This document shows positions 1 through 64,000 of a DNA stretch of 64,000 nt, one piece after another. The position numbers and the translations under genes were made by a program. Source of the DNA: Desmodus rotundus (lineage: Eukaryota; Chordata; Mammalia; Chiroptera; Phyllostomidae); assembly GCF_022682495.2 (NCBI RefSeq), contig NC_071391.1:81371161-81435160 (forward strand), written 5' to 3'. The notes beneath the pieces were generated by a model. That model was not told where the DNA came from. It made no database searches and worked only from the letters and a program-made list of their open reading frames with translations. Each line of letters starts with the position of its first letter. The first letter of the stretch is position 1.

Positions 1-565
1 GGCCACCATTAGTAAGCACATTCCCAACATTTGAATGCAAGCCCTGAACTCACTGCTTCCAGTAACAATTTGTTTCAGATTATTTTGCTAGTGGAGTAGC
101 CTTTGTGATAGGTGCTCTGACACCTCAGAAGGCAAATTCCAAACTCTTCTGGAAACTATTTTGTAAAAGAGAAACAGTCATAAGGAAGGATTACCAAGGG
201 GAATTTTGGAAGCTGTCCACCCAATTAGGCAACTTTTCTTCTCCAAGGACCTATAACTTGTGCTTGCAGTTTCACTATTTATATGGACACAGACCTTGAA
301 CTCTAACATTTTTAAAAGAAATTAACCTGTACCAGAAATATGGGATCATTGACAGCCACACTGGTCTCCTTGGAAAGCAAAAATACTCTCATAAAAAGAC
401 AAGGGACTTACCCCTTAACCATACTGCCAGTCACTTCTGATAAGTAAGGTTTACAAATGGATAGGAAAACATAAGAATTGTTTTAAATTTAGGAGATAAA
501 GGAGGACAAGGTATTGGAGAAGGAAAAAGGATTAGGAGGACATGGAGAAAAGAGAAGAAGGAGGC
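1..565. other. Unassigned sequence, no gene seen
   Basis: Ordinary AT-rich sequence upstream of the first L1 insertion. No convincing open frame, splice pattern or recognisable repeat. The stretch 490-565 is purine-rich. Confidence 0.5.
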
Positions 566-1699
566 TTCTTTTTCCTTTCTTTTCTTTTCTTTTCTTTTTA
601 ATTATTTTTATTTTTTAATTTTAATTTTTATTTTTATTCAATTACAGTTGTGTGCCATTTCTCCCCATCCCTCCACCCCACCCTGGCTGAACCCCCCTAC
701 CTCCCCCACCTCCACCCTCCCCCTTGGTTTTGTCCATGTGTCCTTTGTAGTAGTTCCTGAAAATCCTTCTCCCCATCGTCCCCTCCCCCTTCCCCTGTGG
801 CTATTGTTAGATTGTTCTTAACTTCAATGTCTCTGGTTATATTTTATTTGCTTTTTTCTTCTGTTGATTATGTTCCAATTATGGGTGAGATCATATGGTA
901 TTTGTCTGTCACCTCCTGGCTTATTTCACTCAGCATAATGCTCTCCAGTTCCATCCATGCTCTTGCAAAGGGTAGGGGCTCCTTCTTTCTCTCTGTTGCG
1001 TAGAATTCCATTGTGTGAATGTACCATAGTTTTGTGATCCACTCATTTGCTGACGGGCATTTAGGTTGCTCCCAGTACTTGGCTATTGTAAATTGTGCTG
1101 CCATGAACATTGGGGTGCATAGCTTCTTTTGGATTGATGTTTCAGGGCTCTTAACAAGGGACATAAAGGAAATAATAATCAAATGGGACCTCATCAAATT
1201 AAAAAGCTTCTGCATGGCTAAGGAAAACAGCATTAAAATGAAAAGAGAACCAACTATTTGGGAAAACATATTTGCCAATGATACCTTAGACAAGGGTCTG
1301 ATCTCCAAAATATATATAAAGAACTCACACAACTCCACTCCAGGAAGACAAAAAACCCAATTAAAAAATGGGCAAAAGAGTTGAACAGACACTTCTCCAA
1401 GGAGGACATACAGAGGGCCCGGAGACATATGAAGAGATGCTCAGCATCACTAGCCATCAGAGAGATGCAAATTAAAACCACAATGAGGTACCATCTCACA
1501 CCAGTCAGAGTGGCCAACATAAACAAATCAACAAACAAATGTTGGAGAGGATGTGGAGAAAAGGGAACCCTAGTGCACTGTTGGTGGGAATGCAGACTGG
1601 TGAGGCCACTGTGGAAAACAGTATGGAATTTCCTCAGAAAACTAAAAATGGAACTGCGTTTTGACCCAGCAATTCCATTGTAGGGATTATACCCTAACA
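566..1699 (-). mobile_element. 5'-inverted (twin-primed) L1 insertion
   Basis: Positions about 600-1155 are the reverse complement of an L1 3' UTR and ORF2 C-terminus, matching the full-length copy at 9.08-9.63 kb. From about 1156 the orientation flips: 1156-1699 reads in ORF2 sense on the plus strand, from the region encoding [16 protein letters not shown] through the cysteine-rich [19 protein letters not shown] segment. The two arms meet at the same ORF2 point (the TTATACCCTAA region), the signature of twin priming. The T/C-rich stretch 569-600 is the antisense A-tail expanded into a short (CTTTT)n microsatellite. I could not find a clear TSD. Both arms carry stops and no product is expected. 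Confidence 0.85.
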
Positions 1700-1769
1700 A
1701 TGGCTATTTTAAATCACATCTGGCATTGCCATTAGTTATATGAAAAGAACAGAGGTTTTAAAAGTGAAA

Positions 1770-1912
1770 GAGTTGAATTCAAATTTTGGCTTCATTGTTT
1801 TTCAACTTGAATGAGTTTGGGCTTGTTACTTAACATCTTTGGACCTCAGTTTCCTCATCTGTAAAATGAGGTTAACAGCACCTACCTTGCAATACTCAGC
1901 AGGATTCAAAAT
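1770..1912 (+). repeat. MIR SINE fragment
   Basis: Contains the recognisable MIR core: a 'TTACTTAACATCTTTGGACC' block followed by CTCAGTTTCCTCATCTGTAA and then ATGAGGTTAACAG. MIRs are ancient tRNA-derived SINEs common to mammals. Confidence 0.8.
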
Positions 1913-1925
1913 AAAGTGTATTCAG

Positions 1926-3000
1926 GTTCTTGCACATTACAGGTCCTATAATATAGTATCCTGCCCAAGGACATACCCTTGGTCTTTCTTATGACTGATT
2001 AACCTGGAATGTACTAAGGCTGATAGCCATGTTCTTAAGAGATTTAATGGTCTTGATGGAAGCTAGAGGGTAAGACCACACCCTTGTGATTGGGGGTGGA
2101 ACTATCCCTGAGTGAACTGAGCATCACAACTGACATCTTGTCTTGGATAAGGTCAAAGTCAATCCTGGGACAGGAAACCAAGACAGTGGAGGTGGGCCAT
2201 GATTGCAAGGGGATACTTTTTCCTCCATAGAGTAAATGATGGTTGGTCTTGGGCTTTTCTTAGGGAGACATGCTGTAGTACATTCTTCCTGAAGAGAAGA
2301 AAGATGCTCCCTTCCAGAGGGTGGCCATCTGGGAGCAAGTCAGGAAGACCTCCCAGGATCTTCTAGTCTTAGCAGTTCTAAACATCACACATCAGTTAGT
2401 CTGTTTTTTTCTTTTTTCCTTATGCCATCTCTGACTTTCAGTAGGGCTTTTCAAAGAGCTATAGCCTACTCTCCACCATCCTTGAAAGGAATGAACCTAA
2501 GGGAAGAATTCAGGGATACAGGGAAGAATAACTAAAGACAAAGAGAAGTCTATCTCCAGGTACAGAAGGGGGGCAGATAAATGTTCATAGAAGGACTGGG
2601 GCAGCATTCTAGGGCCTGCACTGCAAATGACAAGGAGGGAGGACTATGGAAAACATGTTTGCCTTCTCCATGCAGCCTTTAAAAGTAGGCAGGACATTCT
2701 GATAAATGTTGAACTTTGTGTAGCCAAGTGGGTCATTTAAAAAGAAGTATACACTTTTTAAAATAAATATGGTTCCCAATCATTGTTTGCTCCAGTTTAG
2801 AATCAAGATTTAGCTAATTATTTTTCAGCAAAAAATTTTTATTGAAATTTTATTGTTACTGGCTTTTAATGTAAGAAACTTCCTGCCATGGTGGTCAGCT
2901 TCTCATAAGGATTATAAAAGAGCACACAAGGATCCCCACTTGTTTCAGAAAATGACTGACTACAGAAAACCTTTTGCCCAACACTGAACACCATTTCATT
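1926..3000. other. Unassigned sequence, no gene seen
   Basis: No recognised gene or repeat. Frames are short and closed. The sequence turns AT-rich after 2700. Confidence 0.45.
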
Positions 3001-3003
3001 TTT

Positions 3004-3160
3004 TTTTTACTTAAACTACAGAAATTTATTTTCCCATAGTTCTGAAGTCCAAGATCAAGGTGTCTGCAGTTTTGGTTCTGGGGGGAATGTGGGAGGGAGG
3101 GGGTGGGCAGGATGGAGTGGAGTGAGGCAGGGGTGGGGGAATGGGACAACAGCATTTCAT
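3004..3160 (+). repeat. Ancient repeat joined to a HAL1 3'-UTR-like snippet
   Basis: Positions 3004-3078 contain the widespread mammalian repeat text around 'CAGAAATTTATTTTC...AGTTCTGAAGTCCAAGATCAAGG'; I do not assign its family. It is followed directly (about 3079-3135) by a G-rich block, GAATGTGGGAGGGAGGGG then GGGCAGGATGGAGTGGAGTG, which nearly matches the 3' UTR of the HAL1-type element at 59941-59981. The snippet lacks that element's polyA end. Confidence 0.5.
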
Positions 3161-5095
3161 TTTTTCAATTGTCTCCAGACTGCTTGCTTGCCCTTCACAG
3201 CTAACCAAGGACTGTTGAATATACCCAAAGACCAATTAAAAAATCTTCCCAGCTTCCATATCCCACCTTCACAGAAGACCTGGCAATCAGAATCTTGCCT
3301 CAGTATTTATTTTTATTCTATAAAGCTTACTCTTTCCTAACACCTTGGAATCCTGCTTAAATGAAAGTGATAGCAGAAAGGTTCCTTTGCTGCTAGTCTT
3401 TGAATAAATGGCCCATGTTAACTTTGTCTCAGATTTAGTTTATCTTTGCAAACAGAAAGGCATACCCCCCCCCCCAAAAAATATGGCATTTACCAAATGA
3501 TAAATTTGAAGGAGAGACCTTAGAGAAGTAAAGGGTTTCCATTTTTTGTAGTTTTCTGGTTAGAAAGGAGCCCAGAGGAAGAGGAGAAGGGAGAGGGAAT
3601 AGAGGCACTTATGAAAATGAGGCCTGGACCCCAAAGGAAGTTGCATGCCTTTTACCTCTTCTTCCTGCTACATTTATATGTGCCTTTAAGGGAGAGTCAG
3701 GTGAGCCTCCCTGCAGGTAACCAGACAAGAGGTTCCAATAATAGTTCAATAGTAGCAAAGGTAAAAAGAAAAATGTATAGGGAGAGAGGATGTCTGTGGT
3801 CCTCATGGGTATAGTAAAAACAAACTTCATGGCTGAATATAATTTTTAAAAAATAAAATACGTGCACTAGATTAAGACATTAAATCAAACCAAATAAGTA
3901 TTAAACATCTACTATATTCATGGTCCAATATATAACTGATATTAAACACCATGTGATGGAACTTTAATTCAATTCAAGTGACTCTGGCTTCCTGGGAAGT
4001 TCTTACCAATGCATCCAGACTCTGAGTTTGAACTTTTCACAGAACCCAGTGAACAGCACATCACGACAGGATATGGGATTCTAAGATGCCCTCTGAGCTA
4101 GAGCTGGAAGGCTTCATCTAACATGACTGGGTGTCCTAATTTATAAAGATGTTTGAGTTCTATTTTCTCCAAAAACAATGAGCACTTGTTGACTTTATTT
4201 AACTTTAGGTAGGATATCATATACCATTCCTCGTCTAACTAAATCATTTCCAGGCCTCAGAAAAGTGTTGGTACAAATGAATTTACATCAACACTAATGT
4301 CCAAATCCTGATTGCTTCTAGCTCTCACTGCAGGATGTAGGAACTTCACACTCTCTCTCCTTCAGTCTTTCTAGTATTCCCAAGTTCTCAGGGTTATAGT
4401 CAGCTCTGTTGCTGATACCCTTCATGAGGACACACTCTCTCAGAAATAGCTTCCTTGGGTGCTCACTGGTCTGGGCTGTCAGAACAGCAAGTGGCCCTCT
4501 GGTGAATGACTCAGTGGTTATGGTGGCCAGGGAGGAGAGCTGGACTTCTCATTCCTGAAGTGCTCACCTCAACCGGAAACCTTCCTGCTTTAGTCCAGGC
4601 ACCCACGGCTTTCAAAAAAGCAGATCCTCTGTCTTTAGTCTGGAATGCGTCACTCCTCAAGACCAATCCTGGACCTCAGGATTGAGGTTTTGGACCTCAG
4701 AGGTCCAAAGAGAACAGAACCAAACACCCATCCCTTACTTCTTTTTCTTTGACTCATCCTCCTGCAGACAACCCCCTCACTTTCTTCAGAAAAACCTATC
4801 TATTATAGATCCAGAGAGGTCACCAACTAGTGTTTTCTTAAACAGCCATACTGATTCCCAGCTTGACCTATCTGGGGACACACAAGATGCTAATAATTCG
4901 GACGGAACCTCCAAACTTCAGCATGCACAAGAGTGGATTTTAATCAACATACTTGACTCAGTCAGATCCACAGTGCATGGACCTGTGAGGGTAGCAGATG
5001 ATCTGTGAGAGTTATGAGTGTCATGCATGGGTTGGTGCGGGCTTCCAAACTGCTGCCTGAATTCTCTGGGAGAGGTTGTGGAGCAACATAGCACC
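3160..5095. other. Unassigned sequence, no gene seen
   Basis: No recognisable repeat or gene. A short homopolymer C tract lies at about 3466-3474. The open stretch at 4682-5008 has no recognisable domain and looks like chance. Confidence 0.4.
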
Positions 5096-5215
5096 TTCCT
5101 TTGGAGTGAAATATCCCTCTAACCTCCTGATCTCTGTCCAGAAAGCCTTCCCTGATCCTACTACCTGGATGTAACCTCTTTCTATTTCAACTCATCATAA
5201 GTCACACCTTTTGTT
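5095..5215 (+). repeat. Possible L2 fragment
   Basis: Text such as 'CCAGAAAGCCTTCCCTGATC' resembles the L2 3' region encoding the usual AFPDP-type motif. It is short and diverged. Confidence 0.35.
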
Positions 5216-5711
5216 ACAGGACAGAAAGAGTGTGTCCACCTGGCCCCAGCAGAGGCAAACATTAGACACTGAGAATTGCAGTGGAGAAAGATTGGCTAAT
5301 TTATTATGAATAGCACCACCCAGGAGAATGAGAAGCTAATACTTAAAAGCCTGAACTCTCTGCTCCAGGGTTCAGATGGGTTTTTAAGGTGCTGGGGGAA
5401 CAGGTAGGGAAATCTCTGGTGGAGCAAGTTTTATTTGGAGGAGCTTGAAGCTTGGCCATTTATGGTAAGGGGAGTCAGCACTGAATCTTCCTGGACAATG
5501 GACTTTTCGCTTCTGAAAGTGTTCTAGTGTTCAAGTTCTAGTTATGCCCTGGTCCTTTGGTTCTGTGTGCAGTTGGAGATCAAAGTTCTCTCCTCTGCAC
5601 ATGCTTTGGCTGCATGACTTGCAGATCTGGTTTGTTGTCTCATAAAAGCAACTCACTATCTCCTTAAACAGATTGGGCCATTTTGAGCTGGTTTTGCAGT
5701 TACAAATACTC
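5215..5711. repeat. Possible old LTR-like block, unassigned
   Basis: Begins TGTTACAGGACAG next to the L2-like fragment and ends near the L1 at 5727. Base composition and an antisense polyA-like TTTATTATG suggest an LTR, but I recognise no family and see no clear TSD. It may equally be unique sequence. Confidence 0.2.
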
Positions 5712-5726
5712 TGCTTCAGGATTTTT
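5712..5726. repeat. TSD of the 5.7-kb L1, left copy
   Basis: TGCTTCAGGATTTTT, identical to 6033-6047. The run TTTTT next to the antisense A-tail fits an L1 endonuclease nick site. Confidence 0.9.
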
Positions 5727-6032
5727 TTAACTTTAAAAAAAAAATTTTATTGTTATTCAGTTACAGTTGTCTGCATTTTCTCCCCACGCCTCCACCCTCC
5801 CCCTTGATTTTGTCCATGTGCCCTTTGTAGTAGTTCCTATAAACCCCTCTCCCCACCATCCCCTCCCCACTTCCCTCTGGCTATTGTTAGATTGTTCTTA
5901 ACTTCAATGTCTCTGGTTATATTTTGTTTGCTTTTTTCTTTTGTTGATTATGTTCCAGTTAAGATCTATGCTCCAGGTGAGATCATATGGTATTTGTCCC
6001 TCCGGAATTCTACGCAACAGAGAGAAAGAAGG
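5727..6032 (-). mobile_element. Short L1 insertion with 30-bp 5' inversion
   Basis: Minus-strand L1 3' end from about 5730 to 6002, followed by about 30 bp (6003-6032, GGAATTCTACGCAACAGAG...) in the opposite orientation, so a very small twin-priming inversion. It is flanked by a perfect 15-bp TSD, TGCTTCAGGATTTTT (5712-5726 and 6033-6047). Relative to the full-length copy it has an insertion of about a dozen bases near 5962-5975, beside the GTTCCAGTTAA block. It is far too short to encode anything. Confidence 0.92.
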
Positions 6033-6047
6033 TGCTTCAGGATTTTT
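6033..6047. repeat. TSD of the 5.7-kb L1, right copy
   Basis: TGCTTCAGGATTTTT, identical to 5712-5726. Confidence 0.9.
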
Positions 6048-6820
6048 ATAAACAACCTCTAAATGTATTCCATTTGATTATGTAATTTTTAGAGCAGAAA
6101 TCTGTTCCCTGGCTCAGGGCTTTGCATATGGCAAATATTGAATAGTACTTTTCATTTGAATTAAATTCTGTTGAGTTGTTTTGTGCCCGTTTGTGGCCAA
6201 CTCTTCTGGGAATGTGACTGGAGAAATGGAGTTCATTTTATAGAGCAGCATCCATCCCTCCCACCCAACACCTCCATGTCACCCTGGCTGGGCCCTGCAG
6301 CAAAAGCCAGTGTAAATTTGCCCTCACCCTCTAGACCAGCTCTCAGTTCTTCTGGATAAAGACCAGTGCTCATTCTCCTGTTCTGCTGTGTTCTGGAAAT
6401 GCTTTTAACCTCCCACTACAACTTTGGCTGTACTTACAAGCCCTTCCCACTGGGGGCCCTTCCCTCCACCCACCCTTGTCTCACAGGGATGGAGCTACTC
6501 ACAGGACCTTTCTGAAGGAAAAGAAAAATTAAAAAAGACAACTGGTTTTCTGAAGGAAAAATGAGAAATGTCCAAGTAAATCAACAGAGGCTCTCAAGTT
6601 AGCAAATACCTCATGTTATTTTTAGAATTACAATACCTAGTTAGGTGAAGCAGGAAAGGGTAAGTTGTCCCATCACTTTTGGAGGGCAGCTTGGCTAAGC
6701 ATCAAGCACATTTCAAATGTTCATATTCTTTAATTTGGCAATTTTAATTAGAGTACATTTCCTGCAATTCACAGAAAAAAAGGAAGAAATACAGAAAGAA
6801 GGAAAAATCTTAAAGGTCAT
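6048..6820. other. Unassigned sequence, no gene seen
   Basis: Short closed frames only. I see no repeat I can name. Confidence 0.4.
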
Positions 6821-6829
6821 TCAACTTTA

Positions 6830-7325
6830 CTTGTAATGAAGAAAATGAAAATCAAAACACCAAGATTTTTTTTGCCACCAGACTGATAAAAATGTCAAAG
6901 TTTGATCAAGTGGTAATATATGGGGATATGGCCTCTTTTACATATTGCTTGGTTGAATGTGAATTGGCTCAACATTTTAGGAAAATCCCTGGCACTATAT
7001 ATTAAAATTTAAAATATACATCCTTTTTGAGCCAGTAATTCGAATTATGGAAACTATCCTAAAGAAATTAAACCATCAACATATAAAGGCACATGTGAAT
7101 ATTTAATGCACCATCCATAGTAACTCCCAAAATCTATAAGCATGCATATCAATTTATAGGAAATTACTTAATAAATTGTTATATATCCATATTATAGAAT
7201 ATTATACAGTTATTTTTAAAATAATTAATATATATTTTTTGCTCTGGAAAGTTGCTTGAGATTAAGTGAAAAGAATAATTTCAGAGGTATATTTGTGATG
7301 ACTCCATTTTTATTAAAATAAATGT
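6830..7325 (+). repeat. Ancient L1M-type ORF2 3' end
   Basis: Heavily diverged but recognisable order of L1 3'-terminal phrases: 'GAGCCAGTAATTCGAATTATGG', 'CTATCCTAAAGAAATTA', 'AATATTATACAGTTATTTTTAAAAT' and 'TTAAGTGAAAAGAA'. This is the pattern of old mammalian L1M families in plus orientation. Confidence 0.6.
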
Positions 7326-7509
7326 AGTCAATTATTTATTCTTTTAACAAATATTTTTAAGGCCTACCTAGCTCTGTGTCAGGCACTGGAAATATGGTGG
7401 TGAAAAACACATGATTCATGCTTTTGTGTGTGCTATTTTGGCATAGAAAATGCATAGAATAGAAATATACTTCAATCATAGAAGGGAGGAAAAAGAGCAC
7501 TTTTTTTGC

Positions 7510-7775
7510 ATGATCCTGTCCAATTTTCCTAACACCATTTATTGAACAGATTGTTTTTACTCCATTATATGTTCTTGCCTCCTTTGTCTAATATCGATTG
7601 ACCCTGAAGGCTTGGGTTGATTTCTGGCCTCTCTGTTCTGTTCCATTGACCTACATGGCTGTTTTTGTACCAGTAACAGGCTGTTTTGATTACAATGGCT
7701 TTGTAGTATAGTTTGATATCCAGTATTGTGATCCCTCCAACTTTGTTCTTCTTTCTCAAGACAAAGAACATATGT
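7510..7775 (-). repeat. L1 ORF2 fragment without 3' end
   Basis: Reverse-strand translation contains [20 protein letters not shown] then [13 protein letters not shown], matching the ORF2 region after the RT domain (about residues 865-935 of the intact copy). Both ends are lost, and 7776-7870 beyond it is not L1-like. It is more diverged than the young L1s in this window. Confidence 0.8.
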
Positions 7776-8059
7776 GCATAGCCATGGACACACACAGTGG
7801 TGTGGTGAAGGCCAGGGGAGGAAGAGGCTGGGGCTGGATGAGGTGTAGATTTTTCTTTTATATCCATGTATTGCTCAAATTGTTTCTATGAACTTATTCC
7901 ACTTTTGTAATTAAATTAAAAAATTCACACACACAAATAAAAAATTTATCCTATTGAAATAAACAGAGAAGCCCCTGGGGATTTATATATAAAGAGATGT
8001 CGTCATGCAGTAGCTTTGAGTTTGGCTTTGGAGTACACTTTGGAGTAAAGTCACACAGA

Positions 8060-8255
8060 CTTTAGTCTAGTTCCATCTCTGACTAGCTGTGTAATCCTGA
8101 GTAAGTCATTTGACTTCTCTGTGTCTGTTTCCTTCTCAGTAAAATAGACATCATAATAATATTCAACTTGAAAGGTGATTCTGAGGATTAAAAGAAATGA
8201 TGTATATAAAGCAACTGGCCTAGTGTATGACATAAATAACAAATGGTAGCTATAA
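8060..8255 (+). repeat. MIR SINE
   Basis: Nearly full MIR core: 'CTAGCTGTGTAATCCTGAG', 'GTTTCCTTCTCAGTAAAAT', 'GATTCTGAGGATTAAAAG' and a trailing region resembling 'GGCCTAGTGTATGACATAAA'. Confidence 0.85.
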
Positions 8256-8264
8256 AAGCAATGT

Positions 8265-8450
8265 TTATCCTAGTATTCTTTAAAATTGCAAACAACTGCT
8301 TAACTGCACAATTGCTGTGTAAATAATGGAAATTCATATGATGGAATATTATAGTGTCATTAAAATTATAATTTCAAAGAATTTTTCATGAAATGAGAAA
8401 ATTCAATGTCATAGGGAGCACAGACCTATATATCCACTTTAATTCCCATA
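8265..8450 (+). repeat. Diverged L1M-type fragment
   Basis: 'GATGGAATATTATAGTGTCATTAAAATTATA' type wording resembles the end of old L1 ORF2 and its 3' UTR (the HTMEYYAAI-equivalent region). The fragment is weak and old. Confidence 0.4.
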
Positions 8451-8835
8451 CTGATAACACTGGAAGAAAATGTCTAGAACTTCCCCTTACCTGGTTTTCA
8501 AATGACTAACAATAAAGTCTCTTTAATCAAAAAGGACCTATGTGCTTGCCTCTAAACTTAGAAGATGGGAAAGGAATGATTGCTTAATTTCCATTCTTCT
8601 TCATTTTGTTGAGGTGGAGGATCCCAGGTGATCATGGGAATTGTGGCACTGCTAAATTGTGAAGGAAGGCAGACTGAATCTCTGCAGAGAGAGGCCAACC
8701 TAGGGTAGGGGGTAGAGGGGGCTGGCAAAGAGGAGAAGGGCAGAAACTCAGAAGGTTTTACCTAAGAAGGTGGAGATCCTGGTTTAGGAATTGGAATTTT
8801 AGAGCTGGAATGGGATTCGGAGATCATCTAATTCC

Positions 8836-9050
8836 TTGCTTCTCAAGGTGTAGTTTGTGGATCACTCAGGAGCTAGTTTGATGGCTTTGGGGGTGGGAGA
8901 AGTGGGATTAGGGAGGGGAAAGAGTAGACAATGTTTTTTTATATAGCTCTGAATAACTTAACATATAAACTCTTACCCCAGATCTGCTAAATCAGAATCT
9001 GCATTTTAACAAGATTCCCAAGTGGTTCTTTTGCAAGTTGTACTTGAGAT
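8836..9050. repeat. MER5-like hAT-Charlie fragment
   Basis: 'CTTGCTTCTCAAGGTGTAG...GTGGATCA' at one end and 'AATCAGAATCTGCATTTTAAC' then 'AAGATTCCCAAGTGGTTC' near the other are typical of MER5-type non-autonomous hAT elements of placental mammals. The terminal repeats are degraded. Confidence 0.6.
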
Positions 9051-9058
9051 CAACAAAT

Positions 9059-9076
9059 GAAATTCCCATTATTTTT
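9059..9076. repeat. TSD of the full-length L1, 3'-side copy
   Basis: GAAATTCCCATTATTTTT, 18 bp, perfectly repeated at 15839-15856. On the plus strand the empty site reads TTTTT/AAAG, close to the L1 endonuclease consensus TTTT/AA. Confidence 0.95.
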
Positions 9077-9090
9077 TTTTTTAAATTTTT

Positions 9091-9096
9091 TTTATT
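9091..9096 (-). terminator. L1 polyadenylation signal
   Basis: AATAAA in L1 sense (TTTATT on the plus strand), immediately upstream of the A-rich tail. Other copies in the window have the same arrangement. Confidence 0.75.
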
Positions 9097-9341
9097 GTTA
9101 TGCAATTACAGTTGTATGCCTTTTCTCCCCATCCCTCTACCCCACCCCAGGTGAACCCACCTCCCTCCCCCCTCTCCACCCTCCCCCTTGGTTTTGTCCA
9201 TGTGTCCTTTATAGTAGTTCCTGTAATACCCTCTTCCCACTATCCCCGCCCCCACCCCCCACCCCCCGCCCTGGCTATTGTTAGATTGTTCTTAACTTCA
9301 ATGTCTCTGGTTATATTTTGTTTGCTTTTTTCTTCTATTGC
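9097..9341 (-). other. L1 3' UTR with polypurine G-rich tract
   Basis: In L1 sense, positions about 9280-9122 are a purine tract with many runs of three or more G. It is followed by the conserved 'CATACAACTGTAATTG' type terminus and the polyA signal. Guanine-rich tracts in the 3' UTR are a known property of mammalian L1s and can fold as G-quadruplexes. Folding here is inference. Confidence 0.75.
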
Positions 9342-12300
9342 TTATGTTCCAGTTAAAGGTGAGATCATATGGTACTTGTCCCTCACTTCCTGGCTTATTT
9401 CACTTAGCATAATGCTCTCCAGTTTCATCCATGCTGTTGCAAAGGGTATAAGCTCCTTCCTTCTCTCTGCTGCGTAGAATTCCATTGTGTAAATATACCA
9501 TGGTTTTTGGATCCACTCGTTTGCTGATGGGCACTTCGGTTGCTTCCAGTACTTGGCTATTGTAAATTGTGCTGCTATGAACATTGGGGTGCACAGATTC
9601 TTTTGGATTGGTGTTTCAGTGTTCTTAGGGTATAATCCCAGCAGCGGAATTACTGGGTCAAAGGGCAGTTCCATTTTTAGTTTTCTGAGGAAATTCCATA
9701 TTGTTTTCCACAGTGGCCTCACCAGTCTGCATTCCCACCAACAGTGCACAAGGGTTCCCTTTTCTCCACATCCTCTCCAACATTTGTTTGTGGATTTGTT
9801 TATGTTGGCCATTCTGACTGGTGTGAGATGATACCTCATTGTGGTTTTAATTTGCATCTCTCTGATGGCTAGTGATGCTGAGCATCTTTTCATATGTCTC
9901 TGGGCCCTCTGTATGTCTTCCTTGGAGAAGTGTCTGTTCAAGTCCTTTGCCCATTTTTTAATTGGGTTGTTTGTCTTCCTGGAGTGGAGTCGAATGAGTT
10001 CTTTATATATTTTGGAGATCAGGCCCTTGTCTGAGGTATCGTTGGCAAATATGTTTTCCCATACTGTTGGTACTCTTTGTAATTTGGTGCTGTTTTCTTT
10101 AGCCATGCAGAAGCTTTTTATTTTGATGAGGTCCCATTTGTTTATTCTTTCCTTTATGTCCCTTGCTTTAGGGGATGTGTCTGTGAGGATGTTGCTGCGT
10201 GGAATGTCTGAGATTTTCCTGCCAATGTTTTCCTCAAGGACTTTTATGGTGTTACGGCTTATATTTAAGTCTTTTATCCATCTTGAGTTTATTTTCGTGT
10301 ATGGCGTAAGTTGGTGATCGAGTTTCATTTTTTTGCACGTAGCTGTCCAGATCTCCCAACACCATCTGTTGAAGAGGCTGTTTTTGCTCCATTTTATGCT
10401 CCTGCCTCCTTTGTCAAATATTAATTGATCGTATAGACTTGAGTTTATTTCTGGGCTCTCTATTCTGTTCCATTGGTCTATGTGCCTGTTTTTATGCCAG
10501 TACCAGGCTGTTTTGATTACAGTGGCCTTGTAATACAGTTTGATATCAGGTATTGTGATCCCTCCTGCTTTGTTTTTCTTTCTCAAAATTGTTGCAGCTA
10601 TTCGAGGTCGTTTATGGTTCCATATGAATTTCTGCAATGTTTGTTCTATATCTGTGAAATATGTCATGGGTACTCTAATAGGGATTGCATTGAATCTATA
10701 AATTGCTTTGGGTAGTATGGCCATTTTGATAATGTTGATTCTTCCAATCCATGAACATGGTACATGCTTCCATTTGTTTGTATCTTCCTTAACTTCTTTC
10801 TTCAGTGTTGTGTAGTTTTCTGAGTACAGGTCTTTTACCTCCTTGGTTAGGTTTATTCCTAGGTACTTTATTTTTCTTGTTGCTATATCGAATGGGATTT
10901 TTTTCCTGATTTCTGTTTCTGCAGTTTCGTTGCTGGTGTACAGGAATGCCTTTGATTTCTGGGTATTGACTCTGTATCCAGCTGTTTTGCCAAATTCATT
11001 TATTAGGTCGAGTAGTTTTTGAGTGGAGTCTATAGGGTTTTCCATGTACACTATCATGTCGTCTGCAAACAGTGACAGTTTCATTTCCTCCTTTCCAATT
11101 TGGATGCCTTTTATTGCTTTTTCTTGTCTGATTGCTGTGGCTAGGACTTCCAATACTATGTTGAATAGGAGTGGTGAGAGAGGGCATCCTTGTCTAGTTC
11201 CTGATCTTAGTGGGAAAGCTCTAAGTTTTTGTCCATTGAGTGTGATGTTGGCTGTAGGTCTCTCATATATGGCCTTAATTATGTTGAGGACTGCTCCCTT
11301 TATTCCCACTTTGCTGAGTGTTTTTATCAGAAATGGGTGCTGTATCTTATCAAATGCTTTTTCCGCATCTATTGATATGATCATGTGATTTTTGTCTTTG
11401 CTGTTGTTGATGTGATGTATTATGTTTATTGATTTGCGAATATTGTACCATCCTTGCATCCCTGGGATGAATCCCACTTGGTCATGGTGGATGATCTTTT
11501 TAATATATTGCTGGATGCGGTTTGCTAATATTTTGTTGAGAATTTTAGCGTCTATGTTCATCAGCGATATTGGCCTGAAGTTTTCTTTCTTTGTTGTGTC
11601 TTTATCTGGTTTTGGGATTAGGATGATGTTGGCTTCATAAAAAGAGTTTGGGAGTCTTCCATCAGTTTGGATTTTTTCGAATAGTCTGTGAAGGATAGGG
11701 GTTAGTTCTTCCTTAAATGCTTTGTAGAAATCTCCTGTGAAACCATCTGGTCCAGGGCTTTTGTGTGATGGGAGTTTCTTGATGACTGCTTCAATTTCCT
11801 TTGCTGATATTGGTCTGTTCAGGTTTTCTGCTTCTTCTTCATTCAGTTTTGGAAGATTATATTTTTCTAGAAATGTGTCCATTTCATCTAGGTTTTCAAA
11901 TTTCTTAGCATACAGGTCTTCATAGTAATTTCTTACGATCCTTTGTATTTCTGTGGTATCAGTTGTAATCTCTCCACTTTCATTTCTAATTCTGTTTATT
12001 TGGATCCTCTCTCTTTTCTTTTTGATGAGCCTACTTAAAGGCTTGTCAATTTTGTTTATCTTTTCAAAGAACCAGCTCCTGGATTCATTGATCCTTACAA
12101 TTGTGCTTTTAGTCTCTATGTCATTTAGTTCTGCTCTGATCTTGGTTATTTCCTTCCTTCTGCTTGCTCTGGGCTGTTTTTGTTGTTGTTCCTCCAGTTC
12201 TTGTAGGCGTAGGGTTAGGTTGTTTGTTTGAACTGTTTCTAACTTCTTAAGGTAGGCCTGTATTGCTATGAACTTCCCTCTCAGGACTGCCTTTGCTGTG

Positions 12301-13163
12301 TCCCATAGGTTTTGGGTTGTTGTGAGTTCGTTTTCATTTGTTTCCAGGAAGTTTTTGATTTCTTCCCTAATCTCGTTCTTGACCCATTCATTGTTTAATA
12401 GCATGCTATTCAGTCTCCATGCTTTTGAGTGTTTTGGGTTTTTACCCTTGGCGTTGGTTTCTAGTTTCAGACCCTTGTGGTCAGAGAAGATGCTTGATAT
12501 GATTTCAATTTTCTTGAATTTGTTGAGGCTTGCTTTGTGTCCTATCATGTGGTCTATCTTTGAAAAAGTTCCATGGACACTTGAAAAGAACGTGTATTTT
12601 GCTTCTTTGGGATGAAAAGCTCTGTATATATCAGTTAAGTCCATTTCCTCTAAGATATTGTTAAGTGACACAATATCTTTGTTGATCTTTTGTTTGGAAG
12701 ACCTGTCCATTTTTGATAGTGGGGTGTTAAAATCCCCTACTATAATTGTGTTGCTGTCAATATCTTTCTTGAAATCCTCCAATATTTTCTTTATGTATTT
12801 GGGTGCTCCTATGTTGGGTGCATATATATTTACAATGTTTATGTCTTCTTGGTGGATTCTTCCTTTGAGTATTATGAAGTGACCTTCTGGGTCTCTCTTT
12901 ATGGCCCTTCTTTGGAAGTCTATTTTGTCTGATAAGAGTATTGCTACCCCTGCTTTTTTTTCCTGTCCGTTTGCTTGGAAAATTTTTTTCCAGCCCTTCA
13001 CTTTCAGTCTGTGTAAGTCTTTTGTCCTGAGATGGGTTTCTTGTAGGCAGCATATGTGTGGGTCATGTTTTCTTATCCATTCAGCTGTTCTATGTCTTTT
13101 GATTGGAGCATTTAATCCATTTACATTTAAGGTTATTATCGATAGGTAGTTATTCATTGCCAT
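9342..13163 (-). CDS. L1 ORF2p: endonuclease-reverse transcriptase (intact)
   Basis: 1273 aa, against 1275 in human L1. It nicks target DNA and copies L1 RNA by target-primed reverse transcription. The N-terminal apurinic-type endonuclease (about 1-235) has N13 (LNVNG), E42 (QETHL), D144 (GDFN), D204 (KIDHM) and D228-H229 (SDHKG), all at the human positions minus one. The RT domain holds the palm motif [11 protein letters not shown] and FADD with D701-D702. The C-terminal cysteine-rich segment [19 protein letters not shown] lies near residues 1125-1150. The start is the first ATG after the 46-bp spacer following ORF1, and translation is presumably by reinitiation as in other L1s. There is no internal stop or frameshift in 3.8 kb, unlike every other ORF2 in the window. 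Confidence 0.96.
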
Positions 13164-13209
13164 TATTTCCTACCTGTGTTCCTCTGTCTTTCTCTTTTCC
13201 TTCCTTTCC
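13164..13209 (-). other. Inter-ORF spacer of the L1
   Basis: 46 bp between the ORF1 stop and the ORF2 ATG, rich in A and G in L1 sense. Mammalian L1 spacers are typically a few tens of bases and place ORF2 for unconventional reinitiation. Confidence 0.85.
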
Positions 13210-14142
13210 TTAAAGCAGTCCCTTTAGCATCTCTTGCAGAGCTGGTTTGGTGGAGCTGTATTCTTTTAGACTTCTTTTGTCTGGGAAGCTCTTTATTTGG
13301 TCTTCTATCTTGATTGAGAGCCTTGCTGGGTAAAGTAGTCTTGGTTGGAGGCCTCTGGTTCTCATTACTTGGAATATTTTTTGCCATTCTCTTCTGGCTT
13401 GGAGCGTTTCCATTGAGAAGTCAGTTGCTAACCTTATCGGGGCTCCCTTGTATGTTACTTCCTTTTTCTCCCTTGCTGCCTTTAAGATCCTCTCTTTGTC
13501 TTGGAAATTTGCCATTTTAATTATGATGTGTCTTGCAGTGGGTCTCTTTGGGTTCCTCTTGCTTGGGACTCTCTGTGTTTCCTGGATTTGGGTGACTTTT
13601 TCTCTCCTCAGATTAGGGAAATTTTCCATCATTACTTTTTCAAACAGGTTTTCTATCCCTTGCTCTTCTTCTTCTCCTTCTGGTATTCCTATTATACGGA
13701 TATTGTTACGTTTCATGTTGTCCTGCATTTCCCTTATTGCCTCTTCATTCTTTCTGAGCCTCTTTTCCTTTTCTTGCTCCTTCTGGGTGTTTTTTTCTAC
13801 TTTATCCTCCAGCTCGCTGATCCGATCCTCTGCTTCATCAAGTCTGCTTTTAATTCCTTCTACTGTGTTCTTCAATTCAGAAATTGTATTCTTCATTTCC
13901 GCTTGGCTCTTGTTGATATTTTCTATTTCCTTTTTCATGTTGATATAGTTTGCAGTGAGTTCATTGTAGTTTCCTTGTAGTTTCTGGTAGTTCTCTTTGA
14001 GCTCAGAGAGCTCAGTGAGTTTCCTGATGACCATTGCTTTGAACTCAGTATCTGATAGTTGACTTGCCTCTTTTTCGGTTAGTATTCTTTCTGAGACTTC
14101 CTCCTTTCCTTTCATTTGGGAATTGTTTCTTTGTCTTCCCAT
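13210..14142 (-). CDS. L1 ORF1p: RNA-binding nucleic-acid chaperone (intact)
   Basis: 310 aa. ORF1p trimers coat L1 RNA and act as chaperones in the cytoplasmic L1 RNP. Visible organisation: a short basic N-terminus (MGRQRNN, 1-45), a long heptad-rich coiled coil (about 45-143, with EIENINKSQAEMKNTISELK and LDEAEDRISELEDKVEK), an RRM (about 145-240, starting at RIIGIPEGEEEE and including ARHIIIKM), and a C-terminal domain (about 241-310, ETLQARREWQKIF, LLYPARLS, KPALQEMLKGLL). The ATG at 14142 has A at -3 and G at +4 and begins the conserved MGRQRN start shared with the copy at 55936. No stop or shift. It is slightly shorter than human ORF1p (338 aa), mostly in the N-terminal half. Confidence 0.96.
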   Translation of the reverse strand: MGRQRNNSQMKGKEEVSERILTEKEASQLSDTEFKAMVIRKLTELSELKENYQKLQGNYNELTANYINMKKEIENINKSQAEMKNTISELKNTVEGIKSRLDEAEDRISELEDKVEKNTQKEQEKEKRLRKNEEAIREMQDNMKRNNIRIIGIPEGEEEEQGIENLFEKVMMENFPNLRREKVTQIQETQRVPSKRNPKRPTARHIIIKMANFQDKERILKAAREKKEVTYKGAPIRLATDFSMETLQARREWQKIFQVMRTRGLQPRLLYPARLSIKIEDQIKSFPDKRSLKEYSSTKPALQEMLKGLL

Positions 14143-14368
14143 TGTTTCTGAGGTTCTTCTTGTTGGCCTCTGCGTCTTAAATTGCTTTGTTCTGACTCCC
14201 TGGATTTATGATATGAACTTCTATGGTAGAATGCCAATGGGATTCGGTGGTGCTGTCTCCTTACTCTCCTGTGCTCACTGGTCTTGAGCTGACGTTTATG
14301 TGTTTAACACGGTCTATCTCTAGTCTTTTCAGCACTCCAGGTTTTGTTGTCTCACCTGTGGGAAAAAG

Positions 14369-14730
14369 AGAAAGGGGGGGCGAAAGAAAAGCAAAAAAAA
14401 AAAAAAACACACACACACACACACACAGAAAACAAACCAAAAGAAAGATGGGAAGGAGGGAAAAAGGAAATAGGAAAGGAGGAAAGGAAGGAAGGAGGGA
14501 AGAATAAAGAAAGATCGGAGGCAAGATAAGAAGGAATTTTAGCAAAAATTAAAACATAGAAATAGATAAAAGAAGGCAGGAAGAAGACATAAAAATGGTA
14601 AAGGATGGGAGGAAGAAGGAATGAAAAAAAAGAAAAAAAGAGAGAGGAAGAAGGAATTCAGGGGGAAAGGAAAAAAAAAGAAAAAGGATAAAAAAAAAAC
14701 AAAAAAAAACAAAACAAACAAAAAAAAACC
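14369..14730 (-). repeat. Low-complexity purine tract with (CA)n in the L1 5' UTR
   Basis: A/G-rich on the plus strand with A-runs, GGAA repeats and an 11-unit CA microsatellite at 14407-14428. The homologous tract in the second L1 lies at about 56155-56420 but lacks the CA run, so the microsatellite is copy-specific or lineage-specific. Confidence 0.8.
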
Positions 14731-15807
14731 TTCTGTTGGCTTTAAACCGGTCAGGTTATTTCTGCTGGTGTCCTGTCTGTGCAACGGGAGGGGGTGTTTG
14801 GAAGGATTGGTTTCACTTTTCTCTCTTCCTGGGTCACACTCTTCGCTGTTTTGTAAGTGTGGTCCCTGGCAGTCAATCAGTCCGTTGATCAGCCAATCCA
14901 GCTGCTTTGGCTCGTGACGCGTGCGCGCGCAGCAGGGGAATCCAGCTGCTTTGGGTCTGTGACGTTATTTTGTGCCCTGAGCGCGCAGCCGGCGGACCAA
15001 TAGAGCCGCCAGGGCTTGGAACGCTGGCGCGCAGGTGGCGGATTCAGCAGCCTTGGGGTTAGGACACTCGCCAGCAGCTTTGTATTTAGAAAACAGGCAC
15101 CCAGCCGGCCCTGTGCTTGGTGAGCGCGCGCAGCCCGCTGAGCCACAGGCTCTGTGCTTGGGGGCCCGATCCAGCCGCCCTGGGCTTGAGTCTCTGGGGC
15201 GGGCGGGGCCGCCCTGGGACTGAATCACGCGGCACTCGGTTCCGAGGTTTTGGGCCTGTGGGTAGAGCAGCTAGACTCTGGTCCAAATTATCTCGGAGGT
15301 TTCAGGTGTGGGCGCCCCTCCGGGGTTTCAAGTGTGGGTCCCGTTCGCTAATCTGCTCGCGCGCGACCGGACCTCAGGTGAGCGTAGCAGTCCAGGGGTG
15401 GCGGGGGAGGGGCGCCAGGGGCCTCGGCTACTACCGAGAGTTCTCTAATTAGCCCCTGAGTGTCTCTATTTTCTTTTTCTTTTTGAGAAATTCCTCCTTT
15501 TCAAGCCCCCCTGGTCTAATCAAGCACCTGGCTGCTCACAGCGCAGCCTGGCCCTCTCCCAAGACTCCTGCCGCAGCCCCTGCGCCAGGGCTGGCGCTTC
15601 TGCCGCCCTTGTACCGCGCGGTCCTGGGTCCCGTGGACCTTATTGTCCTTCAGCACTCTTCTTACCGTCAGATCTTTCAGTGTCCTCTATCTTTGGTCTC
15701 TGATCTTCGTATATGCTGGAATACTGTTGGCTGTTCGCTCTGCTCCTCAGATCAGCTAGGTATTTCCCTGGCGTTGAGGGGAAGTGGACTCCGCTCCCAC
15801 CTATGTT

Positions 15808-15818
15808 GCCGCCATCTT
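15808..15818 (-). promoter_or_regulatory. YY1-like motif at the L1 5' end
   Basis: In L1 sense this reads AAGATGGCGGC, within the first about 30 bases of the element. A YY1 site here sets correct initiation in human L1. Assignment is by motif only. Confidence 0.6.
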
Positions 15819-15838
15819 CCCCCTTAATGAAATTTCTC

Positions 15839-15856
15839 GAAATTCCCATTATTTTT
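15839..15856. repeat. TSD of the full-length L1, 5'-side copy
   Basis: GAAATTCCCATTATTTTT, identical to 9059-9076. Confidence 0.95.
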
Positions 15857-15960
15857 AAAGTTAGGAATCTGAGACTTTTAGGAGGTGAAGTGATCTGTTC
15901 AAGTCACATGGGGATATTTGTGGCAGAGAAAGAACCAGAAATAGGTCTCTTGACCCCTGT
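15857..15960 (-). repeat. MIR SINE fragment
   Basis: Reverse-strand MIR wording: 'GGAATCTGAGACTTTTAGGAGG', 'GAAGTGATCTGTTCAAGTCAC', then 'GAACCAGAAATAGGTCTC'. The full-length L1 inserted at its edge. Confidence 0.6.
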
Positions 15961-17500
15961 TCCTTTATTTTCTCATCATATCTTGGAGCTCCTCTCTATA
16001 TTATTTAGCTATTCACTCTATTTGGTATACATTTTGTAATTCCCAACCCCCTCTAAAAATCTAAAGTAATTTTTAGAGGTACAGTGTTTTATTTATTGGG
16101 TCTATATTGAACTGAGACTATTATTCTTGCAGTAGGGCAATGAGTGAACTCAAGGTCAACTTCAATTGCCAGCATTATTGAAAGTGCCTTGGTCTAATGC
16201 CCTGGAAGTTTCTTAAATGTCCATGGCAATTGGACTTTAGTCCCTTATAAATTTGCTGTCACCAGATCCAAGTGGTATCATGATCTAAAGGACAATTTAA
16301 AGGGTCAGAATCTCTGACCACAGAGTTAACACAAACATCTTCCCTTTGTTCTGTCTTCTACCTGCGTTCTGCTCTTATTCCCTCCCATTTTCATTAAAGG
16401 TTTAATTATGCTCCTTGATTTTGATCACAGATTTATTAAATGTTTAAGTATATATCCCCTGAATGATGGTTTCTCAGTAATGAGGTGCATTCAGAAGGAG
16501 AATAGCTGGTCAAGCATGGGTATAATTTGGAGGAGTTTGACATCAGCCATTTCATCTCTGACAGGGTTAATCACTACTTTGGTTTTTCAAGCCCTGGGCT
16601 TGCTGGACTGTGTATGCCAAAGGCAGTCTGGGTACCCCAAATTAATTTTAAAGACATATGACTGCTTGGAGTTCACTGAGTTATCAGCTCACAATATTAA
16701 AAGAAATTACTCATTCTAGTTCCCTTCAAATTATGAACCAAAATATAAATTGGCTAGAAATGGTTAGAAAATAATACGCCATTGTATTAGAAAAATGTCA
16801 ATAGGGATTGCTGCATGTACAGGCTAAGGCAAAATCTTAGAGTCTACCTTTCTGAAAACATGCAGGTCATGTTAGAAGAATAGCAGAGTAATGAGTTAAT
16901 CCTATTCAATAAAGACTTAATAGGTACCTCTTCTGTATAAAACACCATTTTAGATGTTAGGATAGGGAGGGTCCAAAAGTGGGTCTATGTTGGAGATGTA
17001 GTGTAAGTATGAGGATAAGAATAGTAGTCAACATTTGTCATTCTAGGCAGGATATCAGAATCATGACAGAGGTCCACATTCTGTGGGAATTCACACAGGG
17101 TATTCATCTCTATGTGGGAACAGGAAAGGCCAGAAATGGTAGTATTTAAGATGGACTCTTAAATACAGAATTTTAAAAACCTTTCTAATTTAATAGCTTA
17201 CTATTCCTTTTTATTCAATTTCTTACTAATGTAACATGTGGGTTTTCTAATAAGTTAAGTCATTCAGAGTTATATAAAGAAACATTATTTACTCTTTCCC
17301 TTCTAATCCCACTTCTCCCACCTCCAAAGTAATCGATGCCAACATTGATTTGTATAAGGTTTGTATATACTTACTCATCTAAACGTATCTACACATAGAT
17401 TACTGCCTAAAACTTTATTTTCTTGTTGTTGTTGTTATTTATTTAGTTATTTTACACAGGAGGATATTATATACATTATTTTACAATATATATTTTAAAA
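15960..17500. other. Unassigned sequence, no gene seen
   Basis: No gene recognised. A diverged ancient-repeat phrase occurs near 16900-16960 ('ATTCAATAAAGACTTAATAGG...'). The frame at 16408-16719 has no recognisable domain. Confidence 0.4.
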
Positions 17501-17790
17501 ATTTATCTATTCCCCCTTTACCTTCCACCTCCTCTCATTCACCTTCCTTTCCTTTGGTAATCACCCTACTGTTGTCTATGTCTATGAGTTGTTATTTTTT
17601 GTCTTAATCCCTTTACCTTTTTCACCCATCCCCCCAATATCCCTCCCCTCTGACAATTGTCAGTCTGTTAGTGACATAAGCCACTCAGGGATAGACAAGT
17701 ACCATATGATTTCACTTATATGTGCACTTTAATGTACAAAATAGAAACAGACTCATAGAGACAGAGAACAGACTACAATATTTTCTAATT
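17500..17790 (-). repeat. Old L1 3'-end fragment with inverted arm
   Basis: About 17500-17668 is a reverse-strand L1 3' end of an older type ('GGTAATCACCCTACTGTTGTC', 'CTTAATCCCTTTACC'). About 17670-17790 reads in the opposite orientation ('GATAGACAAGTACCATATGATTTCAC', 'AGAAACAGACTCATAGAGAC'). This again suggests twin priming. 17800-17975 holds a further faint L1-like phrase ('CATTTAGGTTGTTTCCAG'). Confidence 0.6.
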
Positions 17791-17975
17791 TAGTAAAATC
17801 CTGACTACTTCTCAACTTAAATCATATTGAACCAACTCATTTCTTTAAAGAGATGCAAAATGTTCTGTAAAATGACTATCCCAGAATTTGACCCACCATT
17901 GATAGACATTTAGGTTGTTTCCAGAATTTTGTTATACAATAGATTAAATTTTGACAGAAAGAAATGGAAACAAAG

Positions 17976-17985
17976 AGTCAAAGAA
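17976..17985. repeat. TSD of HAL1-type element 1, left copy
   Basis: AGTCAAAGAA, repeated at 21832-21841 on the far side of the composite. Confidence 0.7.
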
Positions 17986-18689
17986 GACTTCTGGCTAAGA
18001 TGGAGGTGTAGGTAGAAGTGCTTCACTTCCTCACACAACCAAAAGAATAACAATCAATATAAACACAGAAAACAAGAACTGCCAGAAAATCAAACTTCAT
18101 GGACATCTGACAACCAAGGAGTTAAAGACAAAACATTCATCCAAAGTGGTAGGAGGGGTGGAGACAGGCAGCTGGTGCAGAGAGGATGTGCAGCAAGGCA
18201 GCAGACAAGGTGGGCGAGGAAGCAGCTGGCTGACCAAGAGGACCCACAGTTGCACATGGATGAATCAGGAGGAACAACTAGGGAGTGAGACAGACCACGA
18301 AACCCAGGGTTCCAGAGTGGGAAACTAAAGCCTCAAAACCTCTGGCTATAAAAACTTGTGGGGTTTACGGGGAGGAGAAACTGCCAGTCTTACAGGAGAG
18401 CCCATTGGAGAGACCCATGGAGTCCTAGAACATTCATAAACACACCCACCTGGAAATCAGCACTTCAAATGGCACAATCCACTTGTGGGAATCAAGGGAA
18501 GTGAGGGAAGTGATGGAAAGTGGGGCAAGATCCGAGCAAGCGATCAAGCTGTATTGTTCCCCCTTTGACCTCTCCCCCACATACAGCCCCACAATGCAGC
18601 AAAGCGGATAGCCCTGCCCTGATGAATATCTAAGATTCCACCCCTTACAATGTAACAGGTGTGAGGAAGCAAAGAAATATGGCCTGAAT

Positions 18690-19503
18690 GAAAGCATAGA
18701 TCAAAACTCCAGAAAAAGAACTAAGCAACAAGGAAATAGGCAACCTATCAGATGCAGAGTTCAAAACAATGGTAATCAGGATGCTCACAGAAATGATTGA
18801 GTTCAGTCACAAAATGATGGAAGAAATGAAGTCTATACAAAATGAAATAAAGGAAAATATATAGGAAACTAACAGTGAAGGAAAGGAAACGGTGACTCAA
18901 ATCAATGATTTGGAACAAAAGGAAGACATAAACATCCAACCAGAACAGGATGAAGAAACAAGAATTTGAAAAAATGAGGAGAGTCTAAGGAACCTCTGGA
19001 ACAACTTTAAACATTCTAACTTCCAAATCATAGGGATGCCAGAATGAGAAGAGAAGAGCAAGAAATTGAAAACTTATTTGAAAAAATAATGAAGGACAAC
19101 TTCCCCAATCTGGTGAAGAAAATAAACATGGAAGTCCAGGACTCTCAGAGAATCCCAAAGCACTTGGATCCAAGAAGAAACACACCAAGACACAGCATCG
19201 TTAAGTTACCCAAGATTAAAGATAAAGAGAAAATCTTAAAAGCAGCAAAAGCAAAGGAGACAGTTACCTACAAAGGAGTTCCCATAAGACTGTCAGCTTA
19301 TTTCTCAAAAAAACCTTACAGGCAAGAAGGGGCTGGAAAGAAGTATTCAAAGTCATGAAAGGAAAGGACCTACATGTAAGATTATTCTATCCAGCAAAGC
19401 TATCATTTAGAATGGAAGGGCAGATAAAGTGCTTCCCAGATAAGATAAAGGAGTCCATCACTACCAAGCCCTTATTATATGAAATGTTAAAGGGACTTAT
19501 CTA
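18690..19503 (+). pseudogene. HAL1-type ORF1 remnant
   Basis: ORF1p-like translation in pieces. The coiled-coil part near 18720-18860 is stopped by an in-frame TAG ('GAAAATATATAG'). The RRM/C-terminal part is open in 19044-19358 (ENLFEKIMKDNFPNL, RHSIVKLPKIKDKEKILKAA, ETVTYKGVPIRLSAY) and continues in a shifted frame to KPLLYEMLKGLI. So it has at least one stop and one frameshift, plus an L1 inserted at the very end of the coding region. It cannot give a full ORF1p. Confidence 0.8.
19489..19503. repeat. TSD of nested L1, left copy
   Basis: AAAGGGACTTATCTA. The last two bases may belong to the L1. Identical to 19764-19778. Confidence 0.88.
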
Positions 19504-19763
19504 TTTTGTTTGCTTTTTTCTTCTGTTGATTATGTTCCAGTTAAAGGTGAGATCATATGGTATTTGTCCCTCACCATATGGCTTATTTCACTTAGCATAA
19601 TGCTCTCCAGTTCCATCCAAACAGGAACTACTATGAAGGACACATGGACAAAATCAAGGGGGAGGGTGGAGGTGGGGGAGGGAGGTGGGTTCAGCGGGGG
19701 TGGGGTGGAGGGATGGGGAGAAAAGGCATACAACTGTAATTGAATAACAATAATTTTTTTAAA
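19504..19763 (+). mobile_element. 260-bp 5'-inverted L1 inside HAL1 element 1
   Basis: 19504-19618 is reverse-strand L1 (ORF2 C-terminus and start of the 3' UTR), and 19619-19763 is the forward L1 3' UTR with A-rich tail, leaving out about 90 bp between the arms. It is flanked by AAAGGGACTTATCTA at 19489-19503 and 19764-19778, so the host HAL1 sequence resumes exactly where it broke. The first arm overlaps the TSD end by about two bases of microhomology. Confidence 0.92.
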
Positions 19764-19778
19764 AAAGGGACTTATCTA
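19764..19778. repeat. TSD of nested L1, right copy
   Basis: AAAGGGACTTATCTA, identical to 19489-19503. It also restores the ORF1 C-terminus and stop of the host HAL1. Confidence 0.88.
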
Positions 19779-19843
19779 AGAAAAAGAAGATCAAAAACTA
19801 TGAGCAGTAAAATGACAACAAACTCACAAACTTACTGAACCTA

Positions 19844-21487
19844 GGAGAAGTGCCTGTTCAAGTCTTTTGCCCATTTTTTAATTGGGTTTTTTGTCTTCCT
19901 GGAGTGGAGTCTTGTGAGTTCTTTATATATATTTTGAAGATCAAACCCTTGTCTGAGGTATCATTGGAAAATATGTTTTCCCATATAGTTGGTTCTCTTT
20001 TCATTTTAATGCTGTTTTCCTTAGCCATGCAGAAGCTTTTTAATTTGATGAGGTCCCATTTGATTATTCTTTCCTTTATGTCCTTTGACTTAGGGGACAT
20101 GTCTGTGAAGATGTTGCTGCATGGAATGTCTGAGATTTTCCTATTGATGTTTTCCTCTAGGACTTTTATGGTGTCATGACTTGAACAGACACTTCTCCAA
20201 GGAGGACATACAAAGGGCCGAGAGACATATGAAAAGATGTTCAGCATCACTAGCCATCAGAGAGATGCAAATTAAAACCATAATGAGATACTACCTCACA
20301 CCAGTGAGTATGGCCATCATAAACAAATCAACAAACAACAAGTGTTGGAGAGGATGCAGAGAAAAGGGAACCCTAGTGCACTGTTGGTGGGAATGCAGAC
20401 TGGAGCAGCCACTGTGGAAAACAGTATGGAATTTCCTCAGAAAGCTAAAAATGGAACTGCCTTTTGACCCAGCAATTCCACTGCTGGGATTATACCCTAA
20501 GAGCCCTGAAAAACCAGTCCAAAAGAACCTATGCACCCCAATCTTCACAGCAGCACAATTTACAATAGCCAAATGCTGGAAGCAACCTAAGTTGCTTATG
20601 TACCATGCTTATGGATTGGAAGAATTAACATCATCAAAATGGCCATACTACCCAAAGCAATTTATAGATTCAATGCAATCCCTATTAGAGTACCCATGAC
20701 ATATTTCACAGATATAGAACAAACATTTTAGAAATTTATATGGAACCATAAACGATCCCGAATAGCTGCAGCAATTTTGAGAAAGAAGAACGAAGCAGGA
20801 GGGATCACAATACCTGATATCAAACTGTATTACAAGGCCACTGTAATCAAAACAGCCTGGTACTGGCATAAAAACAGGCACATAGACCAATGGAACAGAA
20901 CAGAGAGCCCGGAAATAATCCCAAGTCTTTATGGTCAATTAATATTTGATAAAGGAGGCAGAAGCATAAAATGGAGCAAAAATAGGTTGAAAGAACCTAT
21001 GCACCCCAATGTTCATGGCAGCACAATTTACAATTGCCAAGTACTAGAAGCAACGTAAGTGCCCATCAGCAAATGAGTGGATCACAAAACTATGGTACAT
21101 TCACACAATGGAATTCTATGCAACAGAGAGAAAGAAGGAGCCCCTACCCTTTGCAAGAGCATGGATGGAACTGGAGAGCATTATGCTGAGTGAAATAAGC
21201 CAGGCAGTGAGGGACAAATACCATATGATCTCACCTTTAACTGGAACATAATCAACAAAAGAAAAAAGCAAACAAAATATAACCAGAGATATTGGAATTA
21301 AGAACAATCTAACAATAGCCAGAGGGGAGGGGGGTGGGGACAGTGGGGAGAAGGGTTTTCAGGAACTACTATAAAGAACACATGGACAAAACCAAGGGGG
21401 AGGGTAGAAGCAAGGGAGGGAGGCTGGGGTGGCAGGGCGTGGTGGGGAGAAATTGCAGACAACTCTAATTGAACAACAGTAAAGTAA
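19844..21487 (+). mobile_element. Mosaic L1 inserted in HAL1 element 1
   Basis: Four blocks, given by their match to the full-length copy. (a) 19846-20178, reverse strand, ORF2 region of 9927-10250. (b) 20181-about 20597, forward, continuing exactly from 9925 to about 9530. (c) About 20598-20991, forward but upstream ORF2 sequence (about 10760-10385). (d) About 20992-21487, forward, 9600 to the 3' end. Blocks a-b are a perfect twin-priming inversion. Blocks c-d are joined by the same ORF2 deletion found at 52.19 kb. Block b jumping back to block c is not explained by a single colinear template. The tail ends in AACAACAGTAAAGTAATTAAAAAA. No convincing TSD was found. Confidence 0.85.
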
Positions 21488-21831
21488 TTAAAAAACAATC
21501 TAAAAACCAAAAACTAAACAAACAACTAGAACAGAAATAGAATCACAGAAATGCAGATCGCATGGAGGGTTATCAGTGGGGAGGCAGAGTGGGGAGAATG
21601 GGGGAAAAGGTACAAAGAATAAGAAGCATAATTTGTGGGCACAAAATAGATGGGGGGAGGTTAAGAATAGTATAGGAAATGGAGAAGCCAAAGACCCTAT
21701 ATATACGACCCATGGATATGAACTAAGAGGGGATATGCTGGAGGGTGGGGGTGCAGGGCTGAGGGGGATGAAGGGAAGAAAACATTGGGACAACTGTAAT
21801 AGCATAATCAATAAAATATGCTTTAAAAAAA

Positions 21832-21841
21832 AGTCAAAGAA
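21832..21841. repeat. TSD of HAL1-type element 1, right copy
   Basis: AGTCAAAGAA, matches 17976-17985. Confidence 0.7.
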
Positions 21842-22855
21842 ATGTAATTTGGTGTTAAAGCAGTCATGATCCCAGTAATTTCTCTCCGCAGTCATCAATT
21901 GCATTATCAGCAGCTGTGCTAACATGAATTCTCTTTTGGGTCCTCTATGGTTTCTGGACTCTTCAGTTTTCATTGATGGTACACATAGGCTTTGCTACAT
22001 TTCATGCTGTACTAGAGATCCATTTATTTCCCCTTTTAATCATGCCTTCCATGTTCCTATACCCTGTTCAAAACCTACCCATACCTCTTTCTCAGAAAGG
22101 AGAGATCAATGAAGTAAGTCACCTATCCCTATGGTCACCACTGATTGAATTGCAGTGAACATGTGATTCAAAGTGGCCAATCAGATTCTATCTTCTGAGA
22201 ATTTTGAATTGGGACCTAGACATTGAGTAAGGTGCTTGAACTGAGAAGAGATGTACAGCTCATGTGGGGGCTCAGGTACTTGCCCAAACAGAAAAGGTCA
22301 AAGGCATGGAAGGGGCAAAGAATGATGCAAATTTTTAGAAAGAGTGAGAGAAAGAGAAATAGAGAACAAGAGAAAGTATTTCTTTACTTCCTGTTGATTC
22401 TTTAATTCTCACCTCCAGTCGGTTATGAGGACTGACTATACTTTCTAACCTTGGGTTCTATAAGACACATCTGTCTCTTTCTCATAAGTCCCTTTTGTCT
22501 GAACAAGTTTGACTGAGGGGATTTTTCAAAATTTGTAACCAAGTCATTCCTAACTAAGACTTTGGCTAGGTATGGGGTTAAAGGAAAGATATTCTTCCCC
22601 ACCAAATTTAAGCTAAAAGAGAACATAGGTATCTTAGTGGGAGATGTGATTGCCTACTTTATTCCAGTAAGAAAGAGATATAGATTGTGTAATTTATTAA
22701 TACAGGATGTTATGTGAAGATTACTGTTATGTCAAGTATTCCATAAATGAAAAACTTGAAAGAAACTCAAACTATTTCATTCAGTGAATTTATTTGCGGT
22801 GGGGGGATTGAACCATCAGAAGATTCCCAGCTCCCAGCCTGGTATCCTGGAAAGC
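21842..22855. other. Unassigned sequence, no gene seen
   Basis: Mixed unique sequence. No named repeat and no plausible coding region. Confidence 0.4.
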
Positions 22856-23048
22856 ACATGGATTAGAATCAGAGATGGCTGGCTTGGGTCCTGTCACATC
22901 CTAGTTGCATAACTGTGGAAATTAGAACCTCATTTTCTTATCTGTAAACTGAATGCAATATATAAGGTTATTCAGGGATTTAAATGAAATAATATATGTA
23001 ATGTCTGACCTCATACATGGCACATGATAAACACTCAACAGTATTAAT
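22855..23048 (+). repeat. MIR SINE
   Basis: 'GGATTAGAATCAGAGATGG', 'GTTGCATAACTGTGGAAATTAG', 'CCTCATTTTCTTATCTGTAA', 'GGCACATGATAAACACTCAAC' in the MIR order. Confidence 0.8.
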
Positions 23049-23684
23049 TTGATCCATCTCTTTCTCCTCTCCATGCCCCTAGCTCTTCTTCTGACCACTA
23101 CTTAGGAATCAACTCCCTTTGATTCACATCTTTTTTAAACTTGAAGCTGCTCTTCCCTTCTCCTGCCACCATGGAGCAAGGTACTGAGAGAAGCCCACAA
23201 GAGACCTTGGTGCTCAGCCAGAGAGAAAGATAGTAGGGGAAAGCAAGAGTTCTGGAGGGATGGGGAGAGAGGGAAAGGGCTGCATGTGTAGCAAAATTCC
23301 TATGCACATTGCTGAAATTAAAAGCTCTCAGACAAAACTACTTTGGAACCAACCATTGAGCTCTTTTACTACAAAGACCAACTCCACCAAATATTTGCTA
23401 TGCCAGGTGTTTGGAGACACAGCTGTAGATAATGTCATGTAGATAACACTGATCCCTGAGCTATTAATTAGCTAAAAGCTGCTCCCTAAGCAGTTTTCTA
23501 AGCTGTCAGTTACAGCTTCTTATAATTTAATGTTGATTAAACATGGTTGTATGTTGGAGTTATAAAAATAAACCACTAAGATTGACTGCTCCTCTCTCTA
23601 AAGAGGTGAAAAAGTAAAATGAGTGTATTAAAAAAATACACATACACATGAGGGATAAGAAAGGCAAGTAATTTTTTGTTTTTA
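23049..23684. other. Unassigned sequence, no gene seen
   Basis: No recognised repeat or coding region. Confidence 0.4.
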
Positions 23685-24845
23685 TTTTCAACTTTATTGG
23701 GGTGACACTGGTCAATGATATAGATTTTAATGTACAGTTCCAAAGTTAAGTCTCCTTCAGTCACAATTTATCCCCTCTCTTCCCCCACCCCCTTTTCCCT
23801 CTGGTATCACTGTATTGTTATTGAGAACCACCCTGCCTGAGGCTGAGTGAGAGACCTTGGGACCCTAAGCCACTAAGGAGACAAAGCTTATTTTTCTAGC
23901 AGGGGTGCTGCCTCTGACCCCTTTTACTTCACCCTGCTTGGCCCTGAGTGGATGACCAATTAGACAATGATGGGTAAGATTCCTCAAGGGAGGGATGACC
24001 TAAGACAGGCACAGTCACAAAGAGGCCCTCAGGGAAGGGCTTGGGGGACTATAGAAAAAGGAGGTGATGGACCCTTGCCCCTAGGCTTTGACATAGCCTG
24101 AGTCCTCATTCCGTCTGCAAGAAGTCTCCTAATCTCTTGGCTGCCTTAGTTCCTCTGCCTGACTTAAGCCTGAAACAATGACAGAGGCTGGTGAATCAAT
24201 CCCTGTGCTGGAAAGGGCAGGTTCCCGGGGCAATCAGGCCTAAGAAAGAATACATAAAATCCTGTGAAACCTGCTTTGCTAAGAATGCCCTGAATTTTCT
24301 GATAAGGGTCCAAGCATGAATGAGTTTGTTCCCCAGAGTTTTATAGCTAATGGACCCTGACTCAGAATAAGCCCTCAGAGTTCTTTGTATGTTATCTATT
24401 GTTTGATCCTTACTGCCTGACAATGATTGATGAGCTTTATCTGTATTCCTGTGCAAATTGAACCCAATAAAGGCCCACTGAGGAACAGGCTCAGGCCCTT
24501 CTCCTTTGAGAGATCATCCACCTTTCCTCCCCAAGCAGATCATGTCTTGGTAGACTCATTTTCATCTGTGGCAGATGGGGGACTCTTCAGGCAAAGCTCC
24601 CCCACATATTGTTTGTGTTAATGAGTTTGTTTTGTTTTATTTTGATTTTTTGTTTTTTTGCTTAATCCCTTCATCCTTTTCATCCAGCCCCAAACTCTCC
24701 CTCCCCTCTGACAGCAATCAGTCTGTTCTCTGTATTTTTTAGTGTTTCTATTATGTTTATTTGTTTATTTTGTTCATTAGATTCCACATATAAGTGAAAT
24801 CATATTGTAGTTGTCTTTCTCTGACTGGCTTAAGGAAATCTTACA
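23685..24845 (-). repeat. Old L1 3' end split by a solo LTR
   Basis: Reverse-strand L1 3' UTR of an older Laurasiatherian type: 23685-23815 ('CAACTTTATTGGGGTGACACTGG', 'AAGTCTCCTTCAGTCAC'), resuming at 24607-24845 ('CTTAATCCCTTCATCC', 'CAGTCTGTTCTCTGTA', 'TCATTAGATTCCACATATAAGTG'). The two parts are contiguous in the family once the intervening LTR is removed. Confidence 0.75.
23816..24606 (+). mobile_element. Solo LTR of an endogenous retrovirus (class uncertain)
   Basis: A 791-bp block with TGT...ACA ends inserted in an L1. TAT (or TATTG, depending on where the LTR is taken to start) is repeated on both sides (23813-23817 and 24607-24611). An AATAAA polyA signal at about 24467-24472 with about 130 bp after it fits a U3-R-U5 layout in plus orientation. 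No internal viral gene, primer-binding site or second LTR remains, so it is a solo LTR left by recombination. I do not recognise the family; an ERV1-like class is a guess from length and layout. Confidence 0.6.
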
Positions 24846-26425
24846 TTTTGCCGCAGCATGGCGGGAAAGCAATTTTTATAATATTGGGCCATGAATAAAA
24901 TTGCTTACTAAAATTAAACAGTTATGAAGTCCTTAGTGGTCTCTGTATAAAACAGATGAGAGAATTTTTTTTTTAATTCAAGAATTTCTATTCTAAAAAG
25001 AACAAAAGTCTTCTGGAAGGACTACTACAGGGTAGGCTTGTCTAGGCCAGAGATAAGAATACATATGAGCCCTTTTCCACACTTGCATGTCCTGGTGGAT
25101 TGAGTCATCCCTAAATAATACAGTTGATTGGCCCCCATTCTTTTGTTAACATACAGCAGTTTTGTACAACTACTGTGTACTAAGAACTGGGAATACAAAG
25201 AATAAAAAACCATGAGGCTTTTTGCTCATGGGAGCTCTCAAGCTAGTAGGGAAGACAAGCATATGTATAGGTAAATTGTACTAAAATTTTGAGTTATAGT
25301 AGAAATGTAACTATACTCTGAGGGAACTTATAAGGCAGAGCTGTTCAGTCTGCTTAGGGGAATTGGAAGACTTCAGAAAGGTGACATGAGAGCTAGCCAT
25401 ATCCTTTTCCTCATCTAGAATTGCATATATAATTGCATATATACACATATACATACACAGAAACTATATGATGATGATGCCCTTTTCCCTACCCTCTAGT
25501 GTATGTACTAATACACATGAGAAATACAATTGTTTGGAGGGGAAATAAAATAAAACCTCAAGTATATCTATAATTGGGGTTCAGATGCAGATTGTGTGGG
25601 AGAACACATTCATGTGTGGGTAGATTTTTCCCAGAAGCGAAATTTAAGAGCAATAAAAGGACCCTAGAGAGAGGAGCCAGGTTTCATCAGTCAGACTCAA
25701 GGATAACCCAGAGGGTCAAAGGGGAGTGCTGTTCCAGGTGGCTGCATAGAAACGTGTCCCAGTCTTGTTATTCATTCTGAAGACATGTGGACACACTGAG
25801 GACACAAATGACACGTGTGTGGACAGAACAAGCAACACTACTGAACTCTTAACATTTTGAGTCTCAATTGACCAGATTTGGGGGCCCTCCTAACTCTTTG
25901 TGACATAGAGAGGGAGAGATTTCTACTTCTCACTTTACATGCCACACACAAACACCTGAACCATTATGGAATCATAAGGTGAGAACAATGATGTTCAAGA
26001 AAGACAAGCAAAAAGTTTTGCTATTGAACTCCTTTAAAATACAAGATTCCCTACTGCATCCAACTAAAGCTTCATTTATTCAACTATCTGAGAAGCAAAT
26101 CTCAAGTTCCTATTATGTGCCAGTGACACTCGGTGTTTAAGAGCTACTCACGCCTTCCCTCCTCGGTGTAAACAAAGGACCTTTCAGAAATGGACACATG
26201 GAGGCTAAAATAATACACTTCTATTCCTTCTCTATTAAATGAGATGGAGGCAGGCATGGAATAAGGAAGAAAATGACTTCTGTGGAAAAAATACAAAATT
26301 ATTGTCAATAGAGCTGGCCACTGGATGAGAACCACTCCTTCTTAAGCAAATGGGGCAATAAGACTGTTGGAACAGGCAGAAATAGCAGAAACTCTGACAA
26401 AAGAGGTTAAGAGGGCTGGTACAGA
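24845..26425. other. Mostly unassigned sequence, one ancient repeat
   Basis: No gene seen. About 25130-25260 carries a widespread ancient repeat phrase ('CTACTGTGTACTAAGAACTGGGAATAC'), family not assigned. A short AT/CA-rich run lies at 25425-25460. Confidence 0.4.
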
Positions 26426-26521
26426 GCAGTGGTTAAAAGTCTGCATTTGAATTCCAGCCCTACCACTTAAATCAATTTCCTCATCTCTAAAATGGGGATA
26501 TCAATATTTGCACTTAAGGTG

Positions 26522-26534
26522 TTTAATAAGGATG
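26522..26534. repeat. TSD of VES SINE, left copy
   Basis: TTTAATAAGGATG, identical to 26745-26757. Confidence 0.92.
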
Positions 26535-26744
26535 AGCCCTGGCTGGTGTGGCTCAGTGGATTGAGCTCCAGCCTGTGAACCAAAAGGTTGTCAGTTTGAT
26601 TCCTAGTCAGGGCACATGCCTGGGTTGGGGCCAGGTCTCCAGTTGGGGGCGTGTGAAAAGCAACTGATATCTCACACAACAATGTTTCTCTCCTTCTCTT
26701 TCTCCCTCCCTTCACCTCTCTCTAAAAATAAATTTTAAAAAATA
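26535..26744 (+). mobile_element. VES-type bat SINE
   Basis: tRNA-derived SINE with head GCCCTGGCTGGTGTGGCTCA, a box-B-like segment near 26590-26610 (GGTTGTCAGTTTGATTCC), the body 'GGGCACATGCCTGGGTTG', a CT-rich stretch and an A/T-rich end. Perfect 13-bp TSD. Box A- and box B-like elements would allow RNA polymerase III transcription. Retrotransposition of such SINEs uses L1 machinery. This family is the main evidence that the host is a yangochiropteran bat. Confidence 0.92.
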
Positions 26745-26757
26745 TTTAATAAGGATG
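26745..26757. repeat. TSD of VES SINE, right copy
   Basis: TTTAATAAGGATG, identical to 26522-26534. Confidence 0.92.
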
Positions 26758-26779
26758 TAATGATTGTTGGTCAGTAGTT

Positions 26780-27220
26780 ACCAAAAGTTTTCAGGGCAAA
26801 CCAAGCCCCTTTTTATATTAGTACTTGCACAGATCCCTCATTCAGACTGAAGGGTTTATTCTCTCACCTGCTGGGTGTTGTCACCACTGCCTTGGCCCAA
26901 GGCCATGCTCCCTTCCCAGGCAGTCCATATCCAATGACTGTTTGATGCCCAGGATATGGGACAGTGGGAATAAAGGCCCTGACTGCTCACACTAATAGGG
27001 ACCAACTAGGAAGGGCCATCCTTGCTCCAAACATCCCATAGGATCAGCTCAGCTGAGTCCTTGTATTTCCAACACAGTCTAACTTCATCCTCTGCTTCAC
27101 CCCACTTCCTTTCCTTCCCCTCACAGCATTGATCCTGGGAGCATTCCCTAGTAAACCTCCTCCGTGCTAATCTCCATCTCAGAGTTGACTTCCTGGAGAA
27201 CTCAGCTGGTAACAATAGAA
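26780..27220. other. Unassigned sequence, no gene seen
   Basis: No recognised repeat or gene. Confidence 0.4.
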
Positions 27221-27347
27221 ACATTGAAAAGAAGATATAATAAGACCTCATATGCCCTCCACTTGGGTTCAACAGTTGTTAACATTTAGCCAGAGCTGCA
27301 ACTTCTCTCCCAATCTCCCTCCTCCTCCTCTTCTCTCTCTCTCTTAT

Positions 27348-27585
27348 GTTCTTTAATACTCACCCAAGGATATTGATGTTAGAGATAGAGGAAGGGGCAG
27401 AGAGGAAGGGAAAGACAGAGAAAAACACCATGTGAGAGAGAAACAATGATTAGTTGCCACACCATGTGCTCCAACCAGAGATTGAACCCTCAACCTAGGT
27501 ATGTGCCCTGACCAGGGATCAAACCCACATCCTTTTGGTGTATGGGTTGATGTTCCAACAAACCAAGCCAACCTGCCAGAGCTCC
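27348..27585 (-). mobile_element. VES-type bat SINE (older copy)
   Basis: Reverse-strand VES: 'GTATGTGCCCTGACCAGGGATC', 'CAACAAACCAAGCCAACCTG' at the head end and a 'TTTAATACTCACCCAAGG' tail side. Diverged from the 26.5-kb copy. CT-rich flanks on both sides resemble each other but no clean TSD could be fixed. Confidence 0.8.
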
Positions 27586-27804
27586 TCCTTCTCTCTTGAT
27601 GAATCATTTTAAAAGTAAGTTGCAAAGAGCATGATACTTAACTCCTAAATACTTGGGCATGTATTTGCTAAGAATCAGGACATTTTCCCCCAAATCCAGT
27701 ATGGTATAACAATGCCATTAATATACCTAAGGAAATTGACGATAATTCTCTGATATCTAGTACTAATTGTCCTAACATATGTCTTATAGCTGTTTTAATT
27801 TTTT

Positions 27805-28003
27805 AAAAATCCTCACCTAAGGATATGTTTATTAATTTGAAAGAGAAAGATAGAGAGAGAAACATTGATAAGTTACCTCCCATAAGCACCCTAATGGGAT
27901 GGAACTGCAACCTGGGTACATGCCCTGATAGGGAATTGAAGCCGCAACATTTTGTTTTATGGGATGATGCTTCAACCAGTTAAGCCACCCAGCCAGTGTT
28001 ATA
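27805..28003 (-). mobile_element. VES-type bat SINE (older copy)
   Basis: 'CTCACCTAAGGATATG', 'GGGTACATGCCCTGATAGGG', 'CAACCAGTTAAGCCACCCAGCC' in reverse orientation. Similar but imperfect flanks (TTATAGCTGTTTTAA versus TTATAGATATTGA) suggest a decayed TSD. Confidence 0.8.
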
Positions 28004-29139
28004 GATATTGATTTTCAAAACAGGATTCAGTTAAGGTTCACATATTGTATTTGGTTGTTATGGAATTTTATTCTCTTTTAATTTAGAATTTTTTTAATGA
28101 TAATGAGTTTTTGAAGAGTCAGGCCAGTTTTCTTATAGAATGTCCCTCCCACACACTGGGTTTTCCTGATTGTTTTCTATGCATTATTTAATCTATTCTT
28201 ATTTCTCCTCTATTTCCTATAATCAAAACACCTTCCAGAGGCTTGATTAGAATCAGAAAAACATTTTTGGCAAGATTAGTTCCTAGGTGCCGTTTTATAT
28301 TCCATGTTCCGTGCTGCCAGTAGACATGTGCTGTCAGGCTGCCCTGCTATAACGGGTCCCTTGGTTAAGGTAACAGCTACCAGATCACTCCATCATAAAT
28401 GTCTACTTTCCTTTTTTGGAAGTAGTAATTAAAATGCGGATTGATATTTTAGTACTCGCCAAACCCTCTGCTCTTCTACCTCATGATTTTAGTGTCCGTG
28501 GTCTTTGCCTTAAACAATGATCATATTGAGGATTGTAGAATACCATTTTACTAATTCTCTCTTTCATTGCATTTTTATTACCTGGCATTCTTCTGTAAAG
28601 GATGATTTTCCTCCCCATCTAGCTCCCCTTTTTCTCTCCTTTTCTTTGTGTTAAATACCACTGTGGACACATAGATATTTTTAAAATATTTATTGGGCCA
28701 ATGTGGGCCCCTTCAAGTTGATTTGTGTGTGTTTTGGGCATGAACCTACCAGTATTTGAGCAGTCCTTGTTTTCTGGTTCAACAAGATTTCACAGGCTCA
28801 TAGGTCACCTTGTGCTTTCACTCCTTCAGCCCTAGAATCAGTCTTTCTTTTTTTAATGAGCTCTGATTGCTGTTAGTGGAAAATGATATTTAGAATCCAA
28901 GATGAAAGAACTAGGTATGCTCCTTGCTACCAAGAAGAAGGCACCTTTTATTTTATTTTATTTTATTTTTAATATTTTTTCATATTTTCAAACTTTTTAA
29001 TAAAGCAAATGTTCATGCATTTTGTACTGGTTTATCATGTAAGAATCTGTCTTAAAAGAACAATCAGAGAATACAAAAGTGAATGTTCAAAACTATTTAG
29101 TAAAGCATTATTTTCTTTTTTAGAGGAAAATCACTTCTT

Positions 29140-30450
29140 AATTGTTTGTGCTATTACAGTTGTCCCAGTTTTTCCACCTTTGCTCCCCCCAGCTCACTCC
29201 AGACTTCCACAATCATGGGTCCTTCTTATAGGTTCTTTCACTAATCCCTTCACCTTCTTTCAATCAGTCCCCACCTCCACCCTTTCTTCTTATAGCTGTC
29301 AGTATGTTCGATGACTCTATGCCTCTGGTTTTATTTTGCTCCCTAGCTTATTTTGTTCATGTGAGTCCACTTATAAATGAGATCATGTGACGTTTGTCTT
29401 TCACTAGCTGGCTTATTTCAATTAGCATAATAGTCTCCAGTTCAATCCATGCTGTCGTAAAAGGTAGGAATTCCTTCTTTTTTTCTGCTGTGTAGTATTC
29501 CATTGTGTAAATATACCACAGTTTTTTAATCCACTCACCAACTGATGGGTGCTGATGTTGTTTCCAAAGCTTGGCTATTGTAAATAGTACTACTATGAAC
29601 ACTGGGGTGCATGTATTGTTTTGAATTGGTGTTTCGGGATTCCTAGGGTATATTTCCAGCATAAGAACAGATACATAGATCATTGGAACAGAATAGAGAG
29701 CCCAGAAATAAACCCATGTCTCTATGGTCAGTTGATATTTGACAAAGAGGGCATGTGCATACAATGGAATAAAGACAGTCTCTTCAATAAATGGTTCGGG
29801 GAGAACTGGTATGTACATGAAAAAAAATGAAGCTAGACCACCAACTTACACCATACATCAGGATAAACTCAAAATGGATAAAAGATTTAAATATAAGTCA
29901 TGATACCGTAAAAATCCTAGTGGAAAAAATGGGCAGTAAAATTTCAGATGTCCCACACAGCAATATTTTTGCTGATATATCTCCTAAGGCAAGGGAAATA
30001 GAAGAAAAAATAAACAAGTGGGACTACATGAAATTAAAAAGCTTCTGCACAGGTAAAGAAACCATCATCAAAATGAAAAGGGAACCAACCATATGTGATA
30101 ACATAAAGGGTCCAGCACAAATAATGCCTTTTTTATTATAAAACCTTTTATTACAAAATCATAAGCATGTAATTCTGGAACATAATATCATACTCGAGCA
30201 CACCATATGACATTTTAAGTGAAAAGTTCAAATTGCTGTCTGTCTCACGCAAGACATTCCGATACCTTACCAACTACACTCAAGCAAGCCTCACTTCTGC
30301 TGGACCCTTTATTTGCCAATGATACACTGAACAGGGTTTAACCTCCAAAATATATAAAGAAGTCATATGACTCAACATAAGGAAGACAATCTAATTTAAA
30401 AAAGGGGCAAAAGACCTGAATAGACACTTCTCCAAGGAGGACATAAAGAA
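29140..30450 (-). mobile_element. Twin-primed older L1 with nested transposon
   Basis: 29140-29655 is reverse-strand L1 3' UTR and ORF2 C-terminus ('GCTATTACAGTTGTCCCAG', 'CTGGCTTATTTCAATTAGC'). From 29660 the strand switches: 29660-30105 and 30312-30450 read in ORF2 sense (translation includes [20 protein letters not shown] and INKWDYMKLKSFCTGKE). About 250 bp of ORF2 is missing between the arms. A 204-bp DNA element (30106-30309) interrupts the second arm. Stops are present throughout. Confidence 0.85.
30106..30309. mobile_element. Tc1/mariner-like MITE, 204 bp
   Basis: Terminal inverted repeats start AAGGGTCCAGCA at the left end and, read from the other strand, AAGGGTCCAGCA at the right end, with weaker similarity further in. 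TA lies on each side (30104-30105 and 30310-30311). Removing the element and one TA restores the L1 phrase GATAACATATTTGCCAATG, so both boundaries are certain. It has no transposase and no frame of note. TA target choice places it in the Tc1/mariner/pogo superfamily; I do not recognise the exact family. Confidence 0.85.
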
Positions 30451-32400
30451 GGCACCTAGAAAATATTTGCACATCCTTTTCTCAAATCATGGTGAAATAA
30501 AATGGATAGATTTGGTCAGAGCAGCAAAAGAGGAAATAATTCTATTTAAAGAGAAAGCTAAGGAACCACTGGATAAAGATGAAAATGCAAAAAACAAACA
30601 AACAAACAAAAACCCAAAATGTTAACTTACAGTTAAAGAATAAAGTGATGTGGGAAGTGCTAGAGAGAGATGTGGAACAAGAAGCATTGGGAAAAAAATC
30701 ATAGAAGATCAGCAAGAACCCATAAATAAATGGAAATGAATAGGTCACAGATTTAAAGGACAAAGAAAGGGAAGTAAAACTGTCCAGGCTGGGTTAGCTG
30801 AAGGAAAAGTACAGTGTTAGAGCAAGAAAATGAAATTTGGTAGTAATGATGAATGCGATAAAAAATGGTGCAGCTGAACCAGTAAAAAGAACACAAGGAG
30901 AAATGAAGGTGAATCTGCATCAAAACAGCAGAAAACAGAAAATTGTTCTGGAGACCAGTAGTTCAGTAAACAATTTTTTAAAATTAATTTTAATTCAATT
31001 TTAAGCTGCTTCTGTCTTTGAAGATTTTTTAAAAGGAAACCAAATTAGGTCCACTTTAATGTCCACCTCTGAGAAAAGCATTTTGTTCTTGTTGAACTTG
31101 TCCTATTTTTTTTTTTTTTTGGTATTCAAAGAGGATTTTTTAAAATGCATGGTTCTGTTTGTATTATTTCAGATGATACAAATATCAAAAGAAAGATTCT
31201 TCCACTATACTGCCTTTGTAATGTGAGGGTATATTTAAGTAAAAATTAATCAAATATATAGTATATGCAAAAAAAAGAAGGAGCCTTTTAAAAAGTAAAA
31301 TCTCAGTAACTCCCAAAAGTAAAACAAAAATTACAGCTTTTTTTAGATTGATTTTTATACTTAAATTATTTTTTCATCAAGATACAAAGGGAATATATTT
31401 TAACAGTGAGAAGAATGTTGTTGGTTTCCTGATAATTGGGTCTCCTTAAGTATGAGAAATTATACCCTATTCTTTTGTGATGAGAAGCAGGGCACCAAGA
31501 CTCCCATTATTGTTTCACTTAGAAGCATTGAGGCATATGAATGGACTTTTTAGTATAGACGATAAGCTGTGAGGCTATTTTGGGGAAAAAGGAAGGCAGG
31601 AGAATACAGAAAGAGGAGAAATGTCTCCCTTTGCACCATTTGAATCCTTCACAGTGAAGTGCCTAGATTAGTCTGTGGGGAGAGCTTGTTACTGTGTTCA
31701 AGGCTGCTTGAAATATATGGGCTATCTTGTCCAGAAGAAGGGGAAGACTGGACGAAGCTAAGACTGTGATTGGTAAATAGTCAGCAGTCACTCATATGAG
31801 CCAGGATGGGGATGTTTGATCATGTATATAGTTGGCAATGTTCATGTTTTTTCTGTGTCCAGACATGGTTGTGGAGTGGTCTTGTTTTTGTCTTGAACTA
31901 TCCTCGTCACAGAGTGGCCTGTCTGAAATTGGCATTCTGGAAAATTATTTATGTTCAACAGGAGAACACCAAGGCCTAGCTGTGAGTGTCCGGTAAGTCT
32001 GGAGGTCACCAGTTGCATACCCTCCCTCACCTGGGAGGACCCACTGGTCCACCTTCTGCTATAGCATTCATAGTTCCACAGCCCATATCTAGGACAGGAA
32101 AGAATGTGAATGCCAGTGGCTCCTTCATCCATCTCTCTCTTTTGGCTTCTTTGTGTATGGACCAACTGTAATTATTCCTCTTCTCTCAAATTCGCATCTT
32201 CAGTTCAAGTGAGCACTAGAAACTAACTAGGGTCTCTAAATCTTAACTCTGGATTTCCTAGAAAGAGAATATGATTCTCCTTGACTAGGAGGGAAAGATT
32301 GTGCAAGACAAATATAATTCCCCAAGCCCACTCTGTAAAGGGGAGCAATCCTCAAATAAAAATGTTAGGCATTGCCTAACACAGAGATGATTTACCCAAG
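30450..32400. other. AT-rich unassigned sequence, no gene seen
   Basis: Contains a CAAA microsatellite at about 30594-30610 and a T15-type run near 31108-31122. No repeat family or coding region recognised. Confidence 0.45.
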
Positions 32401-32660
32401 CTCCATGTTAGGGACTTCAACAATAGAATAGAAGATTCATGAAGCTAATACCTGAATGCCTTTAGTGCTTTACAGAAACAAAGCATTTCTATCATCATTT
32501 TCAACCCTTCTAACCACTCTGAGAAATTGGTATTATTTATTTCCACCTAGAAGGGAGAAAGGTGAGGGTCAGAGGAATTTAGAGATTTTCCCAAGCCTAT
32601 ACAGCCTGTTAGTCTAGAATTGAGACTAGAAAGAACCCAGACTTTATGATTCCTGGGGCA
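32400..32660 (-). repeat. MIR SINE
   Basis: Reverse MIR order: 'AACCACTCTGAGAAATTGG', 'GGTATTATTTATTTCC', 'GGTGAGGGTCAGAGG', 'TTTTCCCAAGCCTATACAGCC', 'ACCCAGACTTTATGATTCC'. Confidence 0.75.
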
Positions 32661-35600
32661 GGTCTCCCTCCACTATGGGAGTGAGACTGTTTTTTCTCAG
32701 ACCCTGGGGCACACTGATGAGGGATTAGTGGGTATTTTCTCAAAGTGAAATAACTAGTAAAAGGATAACCCCAGTTTTATTCCCAATTATCTGAATCTAA
32801 GACCAGTGTAGAAGTAATAAAAGGCTAGCAGAATGAGAGGTATGGGAAATTGCATAGAGAATGGAATTGCTTTTTCTCTAGAAGGGGAGAAAGGTGGTAG
32901 AAAAGGGAAGAAGGGGACATAGGACTTAACGCAGCTTTTCTGACACGTGGAGAGTCTTGATAAAGCACAGGAACCCTCATGGAAGACAAATAAACTCATT
33001 CTGAATCCTGGGGCTATATGGGTAGGAAAAGCTCAGGATGGTAGAGGTCAGTTCAGTGTCATAACTATGCAGTCTCTTCAACCCAGAGATTAAAGTGACT
33101 ATCTTACCTATGGGGTAGGGAAATAGTGGAAATATGGCTGAAATTTCCTCCAGCCCTCCAGATCGATGATCTATGATTTTAATAAGCTCTATAACATCAA
33201 GATACCCTATAAATTGTCTCTGGAGCTGCAATTCTCTGCAGTTCCCAGTGTGGAAGCAATTTTACATTGAACTATTTTACATTTTATAGATTTGGTCCCT
33301 TCTCATTTAATTAGGCTCTTCTTGGGGAAAATGCCCAATAATTCAGAACATCCTGCAGAGCCCAGCACTGCAGCCATTAACACGGTGGATGTCACAGTGG
33401 CTCACATTGTCATCACCAAGACTCTAACCGGATGCAGGCTTTGACTTTGGCCTGTGAGGACTTTTAAACTTCTTGGGTGGTTTCACAATGGATGTTCAAA
33501 GGAATGACATCCCTAGGCATATAACAGATAGAATTCTAAATGCCGTCAAAGCATTTGGGCAAGTTTGGTACAAAAAGGTAAGAAAAGGACAAATTTAGTG
33601 TTCTCAGAAAGTTTTCTCTTCATGCTTCCATGAAGAGAATTGTTAAAAAATTGTTATTTTTTGATTTTTCACTCTGGAAGCTGGAGCTGATTTTAAAGGA
33701 ATAGTAGATTAATCAGTTTGGTTCTGGCCTTTGTCTCAGGGCACAGATATTGCCTTGTTGCAGGGGGAGAGCCGCTTCCGGCTTGGTGGGGTTAGTGACT
33801 CAGGAACAGGGAGTATTCCAGCTCCCAAACAAAGACTCACAGCCCTCCTGTTATTTGAAAGTGTTGGGGGAGGGTTTCCTACCCATGGGGTATCCCCAGG
33901 ATAGTCCTTGCTGGTGAAGACAGGCAAGCACACTCCAGAGTCTGTGGGGTTTGCAATGTCCATGACAACATATGGTTAATAAATGAATGGACAACTCCAC
34001 TCAAGTGATGCCCCTCCCCTCTCAGGGTGTTCTCATACAAAAGGTTTAAGCCTGTTAAATTAGTCTCTGGTATCCCAAAATCACCCTTTAGCATCCCTCC
34101 CCCCAGTGACCCACTCCCACTATGGGATCACCCATGCCCAGGCCTCCCACCCTACTCTACTCTCACACCAACAGCCACAGCATTGTTGCACCCACCTGGC
34201 TGTTCCTCCCCATTCCACTCATTCTCTGCATGCAGAGCCACTCAAACACTACAGTGGGCTTAGAAAGGCAGGAACAGAAACCATATCCTGGGAGCTCAGT
34301 TGCATTTCAAAACCTGGGCTGTCTTCCCTTTTCTGCTGTGAGCTCATGGTTTGAAGGCTGTTCAATTTGTTCCTCTTTCCTATCATGAATCCACGGGCTT
34401 AGTCTATATACTAGAGGTATAAGGTTAAGTTTCCCTGGTGTGAGGAAACCCCACACCCTCACATCTTCTGACTTCCAGGCTGTGGTTCACTGCCTTCCCA
34501 GGCAACAAGAGGAATGTTAATCCTACAAAGCTCCTGTCTGGGCATCTGCCCAACTTCTTTTTACTCTAGCTCGAAACTAATGGACCTGAGAACTTTGCTA
34601 CAGGTCTCCTGGCCCGACCCTCTCCCTGGTGTCTTATGTCACCTCTGACTGATCCAGCACTTGGGGACAGGCCCTGGGAAAGGGGCTGGACCTCAGGTGA
34701 GCACTCACATTTACATTCATTCAAGGGACAATTGTATTTATTTCTGGAATCCTTTATCACAGCCCTCAGAATGTCTGCTTCCTAATAAGAACTGTGACTT
34801 TTCTCTCAAAGGAATTTAAAATTAGATTATCTTTGTCCTCTAGTCTTATTTCTTGCCTCATGGTTATAATGATATAGGTGGAGATTGTCACTTTTTCCAT
34901 CCCAAGTTGACTACAGGAACAATATTTGCCTCATTAATTTTTCATTTAGCACATGAAATAAAACATATCTGTTTCCATCAACATTTCAGGTTTTAGGTTT
35001 CTGCAGACTTACAATGAGCAGATATGCTACACTCTGTAAAAAGAATAGGCTTGGAGGCAGTATATATGTGTATTCTAATCTCTTGCCACTGCCATAAAAC
35101 TTACTGTGAAATTGTGAAAGGAAAGGCTAGAGCTTTCAAAGTACAGAAAGATGACCTTGCCTGGTTCTGTCTAGTGGCCTTAAAGATAACTCAGATTGTG
35201 CATAGTCAGTGCTACCAAGTGAAGAGGATGAAGCATGGAGTCCCTTCTGGACAGTATCAAAGAGAGGATGCTTGGTGTGAAGCCTCTGGTCACTTCCACT
35301 GACCCCACCACAGGAAAGGCTTTTAGACCTGAACTTTAGGAGCACATCCTGGGGTCCCATTACTTTCCCATACCCCAAGTTCTTGAAAGATGGTCAGGTA
35401 CTTAATATATCAGCTGAGTCTGAATTGATGAGAGAGGGCAGAAATTAATTTAATTGTCAGGCAGTATGAGGGTACAATTTACTCCCATCCTGATGACTTA
35501 TGGGGTGGCTCTTCCTTATTTTACCCATCTTGTCTGCATTCATGCTTTGGTAACTTTAACCTATCATTCCTTTAAATCTTCCATGTAGGATTATATCTCG

Positions 35601-36900
35601 AAATGTGGAAGGTACTCTGTGTTTTTGATGAATCTCCATTTTCAATATGCTAGGTATTATAGATTCTATCTTTTCTTTAGCTAGATCCACTAGTATTTAT
35701 CATTTGTTTGAAAGAATAAAAGCCCCAAGGTATAAAGCCTGAAGTCCATGTAGGCAAAGGTGCCTCATAGATGGTACCAGTGAAGCAAAAGTAAACCTGA
35801 ATGTCATACATTTCATCAGTGTAGTGGCCCTAGGGACTGAACTCCGAGTGCTTGTACCTTGAAAAACCACCATAAATATTTAGTGAGCTGATAATCAAGG
35901 CAGGGCTAGTAGAGAAGAAGGCAGTAAATTCTACACTAAGGCATATGAGAAATATTTTTCTTGGTTGAAGGAATTTATGAGTACTCTGGGGGTGGGGCAG
36001 CGCAGGCAGAGGGGATGAGGAGTGAAGGATTGAATTCATGATTTGTTATGATACTTATTTTTAGGACTTGAACTGACTCCAGAGTGTTTTTTTCCCACTC
36101 CAGCATTTTAAAAACTATATATAATAAAATTGTCAGTCCTACTCTTATTATGAAAACAAAATACAATTTCAAAAATTCCCCAGCCTGGTTGTATTTCAAG
36201 GTTTGAGAAATTTTTGATTTTTTATTGTTCTCTTTTGAGTAATCACTGCAAAAAGATTATCCACTTCAACATTTTCCTTCATTGTACAAGATGCCACGTT
36301 TGCCTCTAATTTTGCAAAAATCTGGGAAGGTGAGTTGGTACACAAAAGAGAGACTGAGCACTAATGCTGTCCAGTAGACCAGGCAGATTCCCCAGTGCTA
36401 ACATAACACTAAACTGCTGTCCCCTAGAGTCTTGCTTACAGACCCTTACTTGGAGGAAACTAGGTTGGTCTAATATGGTGTGATTCGATAGTTAACTATG
36501 AAGCCATAGAAATAGGAGGGGTTATCCATCACCGTGATCCCCCAGAAAAATATCTTTATGTTGTCTGGTAAACACCAACCATGGTCAGAATGTCTGAGTA
36601 GCCCACTGTTTCCCAACTGTGGTCAAGGGAATTCGTGCCCCACAAGATGTCTTTAAACAAAAGGTTCTGGTCACATAAGGGTGGGAAATGCTGTATTGAC
36701 AACCCTTCTGGGAGACTTTTGGGAGAACACACTGCAGGTTCTGGGATGCCCTGAAGCAAATTTCTTAAACCAGTTTAGCCAGTAACTCTTATTAACCATC
36801 TCCAGCCATTCAGCAACATACAGGCTAGCTCTGGCCACATCTACCTCCGGGTAGTTTCCAGGAGCAATTCTCATCTCCCAAAGGTCTGTGCTGTTGTTTC
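32660..36900. other. Long unassigned interval, no certain gene
   Basis: The longest stretch of apparently non-repetitive DNA in the window. 33730-34760 is richer in G/C and could be an unrecognised old LTR or unique sequence. A possible short exon at 33488-33577 is listed separately. Frames here are short and show no protein signature. Confidence 0.4.
33488..33577 (+). other. Possible short coding exon (speculative)
   Basis: An ATG in strong context (A at -3, G at +4) opens 30 sense codons (MDVQRNDIPRHITDRILNAV...) and runs in phase 0 straight into AAG|GTAAGA, a near-consensus splice donor at 33578. The frame is closed by TGA about a dozen codons upstream, so this would be a first coding exon. 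I do not recognise the peptide. A 30-codon open stretch with a donor can easily arise by chance. Confidence 0.15.
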
Positions 36901-37180
36901 CCTACTTCTCCTCTCACCCTGCCTGTTTCTTCAAGATTCAGGGTGAGGGTCACTCAAAGTGTTCCTTGATCCCTGATCTGATTGAAATCATCATTTTGGG
37001 GCTCCCAGCACACCTCCGCATTCCTCTCCTAGCACAGAGGACACTCTAGGATAATTATATACCTCTAATTATATACCTTCCTCTGAAGCTTCTTGAGGGC
37101 AAGGGGCATATCTTATTCCTCTTTGTCTTTTACAAGTATGGCACAGCACTGGTGTCAAAGAACACAGTAATGGCATGCAT
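36900..37180 (+). repeat. L2 LINE 3' end
   Basis: 'GAAGCTTCTTGAGGGCAAGGGG' then 'TATCTTATTCCTCTTTGTC' and 'GGCACAGCACTGGTG' match the usual L2 3' terminus order, preceded by a 'CAAAGTGTTCCTTGATCC' segment. Confidence 0.75.
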
Positions 37181-37199
37181 AAGTGAGAATTAATAAGAT

Positions 37200-37725
37200 A
37201 ATGTGCAAGCAATGGAGCCCACTCCCCACCACTCACCTGGGAATTCACCATCTTAACATGGGGGCCCCAAACACTTTCTCTCTGTCTGGGCTGTGGAAAC
37301 AGTTATGTCAGATGCTTTTATAAGAAAGCTAATTTCTTGTCAACTAAAGCTTGGGGGTCAGAAACTCTATTCAACAACTGACCAACTGTGTTAGAACCTA
37401 CATCTTAAAATAAGATCCTTAGATGATGACTTGCATGCAATTAAAGATTGAGAAGTATGGTATTGAGAACACTCAGGCATAGCAGGACTGGTGTTATGAG
37501 ATAGGGTCTATCCCCAGACTTCAATATAAGGACCATAATGTTGTAAGAAAGAAACATCTAAGAAGGTAGGTTAAGTGAATTTGAAGGTAGCAAAAATACT
37601 TAATATGCATGCAGGCATTGTTCTAGCTGCTTTTATGCATATTAAATTCTCCTATCACCTACCCAAATGTAAATAATGAAAAACAGGGAAATAACCTCAT
37701 TTTGAGCCTGGCCCAATAAAAATTT
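37200..37725. other. Unassigned sequence, no gene seen
   Basis: No recognised repeat or gene. Confidence 0.4.
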
Positions 37726-38060
37726 TAATTTTGAAATAATTAAAACTTCACAGGAAGCTATGAAACGGTACCCTACACCCAGCCTCCCCAATGGTAGCAT
37801 TTTACATAACTTTAGAACTATATCAAAACCAGTAAGTTGAGTGCAATCGGTAGACCTTATTCAGATTTTGCTAGTTTTTACATGTACTCACGTGTGTGTA
37901 CATGTATAAGTGGTGTGCTCTATGCAACTTCTTCACATGTAGAGATTCATGCAACTACCACCACAAACATACAGGACCACAGAGGAATAATGAGATCGAC
38001 CCACTTTGGGAAGGGCAGTTGGCAGCTGCAGGACTCCTTCAGGTTAACCACAGATGCTCA
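37725..38060 (-). repeat. Ancient L1M-type 3' UTR fragment
   Basis: 'GAAACGGTACCCTACACCCAG', 'CCCCAATGGTAGCATTTTAC', 'CAAAACCAGTAAG', 'AGACCTTATTCAGATTTTGC' follow the antisense order of old L1M 3' UTRs. Confidence 0.6.
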
Positions 38061-38555
38061 TTGTATTGCCTAGAACCTAACCTAAATTATTGAGCAGCCA
38101 GGATGTGGTTAGTGCCAGGGGTTAGCCCTGCCTCCTGGAGTGTGTCTACCGAACAAGTCCAGAGCTTCCCTGACATGACAGCGTGAACAACAGGGGAAAA
38201 CGTCAAAAACCCAGGCTAGCACCTCTGGCAGTGCAGGAAGTAACCAGGCTTCCTGCCTCACACCCTTTCACTTAGGGATCCTCATGCCTCTAATATCCTG
38301 GGATTTTAAAGAAAAATGTCCATCTTGGTAAAAAGTTTTTCTCTATGAGGAATTTGTGAGGGAAATTCACTGTGTCCAGGAAATAATCCTACCCTGGATC
38401 CTACTGAATCACCAGTTGCCAGCCATTGATGACATCCTCACTTGTTCAGATCAGCCATTAAGACTGGAGAAGATGAGGGCTAGTTCCCTCGGCACTTAGC
38501 ACTCAGGGGCTAAGAAGCTGGGGGAGATGTCACTCCCCTTGGGCCTGGCACATGG
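38060..38555. other. Unassigned sequence, no gene seen
   Basis: No recognised repeat or gene. Confidence 0.4.
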
Positions 38556-38660
38556 TAAGCTAATAATAATCACAGTAACAGCTTCCTTTAATATATCACT
38601 TCCAGTATTGTGCTAAGCATCTTATTTCATTATCCCATTTAATCCTCTAACCCAAGCTTT
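38555..38660 (-). repeat. MIR SINE fragment
   Basis: 'GCTAATAATAATCACAGTAAC', 'TTGTGCTAAGCATCTTATTTC', 'CCCATTTAATCCTC' are MIR 3'-half phrases in reverse orientation. Confidence 0.65.
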
Positions 38661-38929
38661 CTCAATTTGAATTCTGTATTCCTTAACCCAACTACCACTT
38701 CAGTTGCTCAATAATTAAGGATTCTTTATCATCACAATTATGAACTATATTGTTTTAGTAACCTTAAAACATCTTGATCTTCCCCATTCAAGTTCACCTA
38801 TTATTCTCTACAATTGTTACCATTTCTGAACCCCAGTTGTATTTATTCTCTTGCTTCCTATCGAAGATCAGAGGTTAGTCTCAAGTGTGTTTGGAAACAA
38901 GGCAGCTTTTGTTATAAGCTGCTGTGCAG

Positions 38930-39110
38930 TCCTTTATATTACTCACCCTTCTTGTGTTCACAGAGCATTTTCACATAGAGGATCTCAGTGGATCCACACA
39001 AAAGCCCAGTGATGTATGTGTGACAAAGGAACTCATATTCAAGGAAGTTCAGTGTCATCTAGGAAGCCCTCTGGCTGCAAATCCCATGTTCTGTTTACCT
39101 CACCATGTTC
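38930..39110 (-). repeat. MIR-like fragment, diverged
   Basis: 'GAGCATTTTCACATAGAGGATC', 'AAAGCCCAGTGATGTATG' and 'AGGAAGTTCAGTGTCATC' resemble reverse MIR3-type wording. Weak. Confidence 0.4.
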
Positions 39111-39515
39111 ACAAGTAACCAAATTTTCAGGCTAGCTTTAAAGGAGATGGGGAGGAGTAATAATACTGAGAATGCTATGCCTACTGCTACCACTAACATT
39201 AATACAAAATATAAACTCCATAAGCCTGAAATTGAAAATAATTATTTTTAGTTATATGAGCCACAAATTTCTTCTTTTTACGTTAGTTAATTGCATTTTC
39301 TCACACTTGCTGTATAAACTGTCCTAGCCAACATTAATGCATTTCACCTACTTAGCAACCTTAGAAGCAGAGGAAGGTGAATAGAGTGGTCATATAATTA
39401 ATTTATCATCTGGACTGAGACACTTTTGGTTGCATCATGCCAGTGATTACATCATGGCAACAGGAGGCATACTTCTGAGCTGTCCCCTGGACAAGCTGGG
39501 ATATAGGAAAACTCA
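39110..39515. other. Unassigned sequence, no gene seen
   Basis: No recognised repeat or gene. Confidence 0.4.
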
Positions 39516-39600
39516 ACATGTGGTAGTTGAGATTCAGAGAGTTTAGGTAACTTGTCCAAAGTCAAACAGCTGCTAAGTGGTGGTATGTGGATTTATACTG
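39515..39600 (-). repeat. MIR SINE fragment
   Basis: 'GATTCAGAGAGTTTAGGTAAC', 'TTGTCCAAAGTCAAACAGC', 'TGCTAAGTGGTGG' are reverse-strand MIR core. Confidence 0.75.
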
Positions 39601-40015
39601 AGAAGAGATCAACTCCAGAGCATGAAATTTACCTGCTGTGTTTGGCTTTGTGGCATCTCTGTTGTACTGCAGATTTGAGTATCTTCAATCTCTTACCTCC
39701 TAGCCATCAATGGAGATGCAGGCCCTTTCATGGAAAGAGGCAGGATTTCATGGAATGTCACCTGAAGGCCAGGCACTATGTTGGCACCAACCCCACAGTG
39801 TGCCCCAGGCTTGTCTGCTGGCTTTGGGGGTTGCTGAGGTCAGGAGAGCTCACTGGCTCAAACAGACTCTCCTCAACCCTCTCTCCCCACAACACCACCA
39901 CCACCAGTATTTGTGAAGTGGTTCCTGGCTGAGTGATGTTAGGTTCCATAAATGATACTATGTGGAAAGATTTTTAAAAACTCCTTTGGGGTAAGTCCCT
40001 TAACCCAACAGTAGC
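39600..40015. other. Unassigned sequence, no gene seen
   Basis: A 126-codon open stretch begins in the MIR at 39552 and runs to 39932. It has no domain and its start lies in a SINE, so it is not called a gene. Confidence 0.4.
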
Positions 40016-40205
40016 AACAAGTCAGCACTTACCAAGTGCCTACTATATGCTAGCAACATCACAGCTTACTTAATCCTCACAGTGATGATGCGGTGTGTAC
40101 TATTAGTATACCCACTGCATAGATGAGAACACTGAGGATCAGAAAAATAGAGTAACTTTTTCCAGCAAATAAGTGGTTTTGACCCAGGACACATCACTAT
40201 CTAAA
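40015..40205 (-). repeat. MIR SINE
   Basis: 'AAGTGCCTACTATATGCTAGC', 'ACTTAATCCTCACAGTGATG', 'GCATAGATGAGAACACTGAGG', 'CAGCAAATAAGTGGTTTTGACC' in reverse MIR order. Confidence 0.85.
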
Positions 40206-40209
40206 GTTC

Positions 40210-40440
40210 CATCTGGTTACCAGCCACCCTCCCAATCACATCACTTTTTATTTATAACTGCCCTATTTAAAATCATCTTGTTTATCATCTGTTTCATCAA
40301 TTTCTCTCCTTCCTCCCCTTCCAACCCCACTACAAAATGTGCATGCAGTAATGGCAGTTGTCTTGCCTGCCTTGTTCACTGATGTGTCATCCCTGGATCA
40401 ATGCTTGCACACAGTAAGCCCTTAGAAAAGAGTTAAATGA
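40210..40440 (+). repeat. L2 LINE 3' end
   Basis: 'AAATCATCTTGTTTATCATC', 'CCTGCCTTGTTCACTGATG', 'CAATGCTTGCACACAGTAAGCC' follow the L2 3' UTR order. Confidence 0.75.
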
Positions 40441-40494
40441 AAAAAATGGTAGAGTTAGAATATGAAAACAGCTCTGGTTGCTGTAAGCTTCTTA

Positions 40495-40630
40495 TCTGCT
40501 GTTTGCTATGATGCAAAAAGGAAATAATGACACCCACCTTTCATGGCACTGATAGTGTTCATAAATGTCCTAATGCCTTGCCTGGCACAATGACATTACC
40601 CACTAAATGGTAGCTCTTGTTCTTGTCCCC
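40495..40630 (+). repeat. MIR SINE fragment
   Basis: 'AATAATGACACCCACCTTTC', 'GCCTTGCCTGGCACAATGAC', 'CTAAATGGTAGCTCTTG' are MIR 3'-half phrases. Confidence 0.65.
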
Positions 40631-42000
40631 TCTTCTTTGGGCATGTGCTCCATCTGGCAATGCAGACCTGATGCAAAGAAAGACCGACACCGACTCTGTC
40701 TTAAATAGGTCATTATAAAAGACATTTTCATGAGAAATAAAAACATCGGGTTTCTATCAAGCTCTGAGAACACCCAGAATTCCATGAACTTATTGAAGTT
40801 CAGGCCAAGCGTGAGGTCTGGGCCTGGGTCTTGGTGGTAAAGACCTGCCTGTTCTTGGTGAGCACACAGTGTGAATGTGCAAATAGGGCCCAGGGGAGAG
40901 TTTTAGCCAAGAGGACTCATTTATCACCCATCAGTCTTCTCCATAACCAGCTGGAGTGGCCCAACCTGGAGCTCCTCCAGCCTGCTCTTCCCTCAACCAC
41001 AGGAATTCATTCATAGCACCCAGGCTCTGTATACCTGATTCCAGGGTTATCAGGATCAAGTTCAGTTTGTGTCCGTAAGTCACTGATTCAACCCTTGAAA
41101 AGAAAATACATTCTGTTGGCCAATGTTCCTTCACTGTCTTGCACTCAACTAACTTTTAATTGAATTTTATGATTTAGGGGTAAAATATCTCTGCTAACTT
41201 TGGCTTTCAAAAAGCTAGCTCTCTGGAACTTGGGGTCTCCAGGAGATATTTTAACTCTTTGAGGCCACAGGAAGCATTTTACTGTTTGGAAGCTACATTG
41301 CTTTTCCAGATGATGCCAGAGCCCTACTCTTGTGCCTACTCAGAAGTCTCTAGGAAAGGAGTGGGGAAGAAGTACTCCTGGGAAGGGAAACAAGAGTGTG
41401 TGCACACTGTCTAGTTTATGAGTTTGGGTAATTGAGACATGTGACCATGTCTTAGGACATAGCTCCTTTTCTGGAGGAGCACCACCAGTCTAGCTTGTGG
41501 GTCAGCCAAGCCAGCAAACAAGACAATGTAAGTGTAGAAACCCCCAATCCATAGACATGAGAGGACAGAGATGTGTGTGTGAACTGGGATGATGGAGGAA
41601 GGCTTCATGTAAGGGGTGGATCTTGGAATGGAGTTAGGATAAATAAAGAAGAATGAGGACAGTTCAGATGGAAAGGTCAGCATAAGCAAAGGTTTCAAGA
41701 TTGAGGAGTGGGGATGGAGGATGGGGTGGAAAACAGAGTATGTAATTAGGGAGGGCAGAGAGACTTGGCCAAAGCCAAAGTTTCCTGTGAATCGTGGTGA
41801 GAAAGAGAGCTAGAGAAGGACACAGCTGTTTGGCATATGACTCAATAACATTTACTTAACCTACTTTGTTGCCTCTTGAAGGAGAGATGGAATGTTCTGC
41901 ATCCTGAAATCTTAGTTATTTAGGTCACAAGGGAGGGATTTGGAAACTATACTTAGGTTCAAGGAAGAAAGCACATTCTCCTTTGCTGTGCATTCTTTAG
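40630..42000. other. Unassigned sequence, no gene seen
   Basis: No recognised repeat or gene. Frames are short. Confidence 0.4.
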
Positions 42001-42300
42001 CTGGCCCTTTAAATATTGGTGTCTCCCAGGAATCAATCCTTCCTTGACTTCTCCTCTTTCTGAACATCCTCCCAAGGCAGTTGCATCCACTCCTATACCT
42101 TCAGCCACTACCCCTATGCTGCATCTCCCAAGTCTGTTTCTTTGCCCTTGGTCTTTTTCTTGCACTCCATATGCTAAACTCATCTGTTTGCTATTTATCT
42201 CAACACCTCTTAAATAAAACATTATTTAATTTGTTAAAAGAAGGTCTTGGTAGCCAAGATCTCCTTCTCTCCCTCATTCTGTAACTTTCTTATAGGTTTC
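42000..42300 (+). repeat. L2 LINE fragment
   Basis: 'GTGTCTCCCAGGAATCAATCC', 'CAGTTGCATCCACTCC', 'CTTCAGCCACTACCCC' and the following 'TATGCTGCATCTCCC' resemble the diverged L2 region around the end of its ORF and start of its 3' UTR. Confidence 0.5.
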
Positions 42301-42684
42301 TGCCTTCCCTCCTCCCTCTCTACTGTCCTCTCTCACTCCCTTCAATATAAAGCATTAATTAAACACTTGAGATATGTTAGACACCATGCAAAATGTCCTT
42401 TTGCCTTTGAGGATCTTATAGTGAAACAGGTAGATAAGTGCAATATGTAGTTTAGAAACTATTTATAAAACACAGGGATAAATAGAAGTAGACAAATAGT
42501 CCTTGGGAAATCCATAAAACATTTACCCAGGCTCAAGAAAGACCTTATTGATTAGATGAAATCAGACCTGAGTCTTAAATCTTGAGAAATTAATTAGACA
42601 AAGAAGAGAAGACAGGAGAAACAGTTTATGATAGGACACAAAGGAGAGATTGAGCAAGAAAAATGTGAAAAGTGGTGTTCACAA

Positions 42685-42905
42685 TAATAAAAGTAACAGC
42701 TAACATTTAAATTTTTAATCCTCATTATGTACTAGTTACCTTACTAAGTAAGCACCTTACATGTTTTTTTAATCCTCATGATCTCAGAAATAGTAGTCAC
42801 TTACCCATTTTGTAATTGATGAAATTGAGGTCTAGTTGAACTAAATTACCCTTAAAGTTTTGTGAATAAGTAGTTGCTCTAGAAACCTGGCTTCTATGAC
42901 TCTAG
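42685..42905 (-). repeat. MIR SINE
   Basis: 'CATTATGTACTAGTTACC', 'TTTAATCCTCATGATCTC', 'CCCATTTTGTAATTGATG', 'ACCTGGCTTCTATGACTC' in reverse MIR order. Confidence 0.75.
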
Positions 42906-42909
42906 AGCC

Positions 42910-43500
42910 TGGAAAGTGGAGATGTGCAGGAGGGCTGATAAGTGGAACAAGATTCTAAGGGGCCTTATATACCTCAGGGAATTGTTAAGGTTTCATCTAT
43001 AAAGAAATGAAGAGCCATTCCAGCTTCTAAGCAGAAAAGTCACCTGAGACAGATCTCCATTAGCAAGGTCACTTTTGGAGAGGGGTTGAGAATGAATGTG
43101 GGAGCAGGAGCAAGGCTGGAAGTGGACAGATCTGTCAGGGCTGTGGTCACAGTCAAGGACAGCTTCATGAGGTCCTGGAGAAAGAAGAATGGGCAGTTCT
43201 TGTTGCTATTTAGATGTGGGGGAGGGGATGATTAAGGGCAATGCTCAGGATTTGAAGAATAATTTACTTTTTAAAAACTAACAAGTCATTGATAATTTAG
43301 TCAACAAACATTATTGAGTATCTGCCTTTTACCATAGACCATTCTAGATCATGGGGATCAAATTGATCCACAAGACATAGGTCCTGGCCTCAAAGAGCCC
43401 ATTTCTAAAGATGGTGATGAGTGAAGACCATCACAGGTAATAACTGTGAGAGATAAGTACAAGCATATCACATTGAGCTAGGGGAGGGTGAACCACAGGT
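42910..43500. other. Unassigned sequence with one ancient-repeat phrase
   Basis: About 43290-43400 ('CAACAAACATTATTGAGTATC...CCTGGCCTCAAAGAGCC') is a common ancient mammalian repeat text whose family I do not assign. No gene. Confidence 0.4.
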
Positions 43501-43720
43501 CAGATTCCTGGAGGAGCTGATGCCCTAATCTCTCTCTGGCCTGTGGACTCACACTTCTAAATATCAGCTGATGCACCTATGCTGACTATCTCTCAGATAT
43601 TTCTAACTCATCATGTCTAAAATTAAAATTGAACTCATGATCTCAACTCCAACATACATTCTTCTTGTTATGTACCATGTTTTATGTCCTAATCAACTTA
43701 TTCATTCAATAAATTTATTC
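43500..43720 (+). repeat. L2 LINE fragment
   Basis: 'GCACCTATGCTGACTATCTC', 'TTCTAACTCATCATGTCTAA', 'ATTGAACTCATGATCTCAAC' parallel the well-known L2 ORF2 region. Confidence 0.6.
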
Positions 43721-45800
43721 TTTGAGTTCCCATGAAATGCCAGATATTGTATGAGATATAAAGCTTAGAGAATTCCTAAAGCAAGTTAATATTTCCACCC
43801 TGGCTCACATGAGAAACAGAGGCCATGGGCATCTGAATGATACTCAGACACAACCATATAAACATAATTCAAGTAACAGTAAGAACACCAGCTTTTACAT
43901 TTTGCATTCTGTAGCACTTGTCAAAACTATTGTCCTCCCTGGGATGAAATAAAAGAACTGGACTCTGAGGCAGGCTTTCCTTTGCTGAAAGCAGAAATAC
44001 TACTCTCCCACTGCCACGGCAAAAACAACTATGAGAAAAAAGTGACATTGTTCACCCTCGCAGGTCCATGCTGCTGCCACCCAGCTGGACTGCATCTGAT
44101 GAGAACAGCTTGTAATGTTCTTGTGATAAAGACTGAGAGATTTAATGGGATGTTTCTACTGAGAATAGCTTGGAACATTTTATACAGTTCAGCCATCTTC
44201 CAGGGGTGCTCTGTCTTTGTGTAAAGGCACAATCTCAGCAGAAGCTTTGATATTAACCAAAGAGGGGAAAGTGGTATTAAAGAAATTCTGGGAATAATAG
44301 GAAGGCCTAGAGAGAGGTGTCTCCCACAGCACCTACCACTGAGTCTTGTATCAAACATGTTCTCTGTAAATGTTCACTGAATGAATGAAGTCAATGAATA
44401 GCTGGAAGGAGGAGGACAGGGAAGCTATTGAAACACTCTGGGATAGAGAGAGGTTGCAGCAACCATTAGCCTTTCAATAAGGTGGTTTCAATTACACATG
44501 TCCTCAGTTAGCTCACAGGTATTTTAATTGCCTGAAGATCCTAGGGAAGGAGAAAGAAGAGAGGCTGACAAATCATAATTGGCCAATTAGATTCTGAGAT
44601 CAACATGTGGGGAACTTCTGCCAAAGTTGTACTCCATGTGGTACCAGGAGAGACTGAGTGACTGCAGATTTCCACAGAGAGTTTCTGTTGCTGATCTAAA
44701 CTTTGGAGTTCATATCCCCAGTGTTGTTGGAAAGGAAAGAGGTGACAGACCCCATACAGATGTCTCCACACAGCTCTCCCCAAACCCAAAGGCCCCCAAT
44801 CCCAACCCAGCTTCCCACAATGTATAACAGGTCTTGAGAAAGCAGTGCTAATGCACCGAAAGCTCATGTGCAAGTTGAAGAAACTCATTTCTACACCAAT
44901 TGAGATAGGTGATCTCCACAGGCTCATCTAACCATTGAATTAAGCCAAACAAGAAATGTTTACTGAGGGTCCAACACTGAAATATTTTTATATTTCTCTT
45001 CATTTTTTGGTAGACTCAGTAGCCAAAAGTCAAAGCGCAAACTTGCCCTTAGAAAGCTAATCCTTTATTCTAAAGTTCGTTCTGGAAGGGAAAGCACTTT
45101 TCTCTCATGAGCAATTTTGTTCTCAGAAATCCAATAATTTAGATAAATCTCTGGGATTCAAAAAGGTTTGGGGAACATTCTGCAGTCCAGGGCCACTGAA
45201 CAAAGTGAACTGTTTAACTCCATAACATTTGCATAGGCCCATTGCGAAAGTGGGAGTTTAACTTGCCGATGAAAAGGTTCTGGGCTGTGGGCCCAGAGCC
45301 AGCACCCTTGTGGTGGTGGTGGTGGTTAGAACAGGCTCCGAGGCATGAGCAGGAACCAGAAAACATTTTAGTTGGAAAGACATGAAGTGCTGACAGGAAG
45401 GTCATCCTGGAATTTTACAACTGAAATAAATGAGGGGAAGCATAACCACCTAAATCAAATGAACTTTCCTGAAGCCAAGTCAATTCTCTGCTGCAGCAGG
45501 TCCCTACATATAGGGACTATCTCAGTAGGGGGTCTGATTAGAGTGGAGTTGCCTGTGTGGTCATCTGGATGAAGTTCATGGCCAGCCATTTCCTCCTGGG
45601 CTTCTCATTGGACCTCTGCTCTACCCCAGGCCAGCTTTTCCCAAGTAGCCCTTTCGCCCCTACTGTTTAACAGGCAGCCCTGGACAGAGGCCAAGAGGTT
45701 CAGGGCATCGCCTGGGTCAGCTGGTCCTCAGGAAGGAGGGGGTTAAGCTATGAGGGCTTTGGGTTCCAGACTCACACACAGGTTGGATTCAGCAGGACAT
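43720..45800. other. Mostly unassigned sequence, no gene seen
   Basis: An L2-like 3' terminus lies near 44330-44400 ('GTAAATGTTCACTGAATGAATG'). A (GTG)n microsatellite lies at about 45309-45326. No coding region recognised. Confidence 0.4.
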
Positions 45801-46440
45801 TTTCCTGTTCTTTCTCTCTTTATAAGTGATTTTGACTTGTTTCTCTTTGATTTGACTGCTGTTAATTAATACTACATTTGCTGTTATTGAAATTTGATTG
45901 AATTTCAATTCCTGAGGTAGTATTTTTGGAATATAGATAGTATTCATAAGAATATTGATATAATTCTACCTCAGTGGACTCTGTAGGATTACATAGTATA
46001 ATCATTGTATTTTGATTGAAAAAAGAGGTGCACTATCAATTAAACAATCATTGAAGTTTCATATGACTGGGTGGAGACTTTTAAACCAGTAAAGACCACT
46101 CCCACATATTAGGAGCTAGTAGAAATCTGTAAAAATAATGTAATATTTGCCTTACTGCATTTTCTTGGTTTTTAAAATAACACATATATACACAAAACTA
46201 CCTAAACAACAATAACAACATCTCAAACTAAATTCAGTGAAGTTTTATGAGGTTAGGGCTAACTTCATGGGTCACTGCAGGGGGGGTGACATTTTGCAAC
46301 CATTTGTTTTTTGTTTTGTAATCTCTTTTTCACTTTTGTTATTTTTTTTAGGATACCTTGCTATTTAAATGTTTCTAAATTTATGCTGTCAAATAAAAAT
46401 CTTCCTTTTATACAAAAAAAAAAAAAAAAACCAACAAACC
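45800..46440 (+). other. AT-rich block ending in a mRNA-like polyA end
   Basis: Ends with CAAATAAAAATCTTCC, then an A-tract of about 18 at 46414-46431. An AATAAA hexamer sits about 20 bases before the A-tract, the spacing of a polyadenylated transcript. The upstream text (about 46280-46410) looks like a 3' UTR and matches no repeat I know, so a short retrocopy of an mRNA is possible. I could not define a 5' end or a TSD. Confidence 0.3.
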
Positions 46441-48480
46441 TTGTTTCTTTTCAGTCAGTGTTTCTAGTTGTTTAACATCATATCTACGGTGTTTTGGAAT
46501 GCAAAGTGTAGCCCTTTACCAAAAATAAAAATTTGCTCTGTGATTATTTTAAATTCTATACATGTAATACTTCAGCAAGTTAAAAAATTAAATTTACAAA
46601 ATATCTAAAAGAAGGAGACAGAGCAAGAGTAGTCATGGAATCAGAAACAGCCAAGCACACATGGGAACCACAAATCACCCAGCACTGTTAGAGCCTAATG
46701 TAGGACGACATGAGACGGAGCCTCAGAGTGCCGCCCGAGTCACTGTAGGTTACACCGATTGATTCCGATTCTCCCTGTGCCTGGGTTCTGCTGAAAGGAC
46801 TTCAGGGGATGCATGTTTCAGAATGACCTTTCTGTCGAGACAGGGAAGACAAACTGGGAGAGGGCAGCCTTGGAAGACTGGAGACTGATTAGGGGAATGG
46901 TGCTGTAACCCAGATGAGAGAAAATTGTCTTTAACTAGGGCATAAATACAGTGCAGAGGAACACACAAAATCCAGAAACATTTGGCAAGCAGAGAAAAAA
47001 GGGCAGTTTCCAGAAACATTTAATAGGTTAAATCAATGCAATTTAGTGAGGAGACAAGAAGCATCCCTATCTTCTACAAGTAAGTGAATGCATGAGATAC
47101 CAGAGAAAAGAGGAATTGCTGAAGATGAGGGGCAAGTTTTGAGAGAGAGATAAATGAGTTATGTTTTGAACATGTTTGACATAATAAGATTAATTGTGGA
47201 CACCTTCAGTTTACCTTGTACACCTCTGAACTCTGCTCAGGCTCCACATCACAACTTTGTATTCTGTGCCCTGGATCAAATAACTACTTTCTCTCCTGCT
47301 TGTAACTTGGGCCCAATCTCTCAATTCTGGATCTTGTTTTATTGTAGGGAATTAACTTGGTGGCTTCAGTTTACGAGAAGGTCTTTGCCTTTGGTTGGTG
47401 ATTCATTGTAACCTTCCTTGTTTTAGGTTCTGTTTAGGCCCCCGTGGAAATCCCACCTACACAGATTGGGAGGCTCCAATCTCAAGGGGTTTGCCTGGGT
47501 AGTTTTGAGCTGCTTCTTTGAAAATGAATTGGAGAACAAGAAAATGTACCTGGCTGCTGTTCTGGGCTACTGGTGGGCTCCCCTGGTTATCCATATGAAA
47601 ATAATGCCACTGTCTGATCAGGTGCCTACTCTGCACCAGGAACTGGAAAGTCACACGTTGGGTGAAACAAGCATAACCCCATTTCTATTGATGAGAAACA
47701 AATGCAATAAACACATTTATATAGAAAAATAAATCCTGCCCTTTCTCTGCTCTCTTGGGGCTTGCTCTGAATAAGGTATGATAAATCTCATACCAAAAGC
47801 TTTCCTTTTATGTAGATTCAATGTGAAGGGTGCCATGCGTAAGAATTGGATCTGACTCAAGAGAAAAAATACTTTAGTTGCACAATTCCTCTATCTCCTC
47901 AGTGATTGGGATGGGGGTACCAGCTGCCAGGTGGGACTTCATAATGGGCTGGTAGGCCCTTGAGGGGTGGGTGGTTTACAAAAGGAAGCAGACCACATTC
48001 TCAGACTGCTTCTCAGAATGCTCTCTCCACAGTGGACTGGGAGGAGAGAGTAGTGTGTTCCAGGTGATGATGCATTCTTTTTCCTAGACTATGCTATCAG
48101 TATTGCTGAATATGTCTGTTTAGGTGTGTGTGGCTGGTGCCAGTGTGTACATGTTCTCTCTAGAGATATCCACAGAAGCCTAGAATATTGCAGGGAGAAT
48201 GAAGAGGCATCCTTTCCTTTTGATGTGGTGGAGAGACCTCAAAGTGGTCTTTCCATGGAGGACTGTTCTGTTGAAGCACACATTTCACAACTCCATGACC
48301 CTCCCACCCCATCCAATTTCTATAGGTCATACCAAACAAATAACTCAGACCAGGAGACACATATTACTGACAATTATTTTGTCTTGTGAATTGCCCCACA
48401 GTTAAGAGAAAGGACAGATTCTCTTTTCCAAGGTTAACTAAATATTTTCAGGCTGAAAAGAAACAGTGTCACATCAATCT
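46440..48480. other. Unassigned sequence, no gene seen
   Basis: A diverged reverse MIR-like piece lies at about 47610-47700 ('GGTGCCTACTCTGCACCAGG...CCATTTCTATTGATGAG'). The open frame at 47466-47732 overlaps that repeat and has no domain. Confidence 0.4.
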
Positions 48481-50077
48481 TCTTCCAGTCATCTACCAGC
48501 ATCCCCTGAGAGCTTAGAACAAACAGTGCCTGGCACACAAAGTGCTGAAAGAGTGTTTGTTCAAAAATGGGCTGCCCCTGGAAAGCTACGTGCCAGCATC
48601 ACGGGCAGCTGAGCTTGATGTTCAGGATCCCCACACCTGACTGTGGCCAGGACTATCTATTTGGTGCAGGGGGTCATCCGGCAGTGCATGATGAGGAGGA
48701 TGGTGAACCTCAGAATAAAAGGTTTGTGTGCTCGTAATGTAGGTAAGAGGTTAGAAGGCTGCCCAACATTGTACTCAGTTTGTAAGACTAAAATTTGAAG
48801 GTTTTAAACAGTCCCAGGTTGATATATCCCTCCAGTTCTTAAATCATCTCCTGGTCCCAGAAGTACCCCCAGAGTAAACTTGAACAACTATGTTTCCCTT
48901 CAGAGGAAGGAGGATCTATATTGTTTCAGTCATGTAAATATTCCTCTGGTTTTGCAAAGATATTTTTGGATTTGACACTATTTGCCTTGTCAACCAGATG
49001 GGTGCCAATAAATACTTGCTGAATAACTAGTTCTGTTCTAAGAATCCTGGTTACTTGCAATCTTGGTAGATCTCTTTGGTGTAGAAGCTGTTGCCCAGGT
49101 GAGATCATTTTGGATTTCTCATCTCCTCTTTTCACCTATTCTGCACTTTCTCTCATTCCCTTTACACCCTTTGCTTTGCTCCAGGGATGGCCAACAGGAG
49201 GTATTCTTTGGCAGCTTCCTCTTACTACCTATCCCCAACCTTATGAGATTTACCAAGCTCTTTAAGTAGCCTCAGTAATCTTATTCAGCCCCAGCCAATT
49301 GGTTATTCACAACACTGTTTTCCTTAGTACTGTTGACTACCTCCCCACCTGATCGTCACTGCCTATACCCATACCTATCTATAATTTAGCAGTGAACATC
49401 ACTGATATCCACTGAACCCTTAAAATGCTAATCCCACAACAATTATATTTTAACAAAAATAGCTCCCATTCCCAGCTCAGCCATGTGCATAGAGTAGATG
49501 ATCTGTAAATGTTGATCAAATGATTGATGGGATCACAAGCCCTCACTTTCAAATACTTAGTGAAGAGTGGGATTATTTTGGTACTCTGGCTCCATCTGCT
49601 CCAGAAGTTAAAAATAAATTGAGAATTCAATTAAAAGTATATACACAGTCCACGCAGAGTTGTGCCAGATCTTTTGCTTATACCCTACTTTCCAGCCTAT
49701 CACAAACTAAAGTGTGCCTGCACCCATAGAGAGAACACCTTAGAATATCAAGTTGTTTTAATTAAATAATAGCTAAATCAATGTATAAGCAAAAGAGCAA
49801 AAAAAAAATTTTTTAAGTAACATATCTTGCATTTGAGCTTCTTGTCCCTAATTTTTTTCTGCAAAGGGAAGATCTCCAAAGCATGTAAGGAACTTAGCTA
49901 CCTAATACCTTCTGCTCAGTTCACCTCCTTTGAGGATGATCAGGGGGTGGAGCTTAGCATTTATTTAACTTTCTATCTGTAGTACTCATCTTCTTGGTTC
50001 AGAAAATGAGGGCCAACTGCAGAACTCATTCCAGAGTTTGGCTTCTTTTTAATATGGAAAGAAACCTCTAACTTATG
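48480..50077 (+). repeat. Scattered weak L2-like 3' ends in otherwise unassigned DNA
   Basis: L2-type terminal phrases occur near 48515-48560 ('AGTGCCTGGCACACAAAGTGC'), 48985-49030 ('GGGTGCCAATAAATACTTGC') and 49480-49530 ('GTAGATGATCTGTAAATG'). Between them I see nothing assignable. Confidence 0.4.
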
Positions 50078-50280
50078 CAGTGCTGTCCAACCTTTTGGCA
50101 TCTCTGGGTCACACTGGAAGAACAAGAGTTGTCTTGGGCCACACATTAAATACACAAACACTAACAAAAACTGATGATCAAACAAAAAGATTTCAAGTCC
50201 ATTTGTGATTTTGTGTTGGGCTGCATTCACAGCCATCCTGGGCCACATGCAGCCTACAGGCCATGGGTTGGACCCTCTTG
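50078..50280. repeat. hAT-like non-autonomous DNA transposon
   Basis: Left end CAGTGCTGTCCAACC and right end GGTTGGACCCTCTTG form an imperfect terminal inverted repeat. The interior phrases 'GTCACACTGGAAGAACAAG', 'TTGTCTTGGGCCACACATTAA' and 'GGGCTGCATTCACAGCCATCC' belong to a known ancient mammalian hAT-type MITE whose exact name I do not recall. The expected 8-bp TSD is not recognisable. Confidence 0.55.
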
Positions 50281-50639
50281 CCGGTCTAAGGGGTGTTATA
50301 CCAAAGCTCAGTGGTCCCTTCTGATCTCACTTTTGCAGTGTGCAGAAGAAACATTTTCTCTGCCATAAGGATAGTTTTCACATTCCTCCAATGAATGGTT
50401 TTTTAACATATATTTAGTTCTATTCAAAGCCTATGACTAAAAAAGTCCATTAAATCAGCTGATCCATTAATCACATTACTATGCCATTTCTCATTTTTAA
50501 GATCCACATTCTAAGAATTGATGATAAAATAAAGATGATGATAGCTTCTGATGATAGGGCTGATCTAATTCTAATGGTAGTGCTAGGCACTGTGAGTACT
50601 TAATGGAGTAATACACAATCTCTACTTCCTAGGCTACTC

Positions 50640-51150
50640 CGAGGAAGAATCATATGTGCAATAAAAATGTTCAAAATGAATTCACCAGCTTTTCCTCCCA
50701 ATTGTCCTACTCTCATACTGTCTTTCTCAATCATCTCACCCAGGTAGTCCCATCAAACATGTGGAAAGTATCAGCGATGCTTTTTCTTCATCCTGCAAAG
50801 CTGGTGGGTCCTTCAGTACTATCAAGTCTTCCTTATTAATATCCCTCTTGTCTTTTTCACACACACTCCCATCACCGTGGTTTAGGCTTTCATTGTTTCC
50901 TGCCTGAATTTCCACAACTGCCTCCCAAGTGGCCTATAAGTTTCTACTCTCTCTCCCCTGCAACCCATTCTGTGCACAGGAGTAGTCTTTTTAACAACCA
51001 AATCTGTTCCATCCCTGCTTAAAATCCTTCAATGATTTTCCATGGCCTTCAGCACAAAGCCAAACAACTTAGCTTGATACAAAAGTCTTTTGTAATCTAC
51101 CCACCAATGGCTCATTTTACTCCTCTCCCTTACTGCTTCATATCCTGCGT
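50640..51150 (+). repeat. L2 LINE, long fragment
   Basis: Extended L2 ORF2/3'-region wording: 'GTTTCCTGCCTGAATTTCC', 'ACTGCCTCCCAAGTGGCC', 'AGTAGTCTTTTTAACAACC', 'CCTGCTTAAAATCCTTCAATG', 'CCATGGCCTTCAGCACAAAGCC', 'CCCTTACTGCTTCATATCC'. Confidence 0.85.
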
Positions 51151-51302
51151 CCTAGCTATGTGGACCTTTCTGCAAAGATGAGGACATGGATTCTTCAGCC
51201 AAACCTGAGTTTGACTCCCAGATCCACTTCTCACTGGGTGGGTGGCACAACTCTGCAAATGGCCTCACCTGGAACTGTGCAACATAGCTACCCCTGTATG
51301 AC

Positions 51303-51321
51303 TTTAAGAAACTTCATTTTC
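51303..51321. repeat. TSD of ultra-short L1, left copy
   Basis: TTTAAGAAACTTCATTTTC, 19 bp, identical to 51410-51428. Confidence 0.93.
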
Positions 51322-51409
51322 TTTTTTTTTCATTATTAGAGAAATTGAAGTCATTTTTTTATTTTATGTTTTTTAAATTTTTATTGTTAATCCATTACAG
51401 TTGTCTGCA
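51322..51409 (-). mobile_element. Ultra-short L1 insertion with apparent 3' transduction
   Basis: In L1 sense: only about 30 bp of L1 3' terminus (TGCAGACAACTGTAATGG...), an A-rich tail, then about 23 bp of non-L1 sequence (TGACTTCAATTTCTCTAAT...), then a second A-run that abuts the 19-bp TSD. Two A-tracts separated by unique sequence is the standard mark of read-through past the L1 polyA signal and 3' transduction. Confidence 0.8.
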
Positions 51410-51428
51410 TTTAAGAAACTTCATTTTC
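51410..51428. repeat. TSD of ultra-short L1, right copy
   Basis: TTTAAGAAACTTCATTTTC, identical to 51303-51321; restores the MIR. Confidence 0.93.
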
Positions 51429-51613
51429 ATCTGCCTCAGTTTCCTCCTCTATAAAATTGGGTAATATTTGTGACTCCCTCATAGGGGCTTCCAAGAGGAT
51501 TAAATGAGTTAACACATATGAAGTGTTAACTCCATATGTGTTTTAGCTCAAACATTACCTGTGCTGGTAATCTTTCATTGAATTTACCACCACCCGCCCA
51601 CGAAAGACTAGAG

Positions 51614-51627
51614 TGAGTTTACATTCT
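51614..51627. repeat. TSD of second long L1, left copy
   Basis: TGAGTTTACATTCT. It matches 57482-57495 with one mismatch. Confidence 0.75.
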
Positions 51628-51999
51628 TTTTGGGGGGGGGGGGTTAAGTTTTAGAGTTTTTATTACCTTTTGTAAATTTTTTTCTAATTTTTATTGTTAT
51701 TCAATTACAGTTGTATGCCTTTTCTCCGCATCCCTCCACCCCACCCCAGCTGAACCCACCTCCCTCCCCACCCTCCACCCTCCCCCTTGATTTTGTATAT
51801 GTGTCCTTTATACTAGTTCCTGTAATCCCCTCTTCTCACTGTCCCCTCCCCACTCCACCCTGGCTATTGTTAGGTTGTTCTTAACTTCAATGTCTCTGGT
51901 TATATTTTGTTTCCTTTTTTCTTCTGTTGATTATGTTCCAGTTAAAGGAGAGATCATATGGTATTTGTCCCTCACCGCCTAGCTTATTTCACTTAGCAT

Positions 52000-54966
52000 A
52001 ATGCTTTCCAGTTCCATCCATGCTCTTGCAAAGGATATAAACTCCTTCTTTCTCTCTGCCGCATAGAATTCCACTGTGTAAATACACCATAGTTTTTTGA
52101 TCCACTCATTTGCTGATGGGCACTTACGTTGCTTCAAGTACTTGCATATTGTAAATTGTGCTGCTATGAACATTGGGGTGCATAGGTTCTTTCAACCTAT
52201 TTTTGCACCATTTTATGCTTCTGCCTCCTTTGTCAAATATTAATTGACCATAAAAACTTGGGATTATTTCCGGGCTCTCTGTTCTGTTCCATTGGTCTAT
52301 GTGCCTGTTTTTATGCCAGTACTAGGCTGTTTTGATGACAGTGGCCTTGTAATACAGTTTGATATCAGGTATTGTGATCCCTCCTGCTTTGTTCTTCTTT
52401 TGCAAAATTGCTGCAGCTATTTGGGGTCATTTATGGTTCCATATAAATTTCTGAATTGTTTGTTCTATAGCTGTGAAATATGTCATGGGTACTTTAATAG
52501 GGATTACATTCAATCTATAAATCGCTTTGGGTAATATGGCCATTTTGATGATGTTAATTCTTCCAATACATGAGCATGGTACATGCTTCCATTTGTTTGT
52601 GTCATCCTTAACTTCTTTCTTCAGTGTTGTGTAGTTTTCTGAGTACAGGTCTTTTACCTCCTTGGTTAGGTTGATTCCTAGGTACTTTATGTTTCTTGTT
52701 GCTATATCAAATGGGATTTTTTTCCTGATTTCTCTTTCTGCAGTTTCATTGTTGGTATACAGGAATGCCTTTGATTTCTGAGTATTGACTTTGTATCCAG
52801 CTGTTTTGCCAAATTCATTTATTAGGTTGAGTAATTTTTTTGTGGAGTGTATAGGATTTTCCATGTACACTATCATGTCATCTGCAAACAGTGACAGTTT
52901 CATCTCCTCCTTTCCAATTTGGATGCCTTTTATTTCTCTCTCTTGTCTGATTGCTTGGCTAGGACTTCCAGTACTATGTTCAATAGGAGTGGTGAGAGAG
53001 GGCATCCTTGTCTTGTTCCTGATCTTAGTGGGAAAGCTCTAAGTTTTTGTCCATTGAGTATGATGTTGGCTGCAGGTCTCTCATATACAGTCTTTATTAT
53101 GTTGAGGAATGCTCCCTCTATTCCCACTTTGCTGAGTGTTTTTATCAGAAATGGGTGCTGTATCTTATCAAATGCTTTTTCCGCATCTATTGGTATGATC
53201 ATGTGATTTTTGTCTTTGCTGTTGTTGATGTGATGTATTATGTTTATTGATTTGCAAATATTGTACCATCCTTGCATCCCTGGGATGAATCCCACTTGGT
53301 CATGGTGTATGATCTTTCTAATGTATTGCTGGATGCGGTTCACCAATATTTTGTTGAGAATTTTAGCGTCTATGTTAATCAGAGATATTGGCCTGAAGTT
53401 TTCTTTCTTGGTTGTGTCTTTATCTGGCTTTAGGATTAGGATGATGCTGGCCTCATAAAGAGAGTTTGGAGTCTTCCATCAGTTTGGATTTTTTCGAATA
53501 GTCTCTGAAGGATAGGGGTTAGCTCTTCCTTAAATGCTTTGTAGAATTCTCCTGTGAAACCATTTGGTCCAGGGCTTTTGTGTGTTGGGAGTTTTTTGAT
53601 TACTGCTTCAATTTTGTCTGCTGTTATTGGTCTGTTCAGGTTTTCTGCTTCATCTTCATTCAGTTTTGGAAGATTATATTTTTCTAGAAATGTGTCCATT
53701 TCACCTAGGTTTTCAAATTTCTTGGCATACAGTTCTTCGTAGTAATTTCTTACAATTCTTTGTATGTCTGTGGTATCAGTTGTAATCTATCTTCTTTCAT
53801 TTCTAATTGTGTTTATTTGGATCCTCTCTCTTTTTTTCTTGATGAGCCTACTAAAGGCTTGTCGATTTTGTTTATCTTTTCAAAGGACCAGCTGCTGGAT
53901 TCATTGATCCTTAGAATTGTGCTTTTAGTCTCTATGTCATTTAACTCTGCTCTGATCTTGGTTATTTCCTTCCTTCTGCTTGCTCTGGGCTGTCTTTGTT
54001 TTTGTTCCTCCAGTTCTTGTAGGTGTAGGGTTAGGCTGTTTGTTTGAAATGTTTCTATCTTTTTAAGGTAGGTCTGTATTGCTATGAACTTCCCTCTCAG
54101 GGCTGCCTTTGCTGTGTCCCATAGGTTTTGGGTTGTTGTGAGTTCATTTTCATTTGTTTCCAGAAAGTGTTTGATTTCTTCCCTAATCTCATTTTTAACC
54201 CATTCATTGTTTAATAGCATGATATTCAATATCCATGATTTTGAGTGTTTTGGGGTTTTTTCCTTGAGATTTGTTTCTAGTTTCAGTCCCTTGTGTCAAG
54301 AGAAAATGCTTGATATGATTTCAATTTTCTTGAACTTGTTGAGACTTGTTTTGTGGCTTATCATGTGGTCTATCTTTGAAAATATTCCATGCACACATGA
54401 AAAGAATGTGTATTTTGCTTCTTTGGGATGAAAAGTTCTCTCTCTATATATAAAGTCCATTTCATCTAGGGTATTGTTAAATGACACAATATCCATGTTG
54501 ATATTTTGTTTGGAAGATCTGTCCATTTTTGACAGTGGGTTGTTAAAGTCCCCTACTATAATTGTGTTGCTGTCAATATCTTTCTTGAAGTCCTCCAAGA
54601 TTTTCTTCATGTATTTGGGTGCTCCTATGTTGCGTGCATATATATTTACAATGTTTATGTCTTGGTGGATTCTTCCTTTGAGTATTATGAAGTGACCTTC
54701 TGGGTCTCTCTTTATGGCCCTTCTTTGGAAGTCTATTTTGTCTGATATGAGTATTTCTACCCCAGGTTTTTCTTCCTTTCCGTTTGCTTGGAAAATTTGT
54801 TTCCAGCCTTTCACTTTCAGTCTGTGTAGGTCTTTTGTCTTGAGGTAGGTCTCTTGTAGGCAGCATGTGAGTGGGTCATGTTTTCTTACTATTCTATATC
54901 TTTGGTTGGAGCATTTAATCCATTTACATTTAAGGTTATTATCGATAAGTAGTTATTCATTGCCAT
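52000..54966 (-). pseudogene. Broken L1 ORF2
   Basis: Pieces of ORF2p lie in three frames: endonuclease parts at 54814-54296 ([34 protein letters not shown]), a middle part at 54229-53813, fingers at 53699-53436, RT palm at 53346-52930 and 53005-52427 (including [13 protein letters not shown]), then a C-terminal remnant at 52173-51979. Several small indels shift the frame. The region that would encode about residues 925-1190, including the cysteine-rich segment, is missing because of the deletion at about 52190. The FADD motif itself is still readable. Confidence 0.9.
52186..52208 (-). other. Deletion junction shared with the 20.99-kb L1
   Basis: In L1 sense the join reads GCAAAAATAGG then TTGAAAGAACCTATG, the same as at 20977-21001. 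The bases TAGGTT...AACCTA at the join form a small inverted repeat. The intact L1 has about 785 bp more at this point. Confidence 0.9.
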
Positions 54967-55012
54967 TTTTTCATACCTGTGTTCCTCTGTCTTTCTCTTT
55001 TCCTTCCTTTCC

Positions 55013-55936
55013 TTAAAGCAGTCCCTTTAGCATCTCTTGCAGAGCTGGTTTGGTGGAGCTGTATTCTTTTAGACTTCTTTTGTCTGGGAAACTCTTTATT
55101 TGGCCTTCTATCTTGATTGAGAGCCTTGCTGGGTAAAGAAGCCTTGGTTGCAGGCCTCTGGTTCTCATTACTTGGAATATTTTTTGCCATTCTCTTCTGG
55201 CTTGGAGTGTTTCCATTGAGAAGTCAGTTGCTAACCTTATTGGGGCTCCCTTGTATGTTACTTCCTGTTTCTCTCTTGCTGCCTTTAAGATCTTCTGTTT
55301 GTCTTGGAATTTTGCCATTATAATTATGATGTGTCTTGCAGTGGGCCTCTTTGGGTTCCTCTTGCTTGGGACTCTCTGTGTTTCCTGGATTTGGGTGACT
55401 TTTTCTCTCATCAGATTAGGGAAATTTTCCATCATTACTTTTTCAAACAGGTTTTCTATCCCTTGCTCTTCTTCTTCTCCTTCTGGTATTCCTATTATAT
55501 CGATATTGTTATGTTTCATGTTGTCCTGCATTTCCCTTATTGCCTCTTCATTCTTTCTGAGCCTCTTTTCCTTTTCTTGCTCTTTCTGGGTGTTTTTTTC
55601 TACTTTGTCCTCCAGCTCACTGATCTGATCCTCTACTTCATCAAGTCTGCTTTTCATTCCTTCTACTATGTTCTTCAGTTCAGAAATTGTATTCTTCATT
55701 TCCTCTTGGCCCTTGTTGATAGTTTCTATTTCCTTTTTCATGTTGATATAGTTTGCAGTGAGTTCATTGTAGTTTCCCTGTAGTTTCTGGTAGTTCTCTG
55801 TGAGCTCAGTGAGCTTCCTGGTAAGCATTGCTTTGAACTCAGTATCTGATAGTTGACTTGCCTCTTTTTCAGCTAGCATTCTTTCTGAGGCTTCCTCCTT
55901 TCCTTTCATTTGGGGATTGTTTCTTTGTCTTCCCAT
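55013..55936 (-). CDS. L1 ORF1p, second copy (open frame intact)
   Basis: 307 aa, colinear with the 310-aa ORF1p of the intact L1 but three residues shorter near residue 45 (ELTENYQKLQ versus ELSELKENYQKLQ). N-terminal MGRQRNN, coiled coil (about 42-140), RRM from about 143 (IIGIPEGEEEEQG, ARHIIIIMAKF) and C-terminal domain ending KPALQEMLKGLL are all present. The start is the same ATG as in the intact copy. Its downstream ORF2 is dead, so any protein could only act with ORF2p from another L1. Whether the decayed promoter still works is unknown. Confidence 0.88.
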   Translation of the reverse strand: MGRQRNNPQMKGKEEASERMLAEKEASQLSDTEFKAMLTRKLTELTENYQKLQGNYNELTANYINMKKEIETINKGQEEMKNTISELKNIVEGMKSRLDEVEDQISELEDKVEKNTQKEQEKEKRLRKNEEAIREMQDNMKHNNIDIIGIPEGEEEEQGIENLFEKVMMENFPNLMREKVTQIQETQRVPSKRNPKRPTARHIIIIMAKFQDKQKILKAAREKQEVTYKGAPIRLATDFSMETLQARREWQKIFQVMRTRGLQPRLLYPARLSIKIEGQIKSFPDKRSLKEYSSTKPALQEMLKGLL

Positions 55937-57481
55937 TGTTTGTGAGACTCTTCTTGTTTGGCTCTGCTTCTTAAATTGATCTGTTCTGACTCCCTGGGTT
56001 TATGGTATGAACTTCTATGGTAGAATGCCAATGGGATTCAGTGGTGCTGTCTCCTTAATCCCCTGAGCTCACTGGTCTTGAGTTCATGTTTATGGGTCTA
56101 ACAGGTGTAACTCTGGTCTTTTCAGCGCTCCAGGTTTTATTGTGTCACCTGTAGGAAAAGGAGAAAGAAGGAAAAAAAAGGAGAAGGGAAGGGAGGAACA
56201 AGGAATAGAAAGGGAATGGAAGGAAGGAAGGAGGAATAAAAATAGATCAGAGGAAAGATAAGAAGAAGGAATTTTAACAAAAATTAAAATACAAAATAAA
56301 TAAAAGAAGGCAGGAAGAAGGAATAAAAAAGGTAAAGGATGGAAGGAAGAAGGAATAAAATAAAGAAAGAAGGACAGTAAGGAAGAAGGAATTTAGGGGG
56401 AAAGGAGAAAAAGAAAGTCTTCTGCTGGCTTTAAACTGGTCAGGTTAGTTCTGCTGGTCTTCCTGTCTGTGGAACAGGAGGGGGTGGCATTTTTCTTCCT
56501 TCCTGAGCCACACTCTTCGCTGTTGTCCAGCCTCCAGTCCAGTTTCTTAGGGTCCTTCTGTTCTCCCTTAGGCCTTTAGTTCACCAGTTGTGCTGTCCCT
56601 GAGGTGCACCAATCAGGAGCAACTCACACTCTACCTTCCTGCTCTTTGCTGTCTTAGATGCTAGGGGCTCTCAGTGCTCCTTCAGGGTAGTTCAGCCCCC
56701 TACTGGGTCAAGTCTTTCTGGGAACTGCAGTCTCCCCTAGCCCAGCAGCTCCCCTCTGCTGGGTGTTCTGCCTTCCTCCTAGAGAGCGAGTTGACCCTGC
56801 AGGGCTCTGTGCACAGGGGCTAGGTGGGAATTGTTCAGAACCAGTGCTTCAGTTGTGGTCGCCCGCCTGCAGCCAGGCTGTTGATCGGGTTGCACGGCTG
56901 ATCCCAGGTTTTGGGCCTGTGCACTGGGGCAGCCAGCCACTGATCTGGGTGTACACCCACCAGGGGTTTCAGGTTGGGCACCCAGGCCACTGATCTGGGT
57001 TCGCGCCAGCCGGGCTTCAGGTGTGTGCTGGGGCTGCTATCCTGCTTCACAGTCTAGGTTCTGAGGGGGTAGGGGCGCAAGAGGCCACGGCTGCTGCGGA
57101 GAGTTCTCTAACTAGCCACTGAGTGCCTCTATTTTCTCTTTTTCTTTTCAAGAAATTCCTCCTATTCAAGCCCCCCTGGTCCAAACAAGCACCTGGCCTC
57201 TCACACAGCCCAACCTGGCTCTCTCCCAAGAATCCTGCAGCAGACCCTATGCCCTGGCTGGGGACTTCAGCCACCCTGGTCCCTGCACTGGACCCAGGGA
57301 CCTTATTGTCCTTAAGCACTCTTCTTACCATCTGATCTTCCAATGTCCTCTATCTTTGATCTCCGACCTTCATATATGCTAGAATACTGTTGGCTGTTCG
57401 CTCTGTTCCTCAGATCAGCTAGGCATTTCACTGGTGCCCAGGGGAAGTGGACTCAGCTCCTACCTATCTCGCCACTATTTT
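55937..57481 (-). promoter_or_regulatory. 5' UTR of the second L1 (decayed CpGs)
   Basis: Colinear with the intact copy: a purine-rich block next to ORF1 (about 56155-56420) and a distal GC-rich part (about 56500-57470). Most CpG sites of the intact copy are TG or CA here. The extreme 5' end reads GCCACTATT where the intact copy has GCCGCCATCTT, so the YY1-like core is lost. Confidence 0.75.
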
Positions 57482-57495
57482 TGAGTTTACTTTCT
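57482..57495. repeat. TSD of second long L1, right copy
   Basis: TGAGTTTACTTTCT; one mismatch to 51614-51627. Confidence 0.75.
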
Positions 57496-57817
57496 ATAAG
57501 CCCTCCTCTCTGCATAGTTCCCCCAGAACATTGAGCACTCTGCTTTGAAATTTTATGAAACAATTTCAAACCTATAGAAAAGTTGAAAGAAGAGTACCAT
57601 GACCACACCCAAGATTCAATGAGTGATTAACATTTTAAACACACCATTTTTTTATATTACTAATGATTAACAATTAACACACATACACATATATGAATGG
57701 GTAATGAAATTGTGTTATATACAATGGAATATTAGGAATATTATTAAGCCATAAAAGAAGAAAATCCTATCATTTATGACAATATTTCTATATTTGTAAT
57801 ATATAAATATGCACACA

Positions 57818-57830
57818 TATATTTATATCT
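57818..57830. repeat. TSD of VES SINE, left copy
   Basis: TATATTTATATCT, repeated at 58062-58074. Confidence 0.85.
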
Positions 57831-58061
57831 ATTTTTAATACTCACTCAAGGACATTTTTTAATTGTTTTTGGATGGAGTGGAGGAGAAGAAAGAGAGAGA
57901 AACATCATTGTGAGAGAGTATTATTGATTGGTTGCTTCCCATACATGCCATGACCAGAGATCAAACCTGCAACCTAGGTATGTGCCCTGACCAGGAATTG
58001 AACCTGTAACCTTTTGTTGTATAGATGATGCTCCAACAAATTGAACCACATAGCCCAGGGC
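57831..58061 (-). mobile_element. VES-type bat SINE
   Basis: Reverse strand: head at the right end (CATAGCCCAGGGC), 'GGTATGTGCCCTGACCAGG', then an A/G-rich 'AAGAAAGAGAGAGAAAC' and tail near 57835. 13-bp TSD TATATTTATATCT on both sides. Confidence 0.88.
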
Positions 58062-58074
58062 TATATTTATATCT
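58062..58074. repeat. TSD of VES SINE, right copy
   Basis: TATATTTATATCT, identical to 57818-57830. Confidence 0.85.
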
Positions 58075-58081
58075 TTTAATC

Positions 58082-58092
58082 AAACCATTTGA
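58082..58092. repeat. TSD of HAL1-type element 2, left copy
   Basis: AAACCATTTGA, identical to 60036-60046. Confidence 0.85.
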
Positions 58093-58102
58093 GGGTTTCT
58101 TG

Positions 58103-58110
58103 CCAAGATG
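58103..58110 (+). promoter_or_regulatory. YY1-like motif at the HAL1 5' end
   Basis: CCAAGATGG spans this site, within about 20 bp of the element start. The equivalent TAAGATGG occurs near 17997 in element 1. It resembles the YY1 site at L1 5' ends. Motif evidence only. Confidence 0.5.
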
Positions 58111-58794
58111 GAGGTGTAGTTAGACACACTGTGCCTCCTCGCACAACCAAAAGGACAACGATAATTTAAAAACAAAAAACAACCAGAACTGACAGAAAAT
58201 CTAACTGTATGGAAGTCTGACAACCAAGGAGATAAAGAAGAAACATTCATCCAGACCAGTAGGAGGGGCAGAGATGGGCAGCCAGGGCAGAGAGGACTCA
58301 GGGCAAGGCGGTAGCTGGCAGATCCAGCGAGGTAGCCGATTGTGGAATGAGGTAGGCCAGTCTGTGGCTGGCAGATCCTGCAGTCCCACATTCACACATA
58401 GATAAACCAGGAGGAACCGTGGGGGAGCGAAACAGACTGAGCAACCCAGGGCTCCAGTGCGGGGAAATAAATCCTCAAACCTCTGATTGAAAACACCCAT
58501 GGGGGTTGAGGTGGCAGCAGGAGAAACTCCCAGCCTCACAGGAGAGTTTGTTGGAGAGACCCATAGGGGCCTAGAGTGTGCACAAGCACACCTATTCGGG
58601 AATCAGCACCAGAGGGGCCCAGTTTGATTGTGAGTACTTGAGGGAGTGACTGAAATCTGCCAGAGAGTGGAGCAAGCGCCATTGCTCCCTCTCAGCCCCT
58701 CCCCAGCATCACAGTGCAGTGACCAGCGTTACCCCAAACTGGTGAACACCTAAGGCTCCGCCCCTTTACATAACAGACACACCAAGAACAAAAA

Positions 58795-59633
58795 ATGGCC
58801 CAAATGAAAGAACAGATCAAAGCTCCAGAAAAAAATACAACTAAGCAATGAAGAGATAGCCAAACTCTCAGGTGCACAGTTCAAAGCACTGGTAATCAGG
58901 AAGCTCACAGAATTGGTTGAATTTGGTCTCAAATTAGATGAAAAAAATGAAGGCTATGCTAAGGGAAACAAAGGAAAATGTACAGGGAACCAATAATGAT
59001 GCGAAGGAAACTGGGACTCAAATCAGCAATTTGGAGCAGAAGGAAGAAATAAACATTCAACCAGAACAGAATGAAGAAACAAGAATTCAAAAAAATGAGG
59101 AGAGGCTTAGGAACCTCCAAGACATCTTGAAACGTTCCAATATCCGAATTATAGGGGTGCCAGAAGGAGAAGAGGAAGAACGAAAAATTGAAAACTTATT
59201 TGAACAAATAATGAAGGAGAAATTCCCTAATCTGGCAAAGGAAATAGACTTCCAGGAAGTCCAGGAAGCTCAGAGAGTCCCAAAGAAGCTGGACCCAAGG
59301 AGGAACACACCAAGGCACATCATAATTACATTACCTAAGATTAAACAGGAGAGAATCTTAGAAGCAGCAAGAGAAAAGGAGACAGTTACCTACAAAGGAG
59401 TTCCCATAAGACTGTCAGCTGATTTCTCCAAAGAGACCTTACAGGCAAGAAGGGGCTGGCAAGAAGTATTCCAAGTCATGAAAGGCAAGGACCTACATCC
59501 AAGATTACTGTATCCAGCAAAGCTATCATTTAGAATGGAAGGGAAGATAGAGTGCTTCTCAGATAAGGTCAAGTTAAAGAAGTTCATCATCACCAAGCCC
59601 TTATTATATGAAATGTTAAAGGGAGTTACCTAA
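58795..59633 (+). pseudogene. HAL1-type ORF1, two frameshifts from intact
   Basis: The ATG at 58795 opens MAQMKEQIKAPEKN... but meets TGA at 58849. The next frame carries LSNEEIAKLSGAQFKALVIR, and a second shift at the A-run near 58940 leads into an open frame of 231 codons (58938-59633). That frame holds the end of the coiled coil, the RRM (RIIGVPEGEEEERKIENLF, RHIIITLPKIK) and the C-terminal domain (ETLQARRGWQEVFQVMK, LLYPAKLSFRMEG, KPLLYEMLKGVT). Both shifts are at homopolymer A-runs. The 231-codon part alone would lack most of the trimerising coiled coil. Confidence 0.8.
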
Positions 59634-60035
59634 GAAAAGGAAGATAAAAAATATGAACAGTAAAAATGACAGCAAACTCACAGTTATTAAGGACCACACC
59701 TAAAACAAAAAAAAGAGCAAACTAGGCAAACAACTAGAACAGGAACAGAACCATAGAGATGGAGATCACATGGAGGGTTATCAATAGGGGAGTGGGAGGG
59801 GGAGAGTGGGGGGAAAGGTACAGAGAATAAGTAGCATAAATGGTAGGTAGAAAACAGACAGGGGGATGGTGAGAATAGTATAGGAAATGTAGAAGCCAAA
59901 AACTTATAAGTATGACCCATGGACATGAACTACAGGGGGGGAATGTGGGAGGGAGGGGCTGGGCAGGATGGAGTGGAGTGAAGGGGGGGAAACAGGATAA
60001 CTGTAATAGCATAATCAATAAATATATTTTTTAAA

Positions 60036-60046
60036 AAACCATTTGA
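60036..60046. repeat. TSD of HAL1-type element 2, right copy
   Basis: AAACCATTTGA, identical to 58082-58092. Confidence 0.85.
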
Positions 60047-61108
60047 ATGCAAGTGCCAACATCAAGATATTTCATCTGATCTCTCCTAAAAATAAGGACA
60101 TTATCAAATATAAAGATCTTTTTGGTTGTTTCCAGTTTTTCTATTTTTAGTAGTAATTTTATTTATTCATAGTTAAATAAAAAATAATCCACAATACAGT
60201 TAAGAGTAAGCTCTCAATAAGAACAATTGTGTGACATTTTTTAAAGACACAAAGAGGGTTTTTTTTCAGCTTCAGTTGTGATAATATAGCCCTCACTCTT
60301 TTTCTGGATTAACTTTCCATCTCAGAAAAGTCAGCATTTAAATAGTCAAATGGCTATTAATTGTACTATGGTACCCCTATCTTAAACCATATACAAAAAC
60401 CAACTTAAAATGGATTAAAGACTTGAACATATGACCTGAAACTATAAAACACCTAGGAGAAAACATAAGTGGTAATCTCCTTGACATTGGTCTTGGCAAA
60501 GGTATTTTTGGATTTGACAGTAGAAACACAAGCTACAAATCAAAAAATTAACAAGTGGGTTATACCAAATTAAAAACCTCTGCACAGTAAAGGAAACCAT
60601 TAACAAAATGAAAAGGCAACATATGAAGTGGAATAAAATATTTGCAAATTATGTATCTGATAAGGAGTTAATATCCAACATATATAAAGAACTCATACAG
60701 CTCACTAACAAAAAAGGGAGGTGGGGCAGAGGAGATAAATAGACATTTTTCCAAAGAAGACATAATAATGACCAACAGGCACTTGAAAAGGTGCTCAATG
60801 TCACTATATTACCTCACACCCGTTAGAATGGCTATCATCATAAAGACAAGAGATAAGAAGTGTTGATGAGGATCTGGAGAAAAGCAAACCCTTTTGCACT
60901 GTTGATGGGAATGTAAATTGGGGCAGCCAGTATGAAAAACAGAATGGAAGTTCCTCAAAAAATTAAAAACACAACTACCATATGATTGAGCACTTAATTT
61001 CTGGGTATAGAATCACTCTCTTAAGATATCTTCATCCCCATGTTCATAGCTGCATTATTTACAATAACCATGACATGGAAACAGCCTAAGGGTCCATCAG
61101 TGCATGAA

Positions 61109-63097
61109 GCCATCAGTCATAATCCTTGTGTTTCCTTTGCCCAAGGAAATATATCAGAAAAAAATATCACTATGAGAAATGTCCCAGATTTTACTGTTTA
61201 TATTTTCCTCTAGGATTTTCATGATTTCAAGTATAACATTAAGTCTTCAATCCATTTTGAGTTTATTCTTGTGTGTGGTGTAAAAGGTAATCTAGTTTCA
61301 TTTTTCCGCACATATCCATCCAATTTTCCCAACATCACTTATTGACTAGACTATCTTTAGCCCACTGTATGTTTCTGCCTCCTTTGTCAAATATTAATTG
61401 ACTATTAAAGCATGGGTTTATTTCTGGGCTTTGTCTTTTTTTCCATTGATCTATAGGTCTGGTTTTGTGCTAGAACCATACTGTTCTAATTACTATGGCC
61501 TTGTAGTATAGTTTGATATTAGGCAGCGATGATTCTTCCAACTTCTTCTTTTTCAAGATTGGTTTGGCTATTTGGGGTCTTTTGTGGTTCCATATAAGTT
61601 TTTGGATTATTTGTTCTAGTTCTGTGAAATATACCATTGCCATCTTGTTAGAAATTGTGTTGAATCTATGGATTGCTTTGGGTAATATGGATGTTTTAAT
61701 GTTGTTGATTCTTCCTATCCAGGTGCATGGTATATGCTTCCACTTATTTGTATCTTTTTCAGTTTCCTTCTTAGTGTCTTTTAATTTTCCAAGTACAGGT
61801 CTTTTACATTCTTGGTTAGATTTATTTCTAGGTATTTTATTCTTTTTGAAACAATTATGAATGAGATTGTTTTCTTAGTTTCCTTTTCTGATTGTTCATT
61901 ATTAGTGCATAAAAATGCAACTGATTTCTGGATATTTATTTTGTATCTTGTTACTTTACTGAATTCATTTATCAGTTCTAGTAGTTGCTTGGTGGAATCT
62001 TTAGGGTTTTCTATATAAAGTATCAATCTCTGTCATCTGCAAACAGTTTAACAAATGGGACTATATCAAAATAAAAAGGTTTTGCACAGCAAAGGAAACC
62101 ATCAACAAATGAAAAGACAACCCACTCAATAGGATAACATATTTGCTGATACATTTGATAAGGGGTTAATTTCCAAAATGTATAAAGAACTTATAAAATT
62201 CTATACCAAAAAACAAACTATCCAGTTAAAAATGGGCAAAGAGCCTGAATAGACACTTCTCCAAAGAGGACAATGGCAGATAACCAATAGGCATACGAAA
62301 AGATACTCTATGTCACTAATCATAAGAGAAATGCAAATTAAAACCACAATGACATATCACCACACACCTTTCAGAATGGCTATCATCAATAAATCAACAA
62401 ACAAGTGTTGGCAAGGATGTGGAGAAAGGGCAACCCTCATGCACTGTTAGTGTGAATGCAGATTTGTGCAGCCACTGTGGAAAGCAGTATGGAGTCTCCT
62501 CAAAAAATTAAAAATGGAACTTCCTTATGACCCAGCAATTCCACTTCTGGGAATTTATCCTAAGAAACCTATAACACTAATTTGAAAGAATATATGCACC
62601 ATTATGTTCATGGCAGCTTTATTTACAATCACCAAGATTTGGAAGCAGCCGAGGTATCCATCAGTACGTGAATGAATAAAACAACTATGGTACCTTTACA
62701 CAATGGAATACTATGAAACCATAAAGAAGAAATTTTTACCTTTTGTGACAGCGTGGATGGACCTGGAGAACATTATGCTAAGTGAAATGAGCCACTCAGA
62801 GAAAGACAATTACCATATTATTGCACTGATATGTGGCATCTAATGAACAAACTGAACTAACAATCAAAATAGAAAGACTTATAGATAAAGAGCAGGCAGA
62901 GAGCTCTAAGGAGTGTGGAAAGGGAGTGGAGGGATTGAGAAAAAAAGAAAAAAGAGAGAAAGAACTCATGGACACACAACAGCAACAGTGTAGTGATTAT
63001 GGAGGAGAAAGACATGGGTGGAGGTAAAAGAGGGTATGGGGAGATAAATGGTGATGAAAAATAACAAAATTAAGTAATAAAGTAAAATAAAATAAAG
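61109..63097 (+). mobile_element. Twin-primed L1 nested in the older L1
   Basis: 61112-62045 is reverse-strand ORF2 (about residues 1004 back to the FADD region; translation 62026-61781 has [20 protein letters not shown]). From 62046 it is forward ORF2 starting at the residue-1010 region through the cysteine-rich segment to the 3' UTR, ending in an AAAATAAAATAAA tail at 63097. The arms are adjacent in ORF2, so a near-perfect inversion. I found no clean TSD. All frames are broken. Confidence 0.8.
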
Positions 63098-63513
63098 GAA
63101 ATCCTGTCACTTGTGGCAAAATGGATGGACCTTGAAGTCATTATGTTAAATGAAATAATTCAGACAAAGACAATGTATGATGTCACTTAAATGTGGAATC
63201 TAAAAACGAAGAACTAACAGAAACAAAGAAGAAATTTATTGTGTCCTGATATGGTGATTTGGGGTTAAGGGGAATGGGTAGAGAGGGTTAAAAGGTACAA
63301 ATTTCCACTTATAAGATAAATAAGTTCTGAAGATGTAATGTACAGCATGGTGACAACAGTTAACAATACTGTATTGTATATTTGAAAGTTGCTAAGACAG
63401 CAAATCTTCTAATCACAAGAAAAAAATTATAACTATGTGAGGTGATGGATGTTAACTAACCTCATTATGGTGATTATTTATGTATTCATATATGTAAATA
63501 TATATTAAATATA

Positions 63514-63639
63514 CACAGGGTGGGAAAAAGTAGGTTTATAGTTGTGAGTATACAAAACAGAGTTTATTCTTGTAGTACTATCTATTTATTAATTATTGTA
63601 TTTATTATTATTATTAACCTATTTTTGCTCACCCCTGTG
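63514..63639. mobile_element. Mariner-like MITE, 126 bp
   Basis: Left end CACAGGGTGGGAAAAAGTAGG; right end, read from the other strand, CACAGGGGTGAGCAAAAATAGG. TA flanks both ends (63512-63513 and 63640-63641), and removal restores the older L1 3' UTR. The CAGGGTGGG...AAAAGTAGGTT termini are typical of a widespread mammalian mariner-derived MITE. A (TTA)n run lies near 63601-63616. No transposase. Confidence 0.85.
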
Positions 63640-63709
63640 TATCAAATCACTGTGTTGTACACCTTAAACTAATACAATGTTATATGTCAAATATATCTTC
63701 AGAAAGCTG

Positions 63710-64000
63710 GAGGGAAATGATAGATGCAGAAACTGCAAACTGTTGCCCAATACTCATTCTCCCTTTGTTCCTCTCAGTGACAGAAACTCCAGGGTTTTAG
63801 GAGGCAATGGCTGGTCAGTTAGAAACTATATTTCCTAGTCTCCTTTGCATTTAGGTGTGATGATCAGAGTAAGCTCAGGCCAGTGGGATATGAGAGTAAG
63901 CTATTCCCACAAGTTCTGGGTTGTGACCTCACACAGAAGCTTCTAGTCAGCTATGACAGCTATTATTACCTCTACTTCTGGTACTCTGAGAGTAAAACTT
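63710..64000. other. Unassigned sequence at window end
   Basis: No recognised repeat or gene. Confidence 0.4.

What the first reader, a model, noticed from the sequence alone, without database searches (positions are those of the whole stretch)
9059..15856. Structurally intact full-length L1, a candidate source element
Seen: perfect 18-bp TSD, ORF1 (310 codons) and ORF2 (1273 codons) both open, endonuclease residues N13, E42, D144, D204, D228-H229 and RT D701-D702 present, polyA signal, and a CpG-rich 5' UTR that has not decayed. Known: those residues are required in human and mouse L1. Inference: a young, possibly active 'hot' L1 in this bat. It is the only copy of at least eight L1s in the window with an open ORF2.
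Basis: partly seen in the sequence, partly recalled or inferred. Interest (0 to 1): 0.8.

Follow-up and report, generated by a model that had tools for sequence, protein, structure and literature searches.

The report
Intact full-length bat LINE-1 insertion
This is a complete, fairly recent copy of the common mammalian jumping gene LINE-1 with both of its genes still readable; it may still be able to copy itself, but it is an ordinary member of a well-known family and its activity is untested.

Summary
On the minus strand, 9077-15838 is a full-length L1 between identical 18-bp target-site duplications (TSDs) that start at an L1 endonuclease-type site. ORF1 (310 aa) and ORF2 (1273 aa) are open, the named catalytic residues are present, and the 5' UTR keeps its CpGs (observed/expected 0.70; 0.17-0.22 in older copy B). 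Readability, CpG content and a single private ORF1 residue point to a young insertion. Correction: 15 nt of filler lie between the TSD and the presumed 5' end, so transcripts should start near 15823, not 15838. 'Hot source element' is not shown: the own-genome search did not complete in 11 of 11 attempts, so no progeny were counted. Against a very recent hot copy: a short A-tail (11 A, 5 possibly target) and ORF2 residues D478, I938 and V1171, which none of the relatives compared share. Intact LINE ORFs are already reported in some bats. Ordinary member of a known kind. Side finding: copies B and C share one identical 774-bp ORF2 deletion with the same 4-bp filler, suggesting an internally deleted L1 that moved on other elements' ORF2 protein; substitutions beside the join do not unite B and C, so recombination would also be needed.

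The parts
15839..15856 (-). 5' copy of the 18-bp target-site duplication
   Evidence: identical to 9059-9076; begins at TTT|AAAAA in the empty site
15824..15838 (-). 15-nt filler at the 5' junction, 9 nt (AATTTCATT) shared with the target site
   Evidence: longest shared word 9; 211 of 20000 random 15-mers from the window reach 9
14143..15823 (-). 5' UTR / presumed internal promoter, CpG-rich in its first ~980 bases, no tandem monomers found in that part
   Evidence: CpG; tandem arrays only at 14439-14729, in the pyrimidine-rich part
15808..15818 (-). AAGATGGCGGC, YY1-type site directly after GGGGG
   Evidence: motif at element offset 20; it holds the reverse complement of the GCCAT core named in PMC11602158 (passages); function by analogy
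14359..14738 (-). pyrimidine-rich tract (85% C+T) between the CpG-rich part and ORF1
13210..14142 (-). ORF1, 310 aa: presumed coiled coil, RRM-like and C-terminal domains
   Evidence: PF02994 1.2e-24, PF17490 1e-19; human ORF1p 2ykp, 201 bits over 96-308
13900..13902 (-). ORF1 codon 81 (A), the only ORF1 residue found in no relative covering it
   Evidence: 0 of 53 relatives covering the position
13164..13209 (-). 46-bp spacer between the ORFs; in-frame TAG 9 nt before the ORF2 ATG
9342..13163 (-). ORF2, 1273 aa: endonuclease, reverse transcriptase, cysteine motif
   Evidence: PF03372, PF00078; human ORF2p 8sxt, 1972 bits over 3-1271
12477..13136 (-). endonuclease domain (aa 10-229)
   Evidence: residues
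10848..11618 (-). reverse transcriptase core (aa 516-772), FADD at 699-702, palm D599
11730..11732 (-). ORF2 codon 478 (D)
   Evidence: D in 0 of 118 RT relatives covering it (E 96, K 20, R 1, Q 1); E in 20 of 20 long ORF2s and E in copy B
10350..10352 (-). ORF2 codon 938 (I)
   Evidence: N in 20 of 20 long ORF2s and in the 3 window copies covering it; not covered by the RT relatives
9651..9653 (-). ORF2 codon 1171 (V)
   Evidence: A in 20 of 20 long ORF2s and in the 3 window copies covering it; not covered by the RT relatives
9729..9782 (-). C-terminal cysteine/histidine motif, aa 1128-1145
9229..9271 (-). G-rich run in the 3' UTR with G-quadruplex pattern
   Evidence: pattern match only
9091..9096 (-). 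AATAAA polyadenylation signal
9077..9090 (-). end of the element: AAAAATTT and 6 A of the tail (5 more A can belong to tail or TSD)
9059..9076 (-). 3' copy of the 18-bp target-site duplication

Best explanation
A full-length autonomous L1 (LINE-1) of a bat, inserted fairly recently by ordinary target-primed reverse transcription. Shown: both ORFs, the named catalytic residues, an endonuclease-type target site, a perfect TSD and a CpG-rich 5' UTR. Inferred: an RNA started near 15823 (YY1-type site) is translated into ORF1p and ORF2p, which bind that RNA, nick a TTTT/AA-like site and copy the RNA into the genome. I put about 45% on this copy being retrotransposition-competent at some level and about 10% on it being 'hot'. 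The stated confidence is for the anatomy and the age class, not for activity.
For: ORFs open; domains and homology to human ORF2p over almost its whole length and to human ORF1p over 96-308; TSD and target site; CpG kept; readability allows at most about 0.36-0.57% neutral change at P=5%, depending on the indel rate assumed; one private ORF1 residue; bat clade.
Against: Against youth and activity: 11 A after the encoded TTT, 5 of which can belong to the TSD, against a median of 50 nt and a minimum of 18 for de novo human Alu tails (PMC12633430, passages; Alu, not bat L1). ORF2 D478, I938 and V1171 occur in none of the relatives compared, R731 in 2 of 112 (32). No transcript, allele or progeny evidence.
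Confidence: 0.85

Rival explanations
1. A young, readable, but retrotransposition-dead L1: the frames are open, but private missense changes in ORF2 (or silencing) make it inactive, so it is a fossil that has not yet acquired stops.
For: D478, I938 and V1171 unlike the relatives compared; short tail. In humans only about 80-100 full-length competent L1s per genome, six of them giving over 80% of activity (PMC4072516, passage).
Against: D478 and V1171 look mild, and position 478 carries K in 20 of 118 RT relatives, so it is not strictly fixed; catalytic residues are intact; 6 of the 10 departures from invariant columns are shared with copy B, so they are lineage features, not decay.
Confidence: 0.4
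2. An older insertion kept readable by chance or by host use of the proteins.
For: short A-tail.
Against: CpG O/E 0.70 against 0.17-0.22 in copy B; perfect 18-bp TSD; P(no lesion) about 1e-6 at copy B's lesion rate; both ORFs and the TSD are kept together, which host use of one gene would not need.
Confidence: 0.04
3. Collapse or consensus artefact: an assembler merged several near-identical L1s, so the open frames belong to no single copy.
For: Young L1s are hard to assemble (general knowledge); read data were not available.
Against: Flanks joined by a perfect TSD on both sides; residues that no compared relative has are not expected of a consensus.
Confidence: 0.05

Closest known systems
Human L1 (ORF2p structures 8sxt, 8uw3, 9hdo; ORF1p 2ykp)
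   Same: domain order and catalytic residues; TSD and A-tail; a YY1-type site at the start of a 5' UTR without monomers (human 5' UTR features partly recalled)
   Different: 46-bp ORF spacer and an 85% pyrimidine tract before ORF1 in this element; ORF1 of 310 aa
L1 of phyllostomid bats (ORF1 fragment of Phyllostomus discolor, P0084)
   Same: in the ORF1 list the named entry with the highest identity, 78% over 71% of the query
   Different: a 216-aa fragment only; in the RT list the nearest named entries are Rhinolophus (83% over 85%) and Molossus (80% over 100%), with no phyllostomid named among the 120 listed
Extinct megabat L1, reconstructed (PMC4072516, passages)
   Same: bat L1; that reconstruction also carries private ORF2 changes (two) and moved at a low rate in culture
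   Different: long ORF spacer that lowers activity; activity lost ~24 million years ago according to that paper's abstract
HAL1 (half-L1), compared with copies B and C only
   Same: L1 derivative needing ORF2p from elsewhere; copy B keeps an open ORF1
   Different: B keeps endonuclease/RT sequence and lost only the 3' part of ORF2; C covers no ORF1

Membership tests
LINE-1 (L1) | ORF1 with L1 RRM and C-terminal domains | tested here: met
   PF02994 and PF17490 above cut-off; human ORF1p 201 bits. The trimer model PF17489 was not among the matches at 1e-3.
LINE-1 (L1) | ORF2 with APE-type endonuclease and RT | tested here: met
   PF03372, PF00078 above cut-off; 1972 bits to human ORF2p
LINE-1 (L1) | insertion by target-primed reverse transcription (TSD, A-rich 3' end, TT/AAAA site) | tested here: met
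LINE-1 (L1) | internal 5' UTR promoter | tested here: inconclusive
   CpG content and YY1-type site; no transcription data
retrotransposition-competent ('hot') L1 | activity in a reporter, or recent progeny | not testable with these tools
   own-genome search unanswered in 11 of 11 attempts
retrotransposition-competent ('hot') L1 | no stop, frameshift or lost catalytic residue | tested here: met
HAL1 (copies B and C) | encodes only ORF1p | tested here: inconclusive
   B has an open ORF1; its ORF2 carries the shared deletion plus 4 one-base deletions and 4 stops, but endonuclease/RT sequence remains; C covers no ORF1

The most novel reading that the evidence does not exclude
The window holds two halves of one system: a recent full-length L1 able to supply ORF1p and ORF2p, and an older internally deleted L1 form (copies B and C, one identical deletion and filler) that lost the end of its ORF2, multiplied on the ORF2 protein of its relatives while keeping ORF1, and exchanged its 3' end with co-active elements: an independent, half-way version of the HAL1 route in bats.
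Probability: 0.2. Interest if true: 0.45.

Novelty: new member of a known kind. Interest (0 to 1): 0.25.

Why it matters
L1 activity appears to differ sharply among bats. Intact LINE ORFs (complete RT and endonuclease domains) were reported in M. myotis, M. lucifugus and R. ferrumequinum but not in M. molossus, R. aegyptiacus or P. vampyrus (PMC10239488, passages). L1s counted as potentially active numbered 859 in the Jamaican fruit bat and 1 in Seba's short-tailed bat (PMC12424770, passages). That count used length within 10% of 6.1 kb and at most 5% divergence, not ORFs; at 6747 bp this element would fall just outside it. One readable copy is one more data point and a natural test element for such claims. 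The deleted form B/C would matter more if it proves numerous.

Tried and rejected
Own-genome search for near-identical copies: asked 11 times in the same form, never answered. IMG/VR scan with ORF1: 3 pattern matches, none a relative. Rfam at gathering scores: no match in the window. Splicing as the cause of the shared deletion: rejected, because in the undeleted copy the stretch after the left edge does not begin with GT and both deleted copies carry the same 4-bp filler. Selection on ORF1 alone in copy B's line: not supported, pN/pS is 0.36 in ORF1 and 0.35 in ORF2; ORF1 is nevertheless less diverged than ORF2 (40/924 against 196/2770, Fisher P 0.003), unexplained. Shared substitutions as support for a B+C lineage: tested with four older window copies as outgroups and not supported, see full report; for this I lowered the probability of the novel reading from 0.25 to 0.2. 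Naming the host species: not possible; most close ORF1 relatives are unnamed ENA entries. A Pfam scan of the window's non-L1 ORFs was prepared and not run.
Full report
What was checked. The minus strand of 8900-16000 was read and the ORFs of 8500-16500 listed. ORF2 (9342-13163) encodes 1273 aa and ORF1 (13210-14142) 310 aa, with no internal stop. Pfam finds the L1 RRM-like and C-terminal domains in ORF1, and endonuclease plus reverse transcriptase in ORF2. Human ORF2p matches over residues 3-1271 with 1972 bits, and human ORF1p over 96-308 with 201 bits. Residues N13, E42, D144, N146, D204, D228, H229, D701 and D702 are present, as are palm D599 and a cysteine motif at 1128-1145. That these residues matter in human and mouse L1 is general knowledge, not tested here.

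Insertion anatomy. The 18-bp TSD AAAAATAATGGGAATTTC is identical on both sides, and the empty site reads ...AACTTT|AAAAATAATGGG..., an L1 endonuclease type of site (canonical 5'-TT/AAAA-3' as in PMC12633430, passages). Between the 5' TSD and GGGGGAAGATGGCGGC lie 15 extra bases, GAGAAATTTCATTAA. Nine of them (AATTTCATT) occur in the target itself; 211 of 20000 random 15-mers from the window share as long a word, so copying from the target is suggested but not proven. That GGGGG is the true 5' end is inferred from the recalled human L1 start. Copy B is compatible, its match starting 5 bases further in (element base 21). AAGATGGCGGC contains the reverse complement of the GCCAT core of YY1 sites, and YY1 sets where human L1 transcription starts (PMC11602158, abstract and passages). 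The expected start is therefore about 15823.

Age. CpG observed/expected is 0.70 in the first 980 bases, against 0.22 and 0.17 in two parts of copy B's 5' UTR and 0.09 for the window without this element. A simple model gives a 5% chance of both frames staying open once 0.36-0.57% of sites have changed, depending on the indel rate assumed. With a recalled bat rate of about 2.4e-9 per site and year this is at most about 2.4 million years. The copy was picked because it is readable, so the bound is optimistic. For ORF1, 93 of 121 compared sequences (the 120 listed of 1968 hits, plus copy B) had a local match of at least 80% identity and were aligned. One residue, A81, is found in none of the 53 that cover it; N75 is found in 5 of 53. 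Against very recent insertion: after the encoded AATAAAAAAAATTT there are 11 A, of which 5 can belong to the TSD. De novo human Alu tails had a median of 50 nt and a minimum of 18. That comparison is with Alu, not bat L1, and tail length can also suffer in assembly.

Is ORF2 likely to work? Of the 120 listed ORF2 hits (of 431 found), 20 were aligned: those of at least 1170 aa, less three long ones that I left out by name (P0140, P0149, P0153; P0174, also named, was too short anyway). Of 364 columns invariant in them (at least 17 of 20 present), this copy departs at ten: 478, 481, 493, 573, 635, 731, 732, 839, 938, 1171. It departs at nine more that are invariant but for one sequence: 77, 131, 173, 253, 266, 410, 482, 727, 933. 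Copy B shares six of the ten (481, 493, 573, 635, 732, 839) and six of the nine (131, 173, 266, 410, 482, 727), so these are lineage features; 933, 938 and 1171 are deleted in B. Among RT relatives (120 listed of 7997 scored) D478 is found in 0 of 118 (E 96, K 20, R 1, Q 1) and R731 in 2 of 112. I938 and V1171 differ from the three window copies that cover each; R933 likewise differs from three. The RT relatives do not reach 933, 938 or 1171, so whether close bat copies share those residues is open. D478 and V1171 look mild, I938 does not. I found no direct test of these residues: the human counterparts E479 and N939 have no occurrence in the main text of PMC10830420.

Which animal. ORF1 falls in a clade (support 100/99) with copy B, seven unnamed ENA rows and Phyllostomus discolor; Myotis, Cnephaeus, Saccopteryx and horse lie outside (17 rows chosen by me, the two window copies and 15 of the 120 listed). 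By ORF1 the nearest named animal is thus a phyllostomid. The RT list does not add to this: its nearest named entries are Rhinolophus (83% over 85% of the query) and Molossus (80%), and no phyllostomid is named in it. The host is a bat; family and species are not settled.

Is it a source element? Not decided. No progeny, alleles or transcripts could be examined, since the own-genome search did not answer in 11 of 11 attempts. Intact LINE ORFs were found by others in three of six bats (PMC10239488, passages), and 859 L1s were counted as potentially active in the Jamaican fruit bat by length and divergence (PMC12424770, passages). An intact L1 in a bat is therefore no surprise. 'Hot' L1s are a small minority of full-length ones in humans (PMC4072516, passage). 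My estimate is 45% competent and 10% hot.

The other L1s. blastn and tblastn matches fall into about a dozen groups by my grouping. Copy B (57481 to about 51628, minus) begins near the L1 5' end and has a candidate 14-bp TSD with one mismatch (AGAAAGTAAACTCA/AGAATGTAAACTCA; chance not tested). Its ORF1 is open for 307 aa. Its ORF2 carries four one-base deletions and four stops up to about residue 930 and then lacks 774 bp. Copy C (20598-21495, plus) lacks exactly the same stretch. Both have AATAG-GTTG-AAAGAACC at the join, the only two exact places in the window, and both run into a stop at the same codon, 26 codons on from the AAA just before the join. C is 5'-truncated, and no TSD was found for it.

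The identical join and filler argue for one deletion event whose product was copied at least twice, which needs ORF2p from elsewhere because the end of ORF2 is gone. The substitutions beside the join do not support a simple B+C lineage, and this counts against it. In the 388-bp left block B and C differ at 21 sites, the intact copy and C at 22, the intact copy and B at 33; on the right side C is as far from B as from the intact copy (K2P 0.144 and 0.145) and B is closer to the intact copy (0.107). Polarised by four older window copies (outgroups at 7501, 61178, 611, 29316), sites uniting B with C number 4, 3, 3, 3; sites uniting B with the intact copy 0, 1, 15, 3; sites uniting C with the intact copy 0, 6, 1, 2. 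So either the deleted form exchanged sequence with intact relatives, or the history is otherwise mixed. Two copies do not show how large the form is. Two literature searches bear on it: HAL1; 12 of 104 papers listed; internal deletion, bat; 10 of 102 listed; among the titles seen none describes such a form in bats, which is not proof of absence. HAL1 is described in PMC5753468 (passage).

Verdict. Observation confirmed with small corrections, interpretation partly supported, ordinary in kind. The deleted form is the better lead, with the reservation just given.

Noticed in passing
window 51628-57481 (-) and 20598-21495 (+); junctions 52185-52200 and 20982-20997: Two L1 copies share one identical 774-bp ORF2 deletion with the same GTTG filler and the same downstream stop, a possible internally deleted L1 form; substitutions beside the join do not unite the two.
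   Followed up: partly
window 55016-55936 (-): Copy B keeps an open ORF1 of 307 aa although its ORF2 has eight lesions; about 2.7 lesions would be expected in ORF1 at that rate, P(0) 0.07.
   Followed up: partly
window 13210-14142 against 55016-55936: ORF1 of the two copies is less diverged than ORF2 (4.3% against 7.1%, Fisher P 0.003) with equal pN/pS, and the middle of the 5' UTR (element 440-990) does not align: possible recombination.
   Followed up: partly
window 611-1700, 5745-6037, 19502-19753, 19840-20592, 29316-30453, 61178-62821: Six L1 loci whose two halves lie in opposite orientation around a shared point, as in 5' inversion by twin priming.
   Followed up: no
window 15824-15838: 15-nt filler at the 5' junction with nine bases shared with the target site.
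   Followed up: yes
window 14359-14738 and 56168-56392: 85% pyrimidine tract (minus strand) between the CpG-rich 5' UTR and ORF1; copy B has purine-rich tandem arrays on the plus strand at the corresponding place.
   Followed up: no
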